The notes beneath the pieces were generated by a model. The model was given only the letters and a program-made list of their open reading frames with translations. It was not told the origin of the DNA and did not search any database. Source: Bombiscardovia coagulans (GTDB taxonomy: Bacteria; Actinomycetota; Actinomycetes; Actinomycetales; Bifidobacteriaceae). From it: a DNA stretch of 64,000 bases. The translations under genes were made by a program, and so were the position numbers. Location of the stretch: NCBI RefSeq assembly GCF_002259585.1, contig NZ_MWWS01000008.1, positions 1-64,000 of the forward strand, written 5' to 3'. The stretch's first letter is position 1; the number at the start of each line of letters is the position of its first letter. This document shows, piece by piece, positions 1 to 64,000 of this stretch.

Positions 1-1432
1 GAGGGGTAACACCTGGTAACTGTGTGTCATAAAAAACTGTGTACTTGTTAGGAACCCATCCTAAATGCACCTGAGTAATCGAATCAAATACTGTACTTTC
101 TGGAATACAATCTGCCTTAGAAGTGTCAATTTTCCAGCATGGTGTATAACCTGGCTTGCTCACTTTAGGAAATGTGACAGTTGACGGTGTTCCACCGTTA
201 GTAATCTGAGTCGGGAAAGGCGTTGCCCCTGGTTCCGTTGTAGTAATTTCATTACCAGCCTCATCCAAGAATTCTACCTTGGCAAGGACATTTTGGTTAA
301 CAGTGCCCTGAAAATTACCTTTACCCTTAATATTTTTAGCTTCAAAGCTTAAAGAGTATCTTCCAACTTTAGGTGATGCCCACTCAGCTATGTGAGGATC
401 GGTACTTGATTTTGCCCCACCTGCCTGTTGAACAATAGCACTGATCTCCGCATATTCATGAGTTCCACTGTTGATTATTGCTGAATGCAACGAATACTTT
501 TCACCAGGGCGAGTAAGAATGAAATCTGGATAGTATGATCGTTGATTCACTATACTGAAACTCGTCAAATTATCTATAACGCCATACAAAGGCGTTATGT
601 CGACTATCAAATTTTTATCAAACTCAACATTTTTAAGATTATGCAATTGTTCAAGACCAGATAAATCTTGTATACTATTGCTATTCCCTTTAAGTTCTTT
701 CAAGTTTGTTAAGTCTTTTATCCACGCGATATTAGAAGCAGGCTTAGTTTTATCAGAACGCCAGGCATTGAACTCAGTAACACCAATGTTGTTGTTACTA
801 ATGTTTAAAACCTCTAATCCTTGGTGCCTGTCAACCAAGGGCTGGAAGTCTGTGAATGTTTTATTAGAGCTGATATCCAATTCAACTAAATGTGACATAT
901 TGTCAAGTAAATGTAAGTTGGGTATACCCGTAGTACTCACATTCAGAGAAGTCAAATTTGTCATAGCGCTCAGCTGATTAAAAGTAGTAGTGTCAAACCG
1001 CGAATTCCCACTAACATCCAATTTAGTGAGGTTCGGAAGACCAAGAATTGGAGTGAGATCCGTAAACGAGTTGCCACCAGTCACATGCAATTCCTGAAGA
1101 TTAGTCAATGTTTCAAGCCCGTTAAGAGTTCTAATACCGGTATCTGCTGCTAGCTTCGTAATACTTTGCGCCATCGCACTATTGAAAACATCATCAGGAC
1201 GACTTGGAAGGTTCCTATTACTTAATTCCGAAGAAATAGCATCTTCAATAGTAGGGTCAAAGCAGTCTTCTAGTTTACTTGTTCCTACCACGCACTGACC
1301 AGATCCGCCTGCTGCTTGCGCGTAAAGTCCTACTGGGTCCCAAACCACTAAGCCCGCTACTGCCATAGCCACGGAAACAACGACCGCCACAATGCGGACT
1401 CGCGTTGACTGAATGAAACGTTTCATGCTCAT
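1..1432 (-). CDS. Leucine-rich-repeat cell-surface protein, C-terminus cut by window edge
   Basis: Reading the minus strand from the ATG at 1432 gives an open frame of about 477 residues that runs off the left edge. It starts MSMKRF, then a signal peptide (basic start, hydrophobic core AVVVSVAMAVAGLVV, cleavage probably near YAQAAG). Residues of roughly 70-240 hold about seven leucine-rich repeats with the internalin-like pattern LTNLxxLxVSxNxxFxDLxPL. After them come a beta-rich stretch and a segment with Listeria-Bacteroides-repeat character (a tryptophan after GYTPCW, then VHLGWVPNKYTVFYD). An AGGTG sits 5 bases before the 1432 ATG; an in-frame ATG at 1426 is the alternative. Secreted adhesion or surface role is inferred from the family. 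The anchor is outside the window. Confidence 0.85.
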   Translation of the reverse strand, partial: MSMKRFIQSTRVRIVAVVVSVAMAVAGLVVWDPVGLYAQAAGGSGQCVVGTSKLEDCFDPTIEDAISSELSNRNLPSRPDDVFNSAMAQSITKLAADTGIRTLNGLETLTNLQELHVTGGNSFTDLTPILGLPNLTKLDVSGNSRFDTTTFNQLSAMTNLTSLNVSTTGIPNLHLLDNMSHLVELDISSNKTFTDFQPLVDRHQGLEVLNISNNNIGVTEFNAWRSDKTKPASNIAWIKDLTNLKELKGNSNSIQDLSGLEQLHNLKNVEFDKNLIVDITPLYGVIDNLTSFSIVNQRSYYPDFILTRPGEKYSLHSAIINSGTHEYAEISAIVQQAGGAKSSTDPHIAEWASPKVGRYSLSFEAKNIKGKGNFQGTVNQNVLAKVEFLDEAGNEITTTEPGATPFPTQITNGGTPSTVTFPKVSKPGYTPCWKIDTSKADCIPESTVFDSITQVHLGWVPNKYTVFYDTQLPGVTP

Positions 1433-1537
1433 TTACACACCTAACGGAATACACTTTTTCTCTTTACACATCTCCCGATGTATATTTCAGGATAACACTT
1501 TTTTGCTTATAGCAAGACCATACCGATGTAAATTTTA

Positions 1538-2332
1538 TTATTCGCTGACCAATATGTTACGCAAATCACCAATTCCTTCAATGTGCACAACCGCCTCATC
1601 AAATGGGTGCAGTTGAGCTGATTTGTGTGGTGCCCCTGTCATAATCGCGTCCCCAGGCAATAAGGTTGCGAAACTGGAAATAAAAGCGATTTGTTCGGGA
1701 ATACTGTGAATGAAATCGGCAGTGATACCGCCAGCATCAGCAAGCTCTTGTCCATTACGGGTACAAGAAATACGTGCATCAGCATAGCTAAAATCCGTCT
1801 CTATCCATGGACCTAACGGACAAGAAGTATCAAAACCCTTAGCCAGAGCCCATGTAAGATCATCCCGTTGGCAGTCACGTAAAGTAAGGTCGTTGCCACA
1901 GGTAAACCCTAAAACATAATCCATGGCATCAGCCTCAGAAACATTCTTAGCTACTCTTCCCATAACAACCACGAGTTCAGGCTCGAATTCTACTTCCTTA
2001 CTAGACGAAGGGCAGATAATAGGGTCATCGGGACCTATCACTGAGGTAGAAGGCTTCAAGAAAACATGCATGTGACTCGAACCCATCTGAGCAGTCTTTG
2101 GAGCATGATCACGATAGTTGAAGGCCATCCCATATATTTTGGAAGGAATTACCGGAGCCAGTAGTCGCACACCATCAGCATCGAGAGCATACCGTTGACC
2201 TGTAGGTTGCACCTGCTGTCCATTCAAGGGATAACCATCAAGTTCGATAAGGTAATCCTTGCCGTCGTTAGCGTCCTTCTGCACGAAGGCATAACGTGGT
2301 GTATTGTTTATCGAAAATCTTGCTATTCTCAT
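1538..2332 (-). CDS. Fumarylacetoacetate hydrolase (FAH) family protein
   Basis: A 264-residue protein with the FAH fold signatures: KIYGMAFNYRDHA near residue 65, the acidic metal cluster VEFEPEL near 113 with a further Asp in GNDLTLRD near 147, KGFDTSCPLGPW near 165, and the closing IMTGAPHKS...IEGIGDLRN. Relatives use a divalent metal to hydrolyse or decarboxylate beta-diketo acids such as acylpyruvates and oxaloacetate; the substrate here cannot be read from sequence. TGAP replaces the usual TGTP near the end. The gene stands alone between the LRR gene and yggS, with only a weak, distant AGGA before the ATG. Confidence 0.85.
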   Translation of the reverse strand: MRIARFSINNTPRYAFVQKDANDGKDYLIELDGYPLNGQQVQPTGQRYALDADGVRLLAPVIPSKIYGMAFNYRDHAPKTAQMGSSHMHVFLKPSTSVIGPDDPIICPSSSKEVEFEPELVVVMGRVAKNVSEADAMDYVLGFTCGNDLTLRDCQRDDLTWALAKGFDTSCPLGPWIETDFSYADARISCTRNGQELADAGGITADFIHSIPEQIAFISSFATLLPGDAIMTGAPHKSAQLHPFDEAVVHIEGIGDLRNILVSE

Positions 2333-2524
2333 AGTTTCAGTCTAGTTCCTACTAGGAAGATGGGGGATAAACCGTGTTACAGCACAGGCCGTGTTACAGC
2401 ACGAACCGTATCCTTTACATGAACTAAGTTCAGCGGTGTGTGACTGCCAACAACCTGTAACCTACCTCCTCAGCCCACAGGAAGTACAGTAAGACACACA
2501 AATCTAACTATTCAAGAACCAATC

Positions 2525-3376
2525 TCATATAAAAGCACGCTCACCAAAAATTGCTGTACCAACACGAACTTCTGTCGAACCTTCAGCAATCGCATATTCC
2601 ATATCTTGGGTCATACCCATAGAAAGTTGAGTACACTCTGCAGTACCGAGTTGCCTGGAGGATAGGATACGGTCACGCAGGTCGCGTAGGTGAGCAAAAC
2701 CTGTACGGATAATTCGTTCGTCATCCACATGAGCACCCACGGTCATCAGTCCTTTGAGCCGCAAACCCTCCAGTTGTGCTAGTTCAAAGGCTAGATCTTC
2801 TGCTTCTTCCGGTGCACAACCTGACTTCGCTTCCTCACCTGACTCGTTCACTTCTAGAAAGACACCAGTCGAGACACCGTGCAGCTGGGCACGCTTGGCT
2901 AATTTTCGGGCAAGTTCGAGAGTATCTACTGACTCGATGGTATCCACGCAGTGAATCACCTTATTAATCTTGTTAGACTGCAATTGCCCGATCACATGAA
3001 ATCCTACAGTTTGCTGAGAAGGAATATCATCCTCATCACAAGCCCAATCACCCAAAACTAAGCCTTGTTGGGAACACAGGTCTGGTAAACCGCCCTCAAC
3101 CTTCGCTGCGACCTCTTGGGGCCGATTCTCACCAATCAGGCGAATGCCAGCGTTAATGGCTGCCATCACCTCGCCAACATCGCGGGTCTTAGTTGCAGCT
3201 AACAGTTGTACGGAACCCTCTTGACGTCCCGCAGCAGCCTCCGCCAGAGCTATCCGCTCCTGCACCCTGTGTACTCCGTCAGCTATGCCACGGGCCCTCT
3301 GTTCACCGATAGTCGTGTTTGCTAAGTTCTTGTGCTCCATGTACGCAACCATAGCTACCAGCTTAGGACCGCTCAC
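2525..3376 (-). CDS. yggS: YggS/YlmE-type pyridoxal-phosphate-binding protein
   Basis: A 283-residue single-domain TIM-barrel PLP protein (alanine racemase N-terminal fold). The PLP lysine lies in LLAATKTRD (about residue 63), followed by GENRPQE, HVIGQLQSNK, LEVNESGEEAKSG, LKGLMTVG, the family hallmark LSMGMTQDMEYAIAEGSTEVRVGTAIFG and a phosphate-binding C-terminus. The family maintains PLP homeostasis and has no firmly assigned catalytic reaction. The start is a GTG with GGAAG upstream; ATG codons at residues 9 and 13 lack a ribosome site. It begins 9 bases after the stop of the upstream gluQ gene, so the two are probably co-transcribed. It is longer than the roughly 230 residues usual elsewhere because of an N-terminal extension and an insert near residues 100-120. 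Confidence 0.9.
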   Translation of the reverse strand: MSGPKLVAMVAYMEHKNLANTTIGEQRARGIADGVHRVQERIALAEAAAGRQEGSVQLLAATKTRDVGEVMAAINAGIRLIGENRPQEVAAKVEGGLPDLCSQQGLVLGDWACDEDDIPSQQTVGFHVIGQLQSNKINKVIHCVDTIESVDTLELARKLAKRAQLHGVSTGVFLEVNESGEEAKSGCAPEEAEDLAFELAQLEGLRLKGLMTVGAHVDDERIIRTGFAHLRDLRDRILSSRQLGTAECTQLSMGMTQDMEYAIAEGSTEVRVGTAIFGERAFI

Positions 3377-3385
3377 TTACTTCCA

Positions 3386-4426
3386 CTAGTCGAGCGCATC
3401 TACAAGTGAGTCTTCAAGGATTTTGTCCTGGAGATGAGAACGGATTTGTGCCCATGAGAACGATTCCCGCAATTGGTGCAAGCTTGCTTCCTCAGGTCGG
3501 TCTTGCAACCCCAAAAGCCAGGCACACAAACCCAAAACCTGCTCAGGCTTTACCTTGCGTTCCCGCAAGCTGCCTATATCCAAGGACCCATAACGCTTAG
3601 AAAGTCGTCTGCCATCGGCACCATCGACTAAAGGAAGATGTGCCCATTCAACTGGTTCTGACACTCCCAACCGCGTCCGTATCCACTGTTGAGTAGCAGT
3701 TGAGCGCAACAGATCACGTCCACGAACCACTTGGCAAATTCCCATATCAATATCGTCCACTGTTACCGCAAGTTGATAGGAGACTATACCATCAGAGCGC
3801 AAGAGCACCACATCCCCCACTTGTTGCGATAGGTCATAAGACTGTGAGCCATACACTCGATCTTCAACCTGACATATGGCATCTTGTTCACCCGCAACCG
3901 GGACAGCAATTCGCCAAGAGTGCCGTTCTCCCATTTCAATGCGATGTTTCGCAAGCTGGGTCGGGATAGAACGACAAGTACCAGGATAGATCACGAACCC
4001 ATCGCCTTCATTGGGAGCCGAAGCTGCACGAATGTCAGCACGAGAGCAGAAACACGGGTATACCAGCGCCTGCTCAGTGGCATTATCACCAGTAGTTGGA
4101 GTTACTGTATTGGCATTGCCCTCAACCAAGCATTGAGATTGGAGGCTGTGGAAAGCTTGCATATACAAATCGATCCGCTGCGACTGATAGACAACAGGGC
4201 CGTCCCAATCCAAACCCAGCCATGCTAGATCATCCATAATCCACCGGTCTGCGTCTGCTACAACGCGCGGCGTATCAATATCTTCAATACGTAACCGCAC
4301 TTGCCCGCCTACCGAGCGTGCCCCCAGCCAAGCTGCCAATGCAGCATAAGCGTTCCCTATGTGCATTCTTCCTGTTGGCGAAGGGGCTATCCGTCCTATT
4401 GTGCTATGTTTCAAAACTGCCTTCAT
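3386..4426 (-). CDS. gluQ: Glutamyl-Q tRNA(Asp) synthetase (GluQ-RS)
   Basis: A 346-residue class I glutamyl-tRNA-synthetase catalytic core without an anticodon-binding domain. It shows the HIGH-type motif MHIGNAYAAL at about residue 21, LRIEDIDTPR, the zinc-binding set CFCSR...YPGTCR, and a KMSKS-type loop RLSKRYGSLDIG near residue 276. The protein ends shortly after this, which is the feature separating YadB/GluQ-RS from full GltX. GluQ-RS enzymes glutamylate queuosine in the wobble position of tRNA(Asp). Whether this organism makes queuosine is not visible here, so a divergent function stays possible. yggS follows immediately. Confidence 0.85.
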   Translation of the reverse strand: MKAVLKHSTIGRIAPSPTGRMHIGNAYAALAAWLGARSVGGQVRLRIEDIDTPRVVADADRWIMDDLAWLGLDWDGPVVYQSQRIDLYMQAFHSLQSQCLVEGNANTVTPTTGDNATEQALVYPCFCSRADIRAASAPNEGDGFVIYPGTCRSIPTQLAKHRIEMGERHSWRIAVPVAGEQDAICQVEDRVYGSQSYDLSQQVGDVVLLRSDGIVSYQLAVTVDDIDMGICQVVRGRDLLRSTATQQWIRTRLGVSEPVEWAHLPLVDGADGRRLSKRYGSLDIGSLRERKVKPEQVLGLCAWLLGLQDRPEEASLHQLRESFSWAQIRSHLQDKILEDSLVDALD

Positions 4427-4477
4427 ACTGCCAAACTTGTAGCACCAATCGTGTAGGTCTACACACGATGAACTGGG

Positions 4478-5818
4478 TTAGAAGGTTTCAACCAAGCTAT
4501 CGACTTCTTCCATATGCTTCACCTTTGGACGCCAAACTGGCCAGCCACGTGCGACGACCAATTGAGGATGCTCTAGGAATCGAAGGTCTGCAACCGGGTC
4601 ACCATCGAGTACCAATAGATCTGCATCCTTCCCAATAGCGATAGAACCCGTTGCATCATCTATTCCAAGGTTTTTAGCGTTTACTTGCGTAGCTGCATGG
4701 AAGGCTTCGGCCGGAGTGAAATCAGCGTATCTTACCAGTAAATCAAGCTCACGCCAGGTGTTGTATTGAGTTACCAACCCCATCGCAGTATCAGTTCCAA
4801 CGCCTTCACTAATGCCGTACTGGTGGCCGTCACGCGCTCCCTGGACCATTCCATCAGTTACTTGTTCAGAGTTGGAGCGCATAATATCGCTAATTCCCAA
4901 GACCTCTTGGTCAATTTTCACCAGCGGCAAGCACGGTGACAGCGTTGAATTGAGGCCTGAAAAACCTCGCAACGATCGTGGATTATGGAGGAAAAGATCC
5001 ACTATTTCCTCATCCATAGGACTACCATGTTCGATCGTGTCAACACCTGCTCGAAGGGCAGCTTTCACACCTGCTGCACTCTCCGCGTGAGCAGCCACAA
5101 TAACTCCCGCTTCATGAGCTTCTTCACAGACTGCGACCATAGATGCTTCATCCATCTGAGGGCTACCAGCTACGCCCACTTCTTTGGCATCTGTCACTCC
5201 ACCTGTTGCAGCTACTTTGATGACATTTACCCCGTGTTCCAAATTGATACGAGCATTCAGCCGAGCTTCCTCAGGAGTAGTAGATGACAAGGCAATGTAG
5301 GGATCACCATGCCCACCGGGAATACACAGCATGGGCCCAGATGCCAAAATTCGAGGTCCCAAAACCTCGTCCGCATCTACCTTGTCACGCAAAGCTACCA
5401 TTTCGTAACCCACATCACCCAAAGAGCGAATGGTGGTGACACCAGAATTCAGTAGAGTCTTAGCGTTTGCTTTAACTTTTGCTGCCATATACGCCTTACC
5501 GATCGGGCTATGCAGCAAGGCTACGGCAGCTTGCTCTTGTCGAGGGCTGACTGTTTTAGCCTTCATCATCTTGCCTTCAGCAAACAGATGGGTATGTGCG
5601 TTAATCAAACCGGGTGCAACTACCTTACCGGTAGCATCAATACAATGGTATCCCGCTGGAACAAAAGCCTGGTTCGAAGGGAGGACCTGCTCAATGCGCC
5701 CATCTGAACCAACTACAATCGTCATGTCGTGTAACAACTTACCGTCCGCATCACCTGTTGCCACATCGGCGTGCTGGATTACGAATGGTTCTCGTTCTTT
5801 TCTACCTATTGCCATCAT
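4478..5818 (-). CDS. Metal-dependent amidohydrolase (imidazolonepropionase/prolidase-like)
   Basis: Translation from the ATG at 5818 gives 446 residues; an in-frame TTG 24 bases upstream would add eight. AGAAAG lies 6 bases before the ATG. Amidohydrolase-superfamily marks are the metal-binding HxH in NAHTHLF, a mid-barrel region with KVAATGG (the equivalent of the bridging lysine region), histidines in AHAES and IEHGS, and the last metal aspartate in GTDTAMG. The C-terminus IAIGKDADLLVLDGDP is the typical small beta domain. Homologues cleave Xaa-Pro or Xaa-Arg/Lys dipeptides or cyclic amides. The gene lies downstream of the GntR gene on the same strand, so it may be regulated with it. Confidence 0.85.
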   Translation of the reverse strand: MMAIGRKEREPFVIQHADVATGDADGKLLHDMTIVVGSDGRIEQVLPSNQAFVPAGYHCIDATGKVVAPGLINAHTHLFAEGKMMKAKTVSPRQEQAAVALLHSPIGKAYMAAKVKANAKTLLNSGVTTIRSLGDVGYEMVALRDKVDADEVLGPRILASGPMLCIPGGHGDPYIALSSTTPEEARLNARINLEHGVNVIKVAATGGVTDAKEVGVAGSPQMDEASMVAVCEEAHEAGVIVAAHAESAAGVKAALRAGVDTIEHGSPMDEEIVDLFLHNPRSLRGFSGLNSTLSPCLPLVKIDQEVLGISDIMRSNSEQVTDGMVQGARDGHQYGISEGVGTDTAMGLVTQYNTWRELDLLVRYADFTPAEAFHAATQVNAKNLGIDDATGSIAIGKDADLLVLDGDPVADLRFLEHPQLVVARGWPVWRPKVKHMEEVDSLVETF

Positions 5819-5936
5819 GCACAACTTTCTCTCCGGACCCAACAGTTACAACGAGCCGCAACAGTACCTTCTTTCCCACCATCGTAATGCCGACCGCGAC
5901 AGAAATTCAAACATTGACCAAATGTTGGAAGCAGTA

Positions 5937-6686
5937 TTATCTTCGAACCGGTTCCTCACAGCGGACCGTGGGATTATTAATCACAAATTTAATTTCACTA
6001 TAGTTTGGTGGATGAAGGGCCTCTCCGTAGCAAATCACGCGGTTATCTGGACCATAAACCGTAGAATCCATAGCAAGCACAGGACTACCGGCCTCGACAC
6101 CAAAATACCGAGACACCTGACCTTCCAGGGGTTCAACACGCACCACCACTTCATCTCTTTCAAGGACCACGGAGTATTGTTGCTGCAAAAATTCATACAG
6201 CGAACCGTTAGAAAAGTCTTGTTGTAAGACTTCAGGAAAACGTTCAAGGCTTACAAAAGTCTCTACGTGTTGTTGCAAGTGTTCGTCAACATACCGCAAC
6301 CGCTCTAAACGAATAATCCCAAAATTCGGATCAATCCCCAACATGTGAGCTATGCCAGGATCATGAATCACTTCGCTCGTAAGTACCCGCGTGCGAACTT
6401 GACGTCCTTGGTCCACTTGCTGACGGTAAAAACCCTTGATCTGACTATTGATAACTTCCTGCGCAGCAACAGTAGTTTCAGCTTTGAAAGTTCCCTTGCC
6501 TTGTGAACGCACTACTTGCCCATCACGAATGATGTCATCAATCGCCCTACGGATGGTGATACGGCTCACCTTGTACTCTTCACACAACTCAGCTTCGGAG
6601 GGCAGCTGCTCCCCCACAGTCATGCCTCGCAAGCGACTTCGTAAACGATTTTCCACAGTAACGTACTTAGGTATGCCACCTACCAT
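5937..6686 (-). CDS. GntR-family transcriptional regulator with UTRA effector domain
   Basis: A 249-residue regulator. The N-terminal winged helix (residues about 5-70) contains LPSEAELCEEYKVSRITIRRAIDDIIRDGQVVRSQGKGTF, the HutC/FadR-type GntR signature. Residues about 85-235 form a UTRA ligand domain (FYRQQ...LERLRYVDEHLQQHVETFV...SPVLAMDSTVYGPDNRVICYGE). HutC-type regulators usually bind small sugars, amino acids or phosphorylated substrates and repress neighbouring catabolic genes. AGGGGAT precedes the ATG by about 7 bases. It sits between the amidohydrolase and the ascorbate-type PTS operon, the likely targets. Confidence 0.92.
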   Translation of the reverse strand: MVGGIPKYVTVENRLRSRLRGMTVGEQLPSEAELCEEYKVSRITIRRAIDDIIRDGQVVRSQGKGTFKAETTVAAQEVINSQIKGFYRQQVDQGRQVRTRVLTSEVIHDPGIAHMLGIDPNFGIIRLERLRYVDEHLQQHVETFVSLERFPEVLQQDFSNGSLYEFLQQQYSVVLERDEVVVRVEPLEGQVSRYFGVEAGSPVLAMDSTVYGPDNRVICYGEALHPPNYSEIKFVINNPTVRCEEPVRR

Positions 6687-6761
6687 ATCGAGATCCCCTT
6701 TTCCTCATAGCTCCATCTCTTACAGTACCTGCCATACACTAACCAATACGGTCTGCTGACA

Positions 6762-6800
6762 AAAGAGGATTGGCTAGGTGGTGTTAAGCCCAGCCAATCC
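6762..6800 (-). terminator. Rho-independent terminator of the first PTS operon
   Basis: A 9-bp perfect stem (GGATTGGCT at 6767-6775 with AGCCAATCC at 6792-6800) with a 16-base loop. Read on the minus strand it is followed by TCTTTTG. It lies 41 bases beyond the EIIC stop and upstream of the GntR gene, so it separates the two units. Confidence 0.8.
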
Positions 6801-6840
6801 CCACAAGGCACTCAGCCCTGGACTACAAGTTGATTGTTAC

Positions 6841-8244
6841 TCAACCTTCTACCGGGCTAACTGCCTGGTCTGCCCCTACAGCCGCTGTTTGAGCACGCTT
6901 AGTAAGGAAGTAAGAAGCAACATAGAGCAAGACGACCGCTATAGCTAGGCCAGCAATGATAGCAACCTGCCCTCCAGCCTTATTCAAGTATCCTAGGAAG
7001 ATACCCGCCACACCGAAATCTGCATCCGAATACGTGGCCGAACCCGTGCCCACTTCACCCAGCACTGGAAGCAGGAACAAGGGCAGGAAGGTAATTGCTA
7101 AACCATTCACGAATGAACCAAGAATGGCTCCTCGGCGACCTCCTGCACCGTTGCCAATAACACCTGTGGCACCTCCTGTCATGAAGTGAGCCACAACTCC
7201 AGGAATAATAACTGTAGTACCAGCAAAGGCAAGGATAATCATGCCAACAATGCCACCGACAAAGGAAGACAAGAAGCCAATTAATACAGCGTTGGGAGCA
7301 AAGGTAAAGGTAACAGGGACATCAAGAGCTGGCTTAGCATCCTTTACCAAGTGCTCACTAATTCCCTTAAATGCTGGAACAATTTCACCAAGCACCACTC
7401 GCACACCAGCTAAGATAATAAAGACGCCAGCAGAGAAAGTGGCAGCCTGCATCACTGAGTACACGATGAAGTTCTGTCCGTCGCTGAGCTTGCTCTCGAT
7501 ATAAGGCCCGCCTGCAAAGATGGCAACGATCACGTATATTACAGCCATAGACAGAGCGATGATGACCGTTGTATCACGCAGGAAGGAAAAGTTCTTAGGA
7601 ACGTTAATTTCCTCAGTGGACTTGGAAGGATGCTTTTTGCTACGAGTTACGGTAGCTACCAAACCACCCAATGCAATACCGGAACCACCTGTATGCCCCA
7701 GAGCCACATCATCGGTACCGGTTACCTTCTTCATAAACGGCTGCACAATAGCCGGAGAAAGAGTAACAACCAAACCCTGAGCTATAGAGCCGAAGAGCAA
7801 CGTCTGCCAGGTCGGGAAGCCAGCAGCCACGAAGATAACAGTAATCATGGTTGCCATATAGAAAGCGACGTGACCTGACAAGTACACGTACTTAAAGTAT
7901 GAAGTAGCTGATAACAGAACATTGATCATCATGCCAAAGAAGAAGATAAGAGCGGCGATAGAACCGTACTTAACAAGAACAGTACCAACGATGGCCTCAT
8001 TGTTTGGCACTACGCCCTGAACATGGAAGGCATGTTGGAACATATCACCAAACGGCGTTAGGGCATTGCTGACTACGCCAGCACCCGCAGCCAAAACTAA
8101 GAATCCAACAAACGTACGAATAGTACCTTTTAAAATATCTGTTGCAGGTTTTCTCTGCAAGGCCAGACCAATAAAAGAAATAAGAGCAACAATAACAGAT
8201 GGCTGTCGGAAAATGTCTAGTAAGATTTTGAGCGCACCGTTCAT
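6841..8244 (-). CDS. PTS EIIC component, ascorbate (SgaT/UlaA) family
   Basis: A 467-residue polytopic membrane protein of the PTS-L-ascorbate permease family: start FRQPSVIVALISFIGLALQRK, then GVVPNNEAIVG, FKYVYLSGHVAFYMATM, QPFMKKVTGTDDVALGHTGGSG, LGEIVPAFKGISEHLVKDAKPALDVPVTF and the MTGGATGVIGNGAGGRRGA loop. It carries substrate through the membrane while EIIB phosphorylates it. The ATG overlaps the EIIB stop in ATGA, showing translational coupling. Substrate is unproven: members carry L-ascorbate or other acidic or pentose sugars. Confidence 0.92.
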   Translation of the reverse strand: MNGALKILLDIFRQPSVIVALISFIGLALQRKPATDILKGTIRTFVGFLVLAAGAGVVSNALTPFGDMFQHAFHVQGVVPNNEAIVGTVLVKYGSIAALIFFFGMMINVLLSATSYFKYVYLSGHVAFYMATMITVIFVAAGFPTWQTLLFGSIAQGLVVTLSPAIVQPFMKKVTGTDDVALGHTGGSGIALGGLVATVTRSKKHPSKSTEEINVPKNFSFLRDTTVIIALSMAVIYVIVAIFAGGPYIESKLSDGQNFIVYSVMQAATFSAGVFIILAGVRVVLGEIVPAFKGISEHLVKDAKPALDVPVTFTFAPNAVLIGFLSSFVGGIVGMIILAFAGTTVIIPGVVAHFMTGGATGVIGNGAGGRRGAILGSFVNGLAITFLPLFLLPVLGEVGTGSATYSDADFGVAGIFLGYLNKAGGQVAIIAGLAIAVVLLYVASYFLTKRAQTAAVGADQAVSPVEG

Positions 8245-8546
8245 GAGTTCTCTGCCTCTCCAGGTACCTGGACACCGTGCCGCTCCAAGGCTTCCTTCAC
8301 TTTTTGGGTAATCTCATTCATATCAATCAAGCTATTTAGAGCCACCACATCACCCAGCTCGCTACCAGAATCAGCAATATCTCGACCCATGAAAAATACA
8401 TCAGCGTCAGAAGGAGTGGCCGAGCCTAAATCCATGTGATCCGTTTCAACCCCAGACACACCTAGCTGCTTCAAGGCCTTCTCAATATTGAGCTGCGTCA
8501 TAAAACTTGAGCCTAAACCTGTGCTGCACACCGTCACAATCTTCAT
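8241..8546 (-). CDS. PTS EIIB component, ascorbate/galactitol type
   Basis: A 101-residue cytoplasmic EIIB. The phosphocysteine is Cys7 in VTVCSTGLGSS, at the end of the first beta strand as the family requires. It takes phosphate from EIIA and passes it to the sugar bound by EIIC. AAGGGAG lies 6 bases before the ATG. It overlaps EIIC by four bases and follows EIIA by about 50 bases. Confidence 0.92.
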   Translation of the reverse strand: MKIVTVCSTGLGSSFMTQLNIEKALKQLGVSGVETDHMDLGSATPSDADVFFMGRDIADSGSELGDVVALNSLIDMNEITQKVKEALERHGVQVPGEAENS

Positions 8547-8598
8547 AACAACTCCCTTATTATTAACTTTTGCAACTGCTTCTCTGCATTACCATTCA

Positions 8599-9045
8599 TC
8601 ACAGTCCACTAAGAACTGCTCGTAATTCTTTACTGCTAGAAACTTGTTCTAAACGTCGCTGGTTTTTCTCATCACTGAGGAAACTCGCGAGCGCTTGCAT
8701 GAGGCTCAAGTGATTCTGAGCATCTTCCGCTGCCAAGCAGAACATGGTTGTGATTGGGTGGTCCTCCTGATCCGCTAAGAGAAAAGGCTGGCCTACATGC
8801 AGTACCGAAAGAGAAGTCTGTATTACACCTGCTTCTGGCCGTGCATGAGCCAAAGCCACCCCAGAACCTACATCCATGTACGTGCCACCTGGCTGAACCA
8901 CATTATCTTTGATGGCCTGCACATATTCAGGTTTGACACTGCCCGCGTCTAACAATGGTTGCGCTACCTCATCTATGGCTTGCCGCCAGCCAGAAACCTG
9001 GTGCTGGTAGCGGATACCGTCAGCTACCACATATTGTTCAAGCAC
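8599..9045 (-). CDS. PTS EIIA component, mannitol/ascorbate type
   Basis: I choose the GTG at 9045 (148 residues). AGGAGG ends four bases upstream, and a TATAAT -10 box at 9086-9091 overlaps the alternative ATG at 9087, which would then lie upstream of the transcript start. The phosphorylated His is in VALAHARPE (residue 67 from the GTG). This matches His68 of the second EIIA in this window at 42.6-43.1 kb, so the two proteins align end to end from this start. The first gene of the EIIA-EIIB-EIIC operon. Confidence 0.88.
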   Translation of the reverse strand: MLEQYVVADGIRYQHQVSGWRQAIDEVAQPLLDAGSVKPEYVQAIKDNVVQPGGTYMDVGSGVALAHARPEAGVIQTSLSVLHVGQPFLLADQEDHPITTMFCLAAEDAQNHLSLMQALASFLSDEKNQRRLEQVSSSKELRAVLSGL

Positions 9046-9065
9046 ATTGCCTCCTTGCGAACGTT

Positions 9066-9094
9066 GAACAATTGTTCTTACAGTCATTATAACA
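9066..9094 (-). promoter_or_regulatory. Extended -10 promoter and 12-bp palindromic operator of the first PTS operon
   Basis: On the minus strand TGTTATAAT (9094-9086) is a consensus extended -10. No good -35 hexamer is seen, as expected for this class. The perfect palindrome GAACAATTGTTC at 9066-9077 covers the expected transcript start. This is where a repressor such as the neighbouring GntR or an unlinked factor could act. The transcript would begin near 9079, leaving about 34 bases before the GTG start. Confidence 0.55.
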
Positions 9095-9497
9095 TCATAA
9101 CAAGTTCAGATGGTGTTACAGCAGACTTTCAAAGCAGAGCCTCAGAGCAACGAAAAACTAAATCTTTCTTATAAACTGCAAATACGCCCTCAATAATGAA
9201 CCTGTGACATTAATAGCATTAACAACACCCTGGCAAAAGTTCGAATACGGATATGCAATCTGTCATACTAGAACTAGAAGGTGCAGTCGGTTATGCCAAA
9301 CTCATCGCACTTTCTAGGATTCTGACAGTTACATACTGTTCTGAACCAAACATTGAAAGCGCCATGGTAGTTGACGTCACAGGGGAGAACTATTCGATTG
9401 ACTATGCAGAACGCGTTTTACTATGAACCGCGTTACCGTGTTAGACTCACCGATACCCCTTGTAAGCAGCGACGCTCATGCACATAGGAAGAGGACA

Positions 9498-10457
9498 ATG
9501 ACAAAAAAACTGATTCTCGATCTCGACACTGGCATAGATGATACCTTAGCTATTGCTTATGCTTTGGGCAGTTCAGAGGTTGAACTTATCGGCATCACCG
9601 GCACGTACGGCAATGTCCTTCTTGAACAAGGCATTCGCAACAGTCTGGCCGTCACCGATTTATTAGGACACCCAGAAGTCAAGGTTTACCAAGGACTCCC
9701 CCACGCAAGTACCACCGACTCTTTCAATGTCAAACCCATCTCAGCCTTCATCCACGGCGAGAACGGGATAGGGAATGTGGATATCCCAGATTCTCAACGT
9801 ATGCCTGAAACCGAATCTGCGATCGATTTCATTATCGATGCAGCTAAAACGTTCGGACAGGATCTCCTGTACGTACCAACTGGCCCCCTGACCAATATTG
9901 CTGCAGCCCTTAAGAAAGCCCCCGAAATCAAAGATCACATGGGCAACATTGTTCTTATGGGCGGCGCATTGACAGTGTGCGGCAACGTTTCTACCTGGTC
10001 TGAAGCTAACATCTCCCAAGACCCAGACGCTGCTGACCTGCTGTTCCGCTCTGGAGCAGATGCAACCATGATTGGTCTAGATGTAACCTTGCAGACCCTT
10101 CTGACCTACCAAGAGACCAAACAATGGCGCGATCTAGGCACAAAGGCTGGCAACTTCTTAGCAGATGTGACCGATTACTATATCAAAGCTTACGAAACCA
10201 CCTCTCCACACTTAGGCGGATGCGGACTGCATGACCCTCTAGCCGTAGGTGTAGCTGTGGACCCAACCCTTGTAACGACCCTACCTATCAACATGCAAGT
10301 TGATGTAGAAGGTCCAACACGTGGTCGCACCATCGGCGATAACACCAGACTCAACGATCCCAACAAGACCATGCAAGTAGCGGTGCAGGTGGATGCTAAC
10401 CGCTTCCTTAAGGAGTTCATGTTCCGAATCGGAGGATTGGCAGCACAACAGGTCTGA
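9498..10457 (+). CDS. Inosine-uridine-type nucleoside hydrolase
   Basis: 319 residues from the ATG at 9498, which has AGGAAG 6 bases upstream; the frame stays open 75 bases further upstream but without a ribosome site or conserved sequence. The hallmark calcium-binding cluster is LILDLDTGIDDTLAIAYAL at the N-terminus, followed by GITGTYGNV, PTGPLTNIAAAL, VLMGGAL, the asparagine-rich SEANISQDPDAA and the late LHDPLAV. It hydrolyses the N-glycosidic bond of nucleosides to base and ribose. The MFS gene that follows probably brings in its substrate or removes a product. Confidence 0.92.
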   Translation: MTKKLILDLDTGIDDTLAIAYALGSSEVELIGITGTYGNVLLEQGIRNSLAVTDLLGHPEVKVYQGLPHASTTDSFNVKPISAFIHGENGIGNVDIPDSQRMPETESAIDFIIDAAKTFGQDLLYVPTGPLTNIAAALKKAPEIKDHMGNIVLMGGALTVCGNVSTWSEANISQDPDAADLLFRSGADATMIGLDVTLQTLLTYQETKQWRDLGTKAGNFLADVTDYYIKAYETTSPHLGGCGLHDPLAVGVAVDPTLVTTLPINMQVDVEGPTRGRTIGDNTRLNDPNKTMQVAVQVDANRFLKEFMFRIGGLAAQQV

Positions 10458-10575
10458 CCAACGAAAGTTCTCAAGAATTACCGCATCCGAACGTTCACAG
10501 AACTGCATTCCTCCCCATCAACCCTCAGCAAATCCCAAGCCATGTGATTTTGTAAACAAACCACTAAGGAACATC

Positions 10576-11988
10576 ATGACCGAATCAACGACCCAAGCAG
10601 CAATTGATCCCTTTGAAGACCCTGAGACCAGAAACAAGATGGCTATCCGGGCTCTCATCTTCTTACTCATCACCTTCATCCTGGGCACCCTGTGCATACA
10701 AGGTTTTAACCTAGTCTTCCAACAGGTCGGCAAGGATGTGGGAGCCGTCCAACAAGCTTCTCTTATTACTGCACTACCGAGTATCGTTCTCGGCATTGTC
10801 TGCTTCATTTACGGTTCATTAGGCGACTTTGTCTCCTTGAAAAAGCTCGTCGTTATGGGCCTAACCGTCCTCTTCATCGGTTCTATCTTCGGGTTCGTAG
10901 CTAACTTCTTTTTCACTGCAAACCTCTGGACAGTTATCATCGCACGAGTCCTACAAACAGCCGGCGAACAGGTAGCTGGTTCAGCATACCTAGTCATTAC
11001 CACCAAATACTTGAAGCCTTCACTCAAAGTTATTTTCTTCGGCATTTTCACCGCTGGCTACCAGGTCTCAGCTGCTATCGGCGTGTTTGCAGCTGGCTTA
11101 CTAGGTTCCATTTCTTGGCAGTACCTCTTCCTCATTCCAGCAGTTACCATCTTCTTTATACCTGTGTTACTGCGCTGCTTGCCAGATAACAGTGGCAACG
11201 GAGAAAAAGTCGATTGGGTAGGATTCACGATTTTCGGTGCAGCAACCATGTTCCTAACCCTCTTCTTCTCATACTCAAATTGGTGGCTGTGTATTGTGGC
11301 TATCGCCATGTATGCGATGTTCGGCGTTTATATTTCCAAAGCAAAGAACCCCTTTGTCACTCCTGCGTTTTTCAAAAATACTCGTTGGATTATGGCTATT
11401 AGTTTGATTTTGATCTTCTACTTCACGAATTACTGCATGTCACCCATCTTCAACGCCATCTGCCGCGATGTGTTTGGCATCACCAGTTCAGCAACTGTTT
11501 CTATGCACATCGTCTGGGCTTTCCTCGTGGCAGCAGTCTTCGGCACAAGTTCGGGAGCCATCGTCGATAAGATTGGTCGTCAGACGACTATGATTATCGC
11601 TGCCTGTCTCATGATTGCTGGATTTGCAGGATGTGCATTCATCATCTCCTCCGGCATCATTCCACTCACGCTCATGGCTTGCGTTTTCTATGCTGGAGCA
11701 GGACTTATGTACTCTCCGGTAGTCTCGACAGTTCTAGGCACCCTCCCCAACGAACAATCTGGCCGTGGCGTCGGTATGAACGACCTCGTTATGAGTGTGA
11801 CTGCCTCAATTGGTATCTCCATTTTTGGTGGACTCATGTCCAGCGATTCACTAGCTGGAGGCAGCCTGACAGGTGCGGTTGGCAGGCAGGCAGTTTATAG
11901 CAACCTCCTGCTCATCGCCGCCGGTGTTGCACTCTTGGGATTGGTGGTATTCCTCGTCTTCCACAAGAAGATTTACGCAGAAAAATAG
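10576..11988 (+). CDS. MFS transporter, 12-14 membrane segments
   Basis: 470 residues from the ATG at 10576, preceded by AAGGA; an upstream open frame of 61 codons is not supported. A cytoplasmic start (TESTTQAAIDPFEDPETRNK) leads into repeated membrane segments, including GDFVSLKKLVVMGLTVLFIGS (an MFS loop 2-3 motif), RVLQTAGEQVAGSAYLV (motif-C-like region of drug/H+ antiporters) and GAIVDKIGRQTTMIIAA. Overall it most resembles DHA-type proton antiporters. It lies 118 bases after the nucleoside hydrolase and ends before a strong terminator, so the two form one unit. Substrate is unknown; nucleoside or base is inferred from context. Confidence 0.85.
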   Translation: MTESTTQAAIDPFEDPETRNKMAIRALIFLLITFILGTLCIQGFNLVFQQVGKDVGAVQQASLITALPSIVLGIVCFIYGSLGDFVSLKKLVVMGLTVLFIGSIFGFVANFFFTANLWTVIIARVLQTAGEQVAGSAYLVITTKYLKPSLKVIFFGIFTAGYQVSAAIGVFAAGLLGSISWQYLFLIPAVTIFFIPVLLRCLPDNSGNGEKVDWVGFTIFGAATMFLTLFFSYSNWWLCIVAIAMYAMFGVYISKAKNPFVTPAFFKNTRWIMAISLILIFYFTNYCMSPIFNAICRDVFGITSSATVSMHIVWAFLVAAVFGTSSGAIVDKIGRQTTMIIAACLMIAGFAGCAFIISSGIIPLTLMACVFYAGAGLMYSPVVSTVLGTLPNEQSGRGVGMNDLVMSVTASIGISIFGGLMSSDSLAGGSLTGAVGRQAVYSNLLLIAAGVALLGLVVFLVFHKKIYAEK

Positions 11989-12003
11989 TATGTTTTGACA
12001 AGC

Positions 12004-12037
12004 GGGTGCACCACTGTTGAGAGGTGCACCCTTTCTT
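12004..12037 (+). terminator. Rho-independent terminator after the nucleoside hydrolase/MFS unit
   Basis: A perfect 9-bp stem, GGGTGCACC (12004-12012) with GGTGCACCC (12023-12031), then TTTCTT. It starts 15 bases after the MFS stop and just before the convergent flavoprotein gene. Confidence 0.9.
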
Positions 12038-12047
12038 ATGCTGGCAA

Positions 12048-13223
12048 CTATCTCCTAGTACAAGCGATCTGCTGGGCCAGCAAGGGATTCCACATGGCAC
12101 CGGTGGCACTCATCACTGCATCCGCTCCCAACTGCCGGTAGGCGCGATAATGATCCGGGTGCATCACGCCTCCAACACCAATAATCCGAAAATCAAGACC
12201 CATGCGCTGCCGGATAGCATTGAGACGGGCAACCATATCTAGACCGGTATCTCTGATGCAATCGCCACACACACCGCTACGCTCTCTTCCTTTGCCTGGC
12301 AGAGCCTGCTGCCCCTTGGCATCAATGAGGCGTGCTGAAATAGTGTTAATAGTGGAAAATCCCTGAACTCGACCTAAAGCTGCCGTTTCCTCTACCATAG
12401 TCTCCAAATCACGGTCCGAAGAAATATACGCCAGTTTAATGATCAACGGCCGATCACCAATCTCACTTTTCACTTGCTCTGTAATGCACCCAACCAACTT
12501 CGGGTTATGGCAAAGAAGACGTCCGTGACCTTCGTTCGGACAACTAGTGTTCATTTCCATGAGCTGGGCACCAGTCTCACATACGAGCTTGGCTGTGCTC
12601 ACATGGTCTTGAATGTATGCATCCTGACTCATACCCTCACTTCGTGAGCCCTGAAAACTTGGAATGAGCAGCTGTCCGGGACCTGCCGATGCTATCGCTT
12701 CTTCCATATCCGGCTGCCAAGTATCTGGGTCTCGGGAAGGTACGCCAAAAGAATTAGAGATAGAAATCGGGTAGTCGTATTGTTCGTCTGCCAGGAGACC
12801 ATCCTCCAATTCAGGACTGCCAGGCCTAATAGAGCCATCTGACGACTTGGTGTGGACAGATAAGACATTAGGAAAGGGATTGCAGGGCCACGAGCGAGAT
12901 CGGACAGTCTTGTACACTGCCAAGTCGAACCCCATACGAAAAGCAGCATTTACATACCGAGCATTGAGCAAGGGACCGGCAGGAATGCCAAAAGGGAGAT
13001 TAACAGGGAAGCCCAAAAATCTTTGGCCGGGAGCAGGAGCATTGGTTTCCACTGCCACACGGGTTTTCAACGCTTGACCGAAACGACCGAAGGGTCCACG
13101 AGCATAGTTGTCCTCGTAAGAAAGATGCACATTATAAAAGGGTTCACCATCAGCAATTGGCTTAGCATCTCCTGCAAACAGTGAATCGTAGTGAGCACCA
13201 GTTGTCTCGTTTGGGTTAACCAT
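12048..13223 (-). CDS. Dihydroorotate dehydrogenase-like flavoprotein
   Basis: 391 residues from the ATG at 13223 (AAAGGGG upstream; a GTG 21 bases earlier is less likely). A TIM-barrel FMN oxidoreductase: GFPVNLPFGIPAGPLLNA near residue 65, ISNSFGVPSRDP, LIPSFQG, LMEMNTSCPNEGHG, PLIIKLAYI, GFSTINTISARL, and the phosphate-binding end RIIGVGGVMHPDHYRAYRQLGADAVMSATGAMWNP. These fit the DHOD/DPYD superfamily. The active-site region NTSCPNE has a Cys, recalling class 1 enzymes. Sequence between the motifs is atypical for PyrD, and no pyrimidine genes are adjacent, so the substrate stays open. Confidence 0.8.
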   Translation of the reverse strand: MVNPNETTGAHYDSLFAGDAKPIADGEPFYNVHLSYEDNYARGPFGRFGQALKTRVAVETNAPAPGQRFLGFPVNLPFGIPAGPLLNARYVNAAFRMGFDLAVYKTVRSRSWPCNPFPNVLSVHTKSSDGSIRPGSPELEDGLLADEQYDYPISISNSFGVPSRDPDTWQPDMEEAIASAGPGQLLIPSFQGSRSEGMSQDAYIQDHVSTAKLVCETGAQLMEMNTSCPNEGHGRLLCHNPKLVGCITEQVKSEIGDRPLIIKLAYISSDRDLETMVEETAALGRVQGFSTINTISARLIDAKGQQALPGKGRERSGVCGDCIRDTGLDMVARLNAIRQRMGLDFRIIGVGGVMHPDHYRAYRQLGADAVMSATGAMWNPLLAQQIACTRR

Positions 13224-13601
13224 TATGCCCCTTTCATCATCCACCTATGATACCCAAACTAATGCCTCACAATTACCTCAATCATTATCAATACACCCCA
13301 CCTCACGAGTCGGACCACAGCACTTATGTCTGTATTTCATTCTCACCTGGGATTTCGGAAAGCAGCATGACAGTGTCCCTGCATTTTATACAAACCAGAC
13401 TATACAGCCTCAAAACGAATACTCTACAACCTTTAGACCTTGCAAAAACTTCTCGTTTGTACCAGCAAAACCCATATCAATACTGATGAAAAACCTCAAC
13501 TATTTTTCTTGAGAAAAGCCATATTCAAAATGTAGTCCATTGATTCCAGATAAGAGAGAACGTCCTAACAGCTCATTATTTTGCAGTTAGTCACAAGCTC
13601 A
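13224..13601 (-). other. Intergenic region without a supported gene
   Basis: About 380 bases between the flavoprotein start and the end of the FtsX-like gene. It should carry the flavoprotein promoter. I see no convincing hairpin terminator, and the overlapping plus-strand frames lack ribosome sites and family resemblance. Confidence 0.5.
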
Positions 13602-14741
13602 TCACCTACGCTCTTTAAAGTATCTAAACAGGTGGTCAGCTTTAATGGAAACTAAAGCCATAACTATACCAACTTGAGAAAGCACAAGAGCAGCCAGCAG
13701 GGCTGGCAGCTCGACAGAACATAGCTGCATAGCATCACTCTGGTTTCTTACTGTTCTTACCATCAGGAACAACGCAGCTGAGCTGAACAATACAGCCGGT
13801 AAACTCCAAGATAATGCTTCAAGAGCATTAATCGCCCATAAGTTACTTCTGCTGATACCACAGTGGAGATCGTCTGCGATTTCAATGCGCCGAATTCTCA
13901 CCGATATGAACCCGATCAGTAAGGCAGCAAATGGCAGAACAATGGTTATATATTTGCTAGCTCGTTTCTGGTATTGCTCCCACCCATTAAACGTTCTGCC
14001 CAAGGAGTTATTGATTTGCTTGATTTGTAGCGGGTTCAATGTTCCCGGAGTGCTGATTGCGGTGGCAGTCAAGAGTTCAGAAGCTTTGGCATTGCTGGGA
14101 ACGATAGTAGCCCAACATTCATCAAAAGGTTCCTGACTGGCCGATGGATTCAGGATAGCGTATGCGATGCGCTGATCGCGACCATCTTGCTGCCAAGAGA
14201 AAACCGCTGCTATAGACATGGGGCCATGGTCAGTTTCAAGAGTGTCGCCCGGTCTCACATGTAGCGTTTGAGCTAGCTGACTAGAAATCCATACACCAGT
14301 CTTTGACTCAACCGAAGCAGTCAACTGTAGGACAGACGCTAGGCTAGGGGTTACATTGAAACTATCCAGAGGTGATGATGGCATCGCGGTCAATATAATA
14401 GACGGTCCCGTTTGAAGAGCCCCTGAAGCGCTGATTGGTCCCTTACCCACTGGGATCTTTGACTGCGATGTACTAGTTTGTTTGTGGGCACCACTTATTG
14501 TTGTGCGACTCAGCGACATGCAGCTTGTTGGATTGATTTTCCCTTCAGATTGAACAAGATTGATGGCAGCACCTGAGGTGACCCAGGTTTTGGCTTGGCT
14601 CTGCAAGGCGAAGATTGTGCTCAGGTCTAAACCAAGCGTACCTATTGCAACAAACAAGAACGTTAGCAACCAGAGTATAGTGCGGTTAGTTCCACTGGAG
14701 ATGTCTCGCCAGGCTTCAGAGAGAATACTATCAACTTTCAT
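13602..14741 (-). CDS. FtsX/MacB-like ABC transporter permease
   Basis: A 379-residue membrane protein with the four-helix MacB topology: one helix at residues about 23-43 (ILWLLTFLFVAIGTLGLDL), an extracytoplasmic region of about 215 residues, then three C-terminal helices from about residue 275 onward (ITIVLPFAALLIGFISV, WSLPAVLFSSAALFLMV, ALLAALVLSQVGIVMAL). It is the last gene of the five-gene envelope operon and pairs with the ATPase just upstream. MacB-type machines do not move solutes through their own helices but pull on an outer partner, here probably the adaptor protein. Cargo is unknown. Confidence 0.85.
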   Translation of the reverse strand: MKVDSILSEAWRDISSGTNRTILWLLTFLFVAIGTLGLDLSTIFALQSQAKTWVTSGAAINLVQSEGKINPTSCMSLSRTTISGAHKQTSTSQSKIPVGKGPISASGALQTGPSIILTAMPSSPLDSFNVTPSLASVLQLTASVESKTGVWISSQLAQTLHVRPGDTLETDHGPMSIAAVFSWQQDGRDQRIAYAILNPSASQEPFDECWATIVPSNAKASELLTATAISTPGTLNPLQIKQINNSLGRTFNGWEQYQKRASKYITIVLPFAALLIGFISVRIRRIEIADDLHCGISRSNLWAINALEALSWSLPAVLFSSAALFLMVRTVRNQSDAMQLCSVELPALLAALVLSQVGIVMALVSIKADHLFRYFKERR

Positions 14742-14769
14742 GTTGCCGGTTTCCTGTTCTCAAATAGGG

Positions 14770-15501
14770 CTATTGCTTTTCCGTATTGCGATGCCGAGCG
14801 AGATCAATGACGCGCGTGCAGGCAGATCTAGTGTTGGGATCGTGTGTAGCAACAGCTACGATACAATCGGCCTGAGCTATGCCAGCGAGCGTGCGATCCA
14901 CGTCAGCAGCAGTCAACTGGTCCAGTTGTGCAGTAGGTTCGTCCACAAGCAACAAGTCTGGCCGGCTTGCCACCGCTCGTGCTAGCATGAGACGCTGTGC
15001 TTCTCCTCCAGAAAGTTCTTTGAAGTCCCGCGCACAGACATCAATCAAATGAAAGTCTTCCATAATAGCCAATGCCTGACTTTCGGCTTGCACCCGATTC
15101 ATACCTTGACCCAGCAGTGGTTGAGTTACATGATCAATAGCGGTTCGTCGAGGCATACCGTGAGGATTCTGAAAAACCCAACATATCCGGTTGATGCCAA
15201 ATCGTTGGACTGAACCAGAAGTAGGATCCTCAAAACCAGCTATCAGAGATAGTAAAGTTGATTTTCCCGAGCCTGAAGGACCACAAATACCAACGATTTC
15301 ACCGGGCTCCAGTCGGAAGCTCAAATCGTGAAAGAGCCAAGGTCCTTCATGAAAACGATGCCCCAAACCTACTGCCAACACTTGTCGTTCTGGTTTGTCT
15401 CTTTTGGCCTCCAAATACTCGTCCCATACGTGTTTTTCCTTTGATAACTTATCTCCCAGGCTTTCCTTTACAATTACAGGGTTTACATCAATCTTATTCA
15501 T
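14770..15501 (-). CDS. ABC transporter ATP-binding protein (MacB/LolD type)
   Basis: 243 residues from the ATG at 15501; an in-frame TTG at 15537 would overlap the upstream gene. An unusual N-terminal extension of about 40 charged residues precedes the nucleotide domain. Walker A is GPSGSGKST (residues 74-82), Q-loop VFQNPHG, signature LSGGEAQRLML, Walker B LLLVDEP and the switch histidine in VATHDP. It drives the FtsX-like permease encoded 28 bases downstream. Confidence 0.93.
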   Translation of the reverse strand: MNKIDVNPVIVKESLGDKLSKEKHVWDEYLEAKRDKPERQVLAVGLGHRFHEGPWLFHDLSFRLEPGEIVGICGPSGSGKSTLLSLIAGFEDPTSGSVQRFGINRICWVFQNPHGMPRRTAIDHVTQPLLGQGMNRVQAESQALAIMEDFHLIDVCARDFKELSGGEAQRLMLARAVASRPDLLLVDEPTAQLDQLTAADVDRTLAGIAQADCIVAVATHDPNTRSACTRVIDLARHRNTEKQ

Positions 15502-15524
15502 AACCCTTTCTTTCTTCTGTGTCT

Positions 15525-16562
15525 TTATGCAGGGCAAGAAATTCCGCCGAGAGCCTGCCCTAAGTAAACCTGATCAATCTTGGTACGAACTCGCTGAGCT
15601 TGGATTAGGGTGGACCCTAGTGAGGATCCAACAATCACGACGGGAGTGGCTTTTGCACCATCAGTGGATACACAAGCTTTATTTCCCTTTTGGGAAAATA
15701 TGGCTGCTGGAGGAACCTTGATAGCTTCTATGGGTTGAGCCAAAGCCAGAGTTGCTTTGGGTTTCTTCGCAGGATCAGCCTTCCATATCCGGTATGCCTC
15801 ACTTTCCTCAATAGCTTTGAGAAAAACCAAGTCGTTGATATGTCCATCTAGCACAGGCAAGACTATCTTCTGATCGAAAACACTGAAGACCCTGTCACCT
15901 TCACGTAGATCAGCAAGGACTTGATAGGTCAGTCCAGTCAGACGTCCACCGGTTTTCATAACCTCATCACCCTCATTTAATGTCGTATTCAATCCAACTA
16001 AGCATTGGGTCGGAGTGACAGTAGTGGTCGGCATCCATATAGTGTCACCAGGTTTAATGCTGCCATCGGAATCCACTGCTGCTGAAGCCCGCATAAGTGC
16101 TTTTACCCCACGAATAGTGATAGGGCCATAAATACCGTTGCCTTCTGCTGGATATCCCAGACGTCGCAGTTCCTGCTGGAGTGCCAATACGTCTGGCCCT
16201 CTCTCTCCGCCTTTCAATTCTCGATAGATGGGGGTATCGGTATGTAACGCAATTAGCGGACGACTGTCCACGGACAGGACCTTAGTGCCCGAAGTTATTG
16301 CCGCTCCTGGTTTGCAGAGAGTTTCGGTAACTGTTCCGCCAGTGCGAGCAGTCAAATTCTCTGCCGGGCTTGTCACCGGTGTAACTTCCAACGTGCGTTC
16401 GTCATAGAATTTCTGAATACTGGTAGGCGTTCGGCTAGGCGAATGGGACTCTTCCAAACCTTGAGGTGTGGGAGTCGGCATCAGGAAGGCGGTTGCACAT
16501 ACACCGACAGCTAAGGCAGTACATGCTGTTAATACCAGAGGTGTAAGAATTCTGGTTGCCAT
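15525..16562 (-). CDS. Exported adaptor protein with peptidoglycan-binding domain
   Basis: 345 residues with an N-terminal signal/anchor helix (LTPLVLTACTALAVGVCATAFLM). Residues about 60-100 look like a split lipoyl/barrel-hybrid domain of HlyD/RND-type periplasmic adaptors (GGTVTETLCKPGAAITSGTKVLSVDSRPL). A PG_binding_1 domain follows at about 118-160 (GGERGPDVLALQQELRRLGY...YGPITIRGVKALM). The second half of the adaptor fold comes after it. This arrangement is known in actinobacterial ABC systems with MacB-like permeases. It probably links the membrane transporter to the cell wall. It overlaps none of its neighbours and has the ATPase gene 23 bases downstream. Confidence 0.82.
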   Translation of the reverse strand: MATRILTPLVLTACTALAVGVCATAFLMPTPTPQGLEESHSPSRTPTSIQKFYDERTLEVTPVTSPAENLTARTGGTVTETLCKPGAAITSGTKVLSVDSRPLIALHTDTPIYRELKGGERGPDVLALQQELRRLGYPAEGNGIYGPITIRGVKALMRASAAVDSDGSIKPGDTIWMPTTTVTPTQCLVGLNTTLNEGDEVMKTGGRLTGLTYQVLADLREGDRVFSVFDQKIVLPVLDGHINDLVFLKAIEESEAYRIWKADPAKKPKATLALAQPIEAIKVPPAAIFSQKGNKACVSTDGAKATPVVIVGSSLGSTLIQAQRVRTKIDQVYLGQALGGISCPA

Positions 16563-16591
16563 GATGTGTCCTCCTTTTCATAGATACTATT

Positions 16592-17275
16592 TCATTCAGC
16601 TTGATAAGCTATGCCGGATCCAAAAAGACAAGCTTGGATGGTTGGATCTTTTGGATTGAAGTGAAGTTTGGGCTCAATGTCTTTTGAATCACTATTATCT
16701 AAGGCATCTTTGAGCTTTTTCCCAGTCAAAGTGGCGTCACTCATACCTGCCTTGCGTATACAGGATGCGGCAGCTTCATGGGGATCAGACAGCAGGTCCG
16801 GGTTACTTTGCTGAATACTGTAAAGGCTTTCTATGACCTTGCTAACTCCTTGGGAACAATCGCTCATGTCTTTCATAAAACGATCAGTATCCTTACCTGG
16901 TTCAGGCAGGGGCGAGATATCCCGCGACTGATACAGTCCGTTTGGAAGTTTTGTCCATGTTTGTTTCCATCCAGCCTGCCCCATACATTCGTTTTGACGG
17001 TTATGAGCGGTCTCATAGTCCTCGGCGCTAATAGTGCCATTAACCTTGGCACGTTCAAGTACTTCTCGCTCGAAAGCGCTGAGCTTGTCCGAAGCAAGTT
17101 CCTCATCAAAGAGAGCTTTGAGACTTGAGGCCATTTTGGCCTGACTATCTACAGCGACTTCTTCCTTACGCTGCCAGGGAGCAGAGCATCCAGTTGCGGA
17201 TACCATGAGCAGAATGCAGACAAAGGCCGTTAAGACAACTTTTACCATGGATATGTTCACTAATTTTTGTTCCAT
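16592..17275 (-). CDS. Putative lipoprotein of the envelope ABC operon
   Basis: 227 residues from the ATG at 17275, which has GAGGTGA upstream; the longer open frame has no support. The N-terminus is a lipoprotein signal (VVLTAFVCILLMVSATGC, lipobox SATGC). The mature part is largely helical and charged, with Cys residues in NECMGQAGW, DCSQG, SCIRKAG and QACLFG, spaced as if forming disulfides. I recognise no named family. As gene two of an operon with an adaptor, ATPase and permease, it is likely an extracytoplasmic partner or ligand-binding protein. Confidence 0.75.
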   Translation of the reverse strand: MEQKLVNISMVKVVLTAFVCILLMVSATGCSAPWQRKEEVAVDSQAKMASSLKALFDEELASDKLSAFEREVLERAKVNGTISAEDYETAHNRQNECMGQAGWKQTWTKLPNGLYQSRDISPLPEPGKDTDRFMKDMSDCSQGVSKVIESLYSIQQSNPDLLSDPHEAAASCIRKAGMSDATLTGKKLKDALDNSDSKDIEPKLHFNPKDPTIQACLFGSGIAYQAE

Positions 17276-17303
17276 AATAATCACCTCAAGTGCAGGATTA
17301 GGC

Positions 17304-17720
17304 TTATTTCGTGTTGTAGTCAGGATCGCGATAACCGGGAACTTCAACTTTGCAAGATGCTTGAGCCTCGTTGTAATCAGTATTGTCTGATGAGATTCCC
17401 ACACTTCCTTGTTCTTCGGTGAACTCATAAACAATCTGACCGTCTGGTCCGATGCTCGCAGGTATGCCTTTTGATTTCAGGCAATCCCGGTAGCGTTCCA
17501 CATCTTTACGATTAGATGGGTTCTTGTTCTCGGGCACACTCTCCTGTCCACTATCCTTGGTGTCTGGCACATACGCTGAATGATCAGAATCAGCTTTTGC
17601 GTTCATATCCTGTGTCTTATTTCCAGACGTTCCGCATGCTGACAGTGCCATTGTGATGACAACAACCACTGTCAAACTCAGCAAGACTCCAGTCACGCCC
17701 CTAGACGATTGTATTTTCAT
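17304..17720 (-). CDS. Small putative lipoprotein, first gene of the envelope operon
   Basis: 138 residues with a lipoprotein signal ending LSACG (Cys29) and AAAGGGG before the ATG. After a low-complexity linker rich in Asp, Ser and Asn comes a short folded part with two cysteines (RYRDCLKSKGIPASIGPDGQIVYEF...ASCKVEVPGYRDPDY). The YxDCLKxxG pattern and second cysteine resemble small actinobacterial lipoproteins next to ABC/FtsX systems. It leads the operon reading toward 13.6 kb. Confidence 0.75.
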   Translation of the reverse strand: MKIQSSRGVTGVLLSLTVVVVITMALSACGTSGNKTQDMNAKADSDHSAYVPDTKDSGQESVPENKNPSNRKDVERYRDCLKSKGIPASIGPDGQIVYEFTEEQGSVGISSDNTDYNEAQASCKVEVPGYRDPDYNTK

Positions 17721-17816
17721 ATTCGCCCCTTTTTTGCTTTTGTGGAAAACTCAGCGCCAGCGAGTTCCGCGAACCAGATAACACACAGCACCAGTTACTA
17801 GTAAAACCGGTACTGA

Positions 17817-17856
17817 GTGAGCGTTAAGTGAACATCTCCCTCACCTAACGCTCACC
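17817..17856. promoter_or_regulatory. Divergent operator with 11-bp-spaced direct repeats
   Basis: Two halves form an inverted repeat: GTGAGCGTTA (17817-17826) with TAACGCTCAC (17846-17855), plus GTGA/TCAC inside. Each half is itself a direct repeat with 11-base period: GTGA at 17817 and 17828; CTCACC at 17840 and 17851. One helical turn between half-sites is how OmpR/PhoB-family regulators bind. The site lies between the envelope operon and the OmpR-type regulator gene, so control of both is likely. Confidence 0.6.
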
Positions 17857-17927
17857 TTTATGAGGCACAATGGGATGAGATATTTATTCGATAACAAAGG
17901 TCAACTGCATAACAAAAAGGATTGGCA

Positions 17928-18584
17928 ATGAGAATTCTAATTGTCGAAGACGATGATGACCTATCAGCAGTCTTAGAGGATGCTTTGAAGCATGAAGGAT
18001 ACCGAGTGTCCCTGGCAACCAATGGACTTCAAGCCTTGAATCGTTTAGCTGATGAGACATTTGATCTAGTGCTCTTAGATCGAGATTTGCCAGTGCTCAG
18101 TGGTGATGAGGTGATGCGTTCTATTGAACAACTGGGGTTATCTATTAGAGTGCTAATGCTGACAGCTGCCGGGCAGGTAGAGGACAGGGTCAGCGGCTTG
18201 GACCTGGGAGCTGACGATTATCTACCCAAACCCTTCGCGTACCCAGAACTTCTCGCTAGGATAAGGGCTTTGCAACGACGAGAGGCAATAGACTCCAGAA
18301 CTCTATTAACCCGTGGACGATTGAGTTTAGATACTGCCCGTCGCTTGGCTTACTGTGATGGAAAACCACTCAACGTAGCTCCCAAAGAGTATCAAATTCT
18401 AGAGGAACTTCTACGAGCAGATGGAGGTTTCGTACGAACTGAAGAGCTGTTAGAACGTTTATGGGATTCCAACATGTCTGGACAAACTGAAGTGGTAAGA
18501 ACCGCAGTCTATGCCTTACGCAAGAAACTGCCTGACGCCCAGATACTGGTTTCAAGCAGGGGTGGGGGGTATCGAATCCCATGA
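17928..18584 (+). CDS. OmpR-family response regulator
   Basis: 218 residues from the ATG at 17928 (AGGA six bases upstream; a TTG two codons earlier is less likely). The receiver domain has acidic Asp8-10, phospho-acceptor Asp51 in LVLLDRDLPVLSG, Thr in MLTAAG and Lys in DYLPKPF. The C-terminal winged helix (about 125-218) has PKEYQILEELLRADGGFVRTEELLERLWD and ends with VSSRGGGYRIP. The kinase gene overlaps its stop by four bases. Confidence 0.95.
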   Translation: MRILIVEDDDDLSAVLEDALKHEGYRVSLATNGLQALNRLADETFDLVLLDRDLPVLSGDEVMRSIEQLGLSIRVLMLTAAGQVEDRVSGLDLGADDYLPKPFAYPELLARIRALQRREAIDSRTLLTRGRLSLDTARRLAYCDGKPLNVAPKEYQILEELLRADGGFVRTEELLERLWDSNMSGQTEVVRTAVYALRKKLPDAQILVSSRGGGYRIP

Positions 18585-19879
18585 AAATTCACCATATAAG
18601 ACCTCATGGCTTTCGCACCAAACTCGCCCTAGAGGTTGGCCTTCTCTTTCTGACAATGCTTGCCTTGGCCATAGTTGTGCAAAATATTTCGCTAGATCGT
18701 GCATTTAGCCGTCAGATAACAGTCGGTCACAGTGTTGGAACCGAATCACTACCAGATACTCCCAATGATTCAGGGAACCAAGATGATATTAAAAACAAGA
18801 ACGAAGCATGCCAAGGGCATGGGTGCCCACAGGCAGCTGAACCTGGAATTGACGACGCTTCCCCACATCAGGAACATGAAGACAATAAGGGAACAACGCT
18901 CAGCGGTGAAGTTCAAGTGGTCAAAGACTCAGTTACGACATGGATGTGGTATAGCTCACTAGCCGTCTTTGCTCTCTTTGGGCTACTGGCATTAACTCTC
19001 ATATGGAAATTGACTGGAACGTTGGTTGAACAGCTGGATTCCATCAGCCAGCAAGCCGCCAACCTAGACCTAGATCATCCAGGTGGGCGCATCTTCATTG
19101 ACAATCCCCATGACGAAATAGCTTCCATGGCCAATACCCTCAATGCCATGCTCAATCGTATGGAAAAATCCAATCAAGCCCAAAAAGCATTCGTCCGTAA
19201 CGCCTCACATGAGCTCAGAACCCCTATCACAACTATAGGCACCAGCCTAGAGTCCTTGATTAACCAAAAGCGAATCAGTCCAGATGCTGAGCCCATGGTC
19301 AAAAGAGCTATCGAATCCAACCACAAATCCGCAAACCTAATCACCGTTCTACTGGAACTTTCACGAATCCAGGGCACTACCATTAGTAAAAGCCAGCCGA
19401 TTGACGTGGACAAGTTAACACGAAGCCTGTTACTGAGCCATCAACAGGAGATACAAGATCAAAAGTTAACGCTTGACTTATCCGGCCTGCTCCCGACCAG
19501 GGTTATTACCGATCCGCAATATGCAGAAATCGCTTTAGACAATCTCATTCGCAATGCCATCGTCCACAACATCCCAGAAGGAAACATCACCATTTCCACG
19601 GAATTCGTTAATACTGACAGTGAAAATAAGTCGATATCTCTTACTATCGCCAATTCTACTGCTGAGGAGCAACCCGTTGGAATGGTAGACCCAGAAGAGT
19701 TAACTAGTTGCTTTTACCGTGGAAACTCAACTCGGATAGCCAATAAACCAGGATATGGTCTCGGTCTTTCCATCGTGAGAGAGATCGCAAATATCCTCGG
19801 TCTTAGACTATCCCTGCGGTATCCTGAAGAAGGTGCTTTTCAAGCCACTATGGTTTTCCCGAACGGCGATCTCCAGTGA
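18581..19879 (+). CDS. Sensor histidine kinase (HAMP, HisKA, HATPase_c)
   Basis: 432 residues. Two membrane helices (about 14-35 and 122-144) flank a 90-residue outer segment that is polar and contains His, Cys and acidic residues (ACQGHGCPQ, SPHQEHED), suggesting ligand or metal sensing. Then HAMP, the phospho-acceptor His210 in NASHELRTP, and the ATP-binding domain with NLIRNAIVHN, a G1-like stretch and GYGLGLSIV. It overlaps the regulator gene by ATGA. With the shared operator it probably senses an envelope signal and controls the ABC/lipoprotein operon. Confidence 0.93.
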   Translation: MKIHHIRPHGFRTKLALEVGLLFLTMLALAIVVQNISLDRAFSRQITVGHSVGTESLPDTPNDSGNQDDIKNKNEACQGHGCPQAAEPGIDDASPHQEHEDNKGTTLSGEVQVVKDSVTTWMWYSSLAVFALFGLLALTLIWKLTGTLVEQLDSISQQAANLDLDHPGGRIFIDNPHDEIASMANTLNAMLNRMEKSNQAQKAFVRNASHELRTPITTIGTSLESLINQKRISPDAEPMVKRAIESNHKSANLITVLLELSRIQGTTISKSQPIDVDKLTRSLLLSHQQEIQDQKLTLDLSGLLPTRVITDPQYAEIALDNLIRNAIVHNIPEGNITISTEFVNTDSENKSISLTIANSTAEEQPVGMVDPEELTSCFYRGNSTRIANKPGYGLGLSIVREIANILGLRLSLRYPEEGAFQATMVFPNGDLQ

Positions 19880-19968
19880 GACTTTCATGTATCGCCCCAT
19901 CCTCGGACTAGTTATTGTAGTGGGAGCACGTACAATACACTATTTCAAAAGAGGAAGGCCGGGGACAA

Positions 19969-20043
19969 ATGAACAAGGCAGAACAACGAAGAAAAACCAG
20001 AGAAGCTCTTCTGAACCGATTACTGTATTGGAAAAGTAAATAA
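19969..20043 (+). CDS. Possible 24-residue basic peptide (uncertain)
   Basis: An ORF starting MNKAEQRRKTREALLNRLLY, 90 bases after the kinase stop on the same strand. Purine-rich AGGAAGG lies about 10 bases upstream and GGGG 4 bases upstream. It is strongly basic and could be an amphipathic helix. There is no family match I can name, so it may be chance. Confidence 0.2.
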   Translation: MNKAEQRRKTREALLNRLLYWKSK

Positions 20044-20082
20044 GTTTGATTTTGAGCTTTCCCTATTCGATCGTCAAAATAA

Positions 20083-20763
20083 TTACCGTCTCGCATTGAG
20101 TCCGGCCTTATACCAGAGAACTGCTATGTTCACCCTTTCTTTAACACCCAGTTTATTAAGTATCCGACTTACTGTCTTTTTAACGGAATCACTCTGAATA
20201 CTTAGTTTTTCTCCGATTTCGGCATTAGTCATACCTTCACAAACAAGAGATGCGACCTCAAACTCCCGTCTGCCGAGCTTCGCAAATTTCTTTCGAAGTT
20301 CCATCTCTTCGTACGTCGAGACCTGCACAGAAATCCCTCTTTTGATTACTTCTCCTGTAATACGTGGGGTGAGTATGGCATCGCCAGCATGCACTGATCG
20401 AATTGCTTTACACAGGTCCGCAGTCTTTACATCTTTAAGCAAGAATCCTGAAGCTCCTGCACTAAGGGCACCGAAAGCGTAGTCGTCTTGGTCATATGTC
20501 GTCAATATGACAACTTTGATCGACGGGTAGTTTTCTTTGATAGCACTTGTAGCATCCAAACCATCCATAACTGGCATGCGTACATCCATCAGTATTACGT
20601 CAGGAAGGGGTTGTTTATGCTTGTTAGATGAGTCAAGAAAATCGAGAGCTTCCTGCCCGTTTTCTGCTTGCCCTATCACTAGCAAGCCTGCGTCTTTAGC
20701 AACCATGAGAGCGAAACCCATTCTGGCAGGACGCTGGTCATCAACGATCATAACGCGAATCAT
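20083..20763 (-). CDS. NarL/LuxR-type response regulator
   Basis: 226 residues with AAGGAG before the ATG. The receiver has IVDDQ, phospho-acceptor Asp60 in DVILMDVRMPVMDG, and KDVKTADL at the Lys position. The C-terminal LuxR helix-turn-helix is LGRREFEVASLVCEGMTNAEIGEKLSIQSDSVKKTVSRILNKLGV. Its start lies inside the end of the kinase gene (23-base overlap). It probably drives the ABC transporter genes upstream, as in peptide-antibiotic resistance modules. Confidence 0.95.
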   Translation of the reverse strand: MIRVMIVDDQRPARMGFALMVAKDAGLLVIGQAENGQEALDFLDSSNKHKQPLPDVILMDVRMPVMDGLDATSAIKENYPSIKVVILTTYDQDDYAFGALSAGASGFLLKDVKTADLCKAIRSVHAGDAILTPRITGEVIKRGISVQVSTYEEMELRKKFAKLGRREFEVASLVCEGMTNAEIGEKLSIQSDSVKKTVSRILNKLGVKERVNIAVLWYKAGLNARR

Positions 20764-22018
20764 GTTGCTCCTTACTGTCTGTCAATTTAGTGAGCGAAGG
20801 AATAGTGACTCGTAGGATCCAACCGTTGTAGGTCGGACCAGCTTCAAATGTCCCTCCATGTTTCCTTATCGTTCCACCAAGCCGTTTAAGTCCGGTTCCG
20901 TCGTCAAGTGTCTTCTTCATAGAATTGAGACCATTGTTTCTGATAGCTATGGTTATGGCACCTTTATCGTCATGGTCCCAGGAGATTACGATGCGGTCTA
21001 CCGCTTGTCCGTGACGGATGGCGTTGGTTATGCCTTCTCGAGTGACACTAAAGCTCAGGTCTGCTTGAATAGGATCTTGGGGTCTACGCCCTGTTTCAGT
21101 TAAAGCGACAGTAATACCTAGTCGTCTTACGTGGCTAAGTATCGGATTGATGTCATCCCAATAATGATACTGTCCTTCCGACACTGAGTGCTGAATAGCT
21201 GAGTTTGTTGTCGATTGCAGTGCTTTTACTGCCATTCTGGTGTCGGTCAGCCCTTGCCGTGAAAGGTCGTTAATCATAGCGATAGCTTCATCGATTTCCG
21301 GTCTTCCCGTGGCTCGATCAAGTCCTTCAGACAGAGCGATGATTGCGGTCAAGTCGTGACCAACGCTGTCATGGAGCTCTGCTGCGATTCTGGACTGATT
21401 AACAGCTTGTTCGTGTTCTTGAGCTAAATGCATGCTACGTTCACGCTCATCCTGAAGTGCCTGATCAGACATGCGTCGCTCCCTCTGTGTTCTGGAAACA
21501 AAGCCAAACCCGACACAGAGAACAAAACACAGAGAGGTTGGATATAGCAGACCAGTAAAGCTCCCGTCTTTATGCCATAGGGTTGCTGAGGCTGCACTGG
21601 CTACACCAAACAGCCCAACAGCAAGAAGAGCGATAAGCAGTGTCGTTGGTTTTTTGATTTCCACCGTGCTGGCATAGAGGTTGACGATCCACAGCAAGAA
21701 CAGGTACGTATATGCTGAACCGTAGATTATTGCTGTGAGTAACATGAAAAAAGTAACTATTAATAAACTTGCTGTTGGTCGGCTCCGCCGTTGGCTAAGC
21801 ACAGCTACCGACAGAATAATGATGGCAACAAATGAGGGCATCCCCCATCCAGTGGTGGACAGAATCTGCCAGAGAGTCTTGTTAGCACTGTGAGGCGCGA
21901 GAGTCAATCTTGTCAGCAACATGGTTTCATACATAGCGCAGATAAAAACCATTACATAAGCGGTAGTTGGACGGTTCCATACTGCAATCCAAGCCTGAAG
22001 CTTTCCTTTCGGCTTCAT
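20741..22018 (-). CDS. HisKA_3-type sensor histidine kinase
   Basis: 425 residues from the ATG at 22018, which has GGGGAGG upstream; a frame starting ten codons earlier is less likely. Five or six N-terminal membrane helices (to about residue 175) lead into a helical linker and the dimerisation domain with phospho-acceptor His216 in AAELHDSVGHDLTAII. The HATPase part has REGITNAIRHG and DDGTGLKRLGG. There is almost no extracytoplasmic domain, the layout of intramembrane-sensing kinases that partner with ABC transporters. It lies 160 bases after the last permease gene. Confidence 0.93.
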   Translation of the reverse strand: MKPKGKLQAWIAVWNRPTTAYVMVFICAMYETMLLTRLTLAPHSANKTLWQILSTTGWGMPSFVAIIILSVAVLSQRRSRPTASLLIVTFFMLLTAIIYGSAYTYLFLLWIVNLYASTVEIKKPTTLLIALLAVGLFGVASAASATLWHKDGSFTGLLYPTSLCFVLCVGFGFVSRTQRERRMSDQALQDERERSMHLAQEHEQAVNQSRIAAELHDSVGHDLTAIIALSEGLDRATGRPEIDEAIAMINDLSRQGLTDTRMAVKALQSTTNSAIQHSVSEGQYHYWDDINPILSHVRRLGITVALTETGRRPQDPIQADLSFSVTREGITNAIRHGQAVDRIVISWDHDDKGAITIAIRNNGLNSMKKTLDDGTGLKRLGGTIRKHGGTFEAGPTYNGWILRVTIPSLTKLTDSKEQHDSRYDR

Positions 22019-22178
22019 TACACCTCCCCATTGCTCAGTTTTTAGCACTACTTCATGCCACCCTCAATCAAAATGGTCCCAAAACCACTTATAAGACGAT
22101 CATCCAGCAAGTCAAACACATATTTTTGTTGGTCGCAACGCTGTATATTCTCTTCTGACTGTACCTAGCATAACTTCG

Positions 22179-22979
22179 TCAGACCGCCTTTTTAGCTAAC
22201 CTACGAAAAATGAGACCACTAATAAGTACCCAGACAGCTGCAAGCACGGTTGATGCCACGAAGGAGGAAGCAGATGCGATGTTACCAAGATCCCTAACTG
22301 CTGATGCGGTTGTAATCAAGGCAAGCGGGTAAGGAAGAGCCAGGGAAGGTGCAGCAACAGATATGGCACAGCCTGCCAAGGTGAGCAGGAGCAGAATGGA
22401 CATAGTAGATGCAAAAGATTCGGTCCTAACTGCGATAGCTTGAGTAAGAGTCATAATTGCCCAAACAGCCAAAGTCATGGGAAAAGCACGCAGAAAGTAG
22501 GGAACTAATTCTGATAGGGAGAAATTGCCAACCAATCGGCCTACCAAAATGAATTCGATCTCGAAAATTGTGATTGTCAAAAAGGAAGCAAGCAGTCCGT
22601 GAAGCATCTTACCAACGATTGCGGTGCCGGCAGTACCCGAAGCGTTCAGACGCTGCCAGTTGCGCCCCTTATGCTCATTAGCTTCCACCTGAGCAGCGAA
22701 GGCGGCAACTAGAAGGGGCATGAAGACCATGCTAGGCAGAAGGACTGCCTGTCCCCACACAGCACTCCAGGTAACACCTTGAGCATGAAAATCCTCCTGA
22801 TAGCTTATATACTGGTCCCAACCATTGAACATGCCAATTGCATCAAAAAGAATCGTGGCCAACCAGTACCAGAGGTTACCAGCCTTACGGATCTCCCAGT
22901 TCAGAGCCGCCAAAATAGAAGGTTGATTGCGAACTATGTTACTTGTTGCTGTCTTAAATGCCACAGCTTGTTTGCTCAT
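22179..22979 (-). CDS. ABC-2-type permease, lantibiotic-immunity (LanE/LanG) like
   Basis: 266 residues from the ATG at 22979, overlapping the upstream stop by ATGA, with AAAGGAG upstream. About six membrane helices. The pattern LNWEIRKAGNLWYWLATILFDAIGMFNGWDQYI, then EANEHKGRNWQRLNASG, matches LanE/LanG-type subunits: the E-H/N-K-x-x-x-W motif after helix 2 is typical of that group. Such proteins expel lantibiotics or bacitracin-like peptides from the membrane. Third gene of the ATPase-permease-permease set. Confidence 0.85.
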   Translation of the reverse strand: MSKQAVAFKTATSNIVRNQPSILAALNWEIRKAGNLWYWLATILFDAIGMFNGWDQYISYQEDFHAQGVTWSAVWGQAVLLPSMVFMPLLVAAFAAQVEANEHKGRNWQRLNASGTAGTAIVGKMLHGLLASFLTITIFEIEFILVGRLVGNFSLSELVPYFLRAFPMTLAVWAIMTLTQAIAVRTESFASTMSILLLLTLAGCAISVAAPSLALPYPLALITTASAVRDLGNIASASSFVASTVLAAVWVLISGLIFRRLAKKAV

Positions 22980-23827
22980 TGGTGTGACTCCTTTACCTTG
23001 ATGATAACTAGCGAGATAGCAGTCCAGGCGACGCAAGCAAACAGACTAGCCCCTACTTGAATCCATGGGCTGGCGACCAGTGTCATCTTGGCATAACCGT
23101 CAGGACCTGAGGTGGTCAGGAATGGGTTAGCTGCCGAACTGATACCTGCCGGAAAGAGCCAGCCCAACCGAGTCACGTTCATGGGACCTAAACCAGTACC
23201 AATTAGCCCAGCTATTACACCCACACCCAGGCCAACTGCTTGTTTACTCACAGTCAGAGAGAGCATAAGCTGTATAGCTGTAACGGCTACTGAAGCAAAG
23301 AAGACAGTGAGAACGGGAGCAGATATTACCACTGTGAAGTCACCATTAAGAACGAAGCCTTTAGCCCGAGCAACCAGAGGTATCCACACCAAAGGGATTA
23401 TAAAACTCATGGAGAGCGTTACAGCAGCTACAGCCATCTTGACAAGAAACTGGCCGGTCTCATTTTGACCCAGCGACCGCCACTTGAGATCCATGCGTTC
23501 ACTGGAATCAATAAAGACCATACGACTGGTAAGCAAGGCAGCCAGAATTGGGGCAAGTAAACCGAAGGTCTGGTAGACTTCGCCTTGAGCCAGGGTAATA
23601 GTGCGCATGGCCAGGCTACTAGAACCGTCCCTCTTTATAAAAGCAAACGCCGCCCAAGCTGAGACCAAGAACATCATGCCAAACGCCATCCACCAGAAGG
23701 ATGACCCCTTCAACTTGCGCACCTCCAAGGCCAGCAGCACCCCAGGGCCGTCCGCATGGGACACTACTGGAACACCATAAGGGTGTGGTTGTACAGGTCT
23801 CATCGAGGTCATTGTTGACGTATTCAT
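22976..23827 (-). CDS. ABC-2-type permease, lantibiotic-immunity like (second subunit)
   Basis: 283 residues and about six helices, with a longer polar N-terminus (about 30 residues) than its partner. It shows the matching layout: VLLALEVRKLKGSSFWWMAF, then DSSERMDLKWRSLG before helix 3. Four-base overlaps with the ATPase on one side and the second permease on the other show tight coupling and equal output. The two permeases are divergent paralogues. Confidence 0.83.
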   Translation of the reverse strand: MNTSTMTSMRPVQPHPYGVPVVSHADGPGVLLALEVRKLKGSSFWWMAFGMMFLVSAWAAFAFIKRDGSSSLAMRTITLAQGEVYQTFGLLAPILAALLTSRMVFIDSSERMDLKWRSLGQNETGQFLVKMAVAAVTLSMSFIIPLVWIPLVARAKGFVLNGDFTVVISAPVLTVFFASVAVTAIQLMLSLTVSKQAVGLGVGVIAGLIGTGLGPMNVTRLGWLFPAGISSAANPFLTTSGPDGYAKMTLVASPWIQVGASLFACVAWTAISLVIIKVKESHQ

Positions 23828-24783
23828 TGCACCCCTCCCTGCTGCACGCGTATCTGGGGATTCTCTACTAATTCCAGGAATGCCTGTTCTAGGCTTTTGC
23901 GCTCGGAAGCCACTCGATAGATTTGCAAACCTTGAGAAACTAGCCCTTCCACTAGCTTCCCTATCTGATTATCAGAAAACTCAGGAATGCGCAGGACACC
24001 GCTTTGACGAATATATCCGTAATCAATACCGTTATTTTCCAGGATGTTGACTGCCAAACGAGGGTCGGATACTCTCAGATCGATATGTCCCTCCTCGCGC
24101 AAATTGTCGAGCGACCCTTGGTAGAGCAGGTGTCCACCGGAAATGATGCCGACTACCGGAGCCATCTTCTCAATTTCAGAAAGGATGTGACTGCTGATAA
24201 TAATAGTGACACCTTCGCTTCTTGCCAGCTCCATGATCATTTGCCGCACCTCAACTACAGCTTCGGCATCCAAACCGTTAGTCGGTTCGTCCAGCAGTAG
24301 GAGTTCAGGCTGAGAAATCAAAGCCATAGCGATACCCAGACGCTGTTTCATGCCCAGTGAATAGTCTCTCGCTTTTTTGTCTTCATGCCCATGCAGTCCC
24401 ACTTTATCCAGGACTGCAAGCGCTGACGAGCGTGGAAGCCCTAAATAATCGGAGACCATCCTACAGTTATCAAGTCCAGACAGGCCCGGGTAGAAGCTGG
24501 GTCCTTCAATCATGGAACCCACCCGCCCCGGCTGGATGCGACTCTTGGATCCTACCTGTTGTCCTAGCATCCACATCCTGCCCGAACTCGGTGTAGTTAA
24601 CCCAAGCAGCAACTTCATTGTCGTGGACTTCCCAGCACCATTAGGCCCCAGCAAACCATAGACACCACCAAAGGGTACCTGTAGATTCAGACCGTTCACT
24701 ACCTTGTAATTTCCATAGGATTTCACTAAATTCTCTGTACATACAGCCATTTGTGATAGAGATCCTCGGTAACCGCTCATCAT
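23824..24783 (-). CDS. ABC transporter ATP-binding protein (BcrA/LanF-like)
   Basis: 319 residues from the ATG at 24783 (AAAGGTGG just upstream; ATG at 24780 equally possible). Walker A GPNGAGKS (45-52), signature YSLGMKQRLGIAMAL, Walker B LLLLDEPTNGLD and switch His in SSHILSEI. The LGMKQRL form of the signature and the roughly 100-residue C-terminal extension are typical of BcrA/LanF-type ATPases. First gene of the ATPase-permease-permease-kinase-regulator run. Confidence 0.92.
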   Translation of the reverse strand: MMSGYRGSLSQMAVCTENLVKSYGNYKVVNGLNLQVPFGGVYGLLGPNGAGKSTTMKLLLGLTTPSSGRMWMLGQQVGSKSRIQPGRVGSMIEGPSFYPGLSGLDNCRMVSDYLGLPRSSALAVLDKVGLHGHEDKKARDYSLGMKQRLGIAMALISQPELLLLDEPTNGLDAEAVVEVRQMIMELARSEGVTIIISSHILSEIEKMAPVVGIISGGHLLYQGSLDNLREEGHIDLRVSDPRLAVNILENNGIDYGYIRQSGVLRIPEFSDNQIGKLVEGLVSQGLQIYRVASERKSLEQAFLELVENPQIRVQQGGVQ

Positions 24784-25397
24784 TGCCACCTTTCCACACA
24801 ACCTTTAGTTCTATGGAAGCTCCCCGCACGAAACTACGCAATGAGAAAAACGAATTTGTACCCTTGAGAGGACATACGGTTGATTACATTACATCTCAGA
24901 GAACATTAAAGCTGATTGAACAAACGTTTCCTAAGAGTGTTCAACATCAACTAATGTCGATTACATAAAGCTGGGTTACTAGAGGCCGTTATTACAGATA
25001 TAAGAGCCAACAACTTGCAAGGTCGCATCTAGCAGGAACGCTTCATCCTTACATCTTGGTCTCAATAACATTACATGTCTCTTCGCCTTCAACCCAACGA
25101 TCTGTTACCAGCAAACACAGATTTTGCCAAACTATCGTACAGTTGTCGTGCTTTTACCAATGCTGTACACAATAAAAAATATCTGTCGTCCCTTGGTGTT
25201 TACCTCGAATGGTTTATCTGAAATGCCAGACAGCATCCCGAGAAACCTATAGAATCTAAACCATTGAACCTTCACTGATAATCTCATAAAAAGACGTTCC
25301 TGATTGATAAGCACAATGACGTCCTAACTGACTGGTTAAGCAAAAATTGATAGCTTGCATTAGGGGGGGGGGAGGGCACACTGTTATTGGTAAGCAA
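24784..25397 (-). other. Intergenic region with poly-G tract and no supported gene
   Basis: About 610 bases. It must hold the promoter of the BcrA/LanF-like operon near its left end. A run of ten G (25363-25372) followed by AGGG lies 25 bases left of the decayed ABC-2 permease stop. No frame here has both a ribosome site and family resemblance. Confidence 0.5.
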
Positions 25398-26061
25398 TTA
25401 ACGACCACCTCTCACATCCCAGCGAAACAGTTTGAGTACCACAAACATCGACACCTCTAGTCAAGCGCAGCACACGCCAAGACCGGGAAAACGAGCACAC
25501 TTAATCCTTGGTAGCTGCCAAAAGTCATACCGTTGGCTTGCATAGTGGCGTGAACAAAATCATCTCAATACCACATGGGTCGCATAACCTCGGCTAGGTA
25601 ATCAACAGGAAGAACTTACTTAGCGTTCGCTGGGACGATGGAACAGCCCAGAAAGGCATGAACACTCCAGACAAGAACATGAGAATAAGCGCTGGCACCA
25701 ATAGTATCATCTGGGAAACGTCTGCAGATGGAATGAAAGTCGAATACGTCACTCCGATAACAACACAGAGCATAGCAACCTAACACCGCCACTAAAAGAA
25801 CTCCAGGAATATTGGCTGGTGCTTTGAGACCGAAAAAAGAGCACCGCGGATAGCATCAAGATGGCCTGGCATACAAGGGCGATAACAAGTCCCGACAAGG
25901 CATATCCTAATAGGACGACACCATCGGACTTTCCCCTGAGCCGGATACGTTTAAGCAAACCAAAATCACGCTGCGATGCAATGTCTCCTGCGACCTTAAT
26001 ACCTCCGTATGCAATATCCTAGCCTCCTAGCATGCATAGACAGAAAACTGGATTGTTTCCT
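25398..26061 (-). pseudogene. Decayed ABC-2-type permease
   Basis: Fragments of one permease appear in order but in different frames. First comes DIAYGGIKVAGDIASQRDFG with LLKRIRLRGKSDGVVLLGYA and a helix, near 25.86-26.05 kb. Then IGVTYSTFIPSADVSQMILL and FLSGVFMPFWAVPSSQ near 25.63-25.76 kb. Then LPVDYLAEVMRPMWY, a stop, DDFVHATMQANGMTFGSYQG and a last helix, ending MFVVLKLFRWDVRGGR before the stop at 25398. The G-G-x-x-V-A-G-x-I-A-x-x-R-x-x-G-x-L-K-R core and the RWD end match the intact permease at 26543-27298 in kind. At least two frameshifts and one stop make it non-functional. The N-terminal third is missing or unrecognisable. Confidence 0.75.
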
Positions 26062-26074
26062 ATACATGTACGGA

Positions 26075-26329
26075 TTACGATATCGATGTATCCTGGTGTT
26101 TGTGGTCGGATTCAGAAATACTGGTCACAGACTGGTAATCTGAGAGCAGGGTTCCTATAGCAGAGAAGTCTATCCTAGTTTGGGTATGAACTTTTTGCAT
26201 GATGTCCAACAAAGCAATTGTCGATGCTGGTGCTTTCTTCGAAGCAGCATTAATCATACCCCATATTGTCTCCACCACTACGGGCTCGAAGTCGTGGGGA
26301 CTGTGTGCATACCCAGTAACTTGGCTCAT
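26075..26329 (-). CDS. Hypothetical 84-residue protein (doubtful)
   Basis: From the ATG at 26329 (AAGGCA about 8 bases upstream) the frame reads MSQVTGYAHSPHDFEPVVVE and continues through TIALLDIMQKVHTQTRIDF to the stop at 26075. It is soluble, with no membrane segment or cysteine, and I recognise no family. It sits between the decayed and the intact ABC-2 permease genes, where nearby sequence is degraded, so it may be a gene remnant rather than a gene. Confidence 0.3.
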   Translation of the reverse strand: MSQVTGYAHSPHDFEPVVVETIWGMINAASKKAPASTIALLDIMQKVHTQTRIDFSAIGTLLSDYQSVTSISESDHKHQDTSIS

Positions 26330-26542
26330 AATGATTGCCTTCATAGCAATTGAACGCTAGTGGAAAAACAATCACAGTTGACACCACCCCGTTAAGCAAC
26401 CCCCGTACTGCCACGAGATCTATAGCCACAAGTAGCTCGTTCCCAACTGCGTCTATATGTGTGCTTATTTTCACCACACTGTTAGAGACAGTGCCTTACA
26501 CATGTTTCTTCACAGCAAGTTGAAGTATGAGCAACTAATAAC

Positions 26543-27298
26543 TCACTCCACATCCCACTTAAAACTACGGATCGCCAAAAACACCAGCACGACAGTGACA
26601 GCAAGTGTAATACAGAACGAAATCGTCGCCCCCACCTGTTGCTGTGGTTTCCCTGACGCCCAGAAAATAAGATTCCCAAATAAAGTCGAAGGTATCCACT
26701 TTAAAATGTTTGTCAGCCAATCCGGAAGGATTGCGAAGGGGATAGCTAACCCACTCATAAATAGTGATAACAATTGCACCAGGGTGCCCAAATTTGTAGC
26801 CAATTGAGATGAGGAAAGGCAGCCTCCGATTATATAACCCAAAGCAAGGAACATACTCAGTCCTAATAAGGATACAAGAAAGACTGAGCCCGTTTCCTTT
26901 AACGAGAGCAAATCGAGAAAAACTGCAATACCTTCAATAACTATGATTTGCACTGTAGCCATGATGAGTCTTACAAGAAGATATGAAACTAAAAAATCAG
27001 ATTTTCGAATTGGCGTTGTAGAAAGAACTCGAAGCGCACCTGATTGTCTAAGTTCAGCTAAAGGACCGGCAGTAATTGTTAAAGCCGTACCAGTAACTGC
27101 TAGGAAGATGGCCATAGGTAAAACGAATGGACTGAAGTCCGGGGAGCCCGGTTCCCCTTTCATCAAATGTGATAAGAAAAGGAACATTCCCGCCATTATG
27201 AAAGGAAAAATAATAACAAAAATGAAGTATGAAGTATTCCTGATGAGTTCACGTACCTGTAAGGCTAGGAGGGAACCAATATGTTTATGCTGTATCAA
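26543..27298 (-). CDS. ABC-2-type transporter permease
   Basis: 251 residues with six membrane helices: VRELIRNTSYFIFVIIFPFIMAGMFLF, FVLPMAIFLAVTGTALTI, then the cytoplasmic PLAELRQSGALRVLSTTPIRKSDFL (the conserved E-x-G-x-L-x-x-L-x-x-x-P-I loop of this family), and three further helices with a final FKWDVE. It works with the ATPase 29 bases upstream. Lipid-linked or peptide drug export is the usual role. Confidence 0.9.
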   Translation of the reverse strand: MIQHKHIGSLLALQVRELIRNTSYFIFVIIFPFIMAGMFLFLSHLMKGEPGSPDFSPFVLPMAIFLAVTGTALTITAGPLAELRQSGALRVLSTTPIRKSDFLVSYLLVRLIMATVQIIVIEGIAVFLDLLSLKETGSVFLVSLLGLSMFLALGYIIGGCLSSSQLATNLGTLVQLLSLFMSGLAIPFAILPDWLTNILKWIPSTLFGNLIFWASGKPQQQVGATISFCITLAVTVVLVFLAIRSFKWDVE

Positions 27299-27327
27299 TG
27301 TATAGTCCTAAAGAAGAAAGGGGTTAT

Positions 27328-28254
27328 TTATTCGAATTCATGTCCGGTCAGCCTTATGAATGCATCATGAAGGCTAGGTTCGTTCATGTGGAATTGTGAA
27401 ACAGTAGGACGTCTAGACAGAAAAGCAATAACGGAATCTGTATCATCGGTTCTGATTGAAACCATTGACTCGTCCTCTATTTCTGGTTCACCAAAAGCCC
27501 TCAACTCGGTAAGAACATCTGGCATCGCATCTGGATTGACCCGGAAAGATATCACAGTCCCATTGGCATATTTCTGTATGAGTTCCTCAGGGCTCCCTTG
27601 AGCTACAGCCCGACCACGATCTATTACGGCAACTTCGTGGCAGAGCACTCGTGCTTCATCTAAATCATGTGTTGATAAAACAATAGTCGTACCCTCCTCA
27701 GCCAAAAGGCGAAGCACCTTCCATAAATCGTCTCGAGCCATCACATCAAGACCTGTCGAAGGTTCATCAAGTATGGCTAGTTTCGGCCTCCCAATAAGAG
27801 CTAAACCAACATTAAGACGCTGCTTTTGACCACCTGACAACTTCGCAACTTTTCGGGTAAGCAAGTCCTCCAAACCCATCCATGTTGCGACCTGATTCAC
27901 ATCACGTGGTTGGTCATAAAGACTGGACCAAAATGAAAGCATCTCCCCTACCTGCTCCTGGGGAAAAATTGTAGACTCTTGCGGCTGAAGACTAACCCGC
28001 TGACGAATCCATTGTGAGTCACGTTGCGGGTCTCTATCAAATATTCTGACTGTTCCTGCAGAAGCTTTTCTCAAACCGACAATTATTTCAAGAGTCGTTG
28101 ATTTTCCTGCACCATTAGGTCCAAGCAGTCCAAAAATACCCCCCTGTGGAACCGCTAAAGTGAGGTCGTCCAAAGCCTTAACAAGCCCTGAGGGAGTTTC
28201 ATATTTTTTGACAAGATTTTTGAGTTCTATAGCATTATTCATAGATGACCCCAT
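27328..28254 (-). CDS. ABC transporter ATP-binding protein (CcmA/DrrA type)
   Basis: 308 residues; ATG at 28254 or, with GGGG 6 bases upstream, ATG at 28242. Walker A GPNGAGKST (45-53), Q-loop LQPQEST, signature LSGGQKQRLNVGLAL, Walker B LAILDEPSTGLD, switch His LSTHDLDEA. The C-terminal 80 residues form the extra domain seen in DrrA/CcmA-type ATPases of drug and antibiotic exporters. It follows the 85-residue membrane peptide gene with an overlap and precedes the ABC-2 permease. Confidence 0.93.
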   Translation of the reverse strand: MGSSMNNAIELKNLVKKYETPSGLVKALDDLTLAVPQGGIFGLLGPNGAGKSTTLEIIVGLRKASAGTVRIFDRDPQRDSQWIRQRVSLQPQESTIFPQEQVGEMLSFWSSLYDQPRDVNQVATWMGLEDLLTRKVAKLSGGQKQRLNVGLALIGRPKLAILDEPSTGLDVMARDDLWKVLRLLAEEGTTIVLSTHDLDEARVLCHEVAVIDRGRAVAQGSPEELIQKYANGTVISFRVNPDAMPDVLTELRAFGEPEIEDESMVSIRTDDTDSVIAFLSRRPTVSQFHMNEPSLHDAFIRLTGHEFE

Positions 28255-28492
28255 TCTGGCTTGTTGCAGTATTCACAGTGATACCGAGTGGACCACTAAA
28301 AGTGGAAAGACAGTCTCCGCTGGAATGTTCACTTTTACTAAGCCTATTGGCTTTCATGGTGCCTGCTATCAAATCGTCACTCAACTTTGGCTGTACAAGC
28401 GTTACAGCCTGAGTTAGCAGCCCTAAGATTAAGGAAAAGTAGAGAGTAGCATACCCAGTAATGTACTGATTTATGAAATGATAACGTTTCAT
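28235..28492 (-). CDS. Small membrane protein coupled to ABC genes (unknown family)
   Basis: 85 residues. The ATG overlaps the stop of the FtsX-like gene in ATGA and has GGGAG 6 bases upstream; its own stop lies inside the start of the following ATPase gene. This double overlap is strong evidence that it is translated. It begins MKRYHFINQYITGYATLYFS, continues into one helix (about 13-33) and LVQPKLSDDLIAG, then a polar tail with one Cys (SGDCLSTFSGPLG). The helix plus QPxLxxxLI resembles the first membrane segment of type I ABC exporters, so it could be a truncated exporter stub. A real small accessory subunit is the other reading. I do not assign a function. Confidence 0.6.
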   Translation of the reverse strand: MKRYHFINQYITGYATLYFSLILGLLTQAVTLVQPKLSDDLIAGTMKANRLSKSEHSSGDCLSTFSGPLGITVNTATSQNGVIYE

Positions 28493-30531
28493 TTCGTGCT
28501 CCCACTTTGCATTGTGCGTTGCATATTCCAATGAGTGCAGAATATGGCAGTTGCAAAAGCGATAACCATGAGCACAGCTGCCAATAGGGAGAACTTACCA
28601 ATTTGTATTGGCACATACATGTAGCTCAATCCCTCTCGCGTAAATGCTACAGCAAGGCTCAGTTCTACGATTGAAACACTAGCCAAGGCTATGAGTGTTC
28701 CTCCGGCAACATCTAATACGCTTTCCAATCCGCCTGACCAAGCTATAGATCGCGGAGATACTCCAATTTGGTAGAGTCTGTAATTCTGTTGGCTCCGTTC
28801 TCCAAGCGAGATAGCAATCGATTGCATGAGGAAAATTAAGGCCAACGTTGCTCCCCCAACAATCATGATCAAATTCGCCTTTTGCCCTTCAACACCACGG
28901 GTTACAAATCTGTCAATATAAGCTTGCCTCGACTCAATTCGAGCTACCTTCACATTCAGGTCACGAATTTGTTGTGAAATTGAATTCACTTTGCTAGACG
29001 AATCAGCGACAATTGTGGTTATTGCAACATAGTTTTCACCGACTTTAGGAAGACTATCATTAACTGTCAGGAAGTCCATACCCAAAGAAGGCAGCCCCTT
29101 TGGCGCATCTATGATTGCTACTACTTCTACCTGGTGTTTGTTATCATACTTGTCAACAAGAGAGACCTTATCCCCAATATCATATGTGAGACGATCCTGG
29201 TTGACAGCTATTCTTCCTGGACCCACATTTTTTAGACTGCCCTTAATGACTTTTGGGGTAATGGCCGACTTGTTGCCATCGAACAGCTCTTGCGAATCGC
29301 TCCAAGCGACCTGGAATATATCGTCCGAGTCAGGAATCGTCCAGTCCTGTGTCTCGTAAGTATTGACCGCACGAAGTTCTTTATCCAAACCTTTGAGACT
29401 TTGACTGAGCTTCACAGTTTGCTCTGGGATCTCAGATGTCACTACTAAATCCGCTTTTAATGGATCCAGCATAAGCAGTGAACCACCAACAGATCCAGCA
29501 CTGAATACAGCAAGAAATGAAACCACAATAGTTAACAACATCATGGCAGGTAAAGCTATAGCAGCAGAACCAGCTTTTCCACTTCGCGCCCTTTGCCTGG
29601 CTAACAGTCCAGCCCCTTTACCGAAGTGCTCCAATATTAACCCAAGTACCGATACTGCTCCATATACAAGTATCGGAGCAGACACGTACACGCACACAAT
29701 AACCAATACTGTTAGCAGCATGGACCGAAGGTCTAAGGTCAACGCTTCGAAAGGCACAAACCCGACAACCGCAATCACTACGAGCAGGAATAAGGATGTA
29801 ATTTTACGACCCGCACCATTTTTTTGTCTCTTCACAGATTCTTGCCGCAATAAAACCAAGGGAGGCAATAAACCAATCTTGCGCACCGCTAACCACACAC
29901 CTGTGAGGCAGGTAATCATCATAAGCAGGAAGGTATATAAGCCAACTGAGAACCTCACACAGGGGTGAAAAGCTATGCCTACATCATGAAATTCAGCCGC
30001 CCCTTCAAAGATCTTTCCCACAACGGGTGTGAGCAAAGACCCACAAATACATCCAAACATATTAGAAAGCGCTAACGGTACAGCGAATTCACACAACGCA
30101 AGCAAAATAATTCTCGTTCTAGCAGCTCCGTTAATTCTCATCAATCCGTACTCGCGTTGTCTTTCTTGAACAAGAAATTTTACAGAAGCCAATACCAGGA
30201 AAACTGAAACCAGTAAACTACACACCGAAGCGACTAGGCTAGTCATCGTTACATTTTGATAGGGAACATCCGCCAACAACTGGTGGTACCTGTTCATCGA
30301 CTGCACATTCGGAGCACCATCACGCTTCTTGCCAGCATAGTAGAGTTGCAAGACTGAACTGGTTACTAGCGACGCTGCGAATGTAGCCAGAAACATGACA
30401 AAATATGAAGAATGATGAGCGGCAAGCAAGGAACGAACTAAAGAGAAAAACGTAGTGTTTTGCAGAGCTACATGTTTCGTTGCATTACCATGTTGTCCAG
30501 AATGCGGCACTCCTGCACTTGAATTACTCAT
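28489..30531 (-). CDS. FtsX-type ABC permease, 10 helices, BceB-like layout
   Basis: 680 residues. Helices fall at about 42-62, 98-120, 143-165, 193-215, 246-262, 270-300 and 325-345; then comes an outer domain of about 205 residues (346-551) and helices at about 552-576, 600-630 and 645-667. Seven helices, a large outer loop and three more helices is the BceB arrangement of antimicrobial-peptide resistance and sensing transporters. Cytoplasmic QERQREYGLMRINGAARTRI is the first FtsX coupling loop and LGERSQQNYRLYQIGVSPRSI the second. It overlaps the ATPase gene upstream and the 85-residue gene downstream by four bases each. Confidence 0.88.
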   Translation of the reverse strand: MSNSSAGVPHSGQHGNATKHVALQNTTFFSLVRSLLAAHHSSYFVMFLATFAASLVTSSVLQLYYAGKKRDGAPNVQSMNRYHQLLADVPYQNVTMTSLVASVCSLLVSVFLVLASVKFLVQERQREYGLMRINGAARTRIILLALCEFAVPLALSNMFGCICGSLLTPVVGKIFEGAAEFHDVGIAFHPCVRFSVGLYTFLLMMITCLTGVWLAVRKIGLLPPLVLLRQESVKRQKNGAGRKITSLFLLVVIAVVGFVPFEALTLDLRSMLLTVLVIVCVYVSAPILVYGAVSVLGLILEHFGKGAGLLARQRARSGKAGSAAIALPAMMLLTIVVSFLAVFSAGSVGGSLLMLDPLKADLVVTSEIPEQTVKLSQSLKGLDKELRAVNTYETQDWTIPDSDDIFQVAWSDSQELFDGNKSAITPKVIKGSLKNVGPGRIAVNQDRLTYDIGDKVSLVDKYDNKHQVEVVAIIDAPKGLPSLGMDFLTVNDSLPKVGENYVAITTIVADSSSKVNSISQQIRDLNVKVARIESRQAYIDRFVTRGVEGQKANLIMIVGGATLALIFLMQSIAISLGERSQQNYRLYQIGVSPRSIAWSGGLESVLDVAGGTLIALASVSIVELSLAVAFTREGLSYMYVPIQIGKFSLLAAVLMVIAFATAIFCTHWNMQRTMQSGSTK

Positions 30532-31265
30532 TGTCCCAGCTCCTGACCCATGTTAGTCATATTCGCCAAGTGGCTTGCTAGCTGTTCGCTGGAATATCCT
30601 TCACAAACTGAATGAACACGACCGTCAACCAAGAAAAGGGTCCGATGCGCTCTTGCTGCAACATTAGGATCATGAGTCACCATTAAAACAGTCCTGCCCT
30701 CCTGAATAATCCTGTCAAAGGCATCCAAGACCATTTGTGAACTATGCGTATCCAAAGCACCCGTCGGCTCATCGGCAAATACGATATCTGGTTCCGCCGC
30801 TAATGCCCTAGCAATTGATACACGCTGCCGCTGCCCACCAGACATATCAGCAGGATAGGTATCAGCGAACCCGTCTAATCCCATCACCTGCAAGGCTCGT
30901 AAAGCCTGATCCTTCAAAATTTTCGGACCACCAAACAAATACGTTAACATCACGTTTTGCAGACAGGTAAATGCCTCTACAAGATTGTAATCTTGAAACA
31001 CAAAACCGATATGATCCCTACGCATTTGAGTTAGCTGCTTCTCACGCATTTTTGAGATGTCACGACCTGCTATGTACACAGAACCATCAGATACCGGCAA
31101 TAAACCCGAGGCACAGTACAATAAAGTTGATTTCCCAGCTCCCGAAGGCCCCATTACAGCTGTCCATGAGCCTGGCTCACACTGCACATTAATGTCATCA
31201 ATTCCGGGACCACCGGAAACATAATGGTAAGTTGCTGTACTCATCGACAACGGGATTTCGTTCAT
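30528..31265 (-). CDS. ABC transporter ATP-binding protein (BceA/MacB type)
   Basis: 245 residues from the ATG at 31265 (AAAGG about 10 bases upstream); the frame extends 22 codons further but those lack support. Walker A GPSGAGKST (39-47), Q-loop VFQDYNLVEAFTCLQNVML (characteristic of the LolD/MacB/BceA group), signature MSGGQRQRVSIARAL, Walker B IVFADEPTGALD, switch His MVTHDPNVAARAHR. First gene of the five-gene ABC operon reading toward 26.5 kb. Confidence 0.93.
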   Translation of the reverse strand: MNEIPLSMSTATYHYVSGGPGIDDINVQCEPGSWTAVMGPSGAGKSTLLYCASGLLPVSDGSVYIAGRDISKMREKQLTQMRRDHIGFVFQDYNLVEAFTCLQNVMLTYLFGGPKILKDQALRALQVMGLDGFADTYPADMSGGQRQRVSIARALAAEPDIVFADEPTGALDTHSSQMVLDAFDRIIQEGRTVLMVTHDPNVAARAHRTLFLVDGRVHSVCEGYSSEQLASHLANMTNMGQELGQ

Positions 31266-31559
31266 ATCCTTCATACCTTTCGTAAGAGCTACAACGCCCC
31301 CATTCGTTGCATGACATCGATGACATACCAACTAGCATCAATTTGACAGTTCGGTACAGCATTAATTCTAGCAAAAGCAAATGTCAGTTCGTACTAACTT
31401 ACCGGACGCGCAATGCCGTCTTATACACTTTTACAAAGAAACAGGTCAGAAGAGCTCTGCCGCTCTTTTGAATCCCTCCCCCCCAACTGTCTATGCTCCC
31501 ACTGAGCTGACCACGATTGGTGTAACTAACAGGTCATTCTTCAGGGTTAAAGGGTGATA

Positions 31560-31618
31560 GTGGTCTTCTCAGTAGACTCCTTGACAGCGTCAATTTATAC
31601 CTACTTGAAGAAGACCAC
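31560..31618. repeat. Nested inverted repeat
   Basis: Outer arms GTGGTCTTCT (31560-31569) and AGAAGACCAC (31609-31618) are perfect 10-mers. CAGTAG and CTACTTG continue the pairing with bulges, and the loop holds TTGAC-AGC-GTCAA. Three nested pairing layers in 59 bases could fold as RNA or mark protein binding or an element end. Confidence 0.55.
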
Positions 31619-31940
31619 ATTATTCCTGCCGGGGCAATACGGTTATAAATGTTCTATGGATTTGACTACAGGTGCTTCTGAGCTGATTGCATGCCTTGCA
31701 GACTCAGTGAGTGGTGGAAATTGGAACTCATGGTTTCCTCTACCCACAGGTAATTGCAGCAACTTATCCACGAATAGGCATCTTAGATGAGAGATCTTGA
31801 CACTGCAAATTTCCAACATTTTTGCGAAAACTTAGAACTGTTGCAACAAACTTGAGAACTTATCACATTTCACAGCTCCATTTACACGATACTTCAGAGC
31901 ACTTCTTTTCCAAAGAATAAGAGTTTGTATAAACTCTTTG

Positions 31941-31964
31941 ATATAATAATAATTATTATTATAT
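31941..31964. promoter_or_regulatory. 24-bp perfect AT palindrome, candidate ArsR operator
   Basis: From 31941 the sequence reads ATATAATAATAA and then its exact reverse complement to 31964. It contains a TATAAT (31942-31947) and ends 16 bases before the arsR ATG. ArsR-type repressors bind AT-rich dyads over their own promoter, so self-control is likely. A fully A/T palindrome can also arise by composition, though 24 bp is long for that. Confidence 0.55.
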
Positions 31965-31980
31965 GAATAGGAGTATCGGT

Positions 31981-32565
31981 ATGAAAAACTTAAAGGAGAT
32001 CTCGGATGTTGGTGCCTTTAAAGCTCTATCAAATCCATTGAGAATGCGGATATACTATCTGCTACAGTCACGCGAATCAGCCACAGCTGTAGAACTCGCG
32101 GATACACTCGGCCTTGATTCAGTTCTGGTGAGCTATCACCTTAGAAAGTTAGAACATTTCGATTTTGTCACATCTCGCAGTACCGGCCTGCCTTACCGAC
32201 AAAAGCTATGGGAACCTACCTCCCGCGGATTCATAGATGCCTCTGGCGGTACAGATAACCTAGGAGATTCAGTAGGTCAAGCCATCGTCTCCAACGACAA
32301 TGCACATCTCAGAACCTTTCTAGAAGGTTTCGATGAAGAGACTAACAAATGGAAGAATGCAGCATTCATCACAGACCATTTACTCACGCTTAATGCTGAG
32401 CAGATGGTGGAATTTCGCGAAGAGTTGATGGCTCTTCTCGACCGTTGGAAATCGAAGAGCACTTCAACCAAGAAACAGACCACAAATACAGTTGAGGCAG
32501 ACGCTAAAACTGATGATGCCCGAAAGATTCTGGTGATGGCATATGGATTCCCTTTCATCCCCTGA
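31981..32565 (+). CDS. ArsR/SmtB-type winged-helix regulator with long C-terminal tail
   Basis: 194 residues from the ATG at 31981 (TAGGAG 6 bases upstream; an ATG 18 bases earlier lies in the palindrome). Residues about 10-70 form the winged helix: GAFKALSNPLRMRIYYLLQSRESATAVELADTLGLDSVLVSYHLRKLEHFDFV. The remainder is helical, about 120 residues, without the paired cysteines of metal-sensing members, so the ligand is probably not a metal; related regulators include the HTH_20 group. The MFS gene starts inside its 3-prime end, so the two are co-translated. Confidence 0.88.
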   Translation: MKNLKEISDVGAFKALSNPLRMRIYYLLQSRESATAVELADTLGLDSVLVSYHLRKLEHFDFVTSRSTGLPYRQKLWEPTSRGFIDASGGTDNLGDSVGQAIVSNDNAHLRTFLEGFDEETNKWKNAAFITDHLLTLNAEQMVEFREELMALLDRWKSKSTSTKKQTTNTVEADAKTDDARKILVMAYGFPFIP

Positions 32566-33781
32566 CAGCGATACCATTCGAAGGCGCACCAGCATAGTCT
32601 GCTGGGGTTCAAATGTCTTACTTGGAGGCGTGGCTGACCAGATATTTTACGTGGCATTGTCTTGGCAGTTGAGCCAGGCATCTAGCGCTGCCACGCTTGG
32701 TTTGACAATGACATTGAATGCTGTGTGCAGGATCGCATTTCTCCCCATTGGAGGAGTTGCAGCAGACCGTATAGGGCACAAGCGCATGAGTATACTGACC
32801 GAAAGTATAAGATTGACCGTCTTCATTCTGGGAATGTGCTATCTTATGCTCGGATTCGGATCGCCTGACGCAAGATTCCTTATCCTATTTGCCATTTTCC
32901 TCGGATTGGCAGACGCATTCTACCTCCCGTCCACGAGCGCCCTTATAGGCGAGGTGGAGGAATACATATCCTTATCTTCAGCAGTGTCTGCACGATCACT
33001 CTTGCAAAGAGGAGCCTTTATTATAGGCCCCGCCTTGGGAGGCAAACTTATAGCAAGCTCCGGCCTTGCTATCACACTAGGCGTTGCAGGACTCAGTTGC
33101 ATACTGTCTTTACTAGCCTTGTTTATACTCAGAAGTGCACCGCCAGAAAAAACGACAGTAGAGAAAGCCTCGTTACTTACTGATTTTTCACAGGGCCTAA
33201 AGCATGTTATTACAGGTCATAGTGTATTTTCAGCTTTCCTCCTTATCATCATCACTGAATTTATTTTCGAAGGCCTATTCGATGTCGGTGTACCACTCTT
33301 AGTTTCATCACAAGGGTGGGATTCCAACATGTTAGGTTCTCTGCTCAGCCTATTTGGAGTTGGCGCTGCAATTAGTGCCCTAGTTACAGGCAAACTATTC
33401 CGAGGGCGTTTGTCTATGTCCTTCGCTTTTAAAACCACTTGTATGTTCGGCGTATTTATTCTTGCCATGGGATTGTTAAGCAATCAAATTCTTGTCATGG
33501 CCTGTAGCATTATTGCTGGATTGTTGTGCGGGGCCAGTTCTATTGCCACTAACTACGTAATTTTTGACAATACCAGCAAAGAACAGTTAGGACGAGTCAG
33601 CAGCATGACAGCTCTTGCGTCCAATGGAACTGCTCCCCTTTCCTACATGGTTGTGGGTTTTGCAGCGGGAAAGATAGGTATCAACATGACCTTCGTCATT
33701 GGTGGTGCACTTCTACTGTCGTCCGTTCCGATAATCTGGCTAATGTTACAACTTCGCTCAAATCAGCGCAATACCCTCTGA
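32543..33781 (+). CDS. MFS efflux transporter, candidate exporter of the peptide product
   Basis: 412 residues and 12 helices. N-terminal half shows GGVADQIFYVALSWQLSQASSAATLGLTMTLNAVCRIAFLPIGGVAADRIGHKRM, in which GGVAADRIGHKRM is the MFS loop 2-3 motif. It looks like the DHA3-type (MefA/MacC-like) exporters, to which microcin C exporter MccC also belongs in the broad sense. It overlaps arsR by 23 bases and its last 24 bases overlap the end of the convergent MccB-like gene. Export of the cluster product or self-protection is inferred from position. Confidence 0.85.
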   Translation: MDSLSSPDSDTIRRRTSIVCWGSNVLLGGVADQIFYVALSWQLSQASSAATLGLTMTLNAVCRIAFLPIGGVAADRIGHKRMSILTESIRLTVFILGMCYLMLGFGSPDARFLILFAIFLGLADAFYLPSTSALIGEVEEYISLSSAVSARSLLQRGAFIIGPALGGKLIASSGLAITLGVAGLSCILSLLALFILRSAPPEKTTVEKASLLTDFSQGLKHVITGHSVFSAFLLIIITEFIFEGLFDVGVPLLVSSQGWDSNMLGSLLSLFGVGAAISALVTGKLFRGRLSMSFAFKTTCMFGVFILAMGLLSNQILVMACSIIAGLLCGASSIATNYVIFDNTSKEQLGRVSSMTALASNGTAPLSYMVVGFAAGKIGINMTFVIGGALLLSSVPIIWLMLQLRSNQRNTL

Positions 33782-34807
33782 AATACGCATAGTATCAACG
33801 TTCATTAACATCGAACGACCCTCTATTGCGGCACTGCCTGTACACAACCATTGAATTAGCTGACCGACAGCTAATGAGCCAAGCGCATAGCATGACCACA
33901 CGTTGTTAGCAATGCTGTCCGATTTTTCATCAATAGCTCTTGAGAAAGATTCTGATTCTTCCCATTTTTTTACAAGCAGATCGCGATATTTACAATACCC
34001 ACCTGTAATATTAGGAACATAAAGTGGACCCACCCTAATTACAGGAGCTGAATTACTAACAGAGAGATAAGGTACACCAAGCTCCATGCATGCATCGTCC
34101 ATCCAATGCTCAATCTTATTCGCCGGTTCGTCAGCTGCGAGAACCGCGATGTCCGCACCTTCAAGCAAAGTAAGCGCATTGCAGCAATTAAGATACTTGG
34201 CTACAGGTGTCACTTTGACATGCGGATTAATCTTGCTTATAAGAGTTTTTAATGCCATTACCTTTTGAATTCCAATATCCGTCTCACTGTACGCGATCTG
34301 CCGTCCAAGGTTAGTCATATCCACGTGATCTGAATCAATGAGCGTTAACGAACCGATCCCAACACCTGCCAGCATCTGTGCTATTGGAGATCCTGCCCCT
34401 CCAACGCCAACAATCACTACATGCTTCTTCGATAAAAATGCCTGAATATCGTGCGGAGTACCTGAGGCAAACATGTTCTGTTCAAAATAAAGCAATTGCC
34501 TTGAATAACGGTCTTCAATATCCGGAACAAACAAACCAGTATCTTCCTTAACCAAAATCCCCGCACGAATCAGTTCATCAATAAAGTTTTCGACCTCACG
34601 AGCCTTAAGTGTATCGAACTGACAGCAAACTTTTGCAACCACCTCTTCCGGCTCTGTGTCCGAGGCGAATAACTCAAGAACCATTCTATTAGACTCATTT
34701 GGCCTTTGGATACGATATAGGAAGTCCTTTGCTCTGGGAACAATAAAAAGATCCCCCATACTTCCAATAAAATAATCACCACCAGAGTTGATATGGTATC
34801 GTGTCAT
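33758..34807 (-). CDS. MccB-like adenylating E1 (ThiF/HesA) enzyme with N-terminal peptide-binding domain
   Basis: 349 residues, the length of E. coli MccB. Residues 1-95 look like the winged-helix peptide clamp (RRE-type) and precede DRYSRQLLYFEQN. The E1 adenylation core follows: VVIVGVGGAGSPIAQMLAGVGIGSLTLIDSDHVDMTNLGRQI, with the glycine loop 134-139, Asp158/160, Asn166, Arg169, Lys182 and Asp226 in AADEP. VGPLYVPNITGGYCKYRD parallels the same place in MccB, but the first zinc cysteine is Gly and no C-terminal CxxC pair exists. AGAGGGG precedes the ATG. MccB adenylates the C-terminal Asn of a heptapeptide; here the preceding gene encodes a 20-residue peptide. ThiF, MoeB or HesA are alternatives, but no sulfur-carrier genes are nearby. 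Confidence 0.85.
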   Translation of the reverse strand: MTRYHINSGGDYFIGSMGDLFIVPRAKDFLYRIQRPNESNRMVLELFASDTEPEEVVAKVCCQFDTLKAREVENFIDELIRAGILVKEDTGLFVPDIEDRYSRQLLYFEQNMFASGTPHDIQAFLSKKHVVIVGVGGAGSPIAQMLAGVGIGSLTLIDSDHVDMTNLGRQIAYSETDIGIQKVMALKTLISKINPHVKVTPVAKYLNCCNALTLLEGADIAVLAADEPANKIEHWMDDACMELGVPYLSVSNSAPVIRVGPLYVPNITGGYCKYRDLLVKKWEESESFSRAIDEKSDSIANNVWSCYALGSLAVGQLIQWLCTGSAAIEGRSMLMNVDTMRISEGIALI

Positions 34808-34833
34808 TATTTATTTCCCCTCTCATTAAAGTT

Positions 34834-34862
34834 GGAGGTGCCAATACGGAATTGACACCTCC
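34834..34862 (-). terminator. Hairpin between peptide gene and MccB-like gene (attenuator or stabiliser)
   Basis: Stem of 12 pairs with one G-T, loop of five bases: GGAGGTG at one end, CACCTCC at the other. It begins 23 bases after the peptide stop and is followed on the minus strand by AACTTTAATG, not by a full T-run. It may partly end transcription, or protect the peptide mRNA, so that peptide is made in excess of enzyme. A terminator hairpin in the same place is known in the E. coli microcin C operon. Confidence 0.7.
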
Positions 34863-34885
34863 AAGCACCTCTATACAGAGGCAGA

Positions 34886-34948
34886 TTAGATTCCCTTGTT
34901 GAACTCTGAAACCTCAGTTGGCTTGCTTGTCTTTTCCATGTTCGACAT
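34886..34948 (-). CDS. 20-residue putative precursor peptide of the MccB-like cluster
   Basis: The ATG at 34948 has AAAGGAGGTGATTCTA directly before it, an almost perfect match to the anti-SD with 8 bases of spacing. The peptide is MSNMEKTSKPTEVSEFNKGI, then TAA. It starts within the last 12 codons of the methyltransferase gene in another frame, and the hairpin and MccB-like gene follow. Position and ribosome site match a RiPP precursor; the peptide is hydrophilic, without Cys, and ends in Ile rather than Asn. A conserved domain cannot be expected at this length. Too short for most gene callers. Confidence 0.7.
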   Translation of the reverse strand: MSNMEKTSKPTEVSEFNKGI

Positions 34949-35744
34949 TAGAATCACCTCCTTTCTTAGTTAAAGATTTACGCGCAAGAAAAAGAAGCTT
35001 CGTAACCTTATCATTTCTATACTCACGATAAAGATTGCCCTCTTGATCCATACCAGTTACAGACACAAGGTCAAAACCACTTTCAACAAGACACTGGGTA
35101 ATAAGTTCGGACGAGTAATAGTACTCGGATTGTGTTGTTTCGTGTACTATAGTTGCATTACCGCGTTTATCAATGACACTGATTTTGACAGTCGCAGGCA
35201 AATGTACATCGGGTGAATAGCGAGACAAAGGTTTAATAACAACCAAAGAATCACCTCGACTTGTCAGAGAAACTTCTCCCATGTCATGTTCAAAAATCGA
35301 AACAGTATTTAGATCAAATTGGAAAAGTCCATTCGGTTTAAGACCTAGAAAAACATTCGAAAATGCTGATCGTATATCTTCAACTGAGGAAAATGTATTA
35401 ATAACATCGTCGATCGCAACAGCATAATCAGCCTTCTCAGTTAAGCTACTACGACGAATGTCGGCTAGCCTATACTGTATAGAAGGCGGACCTTGCAACA
35501 CTGCCTTATCAAGCATCCCTTGACTCAGGTCTGTACCAATGACTTTCCATCCCGCATCAGCTAGACATCTAGCCATAAGTCCAGTACCCGTTCCGATATC
35601 CCACGCCAATCCATGCATCTTCGCATTCGTCCTATGAGCAGATGCTAGTTGATCGAGAATCTTAAACCACGCCTTGTAGTCATCATTTGCTTTGAAGATC
35701 TCATAGACCTCCGAAAAGGAGTCATAATCTCGAGCAATCGACAT
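34914..35744 (-). CDS. Class I SAM-dependent methyltransferase
   Basis: 276 residues with AAGGAG 7 bases before the ATG. SAM-binding motif I is AWDIGTGTG (47-55), followed by GWKVIGTDLSQGML, YRLADIRR, YAVAIDDVINTFSS and a C-terminal YYYSSELITQCLVESGF. It opens ARDYDSFSEVYEIF, as in small-molecule and RiPP methyltransferases. The last codons (KKGGDSNVEH...) double as the ribosome site and start of the 20-residue peptide gene. Methylation of the peptide, its adenylate or its C-terminus is inferred. CmoB/MccS-type carboxymethyl transfer is less likely because no CmoA-like partner is present. Confidence 0.88.
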   Translation of the reverse strand: MSIARDYDSFSEVYEIFKANDDYKAWFKILDQLASAHRTNAKMHGLAWDIGTGTGLMARCLADAGWKVIGTDLSQGMLDKAVLQGPPSIQYRLADIRRSSLTEKADYAVAIDDVINTFSSVEDIRSAFSNVFLGLKPNGLFQFDLNTVSIFEHDMGEVSLTSRGDSLVVIKPLSRYSPDVHLPATVKISVIDKRGNATIVHETTQSEYYYSSELITQCLVESGFDLVSVTGMDQEGNLYREYRNDKVTKLLFLARKSLTKKGGDSNVEHGKDKQAN

Positions 35745-36948
35745 ATTCTAACTCCTTATTAGATAAAAATAATATTTATTAAATAATAACCATAATTCGG
35801 CATTATGCCATCGGCTTAATTCCTGTAATTTTTAAAAATGCGATTAATTAAGTATTTAACATTCACAATCATTCAGTTTCCATACCAACGAAACTCTGAA
35901 TTTAAGACCAAGCATCATTATTCACATATTTGCATCTCTAAAGATGTGTATTTATGCATCTAATAACACTTTCACAGATACGAATCTATTGTGAAGTTTT
36001 TATTTTAAACTATTAAGTCACGAGTTTCAGTGGAAAATATATATTCCCTTTTTATACAGCATCGTTATATTCGATCATTCTAGCGGACTAAATAGCCAAA
36101 GCTGGCTTGCACTACCAAACGAGATATTTGAACTATTAAAGGCATTGTCCCACCGCAAGAGTTTTGTACACAAAACTTCACTGTTGAGATTGCGCTATGC
36201 AACGGGTGGCATCAGGCCAAGTGCTCAGCAAAGTATCTACTTTTTGGACGCATATATATAAGTATGAACATATACTTAATAATTGTTAAACAGATGATTA
36301 GAATACTGCGCCTTTCCCTGGAGCACTCGGTTACACCCGCACCCAAGCACAAGCGCAAACGTCGGTTTTTTTCAAAGGAACATATTATTCTTGTGTTACA
36401 GTTTTTTGAGATAGTTTGTGTTGCCCTAATCGAATTTTGTAAAGTTTACCAATGGTAAACCCGGCAAGCAGCCAATCCGTATGCGAGGAACACAAAACAG
36501 TCGCTACAGTAGCTTGCATATACACTCTCTATGGGCCACCAACAAACTATTGCTACCCTCAATACTGCACGGTTAAACCAGACTGTGGTGATACAAGGCT
36601 AGTGTTTTATGTACTAAAGGTGATTACAAATGCTGAATTAGGTTACCATTATGAACTTTTTAAAATCGTCGGAAGCATTCAAAGCAGATGTAAATCAAAT
36701 CCAAATACCCCGCAACATGGTTTTTCATCAGCAGCACCATTCCACGAGTTAAACTACAACAATCTGTACAGGCGGCAGCCTTCACCTGAGAAACTATAGC
36801 GACAGCAACCATACAAGGCCTGCATTTCAGGAAAACAAGGTTGGATGCCATCGAAAACAGACATGAAAGTTGAGACACTTCTTATGGATAGTATATATGA
36901 AGAACCGCGGCCGGTATTCCCGAACCGCGGTACATTCGCTCTTCTATG
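35745..36948. other. AT-rich gene-free region with palindromes, next to tRNA-Lys
   Basis: About 1.2 kb. It holds the methyltransferase promoter at the left; the sequence near 35762-35785 is A/T only. Three dyads are visible: GTTTTGT-AC-ACAAAAC (36161-36176), AAGTAT...ATACTT (36260-36277) and GTTTACC-AAT-GGTAAAC (36444-36460). Open frames at 36264-36458 and 36452-36799 lack ribosome sites and family resemblance. Position beside a tRNA suggests an island edge, but no second tRNA end copy was found. Confidence 0.5.
36904..36931 (-). terminator. Probable terminator of tRNA-Lys
   Basis: ACCGCGG (36904-36910) pairs with CCGCGGT (36925-36931), loop of 14 bases, followed on the minus strand by TCTTCATAT. 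It lies 18 bases after the tRNA 3-prime end. The T-tract is imperfect. Confidence 0.5.
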
Positions 36949-37022
36949 TGCCCCCGCGGGGGCTCGAACCCCGGACACGCTGATTAAGAGTCAGCTGCTC
37001 TAGCCAACTGAGCTACAGGGGC
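36949..37022 (-). tRNA. tRNA-Lys (anticodon CTT)
   Basis: Full cloverleaf: acceptor GCCCCTG with CGGGGGC (one G-T), D arm GCTC...GAGC, anticodon stem GCTGA/TCAGC with loop CTCTTAA (anticodon CTT), variable GTGTC, T arm CGGGG-TTCGAGC-CCCCG, discriminator A. CCA is not encoded. Confidence 0.97.
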
Positions 37023-37146
37023 GTTGGCACATTTGAGAACCAAAAGACTACTATACAACATTTCTTGCAGACTGCAAGGCGCCCCGTATTCGGCGTGCCG
37101 AGACGAGCGCCAGACGACGCTCTTACTTGATTTTCAAGCTTGGTTC

Positions 37147-38724
37147 TCAGACGATTTTAGGCATTGGCGTGGTGAGTGACGTGGTGAGATTGACCTGCAC
37201 GAGTCCTGCACCGGTGTGAACTTCCATCTTTTTCAGAGTGACCGTACGTTCATTCTCTGGTGCATTATCATTATCTGTCATGGTGGCAGGAGATTTAACT
37301 GCTACTGGGACCATGTCATTCAAATCCAGCCCCTCCCCCTGGCACAAAGACCGGGCTTGTGCTAGAGAATCCGCAAATAAGGGCCCTTCTAGGACACGCT
37401 CTGCCGGTACCCCGTAAGCGCTGCGAGCAATCCACCGCATCTGGTCAACAATATCTATACCTTGGTGACTTTGCAGATCCTGTACTACTTGAGCTTGGGC
37501 GGTCTGTGCACCAGACTCTGCATCCAGTGAGCCAGCAGGAACACCATCAGCAGTGACTCCCAGTGCAGTAATGAGGTCATTGAGCTGATCGCTCACCACT
37601 TGACCGCCATCACGGAAGAGATTACCAATAATCGGTCTTCTGAATCCTAGCTGCTGAGCCGTTTCGCGCAAATCGGGAATCTCACCGTCTTCACCCTCCC
37701 ATAAGTTCACCAGAGGGAAGGTCGCTATGCCCAGTCCTTCGAGGCGGTTGATATGGAAGGGGTAACGCCAACGTAGCGCTGGATCATCACGCCAGGTTGT
37801 AGCCCTGGTAACAACAACAGCAGCGGTAGGCCAAGCAGCACCGAATTCACGAGCCGCGATGTCGAGCCATTTTTGCGCACCAGCATCGGCACCGTATCCA
37901 GCCTCAACTACAACCACATCATGGAGAGCGCACGCCATTTCTACGCTCACTAGGCTTGGAATTCCCAGGGAAACATTGGCAAATGGCCCACAGTGCACAT
38001 AGACTGGAGAGCCTGCTTGCGTAGTCATATATGCAGGCTGTACCGCACCACCTAACATATTAGTAATACGCCACAAGTCAACGAATGAGCCAAAAGTGAC
38101 TGGTTTACCATCCTTAGTACCAGCAGTCATGGCAGCTACTCGTTGAGCAATCTCATCCATAGAGCGGGACAATACAACGATCTGCATAAGTTCGCAGGTA
38201 GGGGTGAGGACTACTCGTTCAGAACGATTACTTTTACCTCGATCTACTGCAATCTGTCGCAGGGAACGAGACGGTACTTCACTCACGCGCGGCAGCAGAA
38301 TAGTGTCAAGAAGTCCCTCGTCAGCAGCTTTTTCCGCAAAGGATACTAGCAGGTTCTGTGCATTCTCAATGGCTGCCATCTCTCCGCACAAACCCCAGTC
38401 CACCAATTCCGGGTGAGCCAGTGAAGCCTTACCGCCACCAGAAGCTCCGCCTTTGGATCCGGCTGCCGTTATGCCCATACTGGGTTGGCGTAGGACCGCA
38501 GCTGCATCAACACCGCGAGCACGCAAAGCGTCAATGAGGGCAATCGTGGTTGTCGTTTTACCCTCACCTCGGGAGGCCTTCAACGGTGTGTCAGCGGTAA
38601 CGAGCACCACCTTGCCCTGTTTGCGTCCTTCTTCTGGATGAGTCTTGAGATAGTCTAAGTACCCAAAAGCATCAATCTTGCTTACCAGACCATAGGGTTT
38701 CATGAAGTCTTCAAAAGTAGTCAT
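37147..38724 (-). CDS. fhs: Formate-tetrahydrofolate ligase
   Basis: 525 residues from the ATG at 38724 (GGGAG upstream; an ORF 11 codons longer is less likely). The monofunctional enzyme joins formate to tetrahydrofolate using ATP, giving 10-formyl-THF for purine and formyl-Met synthesis. P-loop TPLKASRGEGKTTTTIAL near residue 46, RQPSMGITAAGSKGGASGGGKA, the family signature with GPFANVSLGIPS, and a late GVPAERV. It is somewhat shorter than the usual 555 residues and its C-terminus is divergent (VHTGAGLVQVNLTTSLTTPMPKIV). Bifidobacteria depend on this enzyme with pyruvate-formate lyase as formate source. Confidence 0.95.
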   Translation of the reverse strand: MTTFEDFMKPYGLVSKIDAFGYLDYLKTHPEEGRKQGKVVLVTADTPLKASRGEGKTTTTIALIDALRARGVDAAAVLRQPSMGITAAGSKGGASGGGKASLAHPELVDWGLCGEMAAIENAQNLLVSFAEKAADEGLLDTILLPRVSEVPSRSLRQIAVDRGKSNRSERVVLTPTCELMQIVVLSRSMDEIAQRVAAMTAGTKDGKPVTFGSFVDLWRITNMLGGAVQPAYMTTQAGSPVYVHCGPFANVSLGIPSLVSVEMACALHDVVVVEAGYGADAGAQKWLDIAAREFGAAWPTAAVVVTRATTWRDDPALRWRYPFHINRLEGLGIATFPLVNLWEGEDGEIPDLRETAQQLGFRRPIIGNLFRDGGQVVSDQLNDLITALGVTADGVPAGSLDAESGAQTAQAQVVQDLQSHQGIDIVDQMRWIARSAYGVPAERVLEGPLFADSLAQARSLCQGEGLDLNDMVPVAVKSPATMTDNDNAPENERTVTLKKMEVHTGAGLVQVNLTTSLTTPMPKIV

Positions 38725-38834
38725 ATAGTCTCCCATCTGTGCACTAAGCAATTCCAAGTGCTAACCCTCCATTGACAGTGGCAAGCAACCGTCTACCAGG
38801 AATACACCAAAGCTGGCAGACGGTTTGCGAAAAC

Positions 38835-40361
38835 TCAGTTATCAGACATGTGATAGCCGTTACGCATCTTCAGGCTCACGGCGTATATCACATCTGCCAA
38901 CAGGTCGTCAGTTTCACGACGGAGTTGCTGGGCCATACTTTCGTTGGCTGCTTCTAGAACCTTGCGAATCTGAACATTATCTGTCCCCTGATCCTCACCC
39001 TCCAGACGAGCGACTTGTTCATCTGTGGCAGCAATCATGCGGTGACCCAAGCCGCCAACTTTTTCCTGGTAACGGGCGTTGGCATTGGCAGTGTCAGCGA
39101 ATGCAGAATCGGAGAGGGCACCAATGATGCGGTCAGCCCAATAAATACTGTCCGTAGTGACGTGGTTATTTGCACAGGACACATATTCCGGTGTCGTGTC
39201 TACGTTTGCATAGAAGGGCGTAAGGGCATTGAAGGGGTTGGAGCCAAAAGCCATCCACTGGATAGCCCGACAGCCCTCGCTACGGTACGGACGTAGCTGG
39301 ATAACTGCCAGCTGATCATTGCGGTTAATGCCGATTGGTCGATAGATACCGCGAGTATGCTCATTGCCTATTACCGAATATGGGTCATAAACTGTTCCCT
39401 GGTAATGAGAGCTTAAAATGTACTTAACATCTTCAATGGTGACCTTACGCTCAGGTTGACGGCACCAAGGGATATCGTCGCTCATCGGATTATGGTCAGC
39501 ATCTGGGCCGTCCCAAGTCTCATCGTAAGGGTTCAAGAAGCGCTGCATATACCATGCACGAGGGGTGTTATATACGTGGTCAGAGTCAGAGTGTGAACCA
39601 AAAGCATAGCGGGGGTTAAACAACGAACTGGGCTCGACTGACAGGTCGAAGTGGTTGTCTTCTATAAACTCCCTCAGGTCAGCAGAGCACATATAGTTTT
39701 CTTGCTCACCAAAGGCATCGTCAAGGTCGAACTCATCAATACCCAGCTGGTTAGGCATGGTCACATAGCAGTCGTCAGGTACTCGGCGAGCGATCCAATG
39801 GTGACCACCAATGGTTTCAAGCCACCAGATTTCATTAACATCACTAAAGGCAATACCATTCATCTCGTAGGTTCCGTATTGCTCTAGGAGAGAACCCAAG
39901 CGCTGCACGCCTTCACGGGCTGAATGAATGTATGGCAAGACAATAGTAACGATGTCTTCCTCACCAATGCCGCCAGGTATTTCTGCCACATAGTCGGCAC
40001 TTCCTGGTTGCCCTTGAGCTGGAATGAACTCCACTAGCGGGTCAGCACCTAAAACACGTTCGTTGGTGGTAATAGTTTCAGTGGCACTCATCGCAACATT
40101 GGCTGCGTTTACACCATTTTGCCCCCAAATACCTTCATCATCAACAGCATTGGGGACTGCTGTGTAGCGCATTGGGTTGTCTGGCAACTCTATCTGAACA
40201 TGACTCAAAACGCTTTTGTAGTGGCGTGGCTGCTCCTGAGGCTGCACAACAATCAGTTTTTTAGGACGGAATTGGCCATTCGCCGAATCTTCGTTACGGG
40301 CGATAATGGTAGAGCCATCGTAACTGGCCTGCTTACCCACCAACAATGTTGTACAAGGCAT
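38835..40361 (-). CDS. pepD: C69-family dipeptidase
   Basis: 508 residues. The mature N-terminus starts MPCTTLLVGKQASYDGSTIIARNEDS; Cys3 would be the N-terminal nucleophile after removal of the first residues (Ntn-hydrolase fold). Also visible are GQNGVNAANVAMSATETI, GGIGEEDI, NEIWWLETIGGHHWIARRVPDD and AFGSHSDSDHVYNTPRAW, all typical of lactic-acid-bacterial and bifidobacterial PepD. It hydrolyses a wide range of dipeptides in the cytoplasm. No signal peptide. GGAAGG is present upstream. Monocistronic, with fhs following 110 bases on. Confidence 0.95.
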   Translation of the reverse strand: MPCTTLLVGKQASYDGSTIIARNEDSANGQFRPKKLIVVQPQEQPRHYKSVLSHVQIELPDNPMRYTAVPNAVDDEGIWGQNGVNAANVAMSATETITTNERVLGADPLVEFIPAQGQPGSADYVAEIPGGIGEEDIVTIVLPYIHSAREGVQRLGSLLEQYGTYEMNGIAFSDVNEIWWLETIGGHHWIARRVPDDCYVTMPNQLGIDEFDLDDAFGEQENYMCSADLREFIEDNHFDLSVEPSSLFNPRYAFGSHSDSDHVYNTPRAWYMQRFLNPYDETWDGPDADHNPMSDDIPWCRQPERKVTIEDVKYILSSHYQGTVYDPYSVIGNEHTRGIYRPIGINRNDQLAVIQLRPYRSEGCRAIQWMAFGSNPFNALTPFYANVDTTPEYVSCANNHVTTDSIYWADRIIGALSDSAFADTANANARYQEKVGGLGHRMIAATDEQVARLEGEDQGTDNVQIRKVLEAANESMAQQLRRETDDLLADVIYAVSLKMRNGYHMSDN

Positions 40362-40533
40362 AGGAGAAGCCTTCCTTTCACACTCAAACGGCCTTAACTT
40401 GCTGCCAGTATCAACTACTTTTCACACCCAGCGAGTAATCACATACCAACGTGCTCACTACTCTACCGCTTCAAAGTAACAGAATAAAGACAATGACTGC
40501 TAGCGGTTCTCAGTAGGCCGCAAACTACCGGAA

Positions 40534-40575
40534 ACAAAAAAACTCGAGCCTGCTGACTTGCAGCAGACCCGAGTT
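40534..40575 (-). terminator. Rho-independent terminator of the second PTS operon
   Basis: AACTCG (40541-40546) with CGAGTT (40570-40575), and inner TGCTG/CAGCA pairs; the minus strand continues with seven T. It lies about 70 bases after the EIIC stop. Confidence 0.88.
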
Positions 40576-40647
40576 AATTCAAAGGACAGGTAGGAGGCCC
40601 ACCGGAGCAGACCTTCAACCCGAGGTAGTACTATCTAAAGCAGCACC

Positions 40648-42201
40648 TTAGGCGGTAGCCGCCTCAGTTTTGGAGGCTTTAGCGGCAGCGCGAGCAGCCT
40701 TAGCAGCAGCCTTAGCAGCTTCCTGCTCCTTCTGCTCCTTGGCCTTAATCTCCTCAATGAATTCAGCATGCTTAGCAGCAGGCAGCCAACCAGTGTTAAC
40801 GACCTTGACCTGCCACACCCAAGCAGCAACGAAGAGTACAACAGCCACCAAAAGCAGCATGACAGCACCGGTAGGCAGACCCATCTGAGCCAGCTTGCCA
40901 ACAACAGTGCCATACCAAGCGAAGTCAGCATCACCGAAGGTAGCGTTGGACAGACCGAAGGATCCGAGAACTGTCATCAAAATGGCTGGCAGAATGGTGA
41001 TGAGCATACCATTAATGAAGCCGCCAACGATAGCACCGATACGTCCACCAGTTGCGTTACCGAAGACACCAGCACCGCCACCGTCGAAGAAGTGAGGAAC
41101 CATACCTGGCAGGATGAGAGCCAGACCCCAAACAGGTCCCAGCCATACAGCGATAATCACTAGGGCAACAAGACCACCGGCGAAGGAAGCCAAGAAGCCG
41201 ATCAAAGAAGCGTTGGCACCATATGGGAAGACGATCGGAACGTCTAGGGCTGGACGAGCACCAGGAACAACCTTGTTAGCAATACCCTGGAAGGCTGGAA
41301 CGAGCTCACCCAAAATGATACGAACGCCGTAGAGGATGATGGAAACACCGATACCGAACTGTAGAGCCTGAGCAAAGGCGGCCATGAAGAAGGCACCCCA
41401 GTTTTCAGGATGTGAAGGGAAGACGGTGAAGGCCTGCTGGGCTGGAACAGCAATTGCGGTCCACACAGAGAAGACCAAGTAGAGCACTACCATCAACAGG
41501 GTGGTAGAAACCATGGAGTCACGCAAGAAGGACAGCCCTTTGGGGAAGTCAATATCTTCTGTGGAACGAGACTTCTTACCAACAACGGAACCAACAGCAC
41601 CTGAAACTACGTAACCCAAGGTGTCGAAGTGCCCGATGGAGAGCTTATCACTGCCAGTTACTCGGTTCATGAAGGGCTGCGCAAAAGCAGGCATAACCAC
41701 CATGATGACACCCATGAGGAGGGCACCGATGATAACAATAATCCACTGGCTAGCACCCTTACCAAAGCCTACCGAAAGCACAAGTGCCATCAGGGTAGAC
41801 ATGAACACCATGTGGTGACCGGTCAGGAAGACATACTTCAGTGGTGTGAAGCGAGCGAAGAGCAACATGATTAAGAAGCTCAACACGATGATGTATGCAG
41901 AGGACGCACCAAACTGGCTGGAAGCCTGAGCTACAATCACCTCGTTAGTAGGCACTACACCATGGGCTCCGGTTGCTTTGAAGACAAGCTTGCCGAAAGG
42001 ATCCAAAGCGTTAGTCACGACTGTTGCGCCTGCACCCAGAATCAGGTAGCCCATGGCTGCCTTCAGAGCGCCGGCAATTACCTGACCGGTGGAGCGCTTG
42101 AGTGCAATGAGACCGACCGCCGCTACGATACCGATAAGGTAAGCAGGGACGTTGAGGATCTCCTGGCTGATAAAGTTCAGCACAGCGAGTAAGACGTTCA
42201 T
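40648..42201 (-). CDS. PTS EIIC component, ascorbate (SgaT/UlaA) family, with Ala/Lys-rich tail
   Basis: 517 residues, paralogous to the EIIC at 6841-8244: GVVPTNEVIVAQ, LKYVFLTGHHMVFMSTL, QPFMNRVTGSDKLSIGHFDTLGY, LGELVPAFQGIANKVVPGARPALDVPIVF, HFFDGGGAGVFGNATGGRIGA. It is about 50 residues longer; the extra C-terminus (about 480-517) is a charged helical stretch of Ala, Lys and Glu with tandem AAKAA-type units. Follows EIIB by 43 bases. Because Enzyme I is in the same operon, this may be the main PTS of the organism. Confidence 0.92.
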   Translation of the reverse strand: MNVLLAVLNFISQEILNVPAYLIGIVAAVGLIALKRSTGQVIAGALKAAMGYLILGAGATVVTNALDPFGKLVFKATGAHGVVPTNEVIVAQASSQFGASSAYIIVLSFLIMLLFARFTPLKYVFLTGHHMVFMSTLMALVLSVGFGKGASQWIIVIIGALLMGVIMVVMPAFAQPFMNRVTGSDKLSIGHFDTLGYVVSGAVGSVVGKKSRSTEDIDFPKGLSFLRDSMVSTTLLMVVLYLVFSVWTAIAVPAQQAFTVFPSHPENWGAFFMAAFAQALQFGIGVSIILYGVRIILGELVPAFQGIANKVVPGARPALDVPIVFPYGANASLIGFLASFAGGLVALVIIAVWLGPVWGLALILPGMVPHFFDGGGAGVFGNATGGRIGAIVGGFINGMLITILPAILMTVLGSFGLSNATFGDADFAWYGTVVGKLAQMGLPTGAVMLLLVAVVLFVAAWVWQVKVVNTGWLPAAKHAEFIEEIKAKEQKEQEAAKAAAKAARAAAKASKTEAATA

Positions 42202-42243
42202 ACTTTCTTTCTCTTTCTTCTATTTCCTAAGAACTGAACTCGT

Positions 42244-42516
42244 TCACTCGGCGTACTTTTGCAGAATGCCCTTGACTTCGTCCAGGTCCATAAAATTGCT
42301 AACGGTTTCAACCGGTGTGGTGGTGCCTTCAAGCTCAGGAGCGAGCTCATTGGAGGTCAGCACCAAGTCATTCATGTTCGCGGTACCCTTAGCTGAACCT
42401 GCATCGGAAGTCGTAACATTGACATCCATTCCCAAGTCAGCGGCAGCCTGCTCAACGTTTACTTTGAGCAGTACTGAAGTGCCAATACCGTTTCCACATA
42501 CGCATAGAATATCCAT
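42244..42516 (-). CDS. PTS EIIB component, ascorbate type
   Basis: 90 residues from the ATG at 42516 (TTGAGG upstream; the longer frame starts with the TTG in that site). The phosphocysteine is Cys7 in LCVCGNGIGTSVLLK. A second Cys at position 5 is unusual but not disruptive. It accepts phosphate from the EIIA at 42.6 kb. Confidence 0.92.
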   Translation of the reverse strand: MDILCVCGNGIGTSVLLKVNVEQAAADLGMDVNVTTSDAGSAKGTANMNDLVLTSNELAPELEGTTTPVETVSNFMDLDEVKGILQKYAE

Positions 42517-42625
42517 GAGATACCTCAATCCTTGTTTTCATTAAAGTGTTGTATTACTGATTATTTTTGTGCAAGCAAGTTCATTGCTTCCACAGAGGGA
42601 AAGTTGATAGAACGAAGTTCGCTCA

Positions 42626-43072
42626 TCAGCCCTCGAGAATAGCCCGAATTGCTTCAGACGTCTGCGCTTCAGCTAACTTGGCTGTCTTTTCCTTGTTGGT
42701 TAGCGAGCCTGCAATGGCAGACATGACTTGTAAGTGCTCCTGCTCATCACGTCCTGCCAGCCCGATAACGAGAGAAACAGGATCATTCGCCTTGTTACCG
42801 AAGTTGACCGGAGTCTTTAGCCTCACCCAAGACAATCCTGTACCTAGTACAGCATCAGATGGGCGAGAGTGAGCCAGCGCAAGGCCTGGAGCAATAACGA
42901 TGTATGGCCCCATTTTCTCAACAGTCTCGATCATCTGATCGGTATAGGCATCAGTGGTGAAGCCTGAAGCTACCAGACGGTCACCAGCTTGTTTGATAGC
43001 ATCCTTCCAGTCCTCAACTGACACGTCGAGGGCGAATGATGAATCTGGAAGGAAAGCTTTAAAATCTGCCAT
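42626..43072 (-). CDS. PTS EIIA component, ascorbate/mannitol type
   Basis: 148 residues with AAGGAG before the ATG. The phospho-acceptor His68 is in GLALAHSRPSDAVLGTG. DEQEHLQVMSAIAGSL is the second conserved histidine region (partner His). It follows ptsI by 50 bases. Confidence 0.93.
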   Translation of the reverse strand: MADFKAFLPDSSFALDVSVEDWKDAIKQAGDRLVASGFTTDAYTDQMIETVEKMGPYIVIAPGLALAHSRPSDAVLGTGLSWVRLKTPVNFGNKANDPVSLVIGLAGRDEQEHLQVMSAIAGSLTNKEKTAKLAEAQTSEAIRAILEG

Positions 43073-43122
43073 TGCAGCTCCTTAATGCTCTAAGGTCATA
43101 GTTTGGTTCTTTGGGTTAACCC

Positions 43123-44781
43123 TTACAATTCCCAACCTTGAGGGTGGTAGAACTCACCATCAAGAGCACGGGAAGCAAGATCTTGTGCTTCTTCAAGCGT
43201 GTGCTTGCGTAGTTCAGCTCGCACATCATCTAAGGCCACAGGGGTCATTGACAGGCTGTTCACACCCAAGCCAGTCAGCACCACAGCCAAGTCAGGATCA
43301 GCAGCGGCCTCACCACAAACACCTACTGGCATACCGTTAGCATTACCTGCATCTGCAATAAGCTTGATAGCTCTCAGCACAGCAGGGTGCCAAGCGGTCT
43401 GATAGTTGGCCACTGAACCCAGAATTCGATCAGCAGCCAGGGTGTACTGGGTCAAATCATTAGTGCCTATGGAAACAAAATCAGCCACTTGGGCGACCTT
43501 GTCGGCCATAAGGGCAATAGAAGGCACTTCGGCCATAACACCGACCTTCTTCAGTCCCTTAGACTTGCCAAGCTTCACGAAGTACGCAGCTTCATGCTCA
43601 TCTGCAACCATCGGAGCCATCACCCACAGGTCAGCATGAGTGGCAGCATCGGCCTGAGCTAAGGCTGTAAGCTGATCATCAAGCACCTGATAATGTTCCT
43701 TAAGTGTGCGCAGTCCACGCAGACCTAAAGCAGGGTTGGGCTCATCTTCTGGAGTTAAGAAAGGCAAGGGCTTGTCGGCACCAGCATCCAACATACGGAT
43801 AACTACCTTGCGGTCAGGGAAACGCTCAAGCAGCTCTTGATAAGCCTTGGCCTGCTCATCCACCGATGGTGGGTTATCCAGACCTAAGAAAAGGAACTCC
43901 GAGCGGAATAAACCTACGCCTTCAGCACCATACTCAAGCGCTGGATCAGCATCCTTAGGCTTACCAACGTTAGCCAGCAGAGGGATCCGATAACCATCTT
44001 TCAACTGACCAGGCTGACCGCGCAAGGCCTTAGCTTGATCAGCAGCCTGACGAGCTTGTTCAGCTTCCTCGATTTGACCCTGGTCAGGATTAACCACTAT
44101 CTCGCTCTTGGCAGCGTTGACGATAAGGTTCTCTCCACCATTAATGTCTTCAGCCTGAGCGGCGGACACAACAGCTACTATGCCGCGCGAACGAGCCAAA
44201 ATAGCCGTATGGCTGGTAGGGCCACCTTGACTGGTTACAATTGCCAAAACCTTATCCAAGTCAAGGCTGGCAGTATCAGCTGGCGAAAGGTCAGGTGCCA
44301 CCAGCACGAAGGGCTTGTCTGACTGCGGCACACCCGGTGCAGGAACACCTAAGAGGGAAGCTATAACGCGCTGGCCTACGTCATGCAAATCCCCCGCACG
44401 CTCACCCATATAGCCACCTATGGCTTTGAGCTGTTCCTCGAAGCTACCGAAACCTTCGTAAACTGCTCTTTCTGCAGTCTTACCTGCTTCCAGCTGGGCT
44501 TTAATGGCCGTCTTCAGAGCTGGGTCCTGAGCCATTTGCGCTAAAGCCGTCAGAATGGGCGCAGCTTGCCGAGCTCCCTCATCACCATGTTGGGCTGCCT
44601 CCGCACGAGCCAGCAGATCCTTGTTGACTGCATCCATGGATTGCTCAATGCGTCCCATCTCGCTCTCAGCTGAAAGGGAGGAATTCCGCTGCTCTTCTGA
44701 AGGAACATCCAAGCTTGCAGCCATACGAATAGCTGGTCCAACAGCCACACCCCGGCCGATTCCTACACCTCGAATAATCAT
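43123..44781 (-). CDS. ptsI: PTS Enzyme I
   Basis: 552 residues with GAGGAG before the ATG. Phosphohistidine His191 is in GGPTSHTAILARSRG. The PEP-binding domain includes GVGLFRSEFLFLG, RMLDAGADKPLPFL, LGLRGLRTL and the C-terminal GVCGEAAADP with Cys. It transfers phosphate from PEP to HPr. First gene of a ptsI-EIIA-EIIB-EIIC operon, transcribed away from ptsH. Confidence 0.97.
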   Translation of the reverse strand: MIIRGVGIGRGVAVGPAIRMAASLDVPSEEQRNSSLSAESEMGRIEQSMDAVNKDLLARAEAAQHGDEGARQAAPILTALAQMAQDPALKTAIKAQLEAGKTAERAVYEGFGSFEEQLKAIGGYMGERAGDLHDVGQRVIASLLGVPAPGVPQSDKPFVLVAPDLSPADTASLDLDKVLAIVTSQGGPTSHTAILARSRGIVAVVSAAQAEDINGGENLIVNAAKSEIVVNPDQGQIEEAEQARQAADQAKALRGQPGQLKDGYRIPLLANVGKPKDADPALEYGAEGVGLFRSEFLFLGLDNPPSVDEQAKAYQELLERFPDRKVVIRMLDAGADKPLPFLTPEDEPNPALGLRGLRTLKEHYQVLDDQLTALAQADAATHADLWVMAPMVADEHEAAYFVKLGKSKGLKKVGVMAEVPSIALMADKVAQVADFVSIGTNDLTQYTLAADRILGSVANYQTAWHPAVLRAIKLIADAGNANGMPVGVCGEAAADPDLAVVLTGLGVNSLSMTPVALDDVRAELRKHTLEEAQDLASRALDGEFYHPQGWEL

Positions 44782-44895
44782 ATTTGCACTCCTCAGTGCT
44801 CGTATTGAGCTTTAGCAATGTTGCCTAGCCGATACGCTTCTATCTTGCTATTTCTCTGCCCATGCCAGAGGCTCAGCAGAACCACATAGATGTTT

Positions 44896-44939
44896 AGTAT
44901 ACACACTTTTTCCGCAGAATTACAACGGTAAACGTTTTC
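44896..44939 (-). promoter_or_regulatory. ptsI promoter with LacI-type operator in the ptsI-ptsH divergent region
   Basis: Minus-strand TTGTAA (44925-44920) and TATACT (44901-44896) are separated by 18 bases. Five bases upstream of the -35 lies AAACGTTT (44930-44937) within GGTAAACGTTTTC. The same GG-AAACGTTTTC block occurs before the lacI-type gene. Control of ptsI and possibly ptsH by that regulator is inferred. Confidence 0.6.
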
Positions 44940-45034
44940 TGTAATCGGGATAGTGTCCTGCTATGCTAGTGAAGGCAGCTGTTCAGGCTTTTCTGCCTGT
45001 TTACAGGTAAGTAAAACAACAAAAGGAGCTCTCT

Positions 45035-45304
45035 ATGGCAACCGTAACCCGCACCACACTCATCACAGACCCTGTCGGCATCCATGCCCGTCCTGCATCT
45101 GAGTTCTCTCAAGCAGCTGCTAGTTCTGGCTGCAAAGTCACTATCTCCAAGGAAGCAGGAAAGCCAGGTGTCGATGCCTCCTCAATTCTGATGGTTATGA
45201 GTTTGGGTGTAGCTCAGGGAGACACCGTAGAACTGACTGTTGACGGCGACAACGCAGACCAAGTAGCAGATCAGCTCATCGAAGTTCTCACTAAGGCTGA
45301 GTAA
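45035..45304 (+). CDS. ptsH: HPr phosphocarrier protein
   Basis: 89 residues with AAAGGAGC upstream. The phosphorylated His17 is in GIHARPASEF. The second conserved site ASSILMVMSLGV contains the serine that HPr kinase would modify in Firmicutes; actinobacteria usually lack that kinase. It relays phosphate from Enzyme I to the EIIA proteins at 8.6 and 42.6 kb. Confidence 0.97.
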   Translation: MATVTRTTLITDPVGIHARPASEFSQAAASSGCKVTISKEAGKPGVDASSILMVMSLGVAQGDTVELTVDGDNADQVADQLIEVLTKAE

Positions 45305-45398
45305 AGCAAACAGTACCGTAGCACTGAAATTCAAGCGCAGCAGGACTGTGCACACTTGGCCCTGCCATCTAGAGCACTATCTTGCTGCGCCACAATAA

Positions 45399-45412
45399 GG
45401 CAAACGTTTTCC
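45399..45412. promoter_or_regulatory. LacI-type operator upstream of the LacI gene
   Basis: GGCAAACGTTTTCC, core palindrome AAACGTTT at 45402-45409. It lies 52-65 bases before the regulator ATG and matches the site beside the ptsI promoter in 12 of 13 positions. Confidence 0.6.
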
Positions 45413-45463
45413 CCAGTTATAATATTGAGCCCACATATCACATAGGAAGCGAAACAGTAAGGC

Positions 45464-46537
45464 ATGACACGAAAGTTGGCAACAGGACAAGTCTCTATTG
45501 CAAATGTAGCTGCTCTTGCCGATGTTTCTACTGCGACCGTTTCACGCGTGCTCTCGGGACAACGAGACAAAGACGACGATATTAGCCGCCGAGTTAAAGA
45601 TGCTGCCGCCAAGCTCAATTATTCAGTTAACTTTGCAGCTTCAAGCCTACGTTCAGACGTTACTCGAACTATCGGTCTTATGCTGCCCGAGATGGATGAT
45701 GAGCAAACACCTGCTCATGTATTGAATTCACTCAGTGCTGCTATCAGGGATGCTGGCCGTTATCTACTACTGTCAATCACTGCGGATCCAGAACAGCAGA
45801 AAGAGGATCTACGCTCGCTGCTAACCCGCGGTATTGATGGATTGATTGTTATCCCTGAAAACAACGAAGACTTTATTGCAAGCTTAAATGCAGAACATAA
45901 GAATTTGCCCATCGTACAGCTCGGTGGCAAATCACTAACCTCACATATATCATGGGTGGGCACAGACCAAAGCGAAGCCATGCGCATGACGGTAGATCAC
46001 TTGGCGGAACAAGGTGCACACGCTATCGCCTACCTTAGCCGTGAACTAGAATCCTACACGGCGGCAGATCTCTTTACGACCTTTTACACCCAAGCCAATG
46101 CACTTGACCTCACACCAGACCCTAACTGGGTACAATTCGGCCCTTGCACTATGGAGAGAGGATATCAGGCGGCCATTTCACTGTTCCGCGACCGACGCAA
46201 CGTGCCCGACGCAGTCGTGTGCGCGAGTGACTCTATAGCCTTAGGTGTCCTAATAGCATGCAAACAGCTAGGCTTGCAGGTACCCGAAGACGTTAAAATC
46301 ATCGGGTATGGAGATTCTCCAGCCTGTGAACAGACTCAGCCTGCCCTTACTTCTATTCGACCTGTATATGAAGACATTGCGCATGAGGCCGTTCACATCA
46401 TCAGCAAGTGGAATGAGAGCATGACCAAGATGCCGACTTACCGCGCTTTCAAACCGGAGCTGGTCTACCGCGAATCTACCTGGTCAGCGCGAACAGGTTC
46501 GAGCGATATGACTCCGCCGGGCTCGACCAACATGTGA
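45464..46537 (+). CDS. LacI-family transcriptional regulator
   Basis: 357 residues. Residues about 6-60 form the DNA-binding domain and hinge: VSIANVAALADVSTATVSRVLSGQRDKDDDISRRVKDAAAKLNYSVNFAASSLR. The remainder is a periplasmic-binding-like effector domain: TIGLMLPEMDDE, RGIDGLIVIPE, CASDSIALGVLIACKQLGLQVPEDVKIIGYGD, and ALTSIRP. It lies 159 bases after ptsH, with a candidate operator between, and converges with holB. Control of the PTS genes is likely. Confidence 0.93.
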   Translation: MTRKLATGQVSIANVAALADVSTATVSRVLSGQRDKDDDISRRVKDAAAKLNYSVNFAASSLRSDVTRTIGLMLPEMDDEQTPAHVLNSLSAAIRDAGRYLLLSITADPEQQKEDLRSLLTRGIDGLIVIPENNEDFIASLNAEHKNLPIVQLGGKSLTSHISWVGTDQSEAMRMTVDHLAEQGAHAIAYLSRELESYTAADLFTTFYTQANALDLTPDPNWVQFGPCTMERGYQAAISLFRDRRNVPDAVVCASDSIALGVLIACKQLGLQVPEDVKIIGYGDSPACEQTQPALTSIRPVYEDIAHEAVHIISKWNESMTKMPTYRAFKPELVYRESTWSARTGSSDMTPPGSTNM

Positions 46538-46542
46538 TCGTT

Positions 46543-47706
46543 TCATGGAACAAGCAGTGAGCACAGCAGGGCTTCTAAATCTAAAAGTTGTGCGCCATTG
46601 CCCTCTATACGACGACGAGCTAAGCCAATCTGTTCAATACGAGCCACAGCAGCCTGCCTGTTGAGCATTAAAGATAGCTCTGTGATGGCAGCACGATTCT
46701 CCAGATTCACTATCCCAACCTGCTCCTCTGCACCGTTTTGTATGACACACACGTCCCTATAAACGGAAGCTAAGGTGTTCAAATCACGGTCAATCACATC
46801 CTGCGACCGCCGTCTAATACGGCGCCGAAGCTCATCCTTGTTGGCAATCTGACGATAGGCGCCCAGCAGCTGCCGCGGCACCTTCTCATCTGCGCCCAAA
46901 CCATTCACCCTACGGAATTCAGCCTCTTTTCGCCCTATTTGAGCTTCAGCATCAACAGTGGCCTGTTCCTTAGCCCGATCCACAATCTGGCCGGCCAAAC
47001 ATACTGCATCTGATGCCTTCTTCATCTCCAAGAGACCTACGACTAATGCATCCCGATCCTTCACTACCTGTGGTTGGGAAGCATAGAGCTTAGCAATACC
47101 AATATGACCTTGGGCCAACCGAGCTGCCCGGGCGGCCTGGTGTTGGTCTACCCCTAGACTCTGCTGAAGAAAATCAGAAACTGCCCCATTGGAGGGAACA
47201 GCCAGATTGATGATTCTCGTGCGCGAGCGAATGGTAGGCAGAACATCTTGAGCACTAGGAGCGCAAAGAATCCACACAGTGTGCACTGAAGGCTCTTCAA
47301 TTTCTTTAAGAAGCACATTAGTGGTACGCTCAAGCATCCGATCCACATCTTCAATGACAATCACCCTCCAGGGTGCGATGGATGGCATCTGTTCAGAGGT
47401 CATAATGAGTTCTCGGACTTCTTTAATGCCGATTGTCACCTTATCAGTGGTCAGGTAGGTCACATCAGGATGGGTACCTGCCAGTACTTCACGCGTCTGC
47501 CTGCTGGGTTCTGAACTCAACCCATGGTCCGGGCTAATAAGAGCAGCAGCAAAAGCCTGGGCTAAATTAGAACGACCTGATCCGGGGGGACCACAGAAAA
47601 GCCAAGACTGGGTCATAGCATCGCGGTCTGATTCCTGTGAAGCTACGATATGTTTGAGCAATTCCACTGTAGACTCTTGGCCCACAATGGAATCCCAGAC
47701 ACTCAC
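46543..47706 (-). CDS. holB: DNA polymerase III subunit delta-prime
   Basis: 387 residues from a GTG that overlaps the tmk stop (GTGA). AAA+ clamp-loader protein: P-loop GPPGSGRSNLAQAFAAAL, Walker-B-equivalent VIVIEDVDRMLERTTNVLLKEIEEPS, sensor 1 CAPSAQDVLPTIRSR. The C-terminal clamp-loader collar follows. With delta and tau/gamma it loads the beta clamp at the replication fork. It has no zinc module, which delta-prime often carries. Confidence 0.93.
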   Translation of the reverse strand: MSVWDSIVGQESTVELLKHIVASQESDRDAMTQSWLFCGPPGSGRSNLAQAFAAALISPDHGLSSEPSRQTREVLAGTHPDVTYLTTDKVTIGIKEVRELIMTSEQMPSIAPWRVIVIEDVDRMLERTTNVLLKEIEEPSVHTVWILCAPSAQDVLPTIRSRTRIINLAVPSNGAVSDFLQQSLGVDQHQAARAARLAQGHIGIAKLYASQPQVVKDRDALVVGLLEMKKASDAVCLAGQIVDRAKEQATVDAEAQIGRKEAEFRRVNGLGADEKVPRQLLGAYRQIANKDELRRRIRRRSQDVIDRDLNTLASVYRDVCVIQNGAEEQVGIVNLENRAAITELSLMLNRQAAVARIEQIGLARRRIEGNGAQLLDLEALLCSLLVP

Positions 47707-48536
47707 TGATCCAACCTTACTGGCTGAGCACCATCATCCAGAATGTCATCTGAATCATCGTCATCGAGGTTATCGTCCAGATCGTCGTGTTCTTCTGGTT
47801 CCTGATCGACCTCATCTCCATAATCTAAGTAATCGTCACCTAAATTGTCAATAATATTGACAGGCATATCAGCGGTCAGGGCTTCCAAATCAGCTTGGAT
47901 GATCTGCCATACTTCATTGACTGATTGCGAAGCGTCGATAACAAGGAACCGATCCGGATTCTGCTTGGCAAGCTTGAGGAACTTAGCTCTCACCTGCTGT
48001 TGGAAATCCTCACCAGCTGTTTCCATACGGTCAGGCTCATCGTTCACACGGGCGAGTGATTGCGCTGGATCCACATCTAACAAGTAGGTGCGATCAGGAC
48101 TGAGTCCATCTGCGGCCCACCGACTTAAAGTATCAACTTCTTGTTCTTCCAGTCGACGGCCACCCGATTGATAGGCGATAGAAGAATCGCTGTATCGATC
48201 GCATAAAACAATATCACCGCGATCGAGCGCAGGTCGAATGAACCGCGAAACATGCTCAGCCCGATCTGCTGCATACAGCAGTGCTTCGGTGCGTGAGTAG
48301 AGGTCATCTGAAGCACTGACTACATCTGTACCGCCAGTGACAGCTATCGAAGGGAAAGACGACATACCATGCAAGACCAACTCACGAATGGCAAGACCGA
48401 CCGGAGTGCCACCAGGCTCACGAGTTACGAGTGAGCGTAAACCCTTTGCACGAAGGAAGTCATGTGCACGTTGGATCTGAGTTGTCTTGCCGGCACCATC
48501 AACACCTTCAAATGAAATAAAGAGACCTACACTCAT
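47703..48536 (-). CDS. tmk: Thymidylate kinase with acidic C-terminal tail
   Basis: 277 residues. P-loop FEGVDGAGKTTQIQ, DR(Y/H) motif CDRYSDSSIAYQSGGR, and LTREPGG. It phosphorylates dTMP to dTDP. The catalytic part ends near residue 215; the rest is a strongly acidic, low-complexity tail (DYLDYGDEVDQEPEE, then runs of Asp). Overlaps topA upstream in ATGA and holB downstream in GTGA, so the three proteins are translationally coupled. Confidence 0.95.
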   Translation of the reverse strand: MSVGLFISFEGVDGAGKTTQIQRAHDFLRAKGLRSLVTREPGGTPVGLAIRELVLHGMSSFPSIAVTGGTDVVSASDDLYSRTEALLYAADRAEHVSRFIRPALDRGDIVLCDRYSDSSIAYQSGGRRLEEQEVDTLSRWAADGLSPDRTYLLDVDPAQSLARVNDEPDRMETAGEDFQQQVRAKFLKLAKQNPDRFLVIDASQSVNEVWQIIQADLEALTADMPVNIIDNLGDDYLDYGDEVDQEPEEHDDLDDNLDDDDSDDILDDGAQPVRLDQ

Positions 48537-51460
48537 GCCTTACCCCCACTTGTTGTACGCTTCGTCCGCCCGGTTGTTGTCGTCTTCTTAGGGCTGCTTT
48601 GAGATGCTGTTGCGGACTTAGCAGACGAAGTCGCACTGGTTTTTGTTGTCTTTGTAGACTTCTTACTTCCTGTAGTTTTCTTGCCTGCTGTAGACTTCCC
48701 GCTGGTAGTCTTGCGAGTGCTGGTCTTACGCCGTCTCTTGGTAGGACCAGCAGCCCTCTTTTCTGCCAACAATTGGAAGGCAACCTGCGGTTCGATTGAT
48801 GCTGCCGTGTATTGTTTAGGCAGCGTGCGATTAGTCTCACCATCAGTGATGTAGGCCCCATAGAACCCATCTTTAATACTGACAGCTTTACCTGTTTCAG
48901 GATCTGGTCCCAGCTCACGCAGCGGAGGCTTAGCTGCCCCACGAGCCCTACGTCCATATTTGGGTTGACTAAAGAGCTCTTGCGCAGTCGCTGCATCTAC
49001 GGTGAAGATCTGATCTTCGGAAGACAGGGAACGGGTATCAGTCGTACCGTCTGCTTTGGTGCTCGTAAGGTAAGGACCATAACGCCCGTTGTTAGCTGTT
49101 ACAGTGGCTTGAGCAACCTCACCAGTCTTTGCATCACTTATTTCAATTTGTCCCACCTGCCGCGGCAGAGCGAGTAATTTCAACGCATCATCAAGGGTAA
49201 CTGTGTCTGGATTCATTGTTTTGAAGAGGGAGGCCATCTTAGGCTTCGGTTCTGCAACTTTCTTTGCACCAGCAGCCTTCTTCTCCTCTACCTCTTTCAT
49301 CTCCTGCTCTATCTCAGGCGTGATAAGAGCTAGGTAAGGGCCAAACCTACCCGTACGCAATTCAACACGACCGCCAGTGTCAGGGTCAGTTCCCAGAACT
49401 CGGGGGCCTCCGGAATTGGAATTAATGAGATCGCGCCCCTTCTCAACTGTCAATTCATCAGGCGCTAGATCTTCTGGCAAGGAAGCCCGCTTAGGGTTAC
49501 CTTTATCATCCAAGTGAGCAGTGTCCTCTAAGTATGGACCGTAGCGTCCCACACGTACTTGAAGACCGTCGCCAATCTCAATGGTATTAACTTGGTGGGC
49601 GTCAATTTCGCCCAACTGAGCAACCTGCTCCTGTAGCCCCTTGTGAGCTTCCTCTGCACTTTTGGCTGCTCCGGGACCTGAACCAAAGTAAAAGCGGGTC
49701 AACCACTCCTTACCAGTCTCTTCACCGTGAGCAATTTGGTCAAGGCCGTTTTCCATGAGCGCCGTGAAGTGATAATCCACGTATTGGGGGAAGTTTGTCT
49801 CCAGCAGCTTAATGACTGAAAAAGCCAGCCAAGAAGGAATCAAGGCCCTACCACGCTCATACACATAGCCACGATCAATGATGGTCGAAATAATCGAAGC
49901 ATAGGTTGAAGGACGACCGATTTCCTTAGCCTCCAATGTCTTCACAAGAGAAGCTTCAGTATATCGAGCAGGTGGTTGAGTCTCATGCCCTTCAGGTTCG
50001 ACTGCGCTGGCCTTGAGTTGCTCAGATTGGCTCATCTGCGGCAAAGACCCATCTTCCTGGGCACCCTTAGCAGGGTCACTAGCGTACCCCATAGCTTTCA
50101 TAAAACCAGGAAATTCAATAACCGTACCGGAGGCCTGGAAGATAGACTCTCCCCGACTCTGCGTGGGGGCACTAATACGAACTGTAGCTGTAGAACCAGT
50201 AGCATCTGCCATCTGGGAAGCGAGTGTACGCTGCCAAATTAACGTGTAGAGTTTTAACTGATCTGGTGGCAGTGTTGCCGCTAGCTCTTGCGGTGTACGG
50301 AAGTGCGATCCAGCAGGACGAATGCATTCGTGAGCCTCTTGAGCACCAGCGGTTTTCGTGGCATACTGCTTAGGCCCCTCAGCCAGGTACTGCTTACCAT
50401 ATACTTCCTCCACACTCTGACGGGCAGCTGTGATTGCCTGCTGAGACAGCGTGACTGAATCGGTTCGCATATACGTAATGTAACCATTTTCATACAGACT
50501 CTGGGCCGCCCGCATACTGGCTCGCGAACTCATACCCAAGCGATTACCCGCAGCTTGTTGCATAGTTGAGGTCGTAAACGGCGGTTGTGGCCTACGCCGA
50601 TATGGACGAGTTTCCAAACCGGCAACAGTAAAGTCCGCATCCTTAAGTTCATCTGCCAACTTACTAGCCAGCTGTTCATCAAGCTGAACAACCTTATCCT
50701 TGCTTGCAGAGTCAGTCAACTTCCCTTCAGCGGTGAAATCTTTGGACACAGCCAAACGTTTACCGCCCAGCTCTACCATACGAGCTTGGAAAGTCTCTTT
50801 TCCCGATTCTGCTAGATCACTGCTTACAGCAAGCGTTGCCTGCAAATCCCAATAAGGTGCTCGAACGAAGGCAATACGCTCCCGCTCCCGCTCCACAATG
50901 AGTCGTGTGGCCACTGACTGCACACGGCCTGCAGATAATCCTGGGCCAACCTTACGCCACAGGACAGGAGACAATTCATAGCCATACAAGCGGTCAAGCA
51001 CGCGTCGGGTCTCTTGTGCCACCACCATGTTGGAGTCCACATCTCGCGTGTGGTGCAAAGAATCTTGAATAGCTTCAGGCGTAATCTCATGAAAGACCAT
51101 GCGCTTAACAGGAACTTTTGGCTTCAACGTTTGCACGAGATGCCAGGCAATAGCCTCTCCCTCACGGTCCTCATCAGTTGCCAGATAGAGTTCATCAGCA
51201 TTTTTCAATGCCTGCTTAAGGCCAGCAACTGTTTTCGTTTTATTGCTGTCGACTATGTAATAGGGCTTGAAATCGTGGTCTACATCAACCCCGAATTTTC
51301 CAAAATGTTCCTTTTGCGAAGCCGGAATTTGTGAAGGCTTGGCTAAGTCGCGAATATGCCCGACCGAGGCCATAACCGTGTAGCCAGGACCAAGGTACCC
51401 ACCTATTTTCTTTGCCTTGGTAGGTGACTCCACGATGACGAGCTTGTTGCCGTTTGCCAT
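48533..51460 (-). CDS. topA: DNA topoisomerase I with basic C-terminal tail
   Basis: 975 residues with AAAGGAG before the ATG. TOPRIM residues Glu11 (VIVESPTKAKKIGGYLG) and Asp96-Glu97-Asp98 (TDEDREGEAIAWHL), active-site Tyr330 in GYITYMRTDSVTLS. There are no zinc-ribbon cysteines at the C-terminus; instead several topoisomerase C-terminal repeats (GRYGPYLED, GRFGPYLAL, GRYGPYLTS, YGAYITDG) are followed by a tail of Lys, Ser and Thr from about residue 910, as in other actinobacteria. Relaxes negative supercoils. First gene of topA-tmk-holB. Confidence 0.97.
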   Translation of the reverse strand: MANGNKLVIVESPTKAKKIGGYLGPGYTVMASVGHIRDLAKPSQIPASQKEHFGKFGVDVDHDFKPYYIVDSNKTKTVAGLKQALKNADELYLATDEDREGEAIAWHLVQTLKPKVPVKRMVFHEITPEAIQDSLHHTRDVDSNMVVAQETRRVLDRLYGYELSPVLWRKVGPGLSAGRVQSVATRLIVERERERIAFVRAPYWDLQATLAVSSDLAESGKETFQARMVELGGKRLAVSKDFTAEGKLTDSASKDKVVQLDEQLASKLADELKDADFTVAGLETRPYRRRPQPPFTTSTMQQAAGNRLGMSSRASMRAAQSLYENGYITYMRTDSVTLSQQAITAARQSVEEVYGKQYLAEGPKQYATKTAGAQEAHECIRPAGSHFRTPQELAATLPPDQLKLYTLIWQRTLASQMADATGSTATVRISAPTQSRGESIFQASGTVIEFPGFMKAMGYASDPAKGAQEDGSLPQMSQSEQLKASAVEPEGHETQPPARYTEASLVKTLEAKEIGRPSTYASIISTIIDRGYVYERGRALIPSWLAFSVIKLLETNFPQYVDYHFTALMENGLDQIAHGEETGKEWLTRFYFGSGPGAAKSAEEAHKGLQEQVAQLGEIDAHQVNTIEIGDGLQVRVGRYGPYLEDTAHLDDKGNPKRASLPEDLAPDELTVEKGRDLINSNSGGPRVLGTDPDTGGRVELRTGRFGPYLALITPEIEQEMKEVEEKKAAGAKKVAEPKPKMASLFKTMNPDTVTLDDALKLLALPRQVGQIEISDAKTGEVAQATVTANNGRYGPYLTSTKADGTTDTRSLSSEDQIFTVDAATAQELFSQPKYGRRARGAAKPPLRELGPDPETGKAVSIKDGFYGAYITDGETNRTLPKQYTAASIEPQVAFQLLAEKRAAGPTKRRRKTSTRKTTSGKSTAGKKTTGSKKSTKTTKTSATSSAKSATASQSSPKKTTTTGRTKRTTSGGKA

Positions 51461-51533
51461 GGCTTCTCCTTTTATATACGCTTACGCTCGTATCTTACTC
51501 ACCAACAGTGGCCAACCGCCACACGACACAGTC

Positions 51534-52607
51534 TTACACCTTACCCGGAGGTGTGGGTGGCGCACCCAACAGACCAATCTTAGACAGAGGCGAAGCTGTC
51601 ACTTGCCGTAAGGCTAGCACAGTTCCAAAGACGATAGCAGCCGAGGAAGCAATAAACACCACCGCAGATACGTGCGCGCCGTAAAAAGTCCAACGTGCAC
51701 CCATTTGTAGACCAGCAACCATCTGCCACACAACAAAAGCCCCGTAGCAGCAACCAAGAATACCTGCTGTGAGCAAAACTGTTGAAACAACTTGCACACT
51801 AGCAGACGAGTATCGGGTTCCTATGTCATCCATACCTGAAGCCCTAGTAAACGCTAGCATGAAGAGCGCTAGAGCTCCAGAAATGAGAATAGCCATCACC
51901 ACATCTGTTGGGCGATGCCAGCGACCGTCAATAACAGAACACCCTACAGCAAGTGTCAGCAGCAAACCGAAAACAGCACTTAAAGCTCTCCATGCACGCG
52001 GCACAACACAGACTAATATGATTGCAGCTGTAACCGCAAGCATCGTGTGACCTGAAGGAGCAGAATTACCTTGCATAGCCTCAATATCAACAATGTGAGG
52101 ATGAGGCAGAGTCATCTTGAGTAAGAACTGAAGTCCACATGCAACGACAGAGTAAATCAGCACTTGTCCTAACAACCACCAACGCTTCCGTAAGGCCGCT
52201 ATGACATATGAGCCTAGAGCAACAACAGAGCAGATACCGATGGTAAGTTTGCTGATAACGAATACGCCCAGCATGCTCTTCAAAAGAGGAACCTGGGACA
52301 CATACCCCGCAAAATTCCGGTAGACTTCATCCTCGTACTCTTGGCCTGCAACTGTATAAGCACTCAACCACCACAGTCCCATAGCCGCCGCAACCATCAT
52401 AAGACCAGCAATAAGGCAAGCTATCCAAGAAGAAGCACGGGGTCGCCCAATCAGAGGGTCCATGTCCTGCATGTCTTCCATCTCTTGGGTCGCTGTCAGA
52501 TCTCCAGCATTCGCCAGATTCTGCAAGTCCTGTAAAGCCGCCTGAGTGCCACCCTTGTCTACGGATGCACCCTGATCACTCCAGCCACTGCCATACGGAT
52601 TTGTCAT
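51534..52607 (-). CDS. PAP2-family membrane phosphatase
   Basis: 357 residues with about eight helices. Phosphatase motifs: K at LLKMTLPHPH (a degenerate form of KxxxxxxRP), SAPSGHTM and DGRWHRPTDVV (SR-x5-H-x3-D type). A polar N-terminus of about 60 residues precedes the first helix. Family members dephosphorylate undecaprenyl diphosphate or phosphatidic acid on the outer face. The substrate here is not resolved. Confidence 0.85.
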   Translation of the reverse strand: MTNPYGSGWSDQGASVDKGGTQAALQDLQNLANAGDLTATQEMEDMQDMDPLIGRPRASSWIACLIAGLMMVAAAMGLWWLSAYTVAGQEYEDEVYRNFAGYVSQVPLLKSMLGVFVISKLTIGICSVVALGSYVIAALRKRWWLLGQVLIYSVVACGLQFLLKMTLPHPHIVDIEAMQGNSAPSGHTMLAVTAAIILVCVVPRAWRALSAVFGLLLTLAVGCSVIDGRWHRPTDVVMAILISGALALFMLAFTRASGMDDIGTRYSSASVQVVSTVLLTAGILGCCYGAFVVWQMVAGLQMGARWTFYGAHVSAVVFIASSAAIVFGTVLALRQVTASPLSKIGLLGAPPTPPGKV

Positions 52608-52715
52608 ATCTCAAAACTCTATCTACTACCCACGAATTCCTATTCAACAAAAAGCATAAGGAGGGGTAGCAACACTATGTACTCGTCATTGGAAAGTGTA
52701 AAGCACGTAATAGAA

Positions 52716-52803
52716 AACTCTCACGCACCCGTCAGAGGCCACTTACCCTTGCTGCATTCCTGCCCTGGGGGGATTGGGTGACATAACGCCACGTGAGAGC
52801 ACT
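52716..52803 (-). ncRNA. ffs: SRP RNA (4.5S type)
   Basis: The conserved SRP core GGCAGGAATGCAGCAAGGG (minus strand, near 52748-52767) sits in a long hairpin: GTGCTCTCACG at the 5-prime end pairs with CGTGAGAG at the 3-prime end. Length about 88 bases. It binds Ffh and targets nascent membrane proteins. End points are judged from the terminal pairing. Confidence 0.92.
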
Positions 52804-52879
52804 TTCTATAGTAGCGGTGTGCGCGGATATTTGCGAGTGCGGAATGTTTTTCCTCGTAATAATCCAGCCAGCACAGAAA

Positions 52880-53866
52880 TCAGTAATTGTCGCCGTTCAA
52901 CACTGAGTTGTTAACTATGACGTAGTCCACGTGACGAATGTCCATAAGCTTCTGCCCGCCAGCATAAGAGATAGAAGACTGCAAATCTTGTCTGATCTCT
53001 TGCAACGTATCAGCAATAGAACCACGGTAAGGAATTAACATTTGTTTGCCTTCCACATTACGGTAGGCACCTTTTTGCTTTTCCGAGGCCGAACCCCAAT
53101 ACTGCTTGTAGGTCTTGCCTTCAATGGTAATTTTGCCTCCTGGTGACTCCTCGTGACCAGCTAGGAGGGAGCCAACCATAACCATGGTCGCACCAAAACG
53201 AATAGACTTGGCAATATCACCGTTATAACGAATACCGCCGTCAGCAATAACGGGCTTACGGGCTGCCTTGGCACATAATCTCACCGCAGCAAGCTGCCAG
53301 CCTCCCGTTCCAAAACCAGTCTTGAGTTTAGTAATACATGCCTTGCCCGGACCAATTCCAACCTTGGTAGCATCAGCGCCAGCATTTTCTAGTTCGCGAA
53401 CTGCTTCAGGCGTCCCTACATTGCCTGCAATGACAAAAGCACCAGGTAAAGCCTGCTTCAAGTGGGCAATCATGCGAATCACTGAGTCGGAATGACCGTG
53501 AGCAATATCGATCGTAACGTACTCCGGAACCTGTCCAGCAGCAGCGAGTTCATCTATAAAATCATGTTCACTCTGCTTCACACCAACGCTAATAGAAGCG
53601 TAAAGACCTCGTTCATGCATACGCTCTATGAAGCCCAACCGACGTTCTGGCTCAAAACGATGCATTACATAAAAGTATCCATTTTCAGCCAGCCATTGAG
53701 CTAATTCCTCGTTGATAACCGTCTCCATGTTGGCTGGTACAACCGGTATCTTAAAGGTTTGAGGGCCAAATTGGACAGAGGTATCGGCCTCGGACCGGCT
53801 CTCAATAACGCACTTATTAGGAATAAGCTGCACGTCTTCGTAATCGAATACTTCTGAAGGGATCAT
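52880..53866 (-). CDS. guaC: GMP reductase
   Basis: 328 residues from the ATG at 53866 (AAGGAG upstream; a frame starting 14 codons earlier is unlikely). TIM-barrel IMPDH/GMPR member without CBS domains: [60 protein letters not shown] and the catalytic loop [27 protein letters not shown] with Cys177. The GKACITK form of the loop is that of the Gram-positive GuaC group. Converts GMP to IMP. It diverges from glf. Confidence 0.93.
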
Positions 53867-54102
53867 GCCTGTCTGCTCCTTCTGTAGCCAGCGGGAACTT
53901 TGCCCCACATTCCGGCGCCAACCAGCATAGCAAGAGGTCCGCCGAAAGTGCGACTTCCCTGATTACTCAGCTGTGAAACCCCCAGTGTGAACACCGCATT
54001 CTTCCACAATTACGCTATCTTTACCTCATTGTTCCTGGTTTTACGAGCAAGGATTGGTAAGATAAGCAAGAGATATCAGGCAAGAACATCTGGAGCAAGG
54101 TT

Positions 54103-55263
54103 ATGGACGCGGATTTAGTTGTTGTGGGAGCAGGGCTTTTTGGACTGACCGTGGCCCAACAAGCAGTTGAAAAAACTGGTGCGCGAGTGCACATTATTGA
54201 TGTTCGCGACCATATCGGTGGAAATGCATATTCCTACAAAGATGAAGAAACTGGGGCAGAAATCCACCAGTATGGCGCCCACCTCTTCCACACCTCCAAC
54301 GCTAAGGTCTGGGAATACGTCAACCGCTTTACCGAGTTTACTCATTACACACATCGCGTCTACACCACCCACAACGGTGAGGTCTTCCCCTTACCCATCA
54401 ACCTCGGTACCATCAACCAGTTTTTCCATTCCCACTACACGCCAGAGCAGGCGCGTAATGTCATTGCTGAACAGGCTGGCGAGCTAGCTGGTACTGATCC
54501 AGAAAATCTCAATGATCAGGGTATTTCACTCATTGGTCGTCCCCTGTATGAGGCCTTCATTAAAAATTACACAGCAAAGCAGTGGCAGACAGATCCCAGC
54601 GAGCTACCTGCTTCCATTATTAAGCGGTTGCCAGTGCGCTTTAATTACGATAATCACTATTTCAAAGACACTTGGGAAGGCCTACCTAAAGATGGCTATA
54701 CAGCCTGGTTTGAACGCATGATTGACGACCCTCGCATTAGCGTCAGTTTGTCCACTGACTTCTTCGACCCAAGCCAACCGTGGAACCGTGACGCTTTGGT
54801 GGGACAAGTACCGGTCGTCTACACCGGACCAGTTGACCGCTACTTCGATTACCAGCTAGGTGAATTACAGTGGCGCACGGTCTACTTTAAGGAGCAGCGA
54901 TATAACGAAGATGACCACTTTGGTTGCCCTGTTATGAATTTTTCTGACCCAGATGTGCCTTACACCCGAGCCATTGAATTTAAAAATTTCAACCCAGAAC
55001 GGTATGACCAACTCAACCATGAGCGCACTGTCGTATGGGAAGAATATTCTCGCTTCGCCCGTAAAGGGGACGAGCCCTACTACCCCATCAACACAGCTGC
55101 TGACCGTTCTCTCTACAGCCAGTACAAAGAGCTTACTGAGCAGCAGCCTCAGGTAGTTTTCGGTGGACGCTTGGGTACCTATGCCTACTACGATATGCAT
55201 CAAGTCATTAACTCCGCCTTGATTGCTTTCGACAAGCAGATTGAGCCCATGCTGAAGAACTGA
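54103..55263 (+). CDS. glf: UDP-galactopyranose mutase
   Basis: 386 residues. FAD-binding start DLVVVGAGLFGLTVAQQ, then DVRDHIGGNAYSY, YGAHLFHTSNAKVWEYVN, NLGTINQFF, FIKNYTAKQWQTDPSELPASIIKRLPVRFNYDNHYF, and VVFGGRLGTYAYYDMHQVI, all as in UGM. Makes UDP-galactofuranose for wall or exopolysaccharide. GGAG lies 8 bases before the ATG. It ends 27 bases before a 21-bp bidirectional terminator. Confidence 0.96.
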   Translation: MDADLVVVGAGLFGLTVAQQAVEKTGARVHIIDVRDHIGGNAYSYKDEETGAEIHQYGAHLFHTSNAKVWEYVNRFTEFTHYTHRVYTTHNGEVFPLPINLGTINQFFHSHYTPEQARNVIAEQAGELAGTDPENLNDQGISLIGRPLYEAFIKNYTAKQWQTDPSELPASIIKRLPVRFNYDNHYFKDTWEGLPKDGYTAWFERMIDDPRISVSLSTDFFDPSQPWNRDALVGQVPVVYTGPVDRYFDYQLGELQWRTVYFKEQRYNEDDHFGCPVMNFSDPDVPYTRAIEFKNFNPERYDQLNHERTVVWEEYSRFARKGDEPYYPINTAADRSLYSQYKELTEQQPQVVFGGRLGTYAYYDMHQVINSALIAFDKQIEPMLKN

Positions 55264-55290
55264 TTACAGCAATAGCTTGCAGGTACATAA

Positions 55291-55337
55291 AAGCCCGTAT
55301 GCTCCGAGGAAGTACATTCCTCGGAGCATACGGGCTT
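55291..55337. terminator. Bidirectional terminator between glf and the subtilase gene
   Basis: A perfect 21-bp stem (55291-55311 with 55317-55337; arm begins AAGCCCGTATGC) and a five-base loop GTACA. It lies after glf on one strand and 39 bases after the subtilase stop on the other. Confidence 0.9.
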
Positions 55338-55375
55338 GTTATGATCTCACCAGATCGTTCCCATCCAATCAGGTC

Positions 55376-58300
55376 TTAGCTTTTTATGTGCATGCCATAT
55401 ACTGACTTTTGAGAACGGCTACCAAAGTACAGACAACTTGCTGCCAGAGTACAAACCAGAGCACAAACAACTATGACATCAACTCTTGCGCCTGTTGTAG
55501 ACAAGCCACTAGCTGACCCTGTACCAGTATTGGTACTACTGGTTGAAATCGGGTTGATAGCATTGGGACTACTCATTGAGGTCGGATTGATAGTATTCGA
55601 TCCTGACGGTACTGCTTGACTCTTGCCAGCTTCGTTTCCAGGTTTGAGAGTACTGGACCCAGAACCGCTGCCACTACCTGGCTCGGAACCGCCATTGCCT
55701 TCACCAGGCTTCTTTTCAGGCTTGGAAAGTTGAGCCATTGCAGCCGTCAAAGCCTGTTCAGCAGCATCGACATCAGCCTGACTTGCATTAGGATCTGCTA
55801 GCACAGCTTCAGCTTTTTCAAGAGCTGTCTGCACAAACTTCCAGCTTTCTGGCGTGAAGTCGGCTGAAGTAATCTGCTTAGCTATTTCGACAGCAACTTT
55901 GAGCTTATCTTTACTAATAACTGGCGAAGTACGAGTCAAACCATTGTAGGCAGTATTCAATTCAGCATAGGCACGATCCAAATCGGCTTGCGTCGAATCC
56001 GGATTAGCTATGGCTTGGCGGGCAGCAGCCAAAGCCGCTTGGAGTGCAGACCATGAAGCTGGAGTATATTGACTGGAATCCAACTGAGAGAACTGGTCAA
56101 TAGCCGATTGAATACGTGACTCATCAACGGCATGCAACATAGTGATGTCCAGCTTACATTCACTATCTGCATGTTCTGGAGCCATGCCGAGTGTGTGAAT
56201 GCTGAGCACTGCAGCCGGACCAGAACTCCTTACCAACGGAGTTGACATTGGAGACACTTGCTGATCATGTGTTTGAATCTTGACACCTTGCTTATCATCA
56301 AAGAAGGAGATACCGTTGCCATTAGCACCCGCTGACCCAAACCACACATCTGGGTGGTAAGCATCAAAGACATCAGTACTCACATCGCCGGCGGTGTCGG
56401 CAATACTAGTGTTTATAGCGTAAGCAGATAGCATCGAAACCTTGTAGCCTATAGGGGCCTCAGTGCTCGTTGCCGTAAAACCAAGAGCTGAGAGTTTAAC
56501 TGAAAGCACCACTTGGTTAGAATCCGAGATAAAGCTGTCATCAACAGGCTGCTCATCAACTACTTCAATCCCATTACCATTAGCATCTAATTTGTATGTA
56601 CGTGCAATGACAGTGTCATATTGCTTACCGGACACACTTTCCGTATCTGCCTGAATTTGATAGTCAGCGTGACTGTCTTTGTTAGTATCAATCTCTACTA
56701 TGGGCGTTGGATTCCCATTGCCCAGGTGGCTCCAAGTCTTATCCGTGACAATACCAAAGGAGAGCATACCTTGAGAAGGATCAGATACCTGCGCAGACGT
56801 GGAAGAATAACCTACTGCGCGAATATCAGCCGAGGCTAAACTACGTTGAGCAACTCGACCCGGCACACCGTAATTCACGTCTACCGGATCTTGCACGCCT
56901 AATTGTAGAGGTACCAGTTTGGACGTATATCCTTCTGCCCCTGACCCCTGTGCGACACCATGACCAGCAATAGACAACTGTGTGGCCTTGCCTACAGTCT
57001 GATCATAGGTAACATTCGTTTGAGATATTGGTTTGGGTGCAGACGATACCGCCACTCTCAATCCGTATGGGTGAGGACTGCCAGCTGGCGGTGTTAGCTT
57101 GATAATCCCAGAGGCATCAGTGACATATGAACGATGCTTGCCTCCAAATTCAGCTGTCTGTGTCTGGTCTCGAGTATGCCGTAAGGCGCTTTGGTCAGGG
57201 ATACTCAAAGTAACACTAAACGAAGCTGTGCTATGAGCAGCTACGGTAATGCTGTTGGTACTGAGCTTGTATTCCACACCTGGGGTCGATGTTCGCGGAA
57301 CATACGAAATAGCATAAGTGGAAGGCTGATCACTCGTATTGGAAACGGTGAATTGCTTCTCTTGTGAGATACCTTCCTTCGGTACTTGCACAATACCAAA
57401 CTGCCCGCTGACAACAACAGGATCATCTGCTGCAACTTGTACTGAATTATTAACAGCAGCGTATGCATCGATACGACCAGTTCCCACACGAATGGGAGCA
57501 TATGCTTGAGTAAGGTCAGCAGTTAGCACATCATGATCGGCTGTGTTCATCATCTGTGCCTTGACTGTATAAGCGTTCCAATCCGGATGAGCCTGACGAA
57601 CAAGAGCCGTAACTCCAGAGGTCAGGGGTGTTGCCATAGATGTTCCACTCATTACTTCTGGATTATTTCCAGAACCCGCAGACGCAGAGATGATGCCCAC
57701 ACCAGGAGCAGCAACATCAGGCTTGATAGTACCGTCAAAGGAACCATGAAGACCACGCGAAGTGAAACTTGCAATAGTGTCTTCCTTCTCAGCGGAATAG
57801 TCAGATTCTAAGCTTCTGTGTAAGTTGTCGTCAAGAGTGAGTTGGAGGCTACCGTTGTCAATTGCTGCTTGGAAGTCAGGATTCTGATCAGCAGACTTAA
57901 CTAACTGGAAGCCAGGAATTCTATCGTTGCCAGCGATTCCAGCCTCAGGAATGTTCGTTTGCGAACCAAAGACGATACCGACAGCACCAGCAGCTGCGGC
58001 ATGATTAAAACGAACTCGAGACCCACAGGCTACTGCATGGTCATCCCACTTAACATAGGCGATTTTCCCATTCACTCTTCCAGCATCAGCTGATGAGTAA
58101 GCCTTGCATCCGTCAGCATTGTTCGGATCAGAAACTCGGGCCACCCCTGCTGTAACAGAGAAGCCAGGAATGGTGTAAGAACTTGAATACTGCCCAGCCA
58201 AAGACTTGTTCATTATGGATTGAGGACCAGCAGCTACCTTCACTGCATCTTGCAAAACTTTTCCTGACTGACTAGCTGCAACTGTTAAAGAGCTACGGGC

Positions 58301-59581
58301 AGTTCCCGGAGAACCAATTACATCCGTCACATCATCAGCATTACCAGCAGCAATTACCGAAATAACACCTAGCTTGGAAAGGGCATCCACCTGTTTGTTC
58401 TCCGGGTCGTCCGTCTGATTAAAGCCGCCACCTAATGACATCGACACAATGCTGATTTTATCTTCCGAAGCTGCCGTAAGATTATGCCGAGCAACCCAAT
58501 CAAGGGCATCTCCAACCAGCTCCGTAGAACCACCATTATCGCCGAAAACTTTGAGCGCGTATATTCCAGCTTCAGGTGCTGAACCTGGACCAATCTTCAT
58601 TCTTGCTACGTCAGCAGCACTGACATTCTTATAATCTCCCGCAAAACGTGTGCCATCTGTATTGACACCATAACCAGCAGTTGAACCAGCTACGTGAGTG
58701 CCGTGATGACCACCTCTTCCATCAATAGGATTGGGGTCGGGATCAGGACTGAGGTTGTTTCTACCATCGTAGGTTCGTCCTGCAAAGTCAAAACCACCTT
58801 TGTACTTTTCCGGATTAAGTTTAGTTTTTAGATTAGGATCAGCCAGCGGATTGCTTGTTGTCGCAACGGCCGTGTTGTAATCCGCCGCGTTACCAGAACC
58901 ACCAAAATCTGCATGCGTGTAATCCAGTCCAGTATCGACGACAGCTATATTAATACCTTTCCCGGTTTTACCAGTTTGGTTCCACGTCTTTATAGAGTTA
59001 AGCAGCGCATCGCTATTTTTATTTTGAGGCTCTTGGACTTTTTGTTGTGTTGCTGAGTTTGCCTGTTCTTCCATAGGAACCATATGTGCAATGGAAGAAA
59101 TACGGACTATTTGATGAGATTGTTCTGCCAGCTTTCGTAACGCTGCTGCGTCTGCTTTGACTGCTACGCCCGAAATACTGTAGGAAGTGTTGTATAGTTT
59201 TGAAGCCTGATGATCGATAGACTGTAACTGTTGAAAAACAGTATCAGAGGTCTGCTGTGCTTTTTGAGCTTGCTTACGACCATCTTCATTTGCCCGCTGT
59301 TCTTTTTGTTCGTCGGACATCACCGAACGCTGCCTATCAAGTTGATGGCGCTTAGCAACCTTTTGCTCAACTCCAGAGGTCTCCTTCACCTCAATAAAGG
59401 CGGTTACCTGCCCGCTAGCATTTTGCAGCTTTTTTGCCAGAGGGCCCGCTACAGAAACGGACTTTCCTGCTTGGACTGCGGGTGCACGCTCCGCAGAGAA
59501 TGCAATCGCAGCTACAGAGGCTATCATCGCCGAACTCGCGAAAACAGCCACCCAACAAGAGATTTTCTTGTTTATATCCAT
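55376..59581 (-). CDS. Cell-surface subtilisin-like serine protease (S8) with FIVAR domains
   Basis: 1401 residues. Signal peptide (about 1-38), inhibitor-I9-type propeptide (about 55-165), S8 domain with Asp216 (VVDTG), His293 (HGTHVAG), oxyanion Asn414 and Ser648 (GTSMATP), split by a PA domain of about 130 residues (near 460-590). Then Fn3/C5a-peptidase-like beta domains, two FIVAR repeats near 1190-1310 (SQYTPASWSALQAALAAARQ; DFTPESWKFVQTALEKAEAV), a low-complexity Gly/Ser/Asn linker with INPxSxSS repeats, LSTTGA, a hydrophobic stretch and a basic end. LSTTG is a probable variant sorting motif. Likely wall-anchored and acting on host or food protein. Confidence 0.92.
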   Translation of the reverse strand: MDINKKISCWVAVFASSAMIASVAAIAFSAERAPAVQAGKSVSVAGPLAKKLQNASGQVTAFIEVKETSGVEQKVAKRHQLDRQRSVMSDEQKEQRANEDGRKQAQKAQQTSDTVFQQLQSIDHQASKLYNTSYSISGVAVKADAAALRKLAEQSHQIVRISSIAHMVPMEEQANSATQQKVQEPQNKNSDALLNSIKTWNQTGKTGKGINIAVVDTGLDYTHADFGGSGNAADYNTAVATTSNPLADPNLKTKLNPEKYKGGFDFAGRTYDGRNNLSPDPDPNPIDGRGGHHGTHVAGSTAGYGVNTDGTRFAGDYKNVSAADVARMKIGPGSAPEAGIYALKVFGDNGGSTELVGDALDWVARHNLTAASEDKISIVSMSLGGGFNQTDDPENKQVDALSKLGVISVIAAGNADDVTDVIGSPGTARSSLTVAASQSGKVLQDAVKVAAGPQSIMNKSLAGQYSSSYTIPGFSVTAGVARVSDPNNADGCKAYSSADAGRVNGKIAYVKWDDHAVACGSRVRFNHAAAAGAVGIVFGSQTNIPEAGIAGNDRIPGFQLVKSADQNPDFQAAIDNGSLQLTLDDNLHRSLESDYSAEKEDTIASFTSRGLHGSFDGTIKPDVAAPGVGIISASAGSGNNPEVMSGTSMATPLTSGVTALVRQAHPDWNAYTVKAQMMNTADHDVLTADLTQAYAPIRVGTGRIDAYAAVNNSVQVAADDPVVVSGQFGIVQVPKEGISQEKQFTVSNTSDQPSTYAISYVPRTSTPGVEYKLSTNSITVAAHSTASFSVTLSIPDQSALRHTRDQTQTAEFGGKHRSYVTDASGIIKLTPPAGSPHPYGLRVAVSSAPKPISQTNVTYDQTVGKATQLSIAGHGVAQGSGAEGYTSKLVPLQLGVQDPVDVNYGVPGRVAQRSLASADIRAVGYSSTSAQVSDPSQGMLSFGIVTDKTWSHLGNGNPTPIVEIDTNKDSHADYQIQADTESVSGKQYDTVIARTYKLDANGNGIEVVDEQPVDDSFISDSNQVVLSVKLSALGFTATSTEAPIGYKVSMLSAYAINTSIADTAGDVSTDVFDAYHPDVWFGSAGANGNGISFFDDKQGVKIQTHDQQVSPMSTPLVRSSGPAAVLSIHTLGMAPEHADSECKLDITMLHAVDESRIQSAIDQFSQLDSSQYTPASWSALQAALAAARQAIANPDSTQADLDRAYAELNTAYNGLTRTSPVISKDKLKVAVEIAKQITSADFTPESWKFVQTALEKAEAVLADPNASQADVDAAEQALTAAMAQLSKPEKKPGEGNGGSEPGSGSGSGSSTLKPGNEAGKSQAVPSGSNTINPTSMSSPNAINPISTSSTNTGTGSASGLSTTGARVDVIVVCALVCTLAASCLYFGSRSQKSVYGMHIKS

Positions 59582-60095
59582 GGCTTTCTCTTTTCTCTTG
59601 TTACTTTATGAAGTACTTGAGCTTGACCAGCAAACATGTACTTGATTTCATACAATAGAGAAAGCAATGTTACGACCGCGCAAAATGTCCACTATATGTC
59701 AGATCTCCATAATTCGGATCTCTGCGCCCTTACAAAGCTCCGTAATCAAGCAAAATACCACTTTTCCTACCGCAAGGGCTCTCGTGTGCCAGCACAGAAT
59801 TGTTAACAACAGTGTTTACTCATTGAGCAACTTCCCCTCAACTGCCCATATGCACTATAGCGGTATATAGATGTTGACTATCAGCAATTGCCATAGCTCT
59901 ACTCAAAACAGGACCTAGTCTCACAAGGTTCAGCAGATATAGCAAGAGGGACACCCGCCCAATCGCAGGTGACCCTCTATTATTACTGCATAGCTTGTTG
60001 CTACATAGCTCTTTAACTACACAGTGTTGTTACTATGTGTTGTTGCTACGTCTTGCCACTACACCTATTACTACTGGCTAGCAGAAGCCTTATCA
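59582..60095. other. Intergenic region between the subtilase and ino1 genes
   Basis: About 510 bases without a supported gene. It holds the subtilase promoter (left), a 10-bp palindrome TTGTTAACAA (59800-59809), the probable ino1 terminator and three degenerate TTGTTGCTAC-type repeats (about 59996-60050). Confidence 0.5.
59946..59977 (-). terminator. Probable terminator of ino1
   Basis: GAGGG-A-CACC (59946-59955) pairs with GGTG-A-CCCTC (59968-59977) with one A-A mismatch and a 12-base loop. It lies about 120 bases after the ino1 stop. The T-tract on the minus strand is weak (TTGCTAT). Confidence 0.55.
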
Positions 60096-61238
60096 TCAGG
60101 CGTGCCAAACGTCCTTGCCGTTATCTTTGGCAGCTTGCACATCAGCATTCAAGGAATCCGCATTGGATTCAACCTTACCTGCGATGTAGTCTTCTACCAA
60201 CTGATGAGCCTCGTTGTCTTCATGCTGCACAGCGGGGGACTTCATAAAGTAGGAAGAAGGAGCCAATACTGGTCCTGCCAAATGACGATCCAAAGCAATC
60301 TTAGCTGCACGGATAGCATCAATAACGATGCCTGCCGAGTTGGGGGAATCCCAAACTTCTAGCTTGTACTCCAAGTTCAGCGGTACATCACCGAAAGTGG
60401 TACCTTCCAAGCGGACGAAAGCGAACTTGCGGTCATCCAACCATGCCACATAATCCGAAGGACCGATGTGAACATTGTGGGAATCCATCTCGTGAGGCAC
60501 AATCGAAGTAACAGCACGAGTCTTCGAGATCTTCTTAGACTCCAAACGGGAACGCTGCAACATGTTCATAAAGTCCATATTGCCGCCCACGTTCAGCTGA
60601 TACGTACGATCCAGATGCACTCCGCGGTCTTCAAACAGTCTGGCCATCACACGGTGGGTAATGGTAGCGCCTACCTGGCTCTTAATGTCGTCACCAATAA
60701 TAGGCACACCAGCGTCACGGAACTTCTGAGCCCATTCAGGATCGGAAGCGATAAAGACTGGCAGGCAGTTAACGAAGGCGCAGCCAGCATCTATAGCAGC
60801 CTGCGCATATGCCTTATCAGCTTGCTCTGAGCCCACAGGCAGGTATGAAACCAGAACGTCAACCTGCTTATCGCGCAGCACTTGAGCTACATCGACAACA
60901 GGGGCATCCGACTCGGTAACCATCTGCCGGTAATACTCACCCAAACCATCCTCAGTGGGACCGCGCAAGACCTCTACACCCAAGCTTGGTACGTCTGAGA
61001 ATTTGTACGTATTGTTTTGCGAAGCGAAAATGGCCTCACTTAGGTCTTTACCGACCTTGAGCGAATCCACATCAAAAGCTGCCACAAATTCAACGTCATG
61101 AATTCGGTAACCACCGAAATTGGCGTGCATGATCCCTGGGATCTTTGCGTCATCTTTCGCGTCTTTGTAATATTCGACTCCCTGCACTAGCGACGAAGCA
61201 CAGTTACCAACGCCTGCTATAGCTACACGGATGCTCAT
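60096..61238 (-). CDS. ino1: myo-Inositol-1-phosphate synthase
   Basis: 380 residues from the ATG at 61238 (AGAGGAG upstream; the frame extends 13 codons further without support). NAD-binding [20 protein letters not shown], then [80 protein letters not shown] and [13 protein letters not shown]. It isomerises glucose-6-phosphate to inositol-1-phosphate for phosphatidylinositol, and is the actinobacterial form. It ends ...DVWHA followed by TGA TGA TAA; one base away the frame reads DDKASASQ, so the C-terminus may have been shortened by a frameshift. Confidence 0.95.
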
Positions 61239-61443
61239 ACGAACTCCTCTGATAATCACTAATACCACTTCCAGCATACCGTTACGGGAGGAGTATCTGA
61301 CGATGAGCCAGAAATATTCACACTGAAATGCTCAAGAAATCTCACATACGACACAACAAGTTCGCCAAACACGTGCCTGTATACAGGGGAAGAGAGCAGG
61401 CAAACGTACAAAAATTATGTAAGCTTACTCCTTTAGCACAAAC

Positions 61444-63819
61444 ATGACGAACCCAGCTATTAGCGTTGTAACTATGACATTTGCGACAAAGTCACTCTCT
61501 TCAATGCCTCCACAGCCAAGGCAGACTCGCTCTGCACCTGCCAAAGGCAGTGGTTCCGCTGGTAGGCATACCAGTTCGCGCCTTCCCAACAATAGTCAAC
61601 GGAGACGCACTAGTGCCTCATCCAATCTCCGCAGCAGTGGAAATGGCGGTAGAAGCCTAAAAACTCGCCCCAACATCAGCCCCAATGGCAAGCCACGCAA
61701 GCGTCATCGCATTCTCAAGTGGACACTTAGCATCATAGGATGCCTCTTCTTACTAGCTATCGCCGCATTTGTCTATTTGTATGTAACTACCGAAGTTGTA
61801 CCACCAGAAAAACAAGCTCTTGCCCAAAAAACGACCGTCTATTTTTCAGACGGAACGACACCAGTTGGGACATATGCTGAACAAAACCGAGAAATCATCA
61901 ATTGCACTCCCCTGCCTAAGTATGTCAGTCAGGCAATTATTGCCTCAGAAAATCGATCTTTCTATTCGGACTCAGGCATTGATCTCAAGGGCATTGGCCG
62001 CGCCCTCCTCAATAACGTCACTAAGGGCACCCGTCAGGGTGGCTCCACCATCACCCAGCAGTATGCTGAGCGCTACTACTTAGGCGAAACCACCTCATAC
62101 ACAGGTAAATTGCGCGAAGCTATATTAGCTTTGAAGATTACACAAACAGAAGATAAAGATGGTGTCTTGTGTAACTACATGAACACCATATATTTAGGTA
62201 GAGGTGCATACGGCATTCAAGCCGCATCCCAGGCGTACTTTGGCAAAGATGCAAAAGATCTCAGCCTAGCGGAAGCTGCCGCATTAGCGGGCATTATTCC
62301 TGCCCCTACTTCCTGGGATCCTGCTGTGAATCCAACACAAGCAGAATCACGCTTCCACCGCGTACTATCCATCATGCAGGAAGATGGTTATATCAACTCC
62401 AAGGAACAGCATGATGCCCTCATGCCAAAGACTATTGACTACTCTCCTCAGAATGTCTACCAAGGCCCCAATGGATACCTGCTACGCATGGTACGCACCG
62501 AACTGAGCTCTGGTAAAAAAGCCCCCTTCACAGCAGATGAGCTAGATACCGGTGGCTATAAGATTGTCACCACTATTGACAAAGACAAACAAGACTTAAT
62601 GAATCAGGTGGCTTCTCCCACTAACCCAGCCAAACATCTTCCAGAAGGCTTACAGGTAGGGGGCATCTCTGTCAATCCTAAAGATGGGTCTATCATTTCC
62701 TTCTACGCGGGCGATGACTACCTTAAGAACCAGCTCAACAATGCAAGCCAAGCCCACTTCCAAGTTGGCTCAACTATGAAGGTATTTACCCTTCTTGGTG
62801 CTATACAATCCGGAGTAAACCTCAATACTGTTTTCAATGGAAATTCACCGCGAACCTTCCAGAGCGTAGGCAAGTCAGTCGCAAATGCAGAAAACATCAG
62901 CTACGGCTATGTCAACTTGTATTCCGCACTGGCCAATTCAGTTAACACTGCTTTTATGGATTTAAACGAACATGTAACAGCTAAAAAAACTGCTCAAGTG
63001 GCGCACACGGCCGGCATCGAAGGCAAGATTGACGATTCCACAACCTTCGACGCCTTAGGGCTGGATGCACTTACTGCATACGACCTAACTCAGGGCTACC
63101 AGACTATTGCGAATGGGGGTAAGAAAGTCGACCTCCACCTCGTCAGCAACGTTTCAGATTCCAAAGACCAGGAACTCTACACGCCATCCACTGTAGGCGA
63201 GCAGGTCTTCAACAGTAACCAAGTTGCACTGCTACAAAAAGCCATGACTGGTACTGTCCAATACGGAACTGCCACTCAAGCGAAAGCTGTTGGAAAAACC
63301 ATAGCAGCTAAAACTGGTACAGCTAATGACGATACTGCGGCATCAATTGCAGGGTTCACCCCTTCAGTGCTCACCACGTTCGGCATCTGGTACCCTGGCG
63401 CTGACGGCTCTGCGCAAAAAATACCTAACTTCGCCGGCTACCCTCACGGCTCTGGTTACCCAACCTACCTCTTCACTCAGTATATGAAAAAAGCTACGGA
63501 AGGTATGCAGGAAGAGAAGTTCCCGGTAGCTAAAGATGAGGGCAAGATAGGAGGGCCTGATGGCACTTGGGGAACCGGACGAGGTTCTTCATACAATTAC
63601 GGTTATAACAATTACCAACGCCCATATAACAATTATCAGCAGCCACAGAAGCCTCAGACCAATCAGCAAGCTCCCTCACCACAAGGCACACAACAAAATA
63701 CTGCCCCTGCCCAGCCTTCACAGCCCATGCAACCAGTCCAACCGATTCAGCCGGTTCAACCAAGTCAACCTGTGCAACCTCCTCAATCCGGACAAACGCA
63801 GGGCAACTCTGGACAATAG
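61444..63819 (+). CDS. Bifunctional class A penicillin-binding protein
   Basis: 791 residues from the ATG at 61444; no good ribosome site is seen, and ATG codons at residues 11 and 21 are alternatives. A basic Ser/Arg-rich cytoplasmic region (about 1-92), one membrane helix (about 93-113), transglycosylase domain GT51 with Glu169 (ASENRSFYSDSGID) and RQGGSTITQQYAER, then a transpeptidase with Ser443 (GSTMK), SVN (499-501) and KTG (623-625). Tail of about 80 residues rich in Gln, Pro, Asn and Tyr. Polymerises and cross-links peptidoglycan. Confidence 0.95.
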   Translation: MTNPAISVVTMTFATKSLSSMPPQPRQTRSAPAKGSGSAGRHTSSRLPNNSQRRRTSASSNLRSSGNGGRSLKTRPNISPNGKPRKRHRILKWTLSIIGCLFLLAIAAFVYLYVTTEVVPPEKQALAQKTTVYFSDGTTPVGTYAEQNREIINCTPLPKYVSQAIIASENRSFYSDSGIDLKGIGRALLNNVTKGTRQGGSTITQQYAERYYLGETTSYTGKLREAILALKITQTEDKDGVLCNYMNTIYLGRGAYGIQAASQAYFGKDAKDLSLAEAAALAGIIPAPTSWDPAVNPTQAESRFHRVLSIMQEDGYINSKEQHDALMPKTIDYSPQNVYQGPNGYLLRMVRTELSSGKKAPFTADELDTGGYKIVTTIDKDKQDLMNQVASPTNPAKHLPEGLQVGGISVNPKDGSIISFYAGDDYLKNQLNNASQAHFQVGSTMKVFTLLGAIQSGVNLNTVFNGNSPRTFQSVGKSVANAENISYGYVNLYSALANSVNTAFMDLNEHVTAKKTAQVAHTAGIEGKIDDSTTFDALGLDALTAYDLTQGYQTIANGGKKVDLHLVSNVSDSKDQELYTPSTVGEQVFNSNQVALLQKAMTGTVQYGTATQAKAVGKTIAAKTGTANDDTAASIAGFTPSVLTTFGIWYPGADGSAQKIPNFAGYPHGSGYPTYLFTQYMKKATEGMQEEKFPVAKDEGKIGGPDGTWGTGRGSSYNYGYNNYQRPYNNYQQPQKPQTNQQAPSPQGTQQNTAPAQPSQPMQPVQPIQPVQPSQPVQPPQSGQTQGNSGQ

Positions 63820-64000
63820 CTCGTTCGGGAGCGACATCGCAGTTGAACTGTCACAACGCCAGTTAGGGAGAACTCAGCAAAGAGACTTGCCATCAATGAG
63901 TTACTTTGTTTCGGTAGTGGAAGAAGACAATTTTTAGTTGTTGGTTGGTTGTTGGTGGGTTGGCTGGTGTTTGTAGATTAGCTTGTGTTTCGGCCGGTGT
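63820..64000. other. Window end: GT-rich repeats after the PBP gene
   Basis: No supported gene. From about 63937 to 63975 the sequence is dominated by TTGGTTGG-like units (TTGTTGGTTGGTTGTTGG). A small dyad CTCGTTCGGGAG lies at 63821-63832, just after the PBP stop. Confidence 0.4.

Follow-up and report, generated by a model that had tools for sequence, protein, structure and literature searches.

How an MccB-related adenylating enzyme would act on a peptide that does not end in asparagine is the question raised by a compact cassette at 33758-35744 (minus strand) of the window, the 64,000-nt stretch of Bombiscardovia coagulans DNA analysed here. The cassette contains a methyltransferase (MT) gene, a 20-codon open reading frame (ORF), a hairpin and the gene for a 349 aa ThiF/E1-type enzyme (E1), and adjoins a convergent arsR-MFS pair; a preliminary description had read it as a RiPP cassette of the peptide-nucleotide type, or of a related new class. 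Its features are:

31963..32565, plus strand: ArsR-type winged-helix regulator with C-terminal ..PFIP (HTH_20, 4e-10)
32543..33781, plus strand: MFS transporter, probable exporter or immunity protein (MFS_1, 4e-32)
33758..34807, minus strand: E1, ThiF/E1-type adenylating enzyme, MccB-related, 349 aa (PF00899, 5e-36)
34832..34864, minus strand: hairpin between the peptide stop and the E1 start
34886..34948, minus strand: putative precursor peptide ORF, 20 aa, MSNMEKTSKPTEVSEFNKGI; Shine-Dalgarno (SD) sequence AAAGGAGGTGAT
34914..35744, minus strand: class I SAM-dependent MT, 276 aa (Methyltransf_25, 1e-11)

Gene content and order are direct readings of the DNA, and each part listed in the preliminary description was recovered, including the DRYSR, GVGGAG, NLGRQ and VGPLYVPNITG motifs of E1 and, upstream of the 20-codon ORF, the strong ribosome site AAAGGAGGTGAT. 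The MFS and E1 genes overlap at their ends by 24 nt, as had been stated for the arsR-MFS unit, and the 3′ end of the MT gene overlaps the start of the peptide ORF by 35 nt. A hairpin of 12 bp had been described; the hairpin itself is present, but its stem has 14 pairs, one of them G-T, closed by a 5-nt loop. No peptidase gene is seen inside the cassette, no direct repeats of at least 18 bases were found in 18000-40000, and the sole match of an Rfam scan of 31300-37200 is a tRNA.

The best PDB match of E1 is MccB, at 1e-27 when the protein is used alone and 8e-39 with a three-member profile, ahead of PaaA (5e-30 with that profile), which bears out the likeness to MccB noted earlier. In a tree of 29 rows that includes no HesA, E1 forms its own clade with two relatives, all three carrying PF00899, and E. 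coli ThiF and MoeB lie in a separate six-row group (97/100); sequences L008, L010, L011, L013-L019 and L033 were left out of this tree, and its E. coli MccB row is the 375 aa annotated protein, the PDB chain having 353 aa. The enzyme stands apart from ThiF and MoeB of E. coli, members of two of the families (ThiF, MoeB, HesA) with which clustering would have counted against the preliminary reading. Residues G134, G136, G139, D160, N166, R169, Q170, K182 and D226 (window numbering) do not vary among the 18 aligned E1s and, by analogy, would form an intact ATP site. The two CxxC motifs of ThiF and MoeB constitute a zinc site. E. coli ThiF, MoeB and MccB have both motifs, whereas the MccB-type cysteines occur in none of the three clade members; CxxC motifs are also missing from some other RiPP-type E1s (L021, L023, L044). 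Cys306 is found in 3/3 clade E1s versus 1/15 others, and could mean a thioester step. The N-terminus of E1 has approximately 95 extra residues; stretch 35-85 resembles PqqD-like (0.013) and Lant_dehydr_N (0.05) profiles, both below cut-off and in the window member only (1/3), and the enzyme may carry an N-terminal RRE. AlphaFold models of E1 and MT, built from two-row alignments, had a pLDDT of 40 and were unusable.

In the window alone the 20-codon ORF is at chance level; 11 ATG ORFs of 10-45 codons lie behind an exact GGAGG versus 9.2 expected from Markov shuffles. The cassette was found again, however, in two Atopobiaceae, one being Olsenella sp. KGMB02461 and the other probably O. uli. All three loci feature ArsR, MT, a 19-20 aa ORF starting inside the MT end, a hairpin, E1 and MFS, six features common to genomes of three genus groups (g1, g139, g366). 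The MT counterparts are 27% and 35% identical to that of the window, the MFS protein of the window is 27% identical to that of the Olsenella cassette (E 1e-29), and its ArsR matches that of the probable O. uli cassette at E 3e-24. The preliminary description had proposed to look for conservation of the peptide ORF in relatives; its place, length and stop are kept in both, with AAAGGAGG as the ribosome site of one relative and AAGGGGGG as that of the other (the third locus, where the SD is not GGAGG). Taken with the E1 tree, in which HesA has no row, this means that the preliminary reading withstood the refuting conditions it had set for itself.

The peptides of the three loci are MSNMEKTSKPTEVSEFNKGI (window), MDFIKEIEKQVNPAEIIKNI and MTIEKDEKKVQASEIIKNI. 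After Met1 the only residues identical in all three are K9, E15, K18 and the C-terminal I20, and none of the peptides has a C-terminal Asn, a Trp, a Cys or a Glu-Glu pair; as the cassette has only three members, residue invariance is weak evidence. When ORFs lying between MT and E1 at each of the three loci are compared, the C-terminal 7-mers are identical in three of seven columns, a value reached by 0/5000 shuffled triples (7/5000 reach two), by a statistic picked after the tails were seen. Pairwise, the two Atopobiaceae tails share six of seven residues (0/5000 shuffles) and those of the window and the probable O. uli four (9/5000), the two pairs compared with shuffles; those of the window and Olsenella sp. 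share three. Conservation of the peptide ORF across genomes is above chance.

The cassette appears to be rare. The E1 was sought in 189 genomes of the family, 396 of the order, 296 of the window's own class, 396 of the phylum, 140 Atopobiaceae, 246 genomes of the class of the Atopobiaceae, and 138 and 65 of two other families of that class, sets that overlap and for which E cut-offs vary from 1e-15 to 1e-40; across all genome sets searched, three distinct genomes encode an E1 of this clade. Weaker matches occur in 71 of the 189 family genomes (own included), with four more in another search; neighbourhoods were inspected for a few of these only, and cassettes whose E1 has diverged further may have escaped detection. 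A strict-pattern scan of genome contigs matched 37 stretches, one of which is a relative; the cassette was not found in viral contigs, including by a search for the peptide-tail pattern, and plasmids and phages yielded distant E1s only (best 87% coverage, 28.6% identity). Among the literature matches listed, which cover main texts and few subscription papers, no title or abstract opening names the cassette. Possible producers now include Olsenella and the window's host, which belong to the same phylum but to different classes.

Hairpins lie between precursor and E1 in 3/3 loci, with folding z-scores against shuffles of -2.54, -2.45 and -1.62. The first value belongs to the 141-nt stretch holding the window hairpin (2/200 shuffles as stable), and the hairpin of the third locus stands out less from shuffles (10/200). 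Both relatives and the E. coli mcc operon have a hairpin at the same place with another sequence. The window hairpin has no T-run and is not among the predictions of a terminator scan.

Taken together, the locus is read here as a rare MccB-related actinobacterial RiPP cassette in which E1 would adenylate the C-terminal Ile of the peptide, an internal nucleophile would capture the activated end, and methylation and export would follow; the probability of this reading is put at roughly 0.52. We infer the pairing of E1 with the peptide. The 19-20 aa precursor would be made in excess over the enzymes, an excess proposed to be due to the hairpin that follows its stop codon and precedes the E1 gene, and would be held by the N-terminal domain of E1 while the adenylation domain turns the Ile carboxylate into an acyl-AMP. 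Activation of an end other than Asn has a precedent, as E. coli MccB given MccA-N7G still forms a peptidyl-O-AMP that added thiols capture, i.e. loss of Asn leaves the C-terminus activated (described in part in PMC13255007). Since the peptide has no C-terminal Asn side chain for a succinimide and P-N bond, the acyl-AMP would react with a nucleophile within the peptide, for which the invariant Lys(-3), K18, two residues before Ile, is the most plausible candidate; capture by a backbone amide, giving an imide as for EnfB, is less likely. That E1 joins Ile to the Lys(-3) side chain in a small C-terminal macrolactam, perhaps via Cys306, prior to methylation is a tentative proposal, and with E15 also invariant a Glu-Lys lactam would fit equally well. 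The MT would then methylate the peptide, the MFS protein would export it and ArsR would control the cassette. If the proposal is true, the Lys(-3)-Ile bond would be one not found among the ThiF-type products covered in the consulted portions of PMC12250964 and PMC12150305; the small size of the system, a single E1 and a precursor of 20 residues, makes it directly testable in vitro.

The identity of E15 and K18 in 3/3 peptides would also suit a side-chain lactam, in which E1 adenylates the Glu15 gamma-carboxylate and Lys18 attacks. Such an i to i+3 Glu-Lys isopeptide is otherwise made by graspetide ATP-grasp enzymes. Among ThiF-like enzymes, PaaA targets core Glu residues, and GrcB forms a bond between an internal Glu and Cys (extracts of the review PMC12250964); however, this unlikely account gives no reason for the invariance of the C-terminal Ile or for the constant spacing to the stop codon. 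Alternatively, E1 may use an external nucleophile to make a C-terminal amide, ester or thiocarboxylate, either directly or through a thioester on Cys306; EnfB is described as amidating when amines are present (PMC12250964, in part) and Cys306 has the distribution given above, yet no partner enzyme for a nucleophile or for sulphur is recognised in the cassette, and this reading is improbable. An enzyme of sulphur or cofactor metabolism of the ThiF/MoeB/HesA kind, beside an accidental short ORF, is very improbable and already disfavoured: within the window alone, chance would be expected to yield such an SD-preceded ORF, but the peptide ORF is conserved across genera and no ThiS-like gene is recognised in the cassette, and the reading was rejected on the E1 tree (without HesA) and the missing CxxC cysteines.

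A true microcin-C-type system, with E1 attaching AMP or CMP to the C-terminal end of the peptide and MT as tailoring enzyme, is quite improbable despite a shared layout. In the E. coli mcc operon, an AGGAGG SD, short peptide, hairpin, MccB and MFS exporter are likewise arranged in this order, and E. coli MccB, the best PDB match, is related to the cassette E1 in the adenylation domain and in the segment immediately preceding it. The microcin C precursor ends in Asn, as do all precursors in the MccB set of PMC6495379 in the portion consulted, whereas the cassette peptides end in Ile; with Ile in 3/3, a peptide-nucleotide is unlikely, and microcin-C membership was rejected on this residue. The absent CxxC cysteines of E1 also count against it, as does the lack of any S66 (MccF-type) peptidase match in the one genome searched (6/14 control genomes matched). 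Unlike in E. coli mcc, the MT precedes the peptide and is not MccD-like: BLASTP against MccD gives E 0.34 and hhalign (probability 64%, E 6e-5) covers only 54 columns round the SAM motif, on which grounds MT was rejected as MccD. Further differences are that the cassette includes ArsR and that the window MFS gene is reversed relative to mcc, and the MFS protein has no similarity beyond chance to the microcin C exporter MccC (BLASTP E 4.7). Of the preliminary reading, a RiPP-like cassette for a short peptide, with an MFS gene and an E1 related to MccB, is upheld and the peptide-nucleotide type is not; its alternative, a related new class, fits.

The ThiF-like RiPP products so far comprise phosphoramidates, a bicyclic core, a thiolactone, an indolylamide and an imide, with few characterised examples (PMC12250964 and PMC12150305, in part). 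PaaA (pantocin A) and GrcB (thiolactone) are RRE-E1 proteins acting on short precursors, as is proposed for the cassette enzyme; however, neither the Glu-Glu core described for pantocin nor GrcB's Glu...Cys has an equivalent in the three peptides. IndF (indolylamide) and EnfB (enterofaecin), reported in Streptococcus pneumoniae and Enterococcus faecalis, share with the cassette a precursor ending in Ile, whose C-terminal carboxylate they activate: IndF adenylates the Ile of NWYFI to give a Trp-Ile amide (PMC12150305, in part), and EnfB uses one ATP to cyclise WWIVI at its C-terminal end, leaving no nucleotide behind (PMC12250964, in part). Both precursors, compared by description only, need a Trp that 0/3 cassette peptides have, and the ind cluster, unlike the cassette, includes an M16 peptidase. 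As its precursor has no C-terminal Asn, Trp, Cys or Glu-Glu pair, the cassette E1 should do something other than the known ThiF-like chemistries.

The preliminary description had named a methyltransferase, a 20-codon ORF, a hairpin, a 349-residue ThiF-type enzyme and an arsR-MFS pair with a 24-base overlap, and all of these were located in the window:

35744-34914, minus strand, class I SAM methyltransferase (MT), first in transcription order
34948-34886, minus strand, 20-codon ORF preceded by AAAGGAGGTGAT, after the MT in transcription order
34864-34832, minus strand, hairpin between the 20-codon ORF and the ThiF-family gene
34807-33758, minus strand, ThiF-family protein (E1) of 349 residues, last in transcription order
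32543-33781, plus strand, MFS gene, convergent with the E1 gene with a 24-base overlap
31963-32565, plus strand, ArsR-type regulator, upstream of the MFS gene

The host genome comprises 1.74 Mb in 15 contigs; the G+C content of the cassette is 44% (41% for the MT alone), compared to 48% in bases 1-20000 and 50% to the right of 37147. A tRNA-Lys gene lies at 36948-37022; flanking direct repeats were looked for around the cassette and not found. Elsewhere in the window, 20083-24801 (minus strand) encodes a response regulator, a HisKA_3 kinase, two ABC2_membrane_4-like permeases (one just below the Pfam cut-off) and an ABC ATPase by Pfam, which we take to resemble a lantibiotic-immunity transporter with its two-component system; in about 1.6 kb at 24900-26540 no intact gene is recognised, and some fragments there look by eye like a broken ABC-2 permease.

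Among 396 genomes of the phylum there is one full-length E1 relative, from Olsenella sp. KGMB02461 (34%, 3e-56), a member of the Atopobiaceae; a profile search of 140 Atopobiaceae genomes gave a second (3e-80) in a genome of probable Olsenella uli, bringing the cassette sample to three members. Both Atopobiaceae loci contain ArsR, methyltransferase, a 19-20 codon ORF, hairpin, E1 and MFS; in each, the ArsR and MT genes point away from each other, and the overlapping E1 and MFS genes run in the same direction. In the window the arsR-MFS pair is inverted. The pattern NLGRQIAY is present in the E1 of genome G964, yet a pattern scan of genome contigs did not return this genome.

Judged alone, the 20-codon ORF is unremarkable: 11 ATG ORFs of 10-45 codons stand behind an exact GGAGG in the window, with 9.2 expected. 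It is taken as real because of the comparison across loci, as the check on conservation of the peptide ORF proposed at the outset finds a counterpart in each Atopobiaceae locus. The MT end and the ORF share 35 nt in the window and in Olsenella sp., and the bases ATGA in the probable O. uli locus; the ribosome sites are AAAGGAGGTGATTCTAATG, AAAGGAGGAACAACTGATG and AAGGGGGGTGCGCTATG. The peptides are MSNMEKTSKPTEVSEFNKGI, MDFIKEIEKQVNPAEIIKNI and MTIEKDEKKVQASEIIKNI, in which M1, K9, E15, K18 and I20 are identical in all three once the probable O. uli peptide is given a single gap after Met. By a statistic picked only once the tails were known, three of seven C-terminal columns are shared by the triple and six of seven by the Atopobiaceae pair (each reached by 0/5000 shuffles), and four of seven by the window and probable O. 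uli (9/5000); the window and Olsenella sp. share 3/7, a count without shuffles. The Atopobiaceae tail codons, GAG ATT ATC AAG AAT ATC TAG and GAG ATC ATC AAG AAC ATC TAG, differ solely at two synonymous third positions.

The hairpin sequences are unlike each other; fold z values for the stretches bearing them are -2.54 (window), -2.45 (Olsenella sp.) and -1.62 (probable O. uli), with 2, 1 and 10 of 200 shuffles, respectively, folding equally well. A five-T run follows the hairpin in Olsenella sp. only.

The window E1 matches PF00899 at 5e-36. Compared with MccB, PaaA, ThiF and MoeB as had been proposed, MccB is the top PDB match both for the single protein (1e-27; MoeB at 3e-20 ahead of PaaA at 7e-16) and for the three-member profile (8e-39, then PaaA at 5e-30, Uba4, ThiF and MoeB). 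In a 29-row tree, in which 10 of the 26 internal branches stay open, the cassette E1s form one group (98/90) neighbored by a Levilactobacillus brevis plasmid E1 with a long branch and different gene neighbors; E. coli MccB forms a weak group (91/89) together with two more E1s from the phylum. The clustering with ThiF and MoeB envisaged as a contrary outcome was not seen, these two falling in a separate group (97/100). Nine residues of the nucleotide site, assigned by analogy, are invariant in 18/18 aligned E1s; the four CxxC cysteines common to MccB, ThiF and MoeB are absent from all three cassette E1s and from some others of the aligned set. Cys306 (33890-33892 in the window), found in 3/3 cassette E1s and 1/15 of the others, is a possible alternative catalytic Cys. 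Residues 35-88 match PqqD (0.013) and Lant_dehydr_N (0.05), both under cut-off and in the window protein only; this N-terminal stretch is a candidate RRE, a likely one by its position.

Other E1 loci were observed. Locus L027 (5075-5152, minus strand; genome G048, of the window's family) features, behind AAGGAGGTGA, a 25-codon ORF, MQDEAFMISEVNDPDICTAYRVGGG, with three C-terminal glycines; it adjoins the MccB-like E1 of locus L002, upstream of this E1 and an MFS gene, and perhaps represents another E1-peptide class. A Lactiplantibacillus plantarum plasmid (L024, 4589-4774, plus strand) carries two near-identical tandem short ORFs ending HEEKNGSC, with an MccB-like E1 and MFS gene downstream. 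A second layout, in which the E1 groups weakly with MccB and the partners by eye are carboxypeptidase-like and PqqD-like proteins, occurs in L053 (3739-6181, minus strand; the window's genus, with a stop inside the E1 frame) and L038 (4091-7112, minus strand; the Olsenella family), the latter with a 22-aa ORF, MTTIEVKPVEEVSTTCHVDQHC, behind GGAGG.

The window MT is of the broad Methyltransf_25/11 class; NCBIfam matches include BioC, UbiG, BchM and the daptide MT, with the protein far below all cut-offs, and by comparison it is not recognisable as MccD. A match at 26% (7e-10) with agnC3, from the agrocin 84 plasmid, shows only that antibiotic clusters can include MTs of this kind. For the MFS, a relationship is seen with its counterpart in the Olsenella cassette (1e-29), but none is visible with the microcin C exporter. 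The host genome gave no match for an S66 (MccF-type) peptidase, while 6/14 control genomes matched.

Without an Asn substrate E. coli MccB yields peptidyl-O-AMP, which added thiols can capture (PMC13255007); C-terminal Ile is activated by IndF, with closure through Trp (PMC12150305), and by EnfB, with closure through a backbone amide (review PMC12250964). Because of these precedents, it is proposed that the cassette E1 would form an acyl-AMP at Ile20 and that an internal nucleophile of the peptide would close a ring on it, invariant Lys18 being the best candidate; the explanation as a whole, a RiPP cassette working in this way, is given a probability of slightly over one half (about 0.52). A rival closure would join Glu15 to Lys18 instead of Lys18 to Ile20; all three residues are among those identical in the peptides. 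Trp, Cys and a Glu-Glu pair are absent from all three peptides, which makes indolylamide, thiolactone and pantocin-type products unlikely. The group may already be among the unannotated clusters of a network of 27,400 RRE-ThiF proteins (PMC12150305).

The E. coli microcin C operon (ATCC 25922 plasmid, L043) has the order AGGAGG, MRTGNAN, hairpin, MccB, MFS. There, ribosome binding at mccA drives termination at the hairpin, and the peptide is therefore made in excess (PMC6495379); since the cassette layout matches, its hairpin is suggested to serve the same purpose. The surveyed MccA precursors all end in Asn, the source of the P-N bond (PMC6495379), whereas all three cassette peptides end in Ile.
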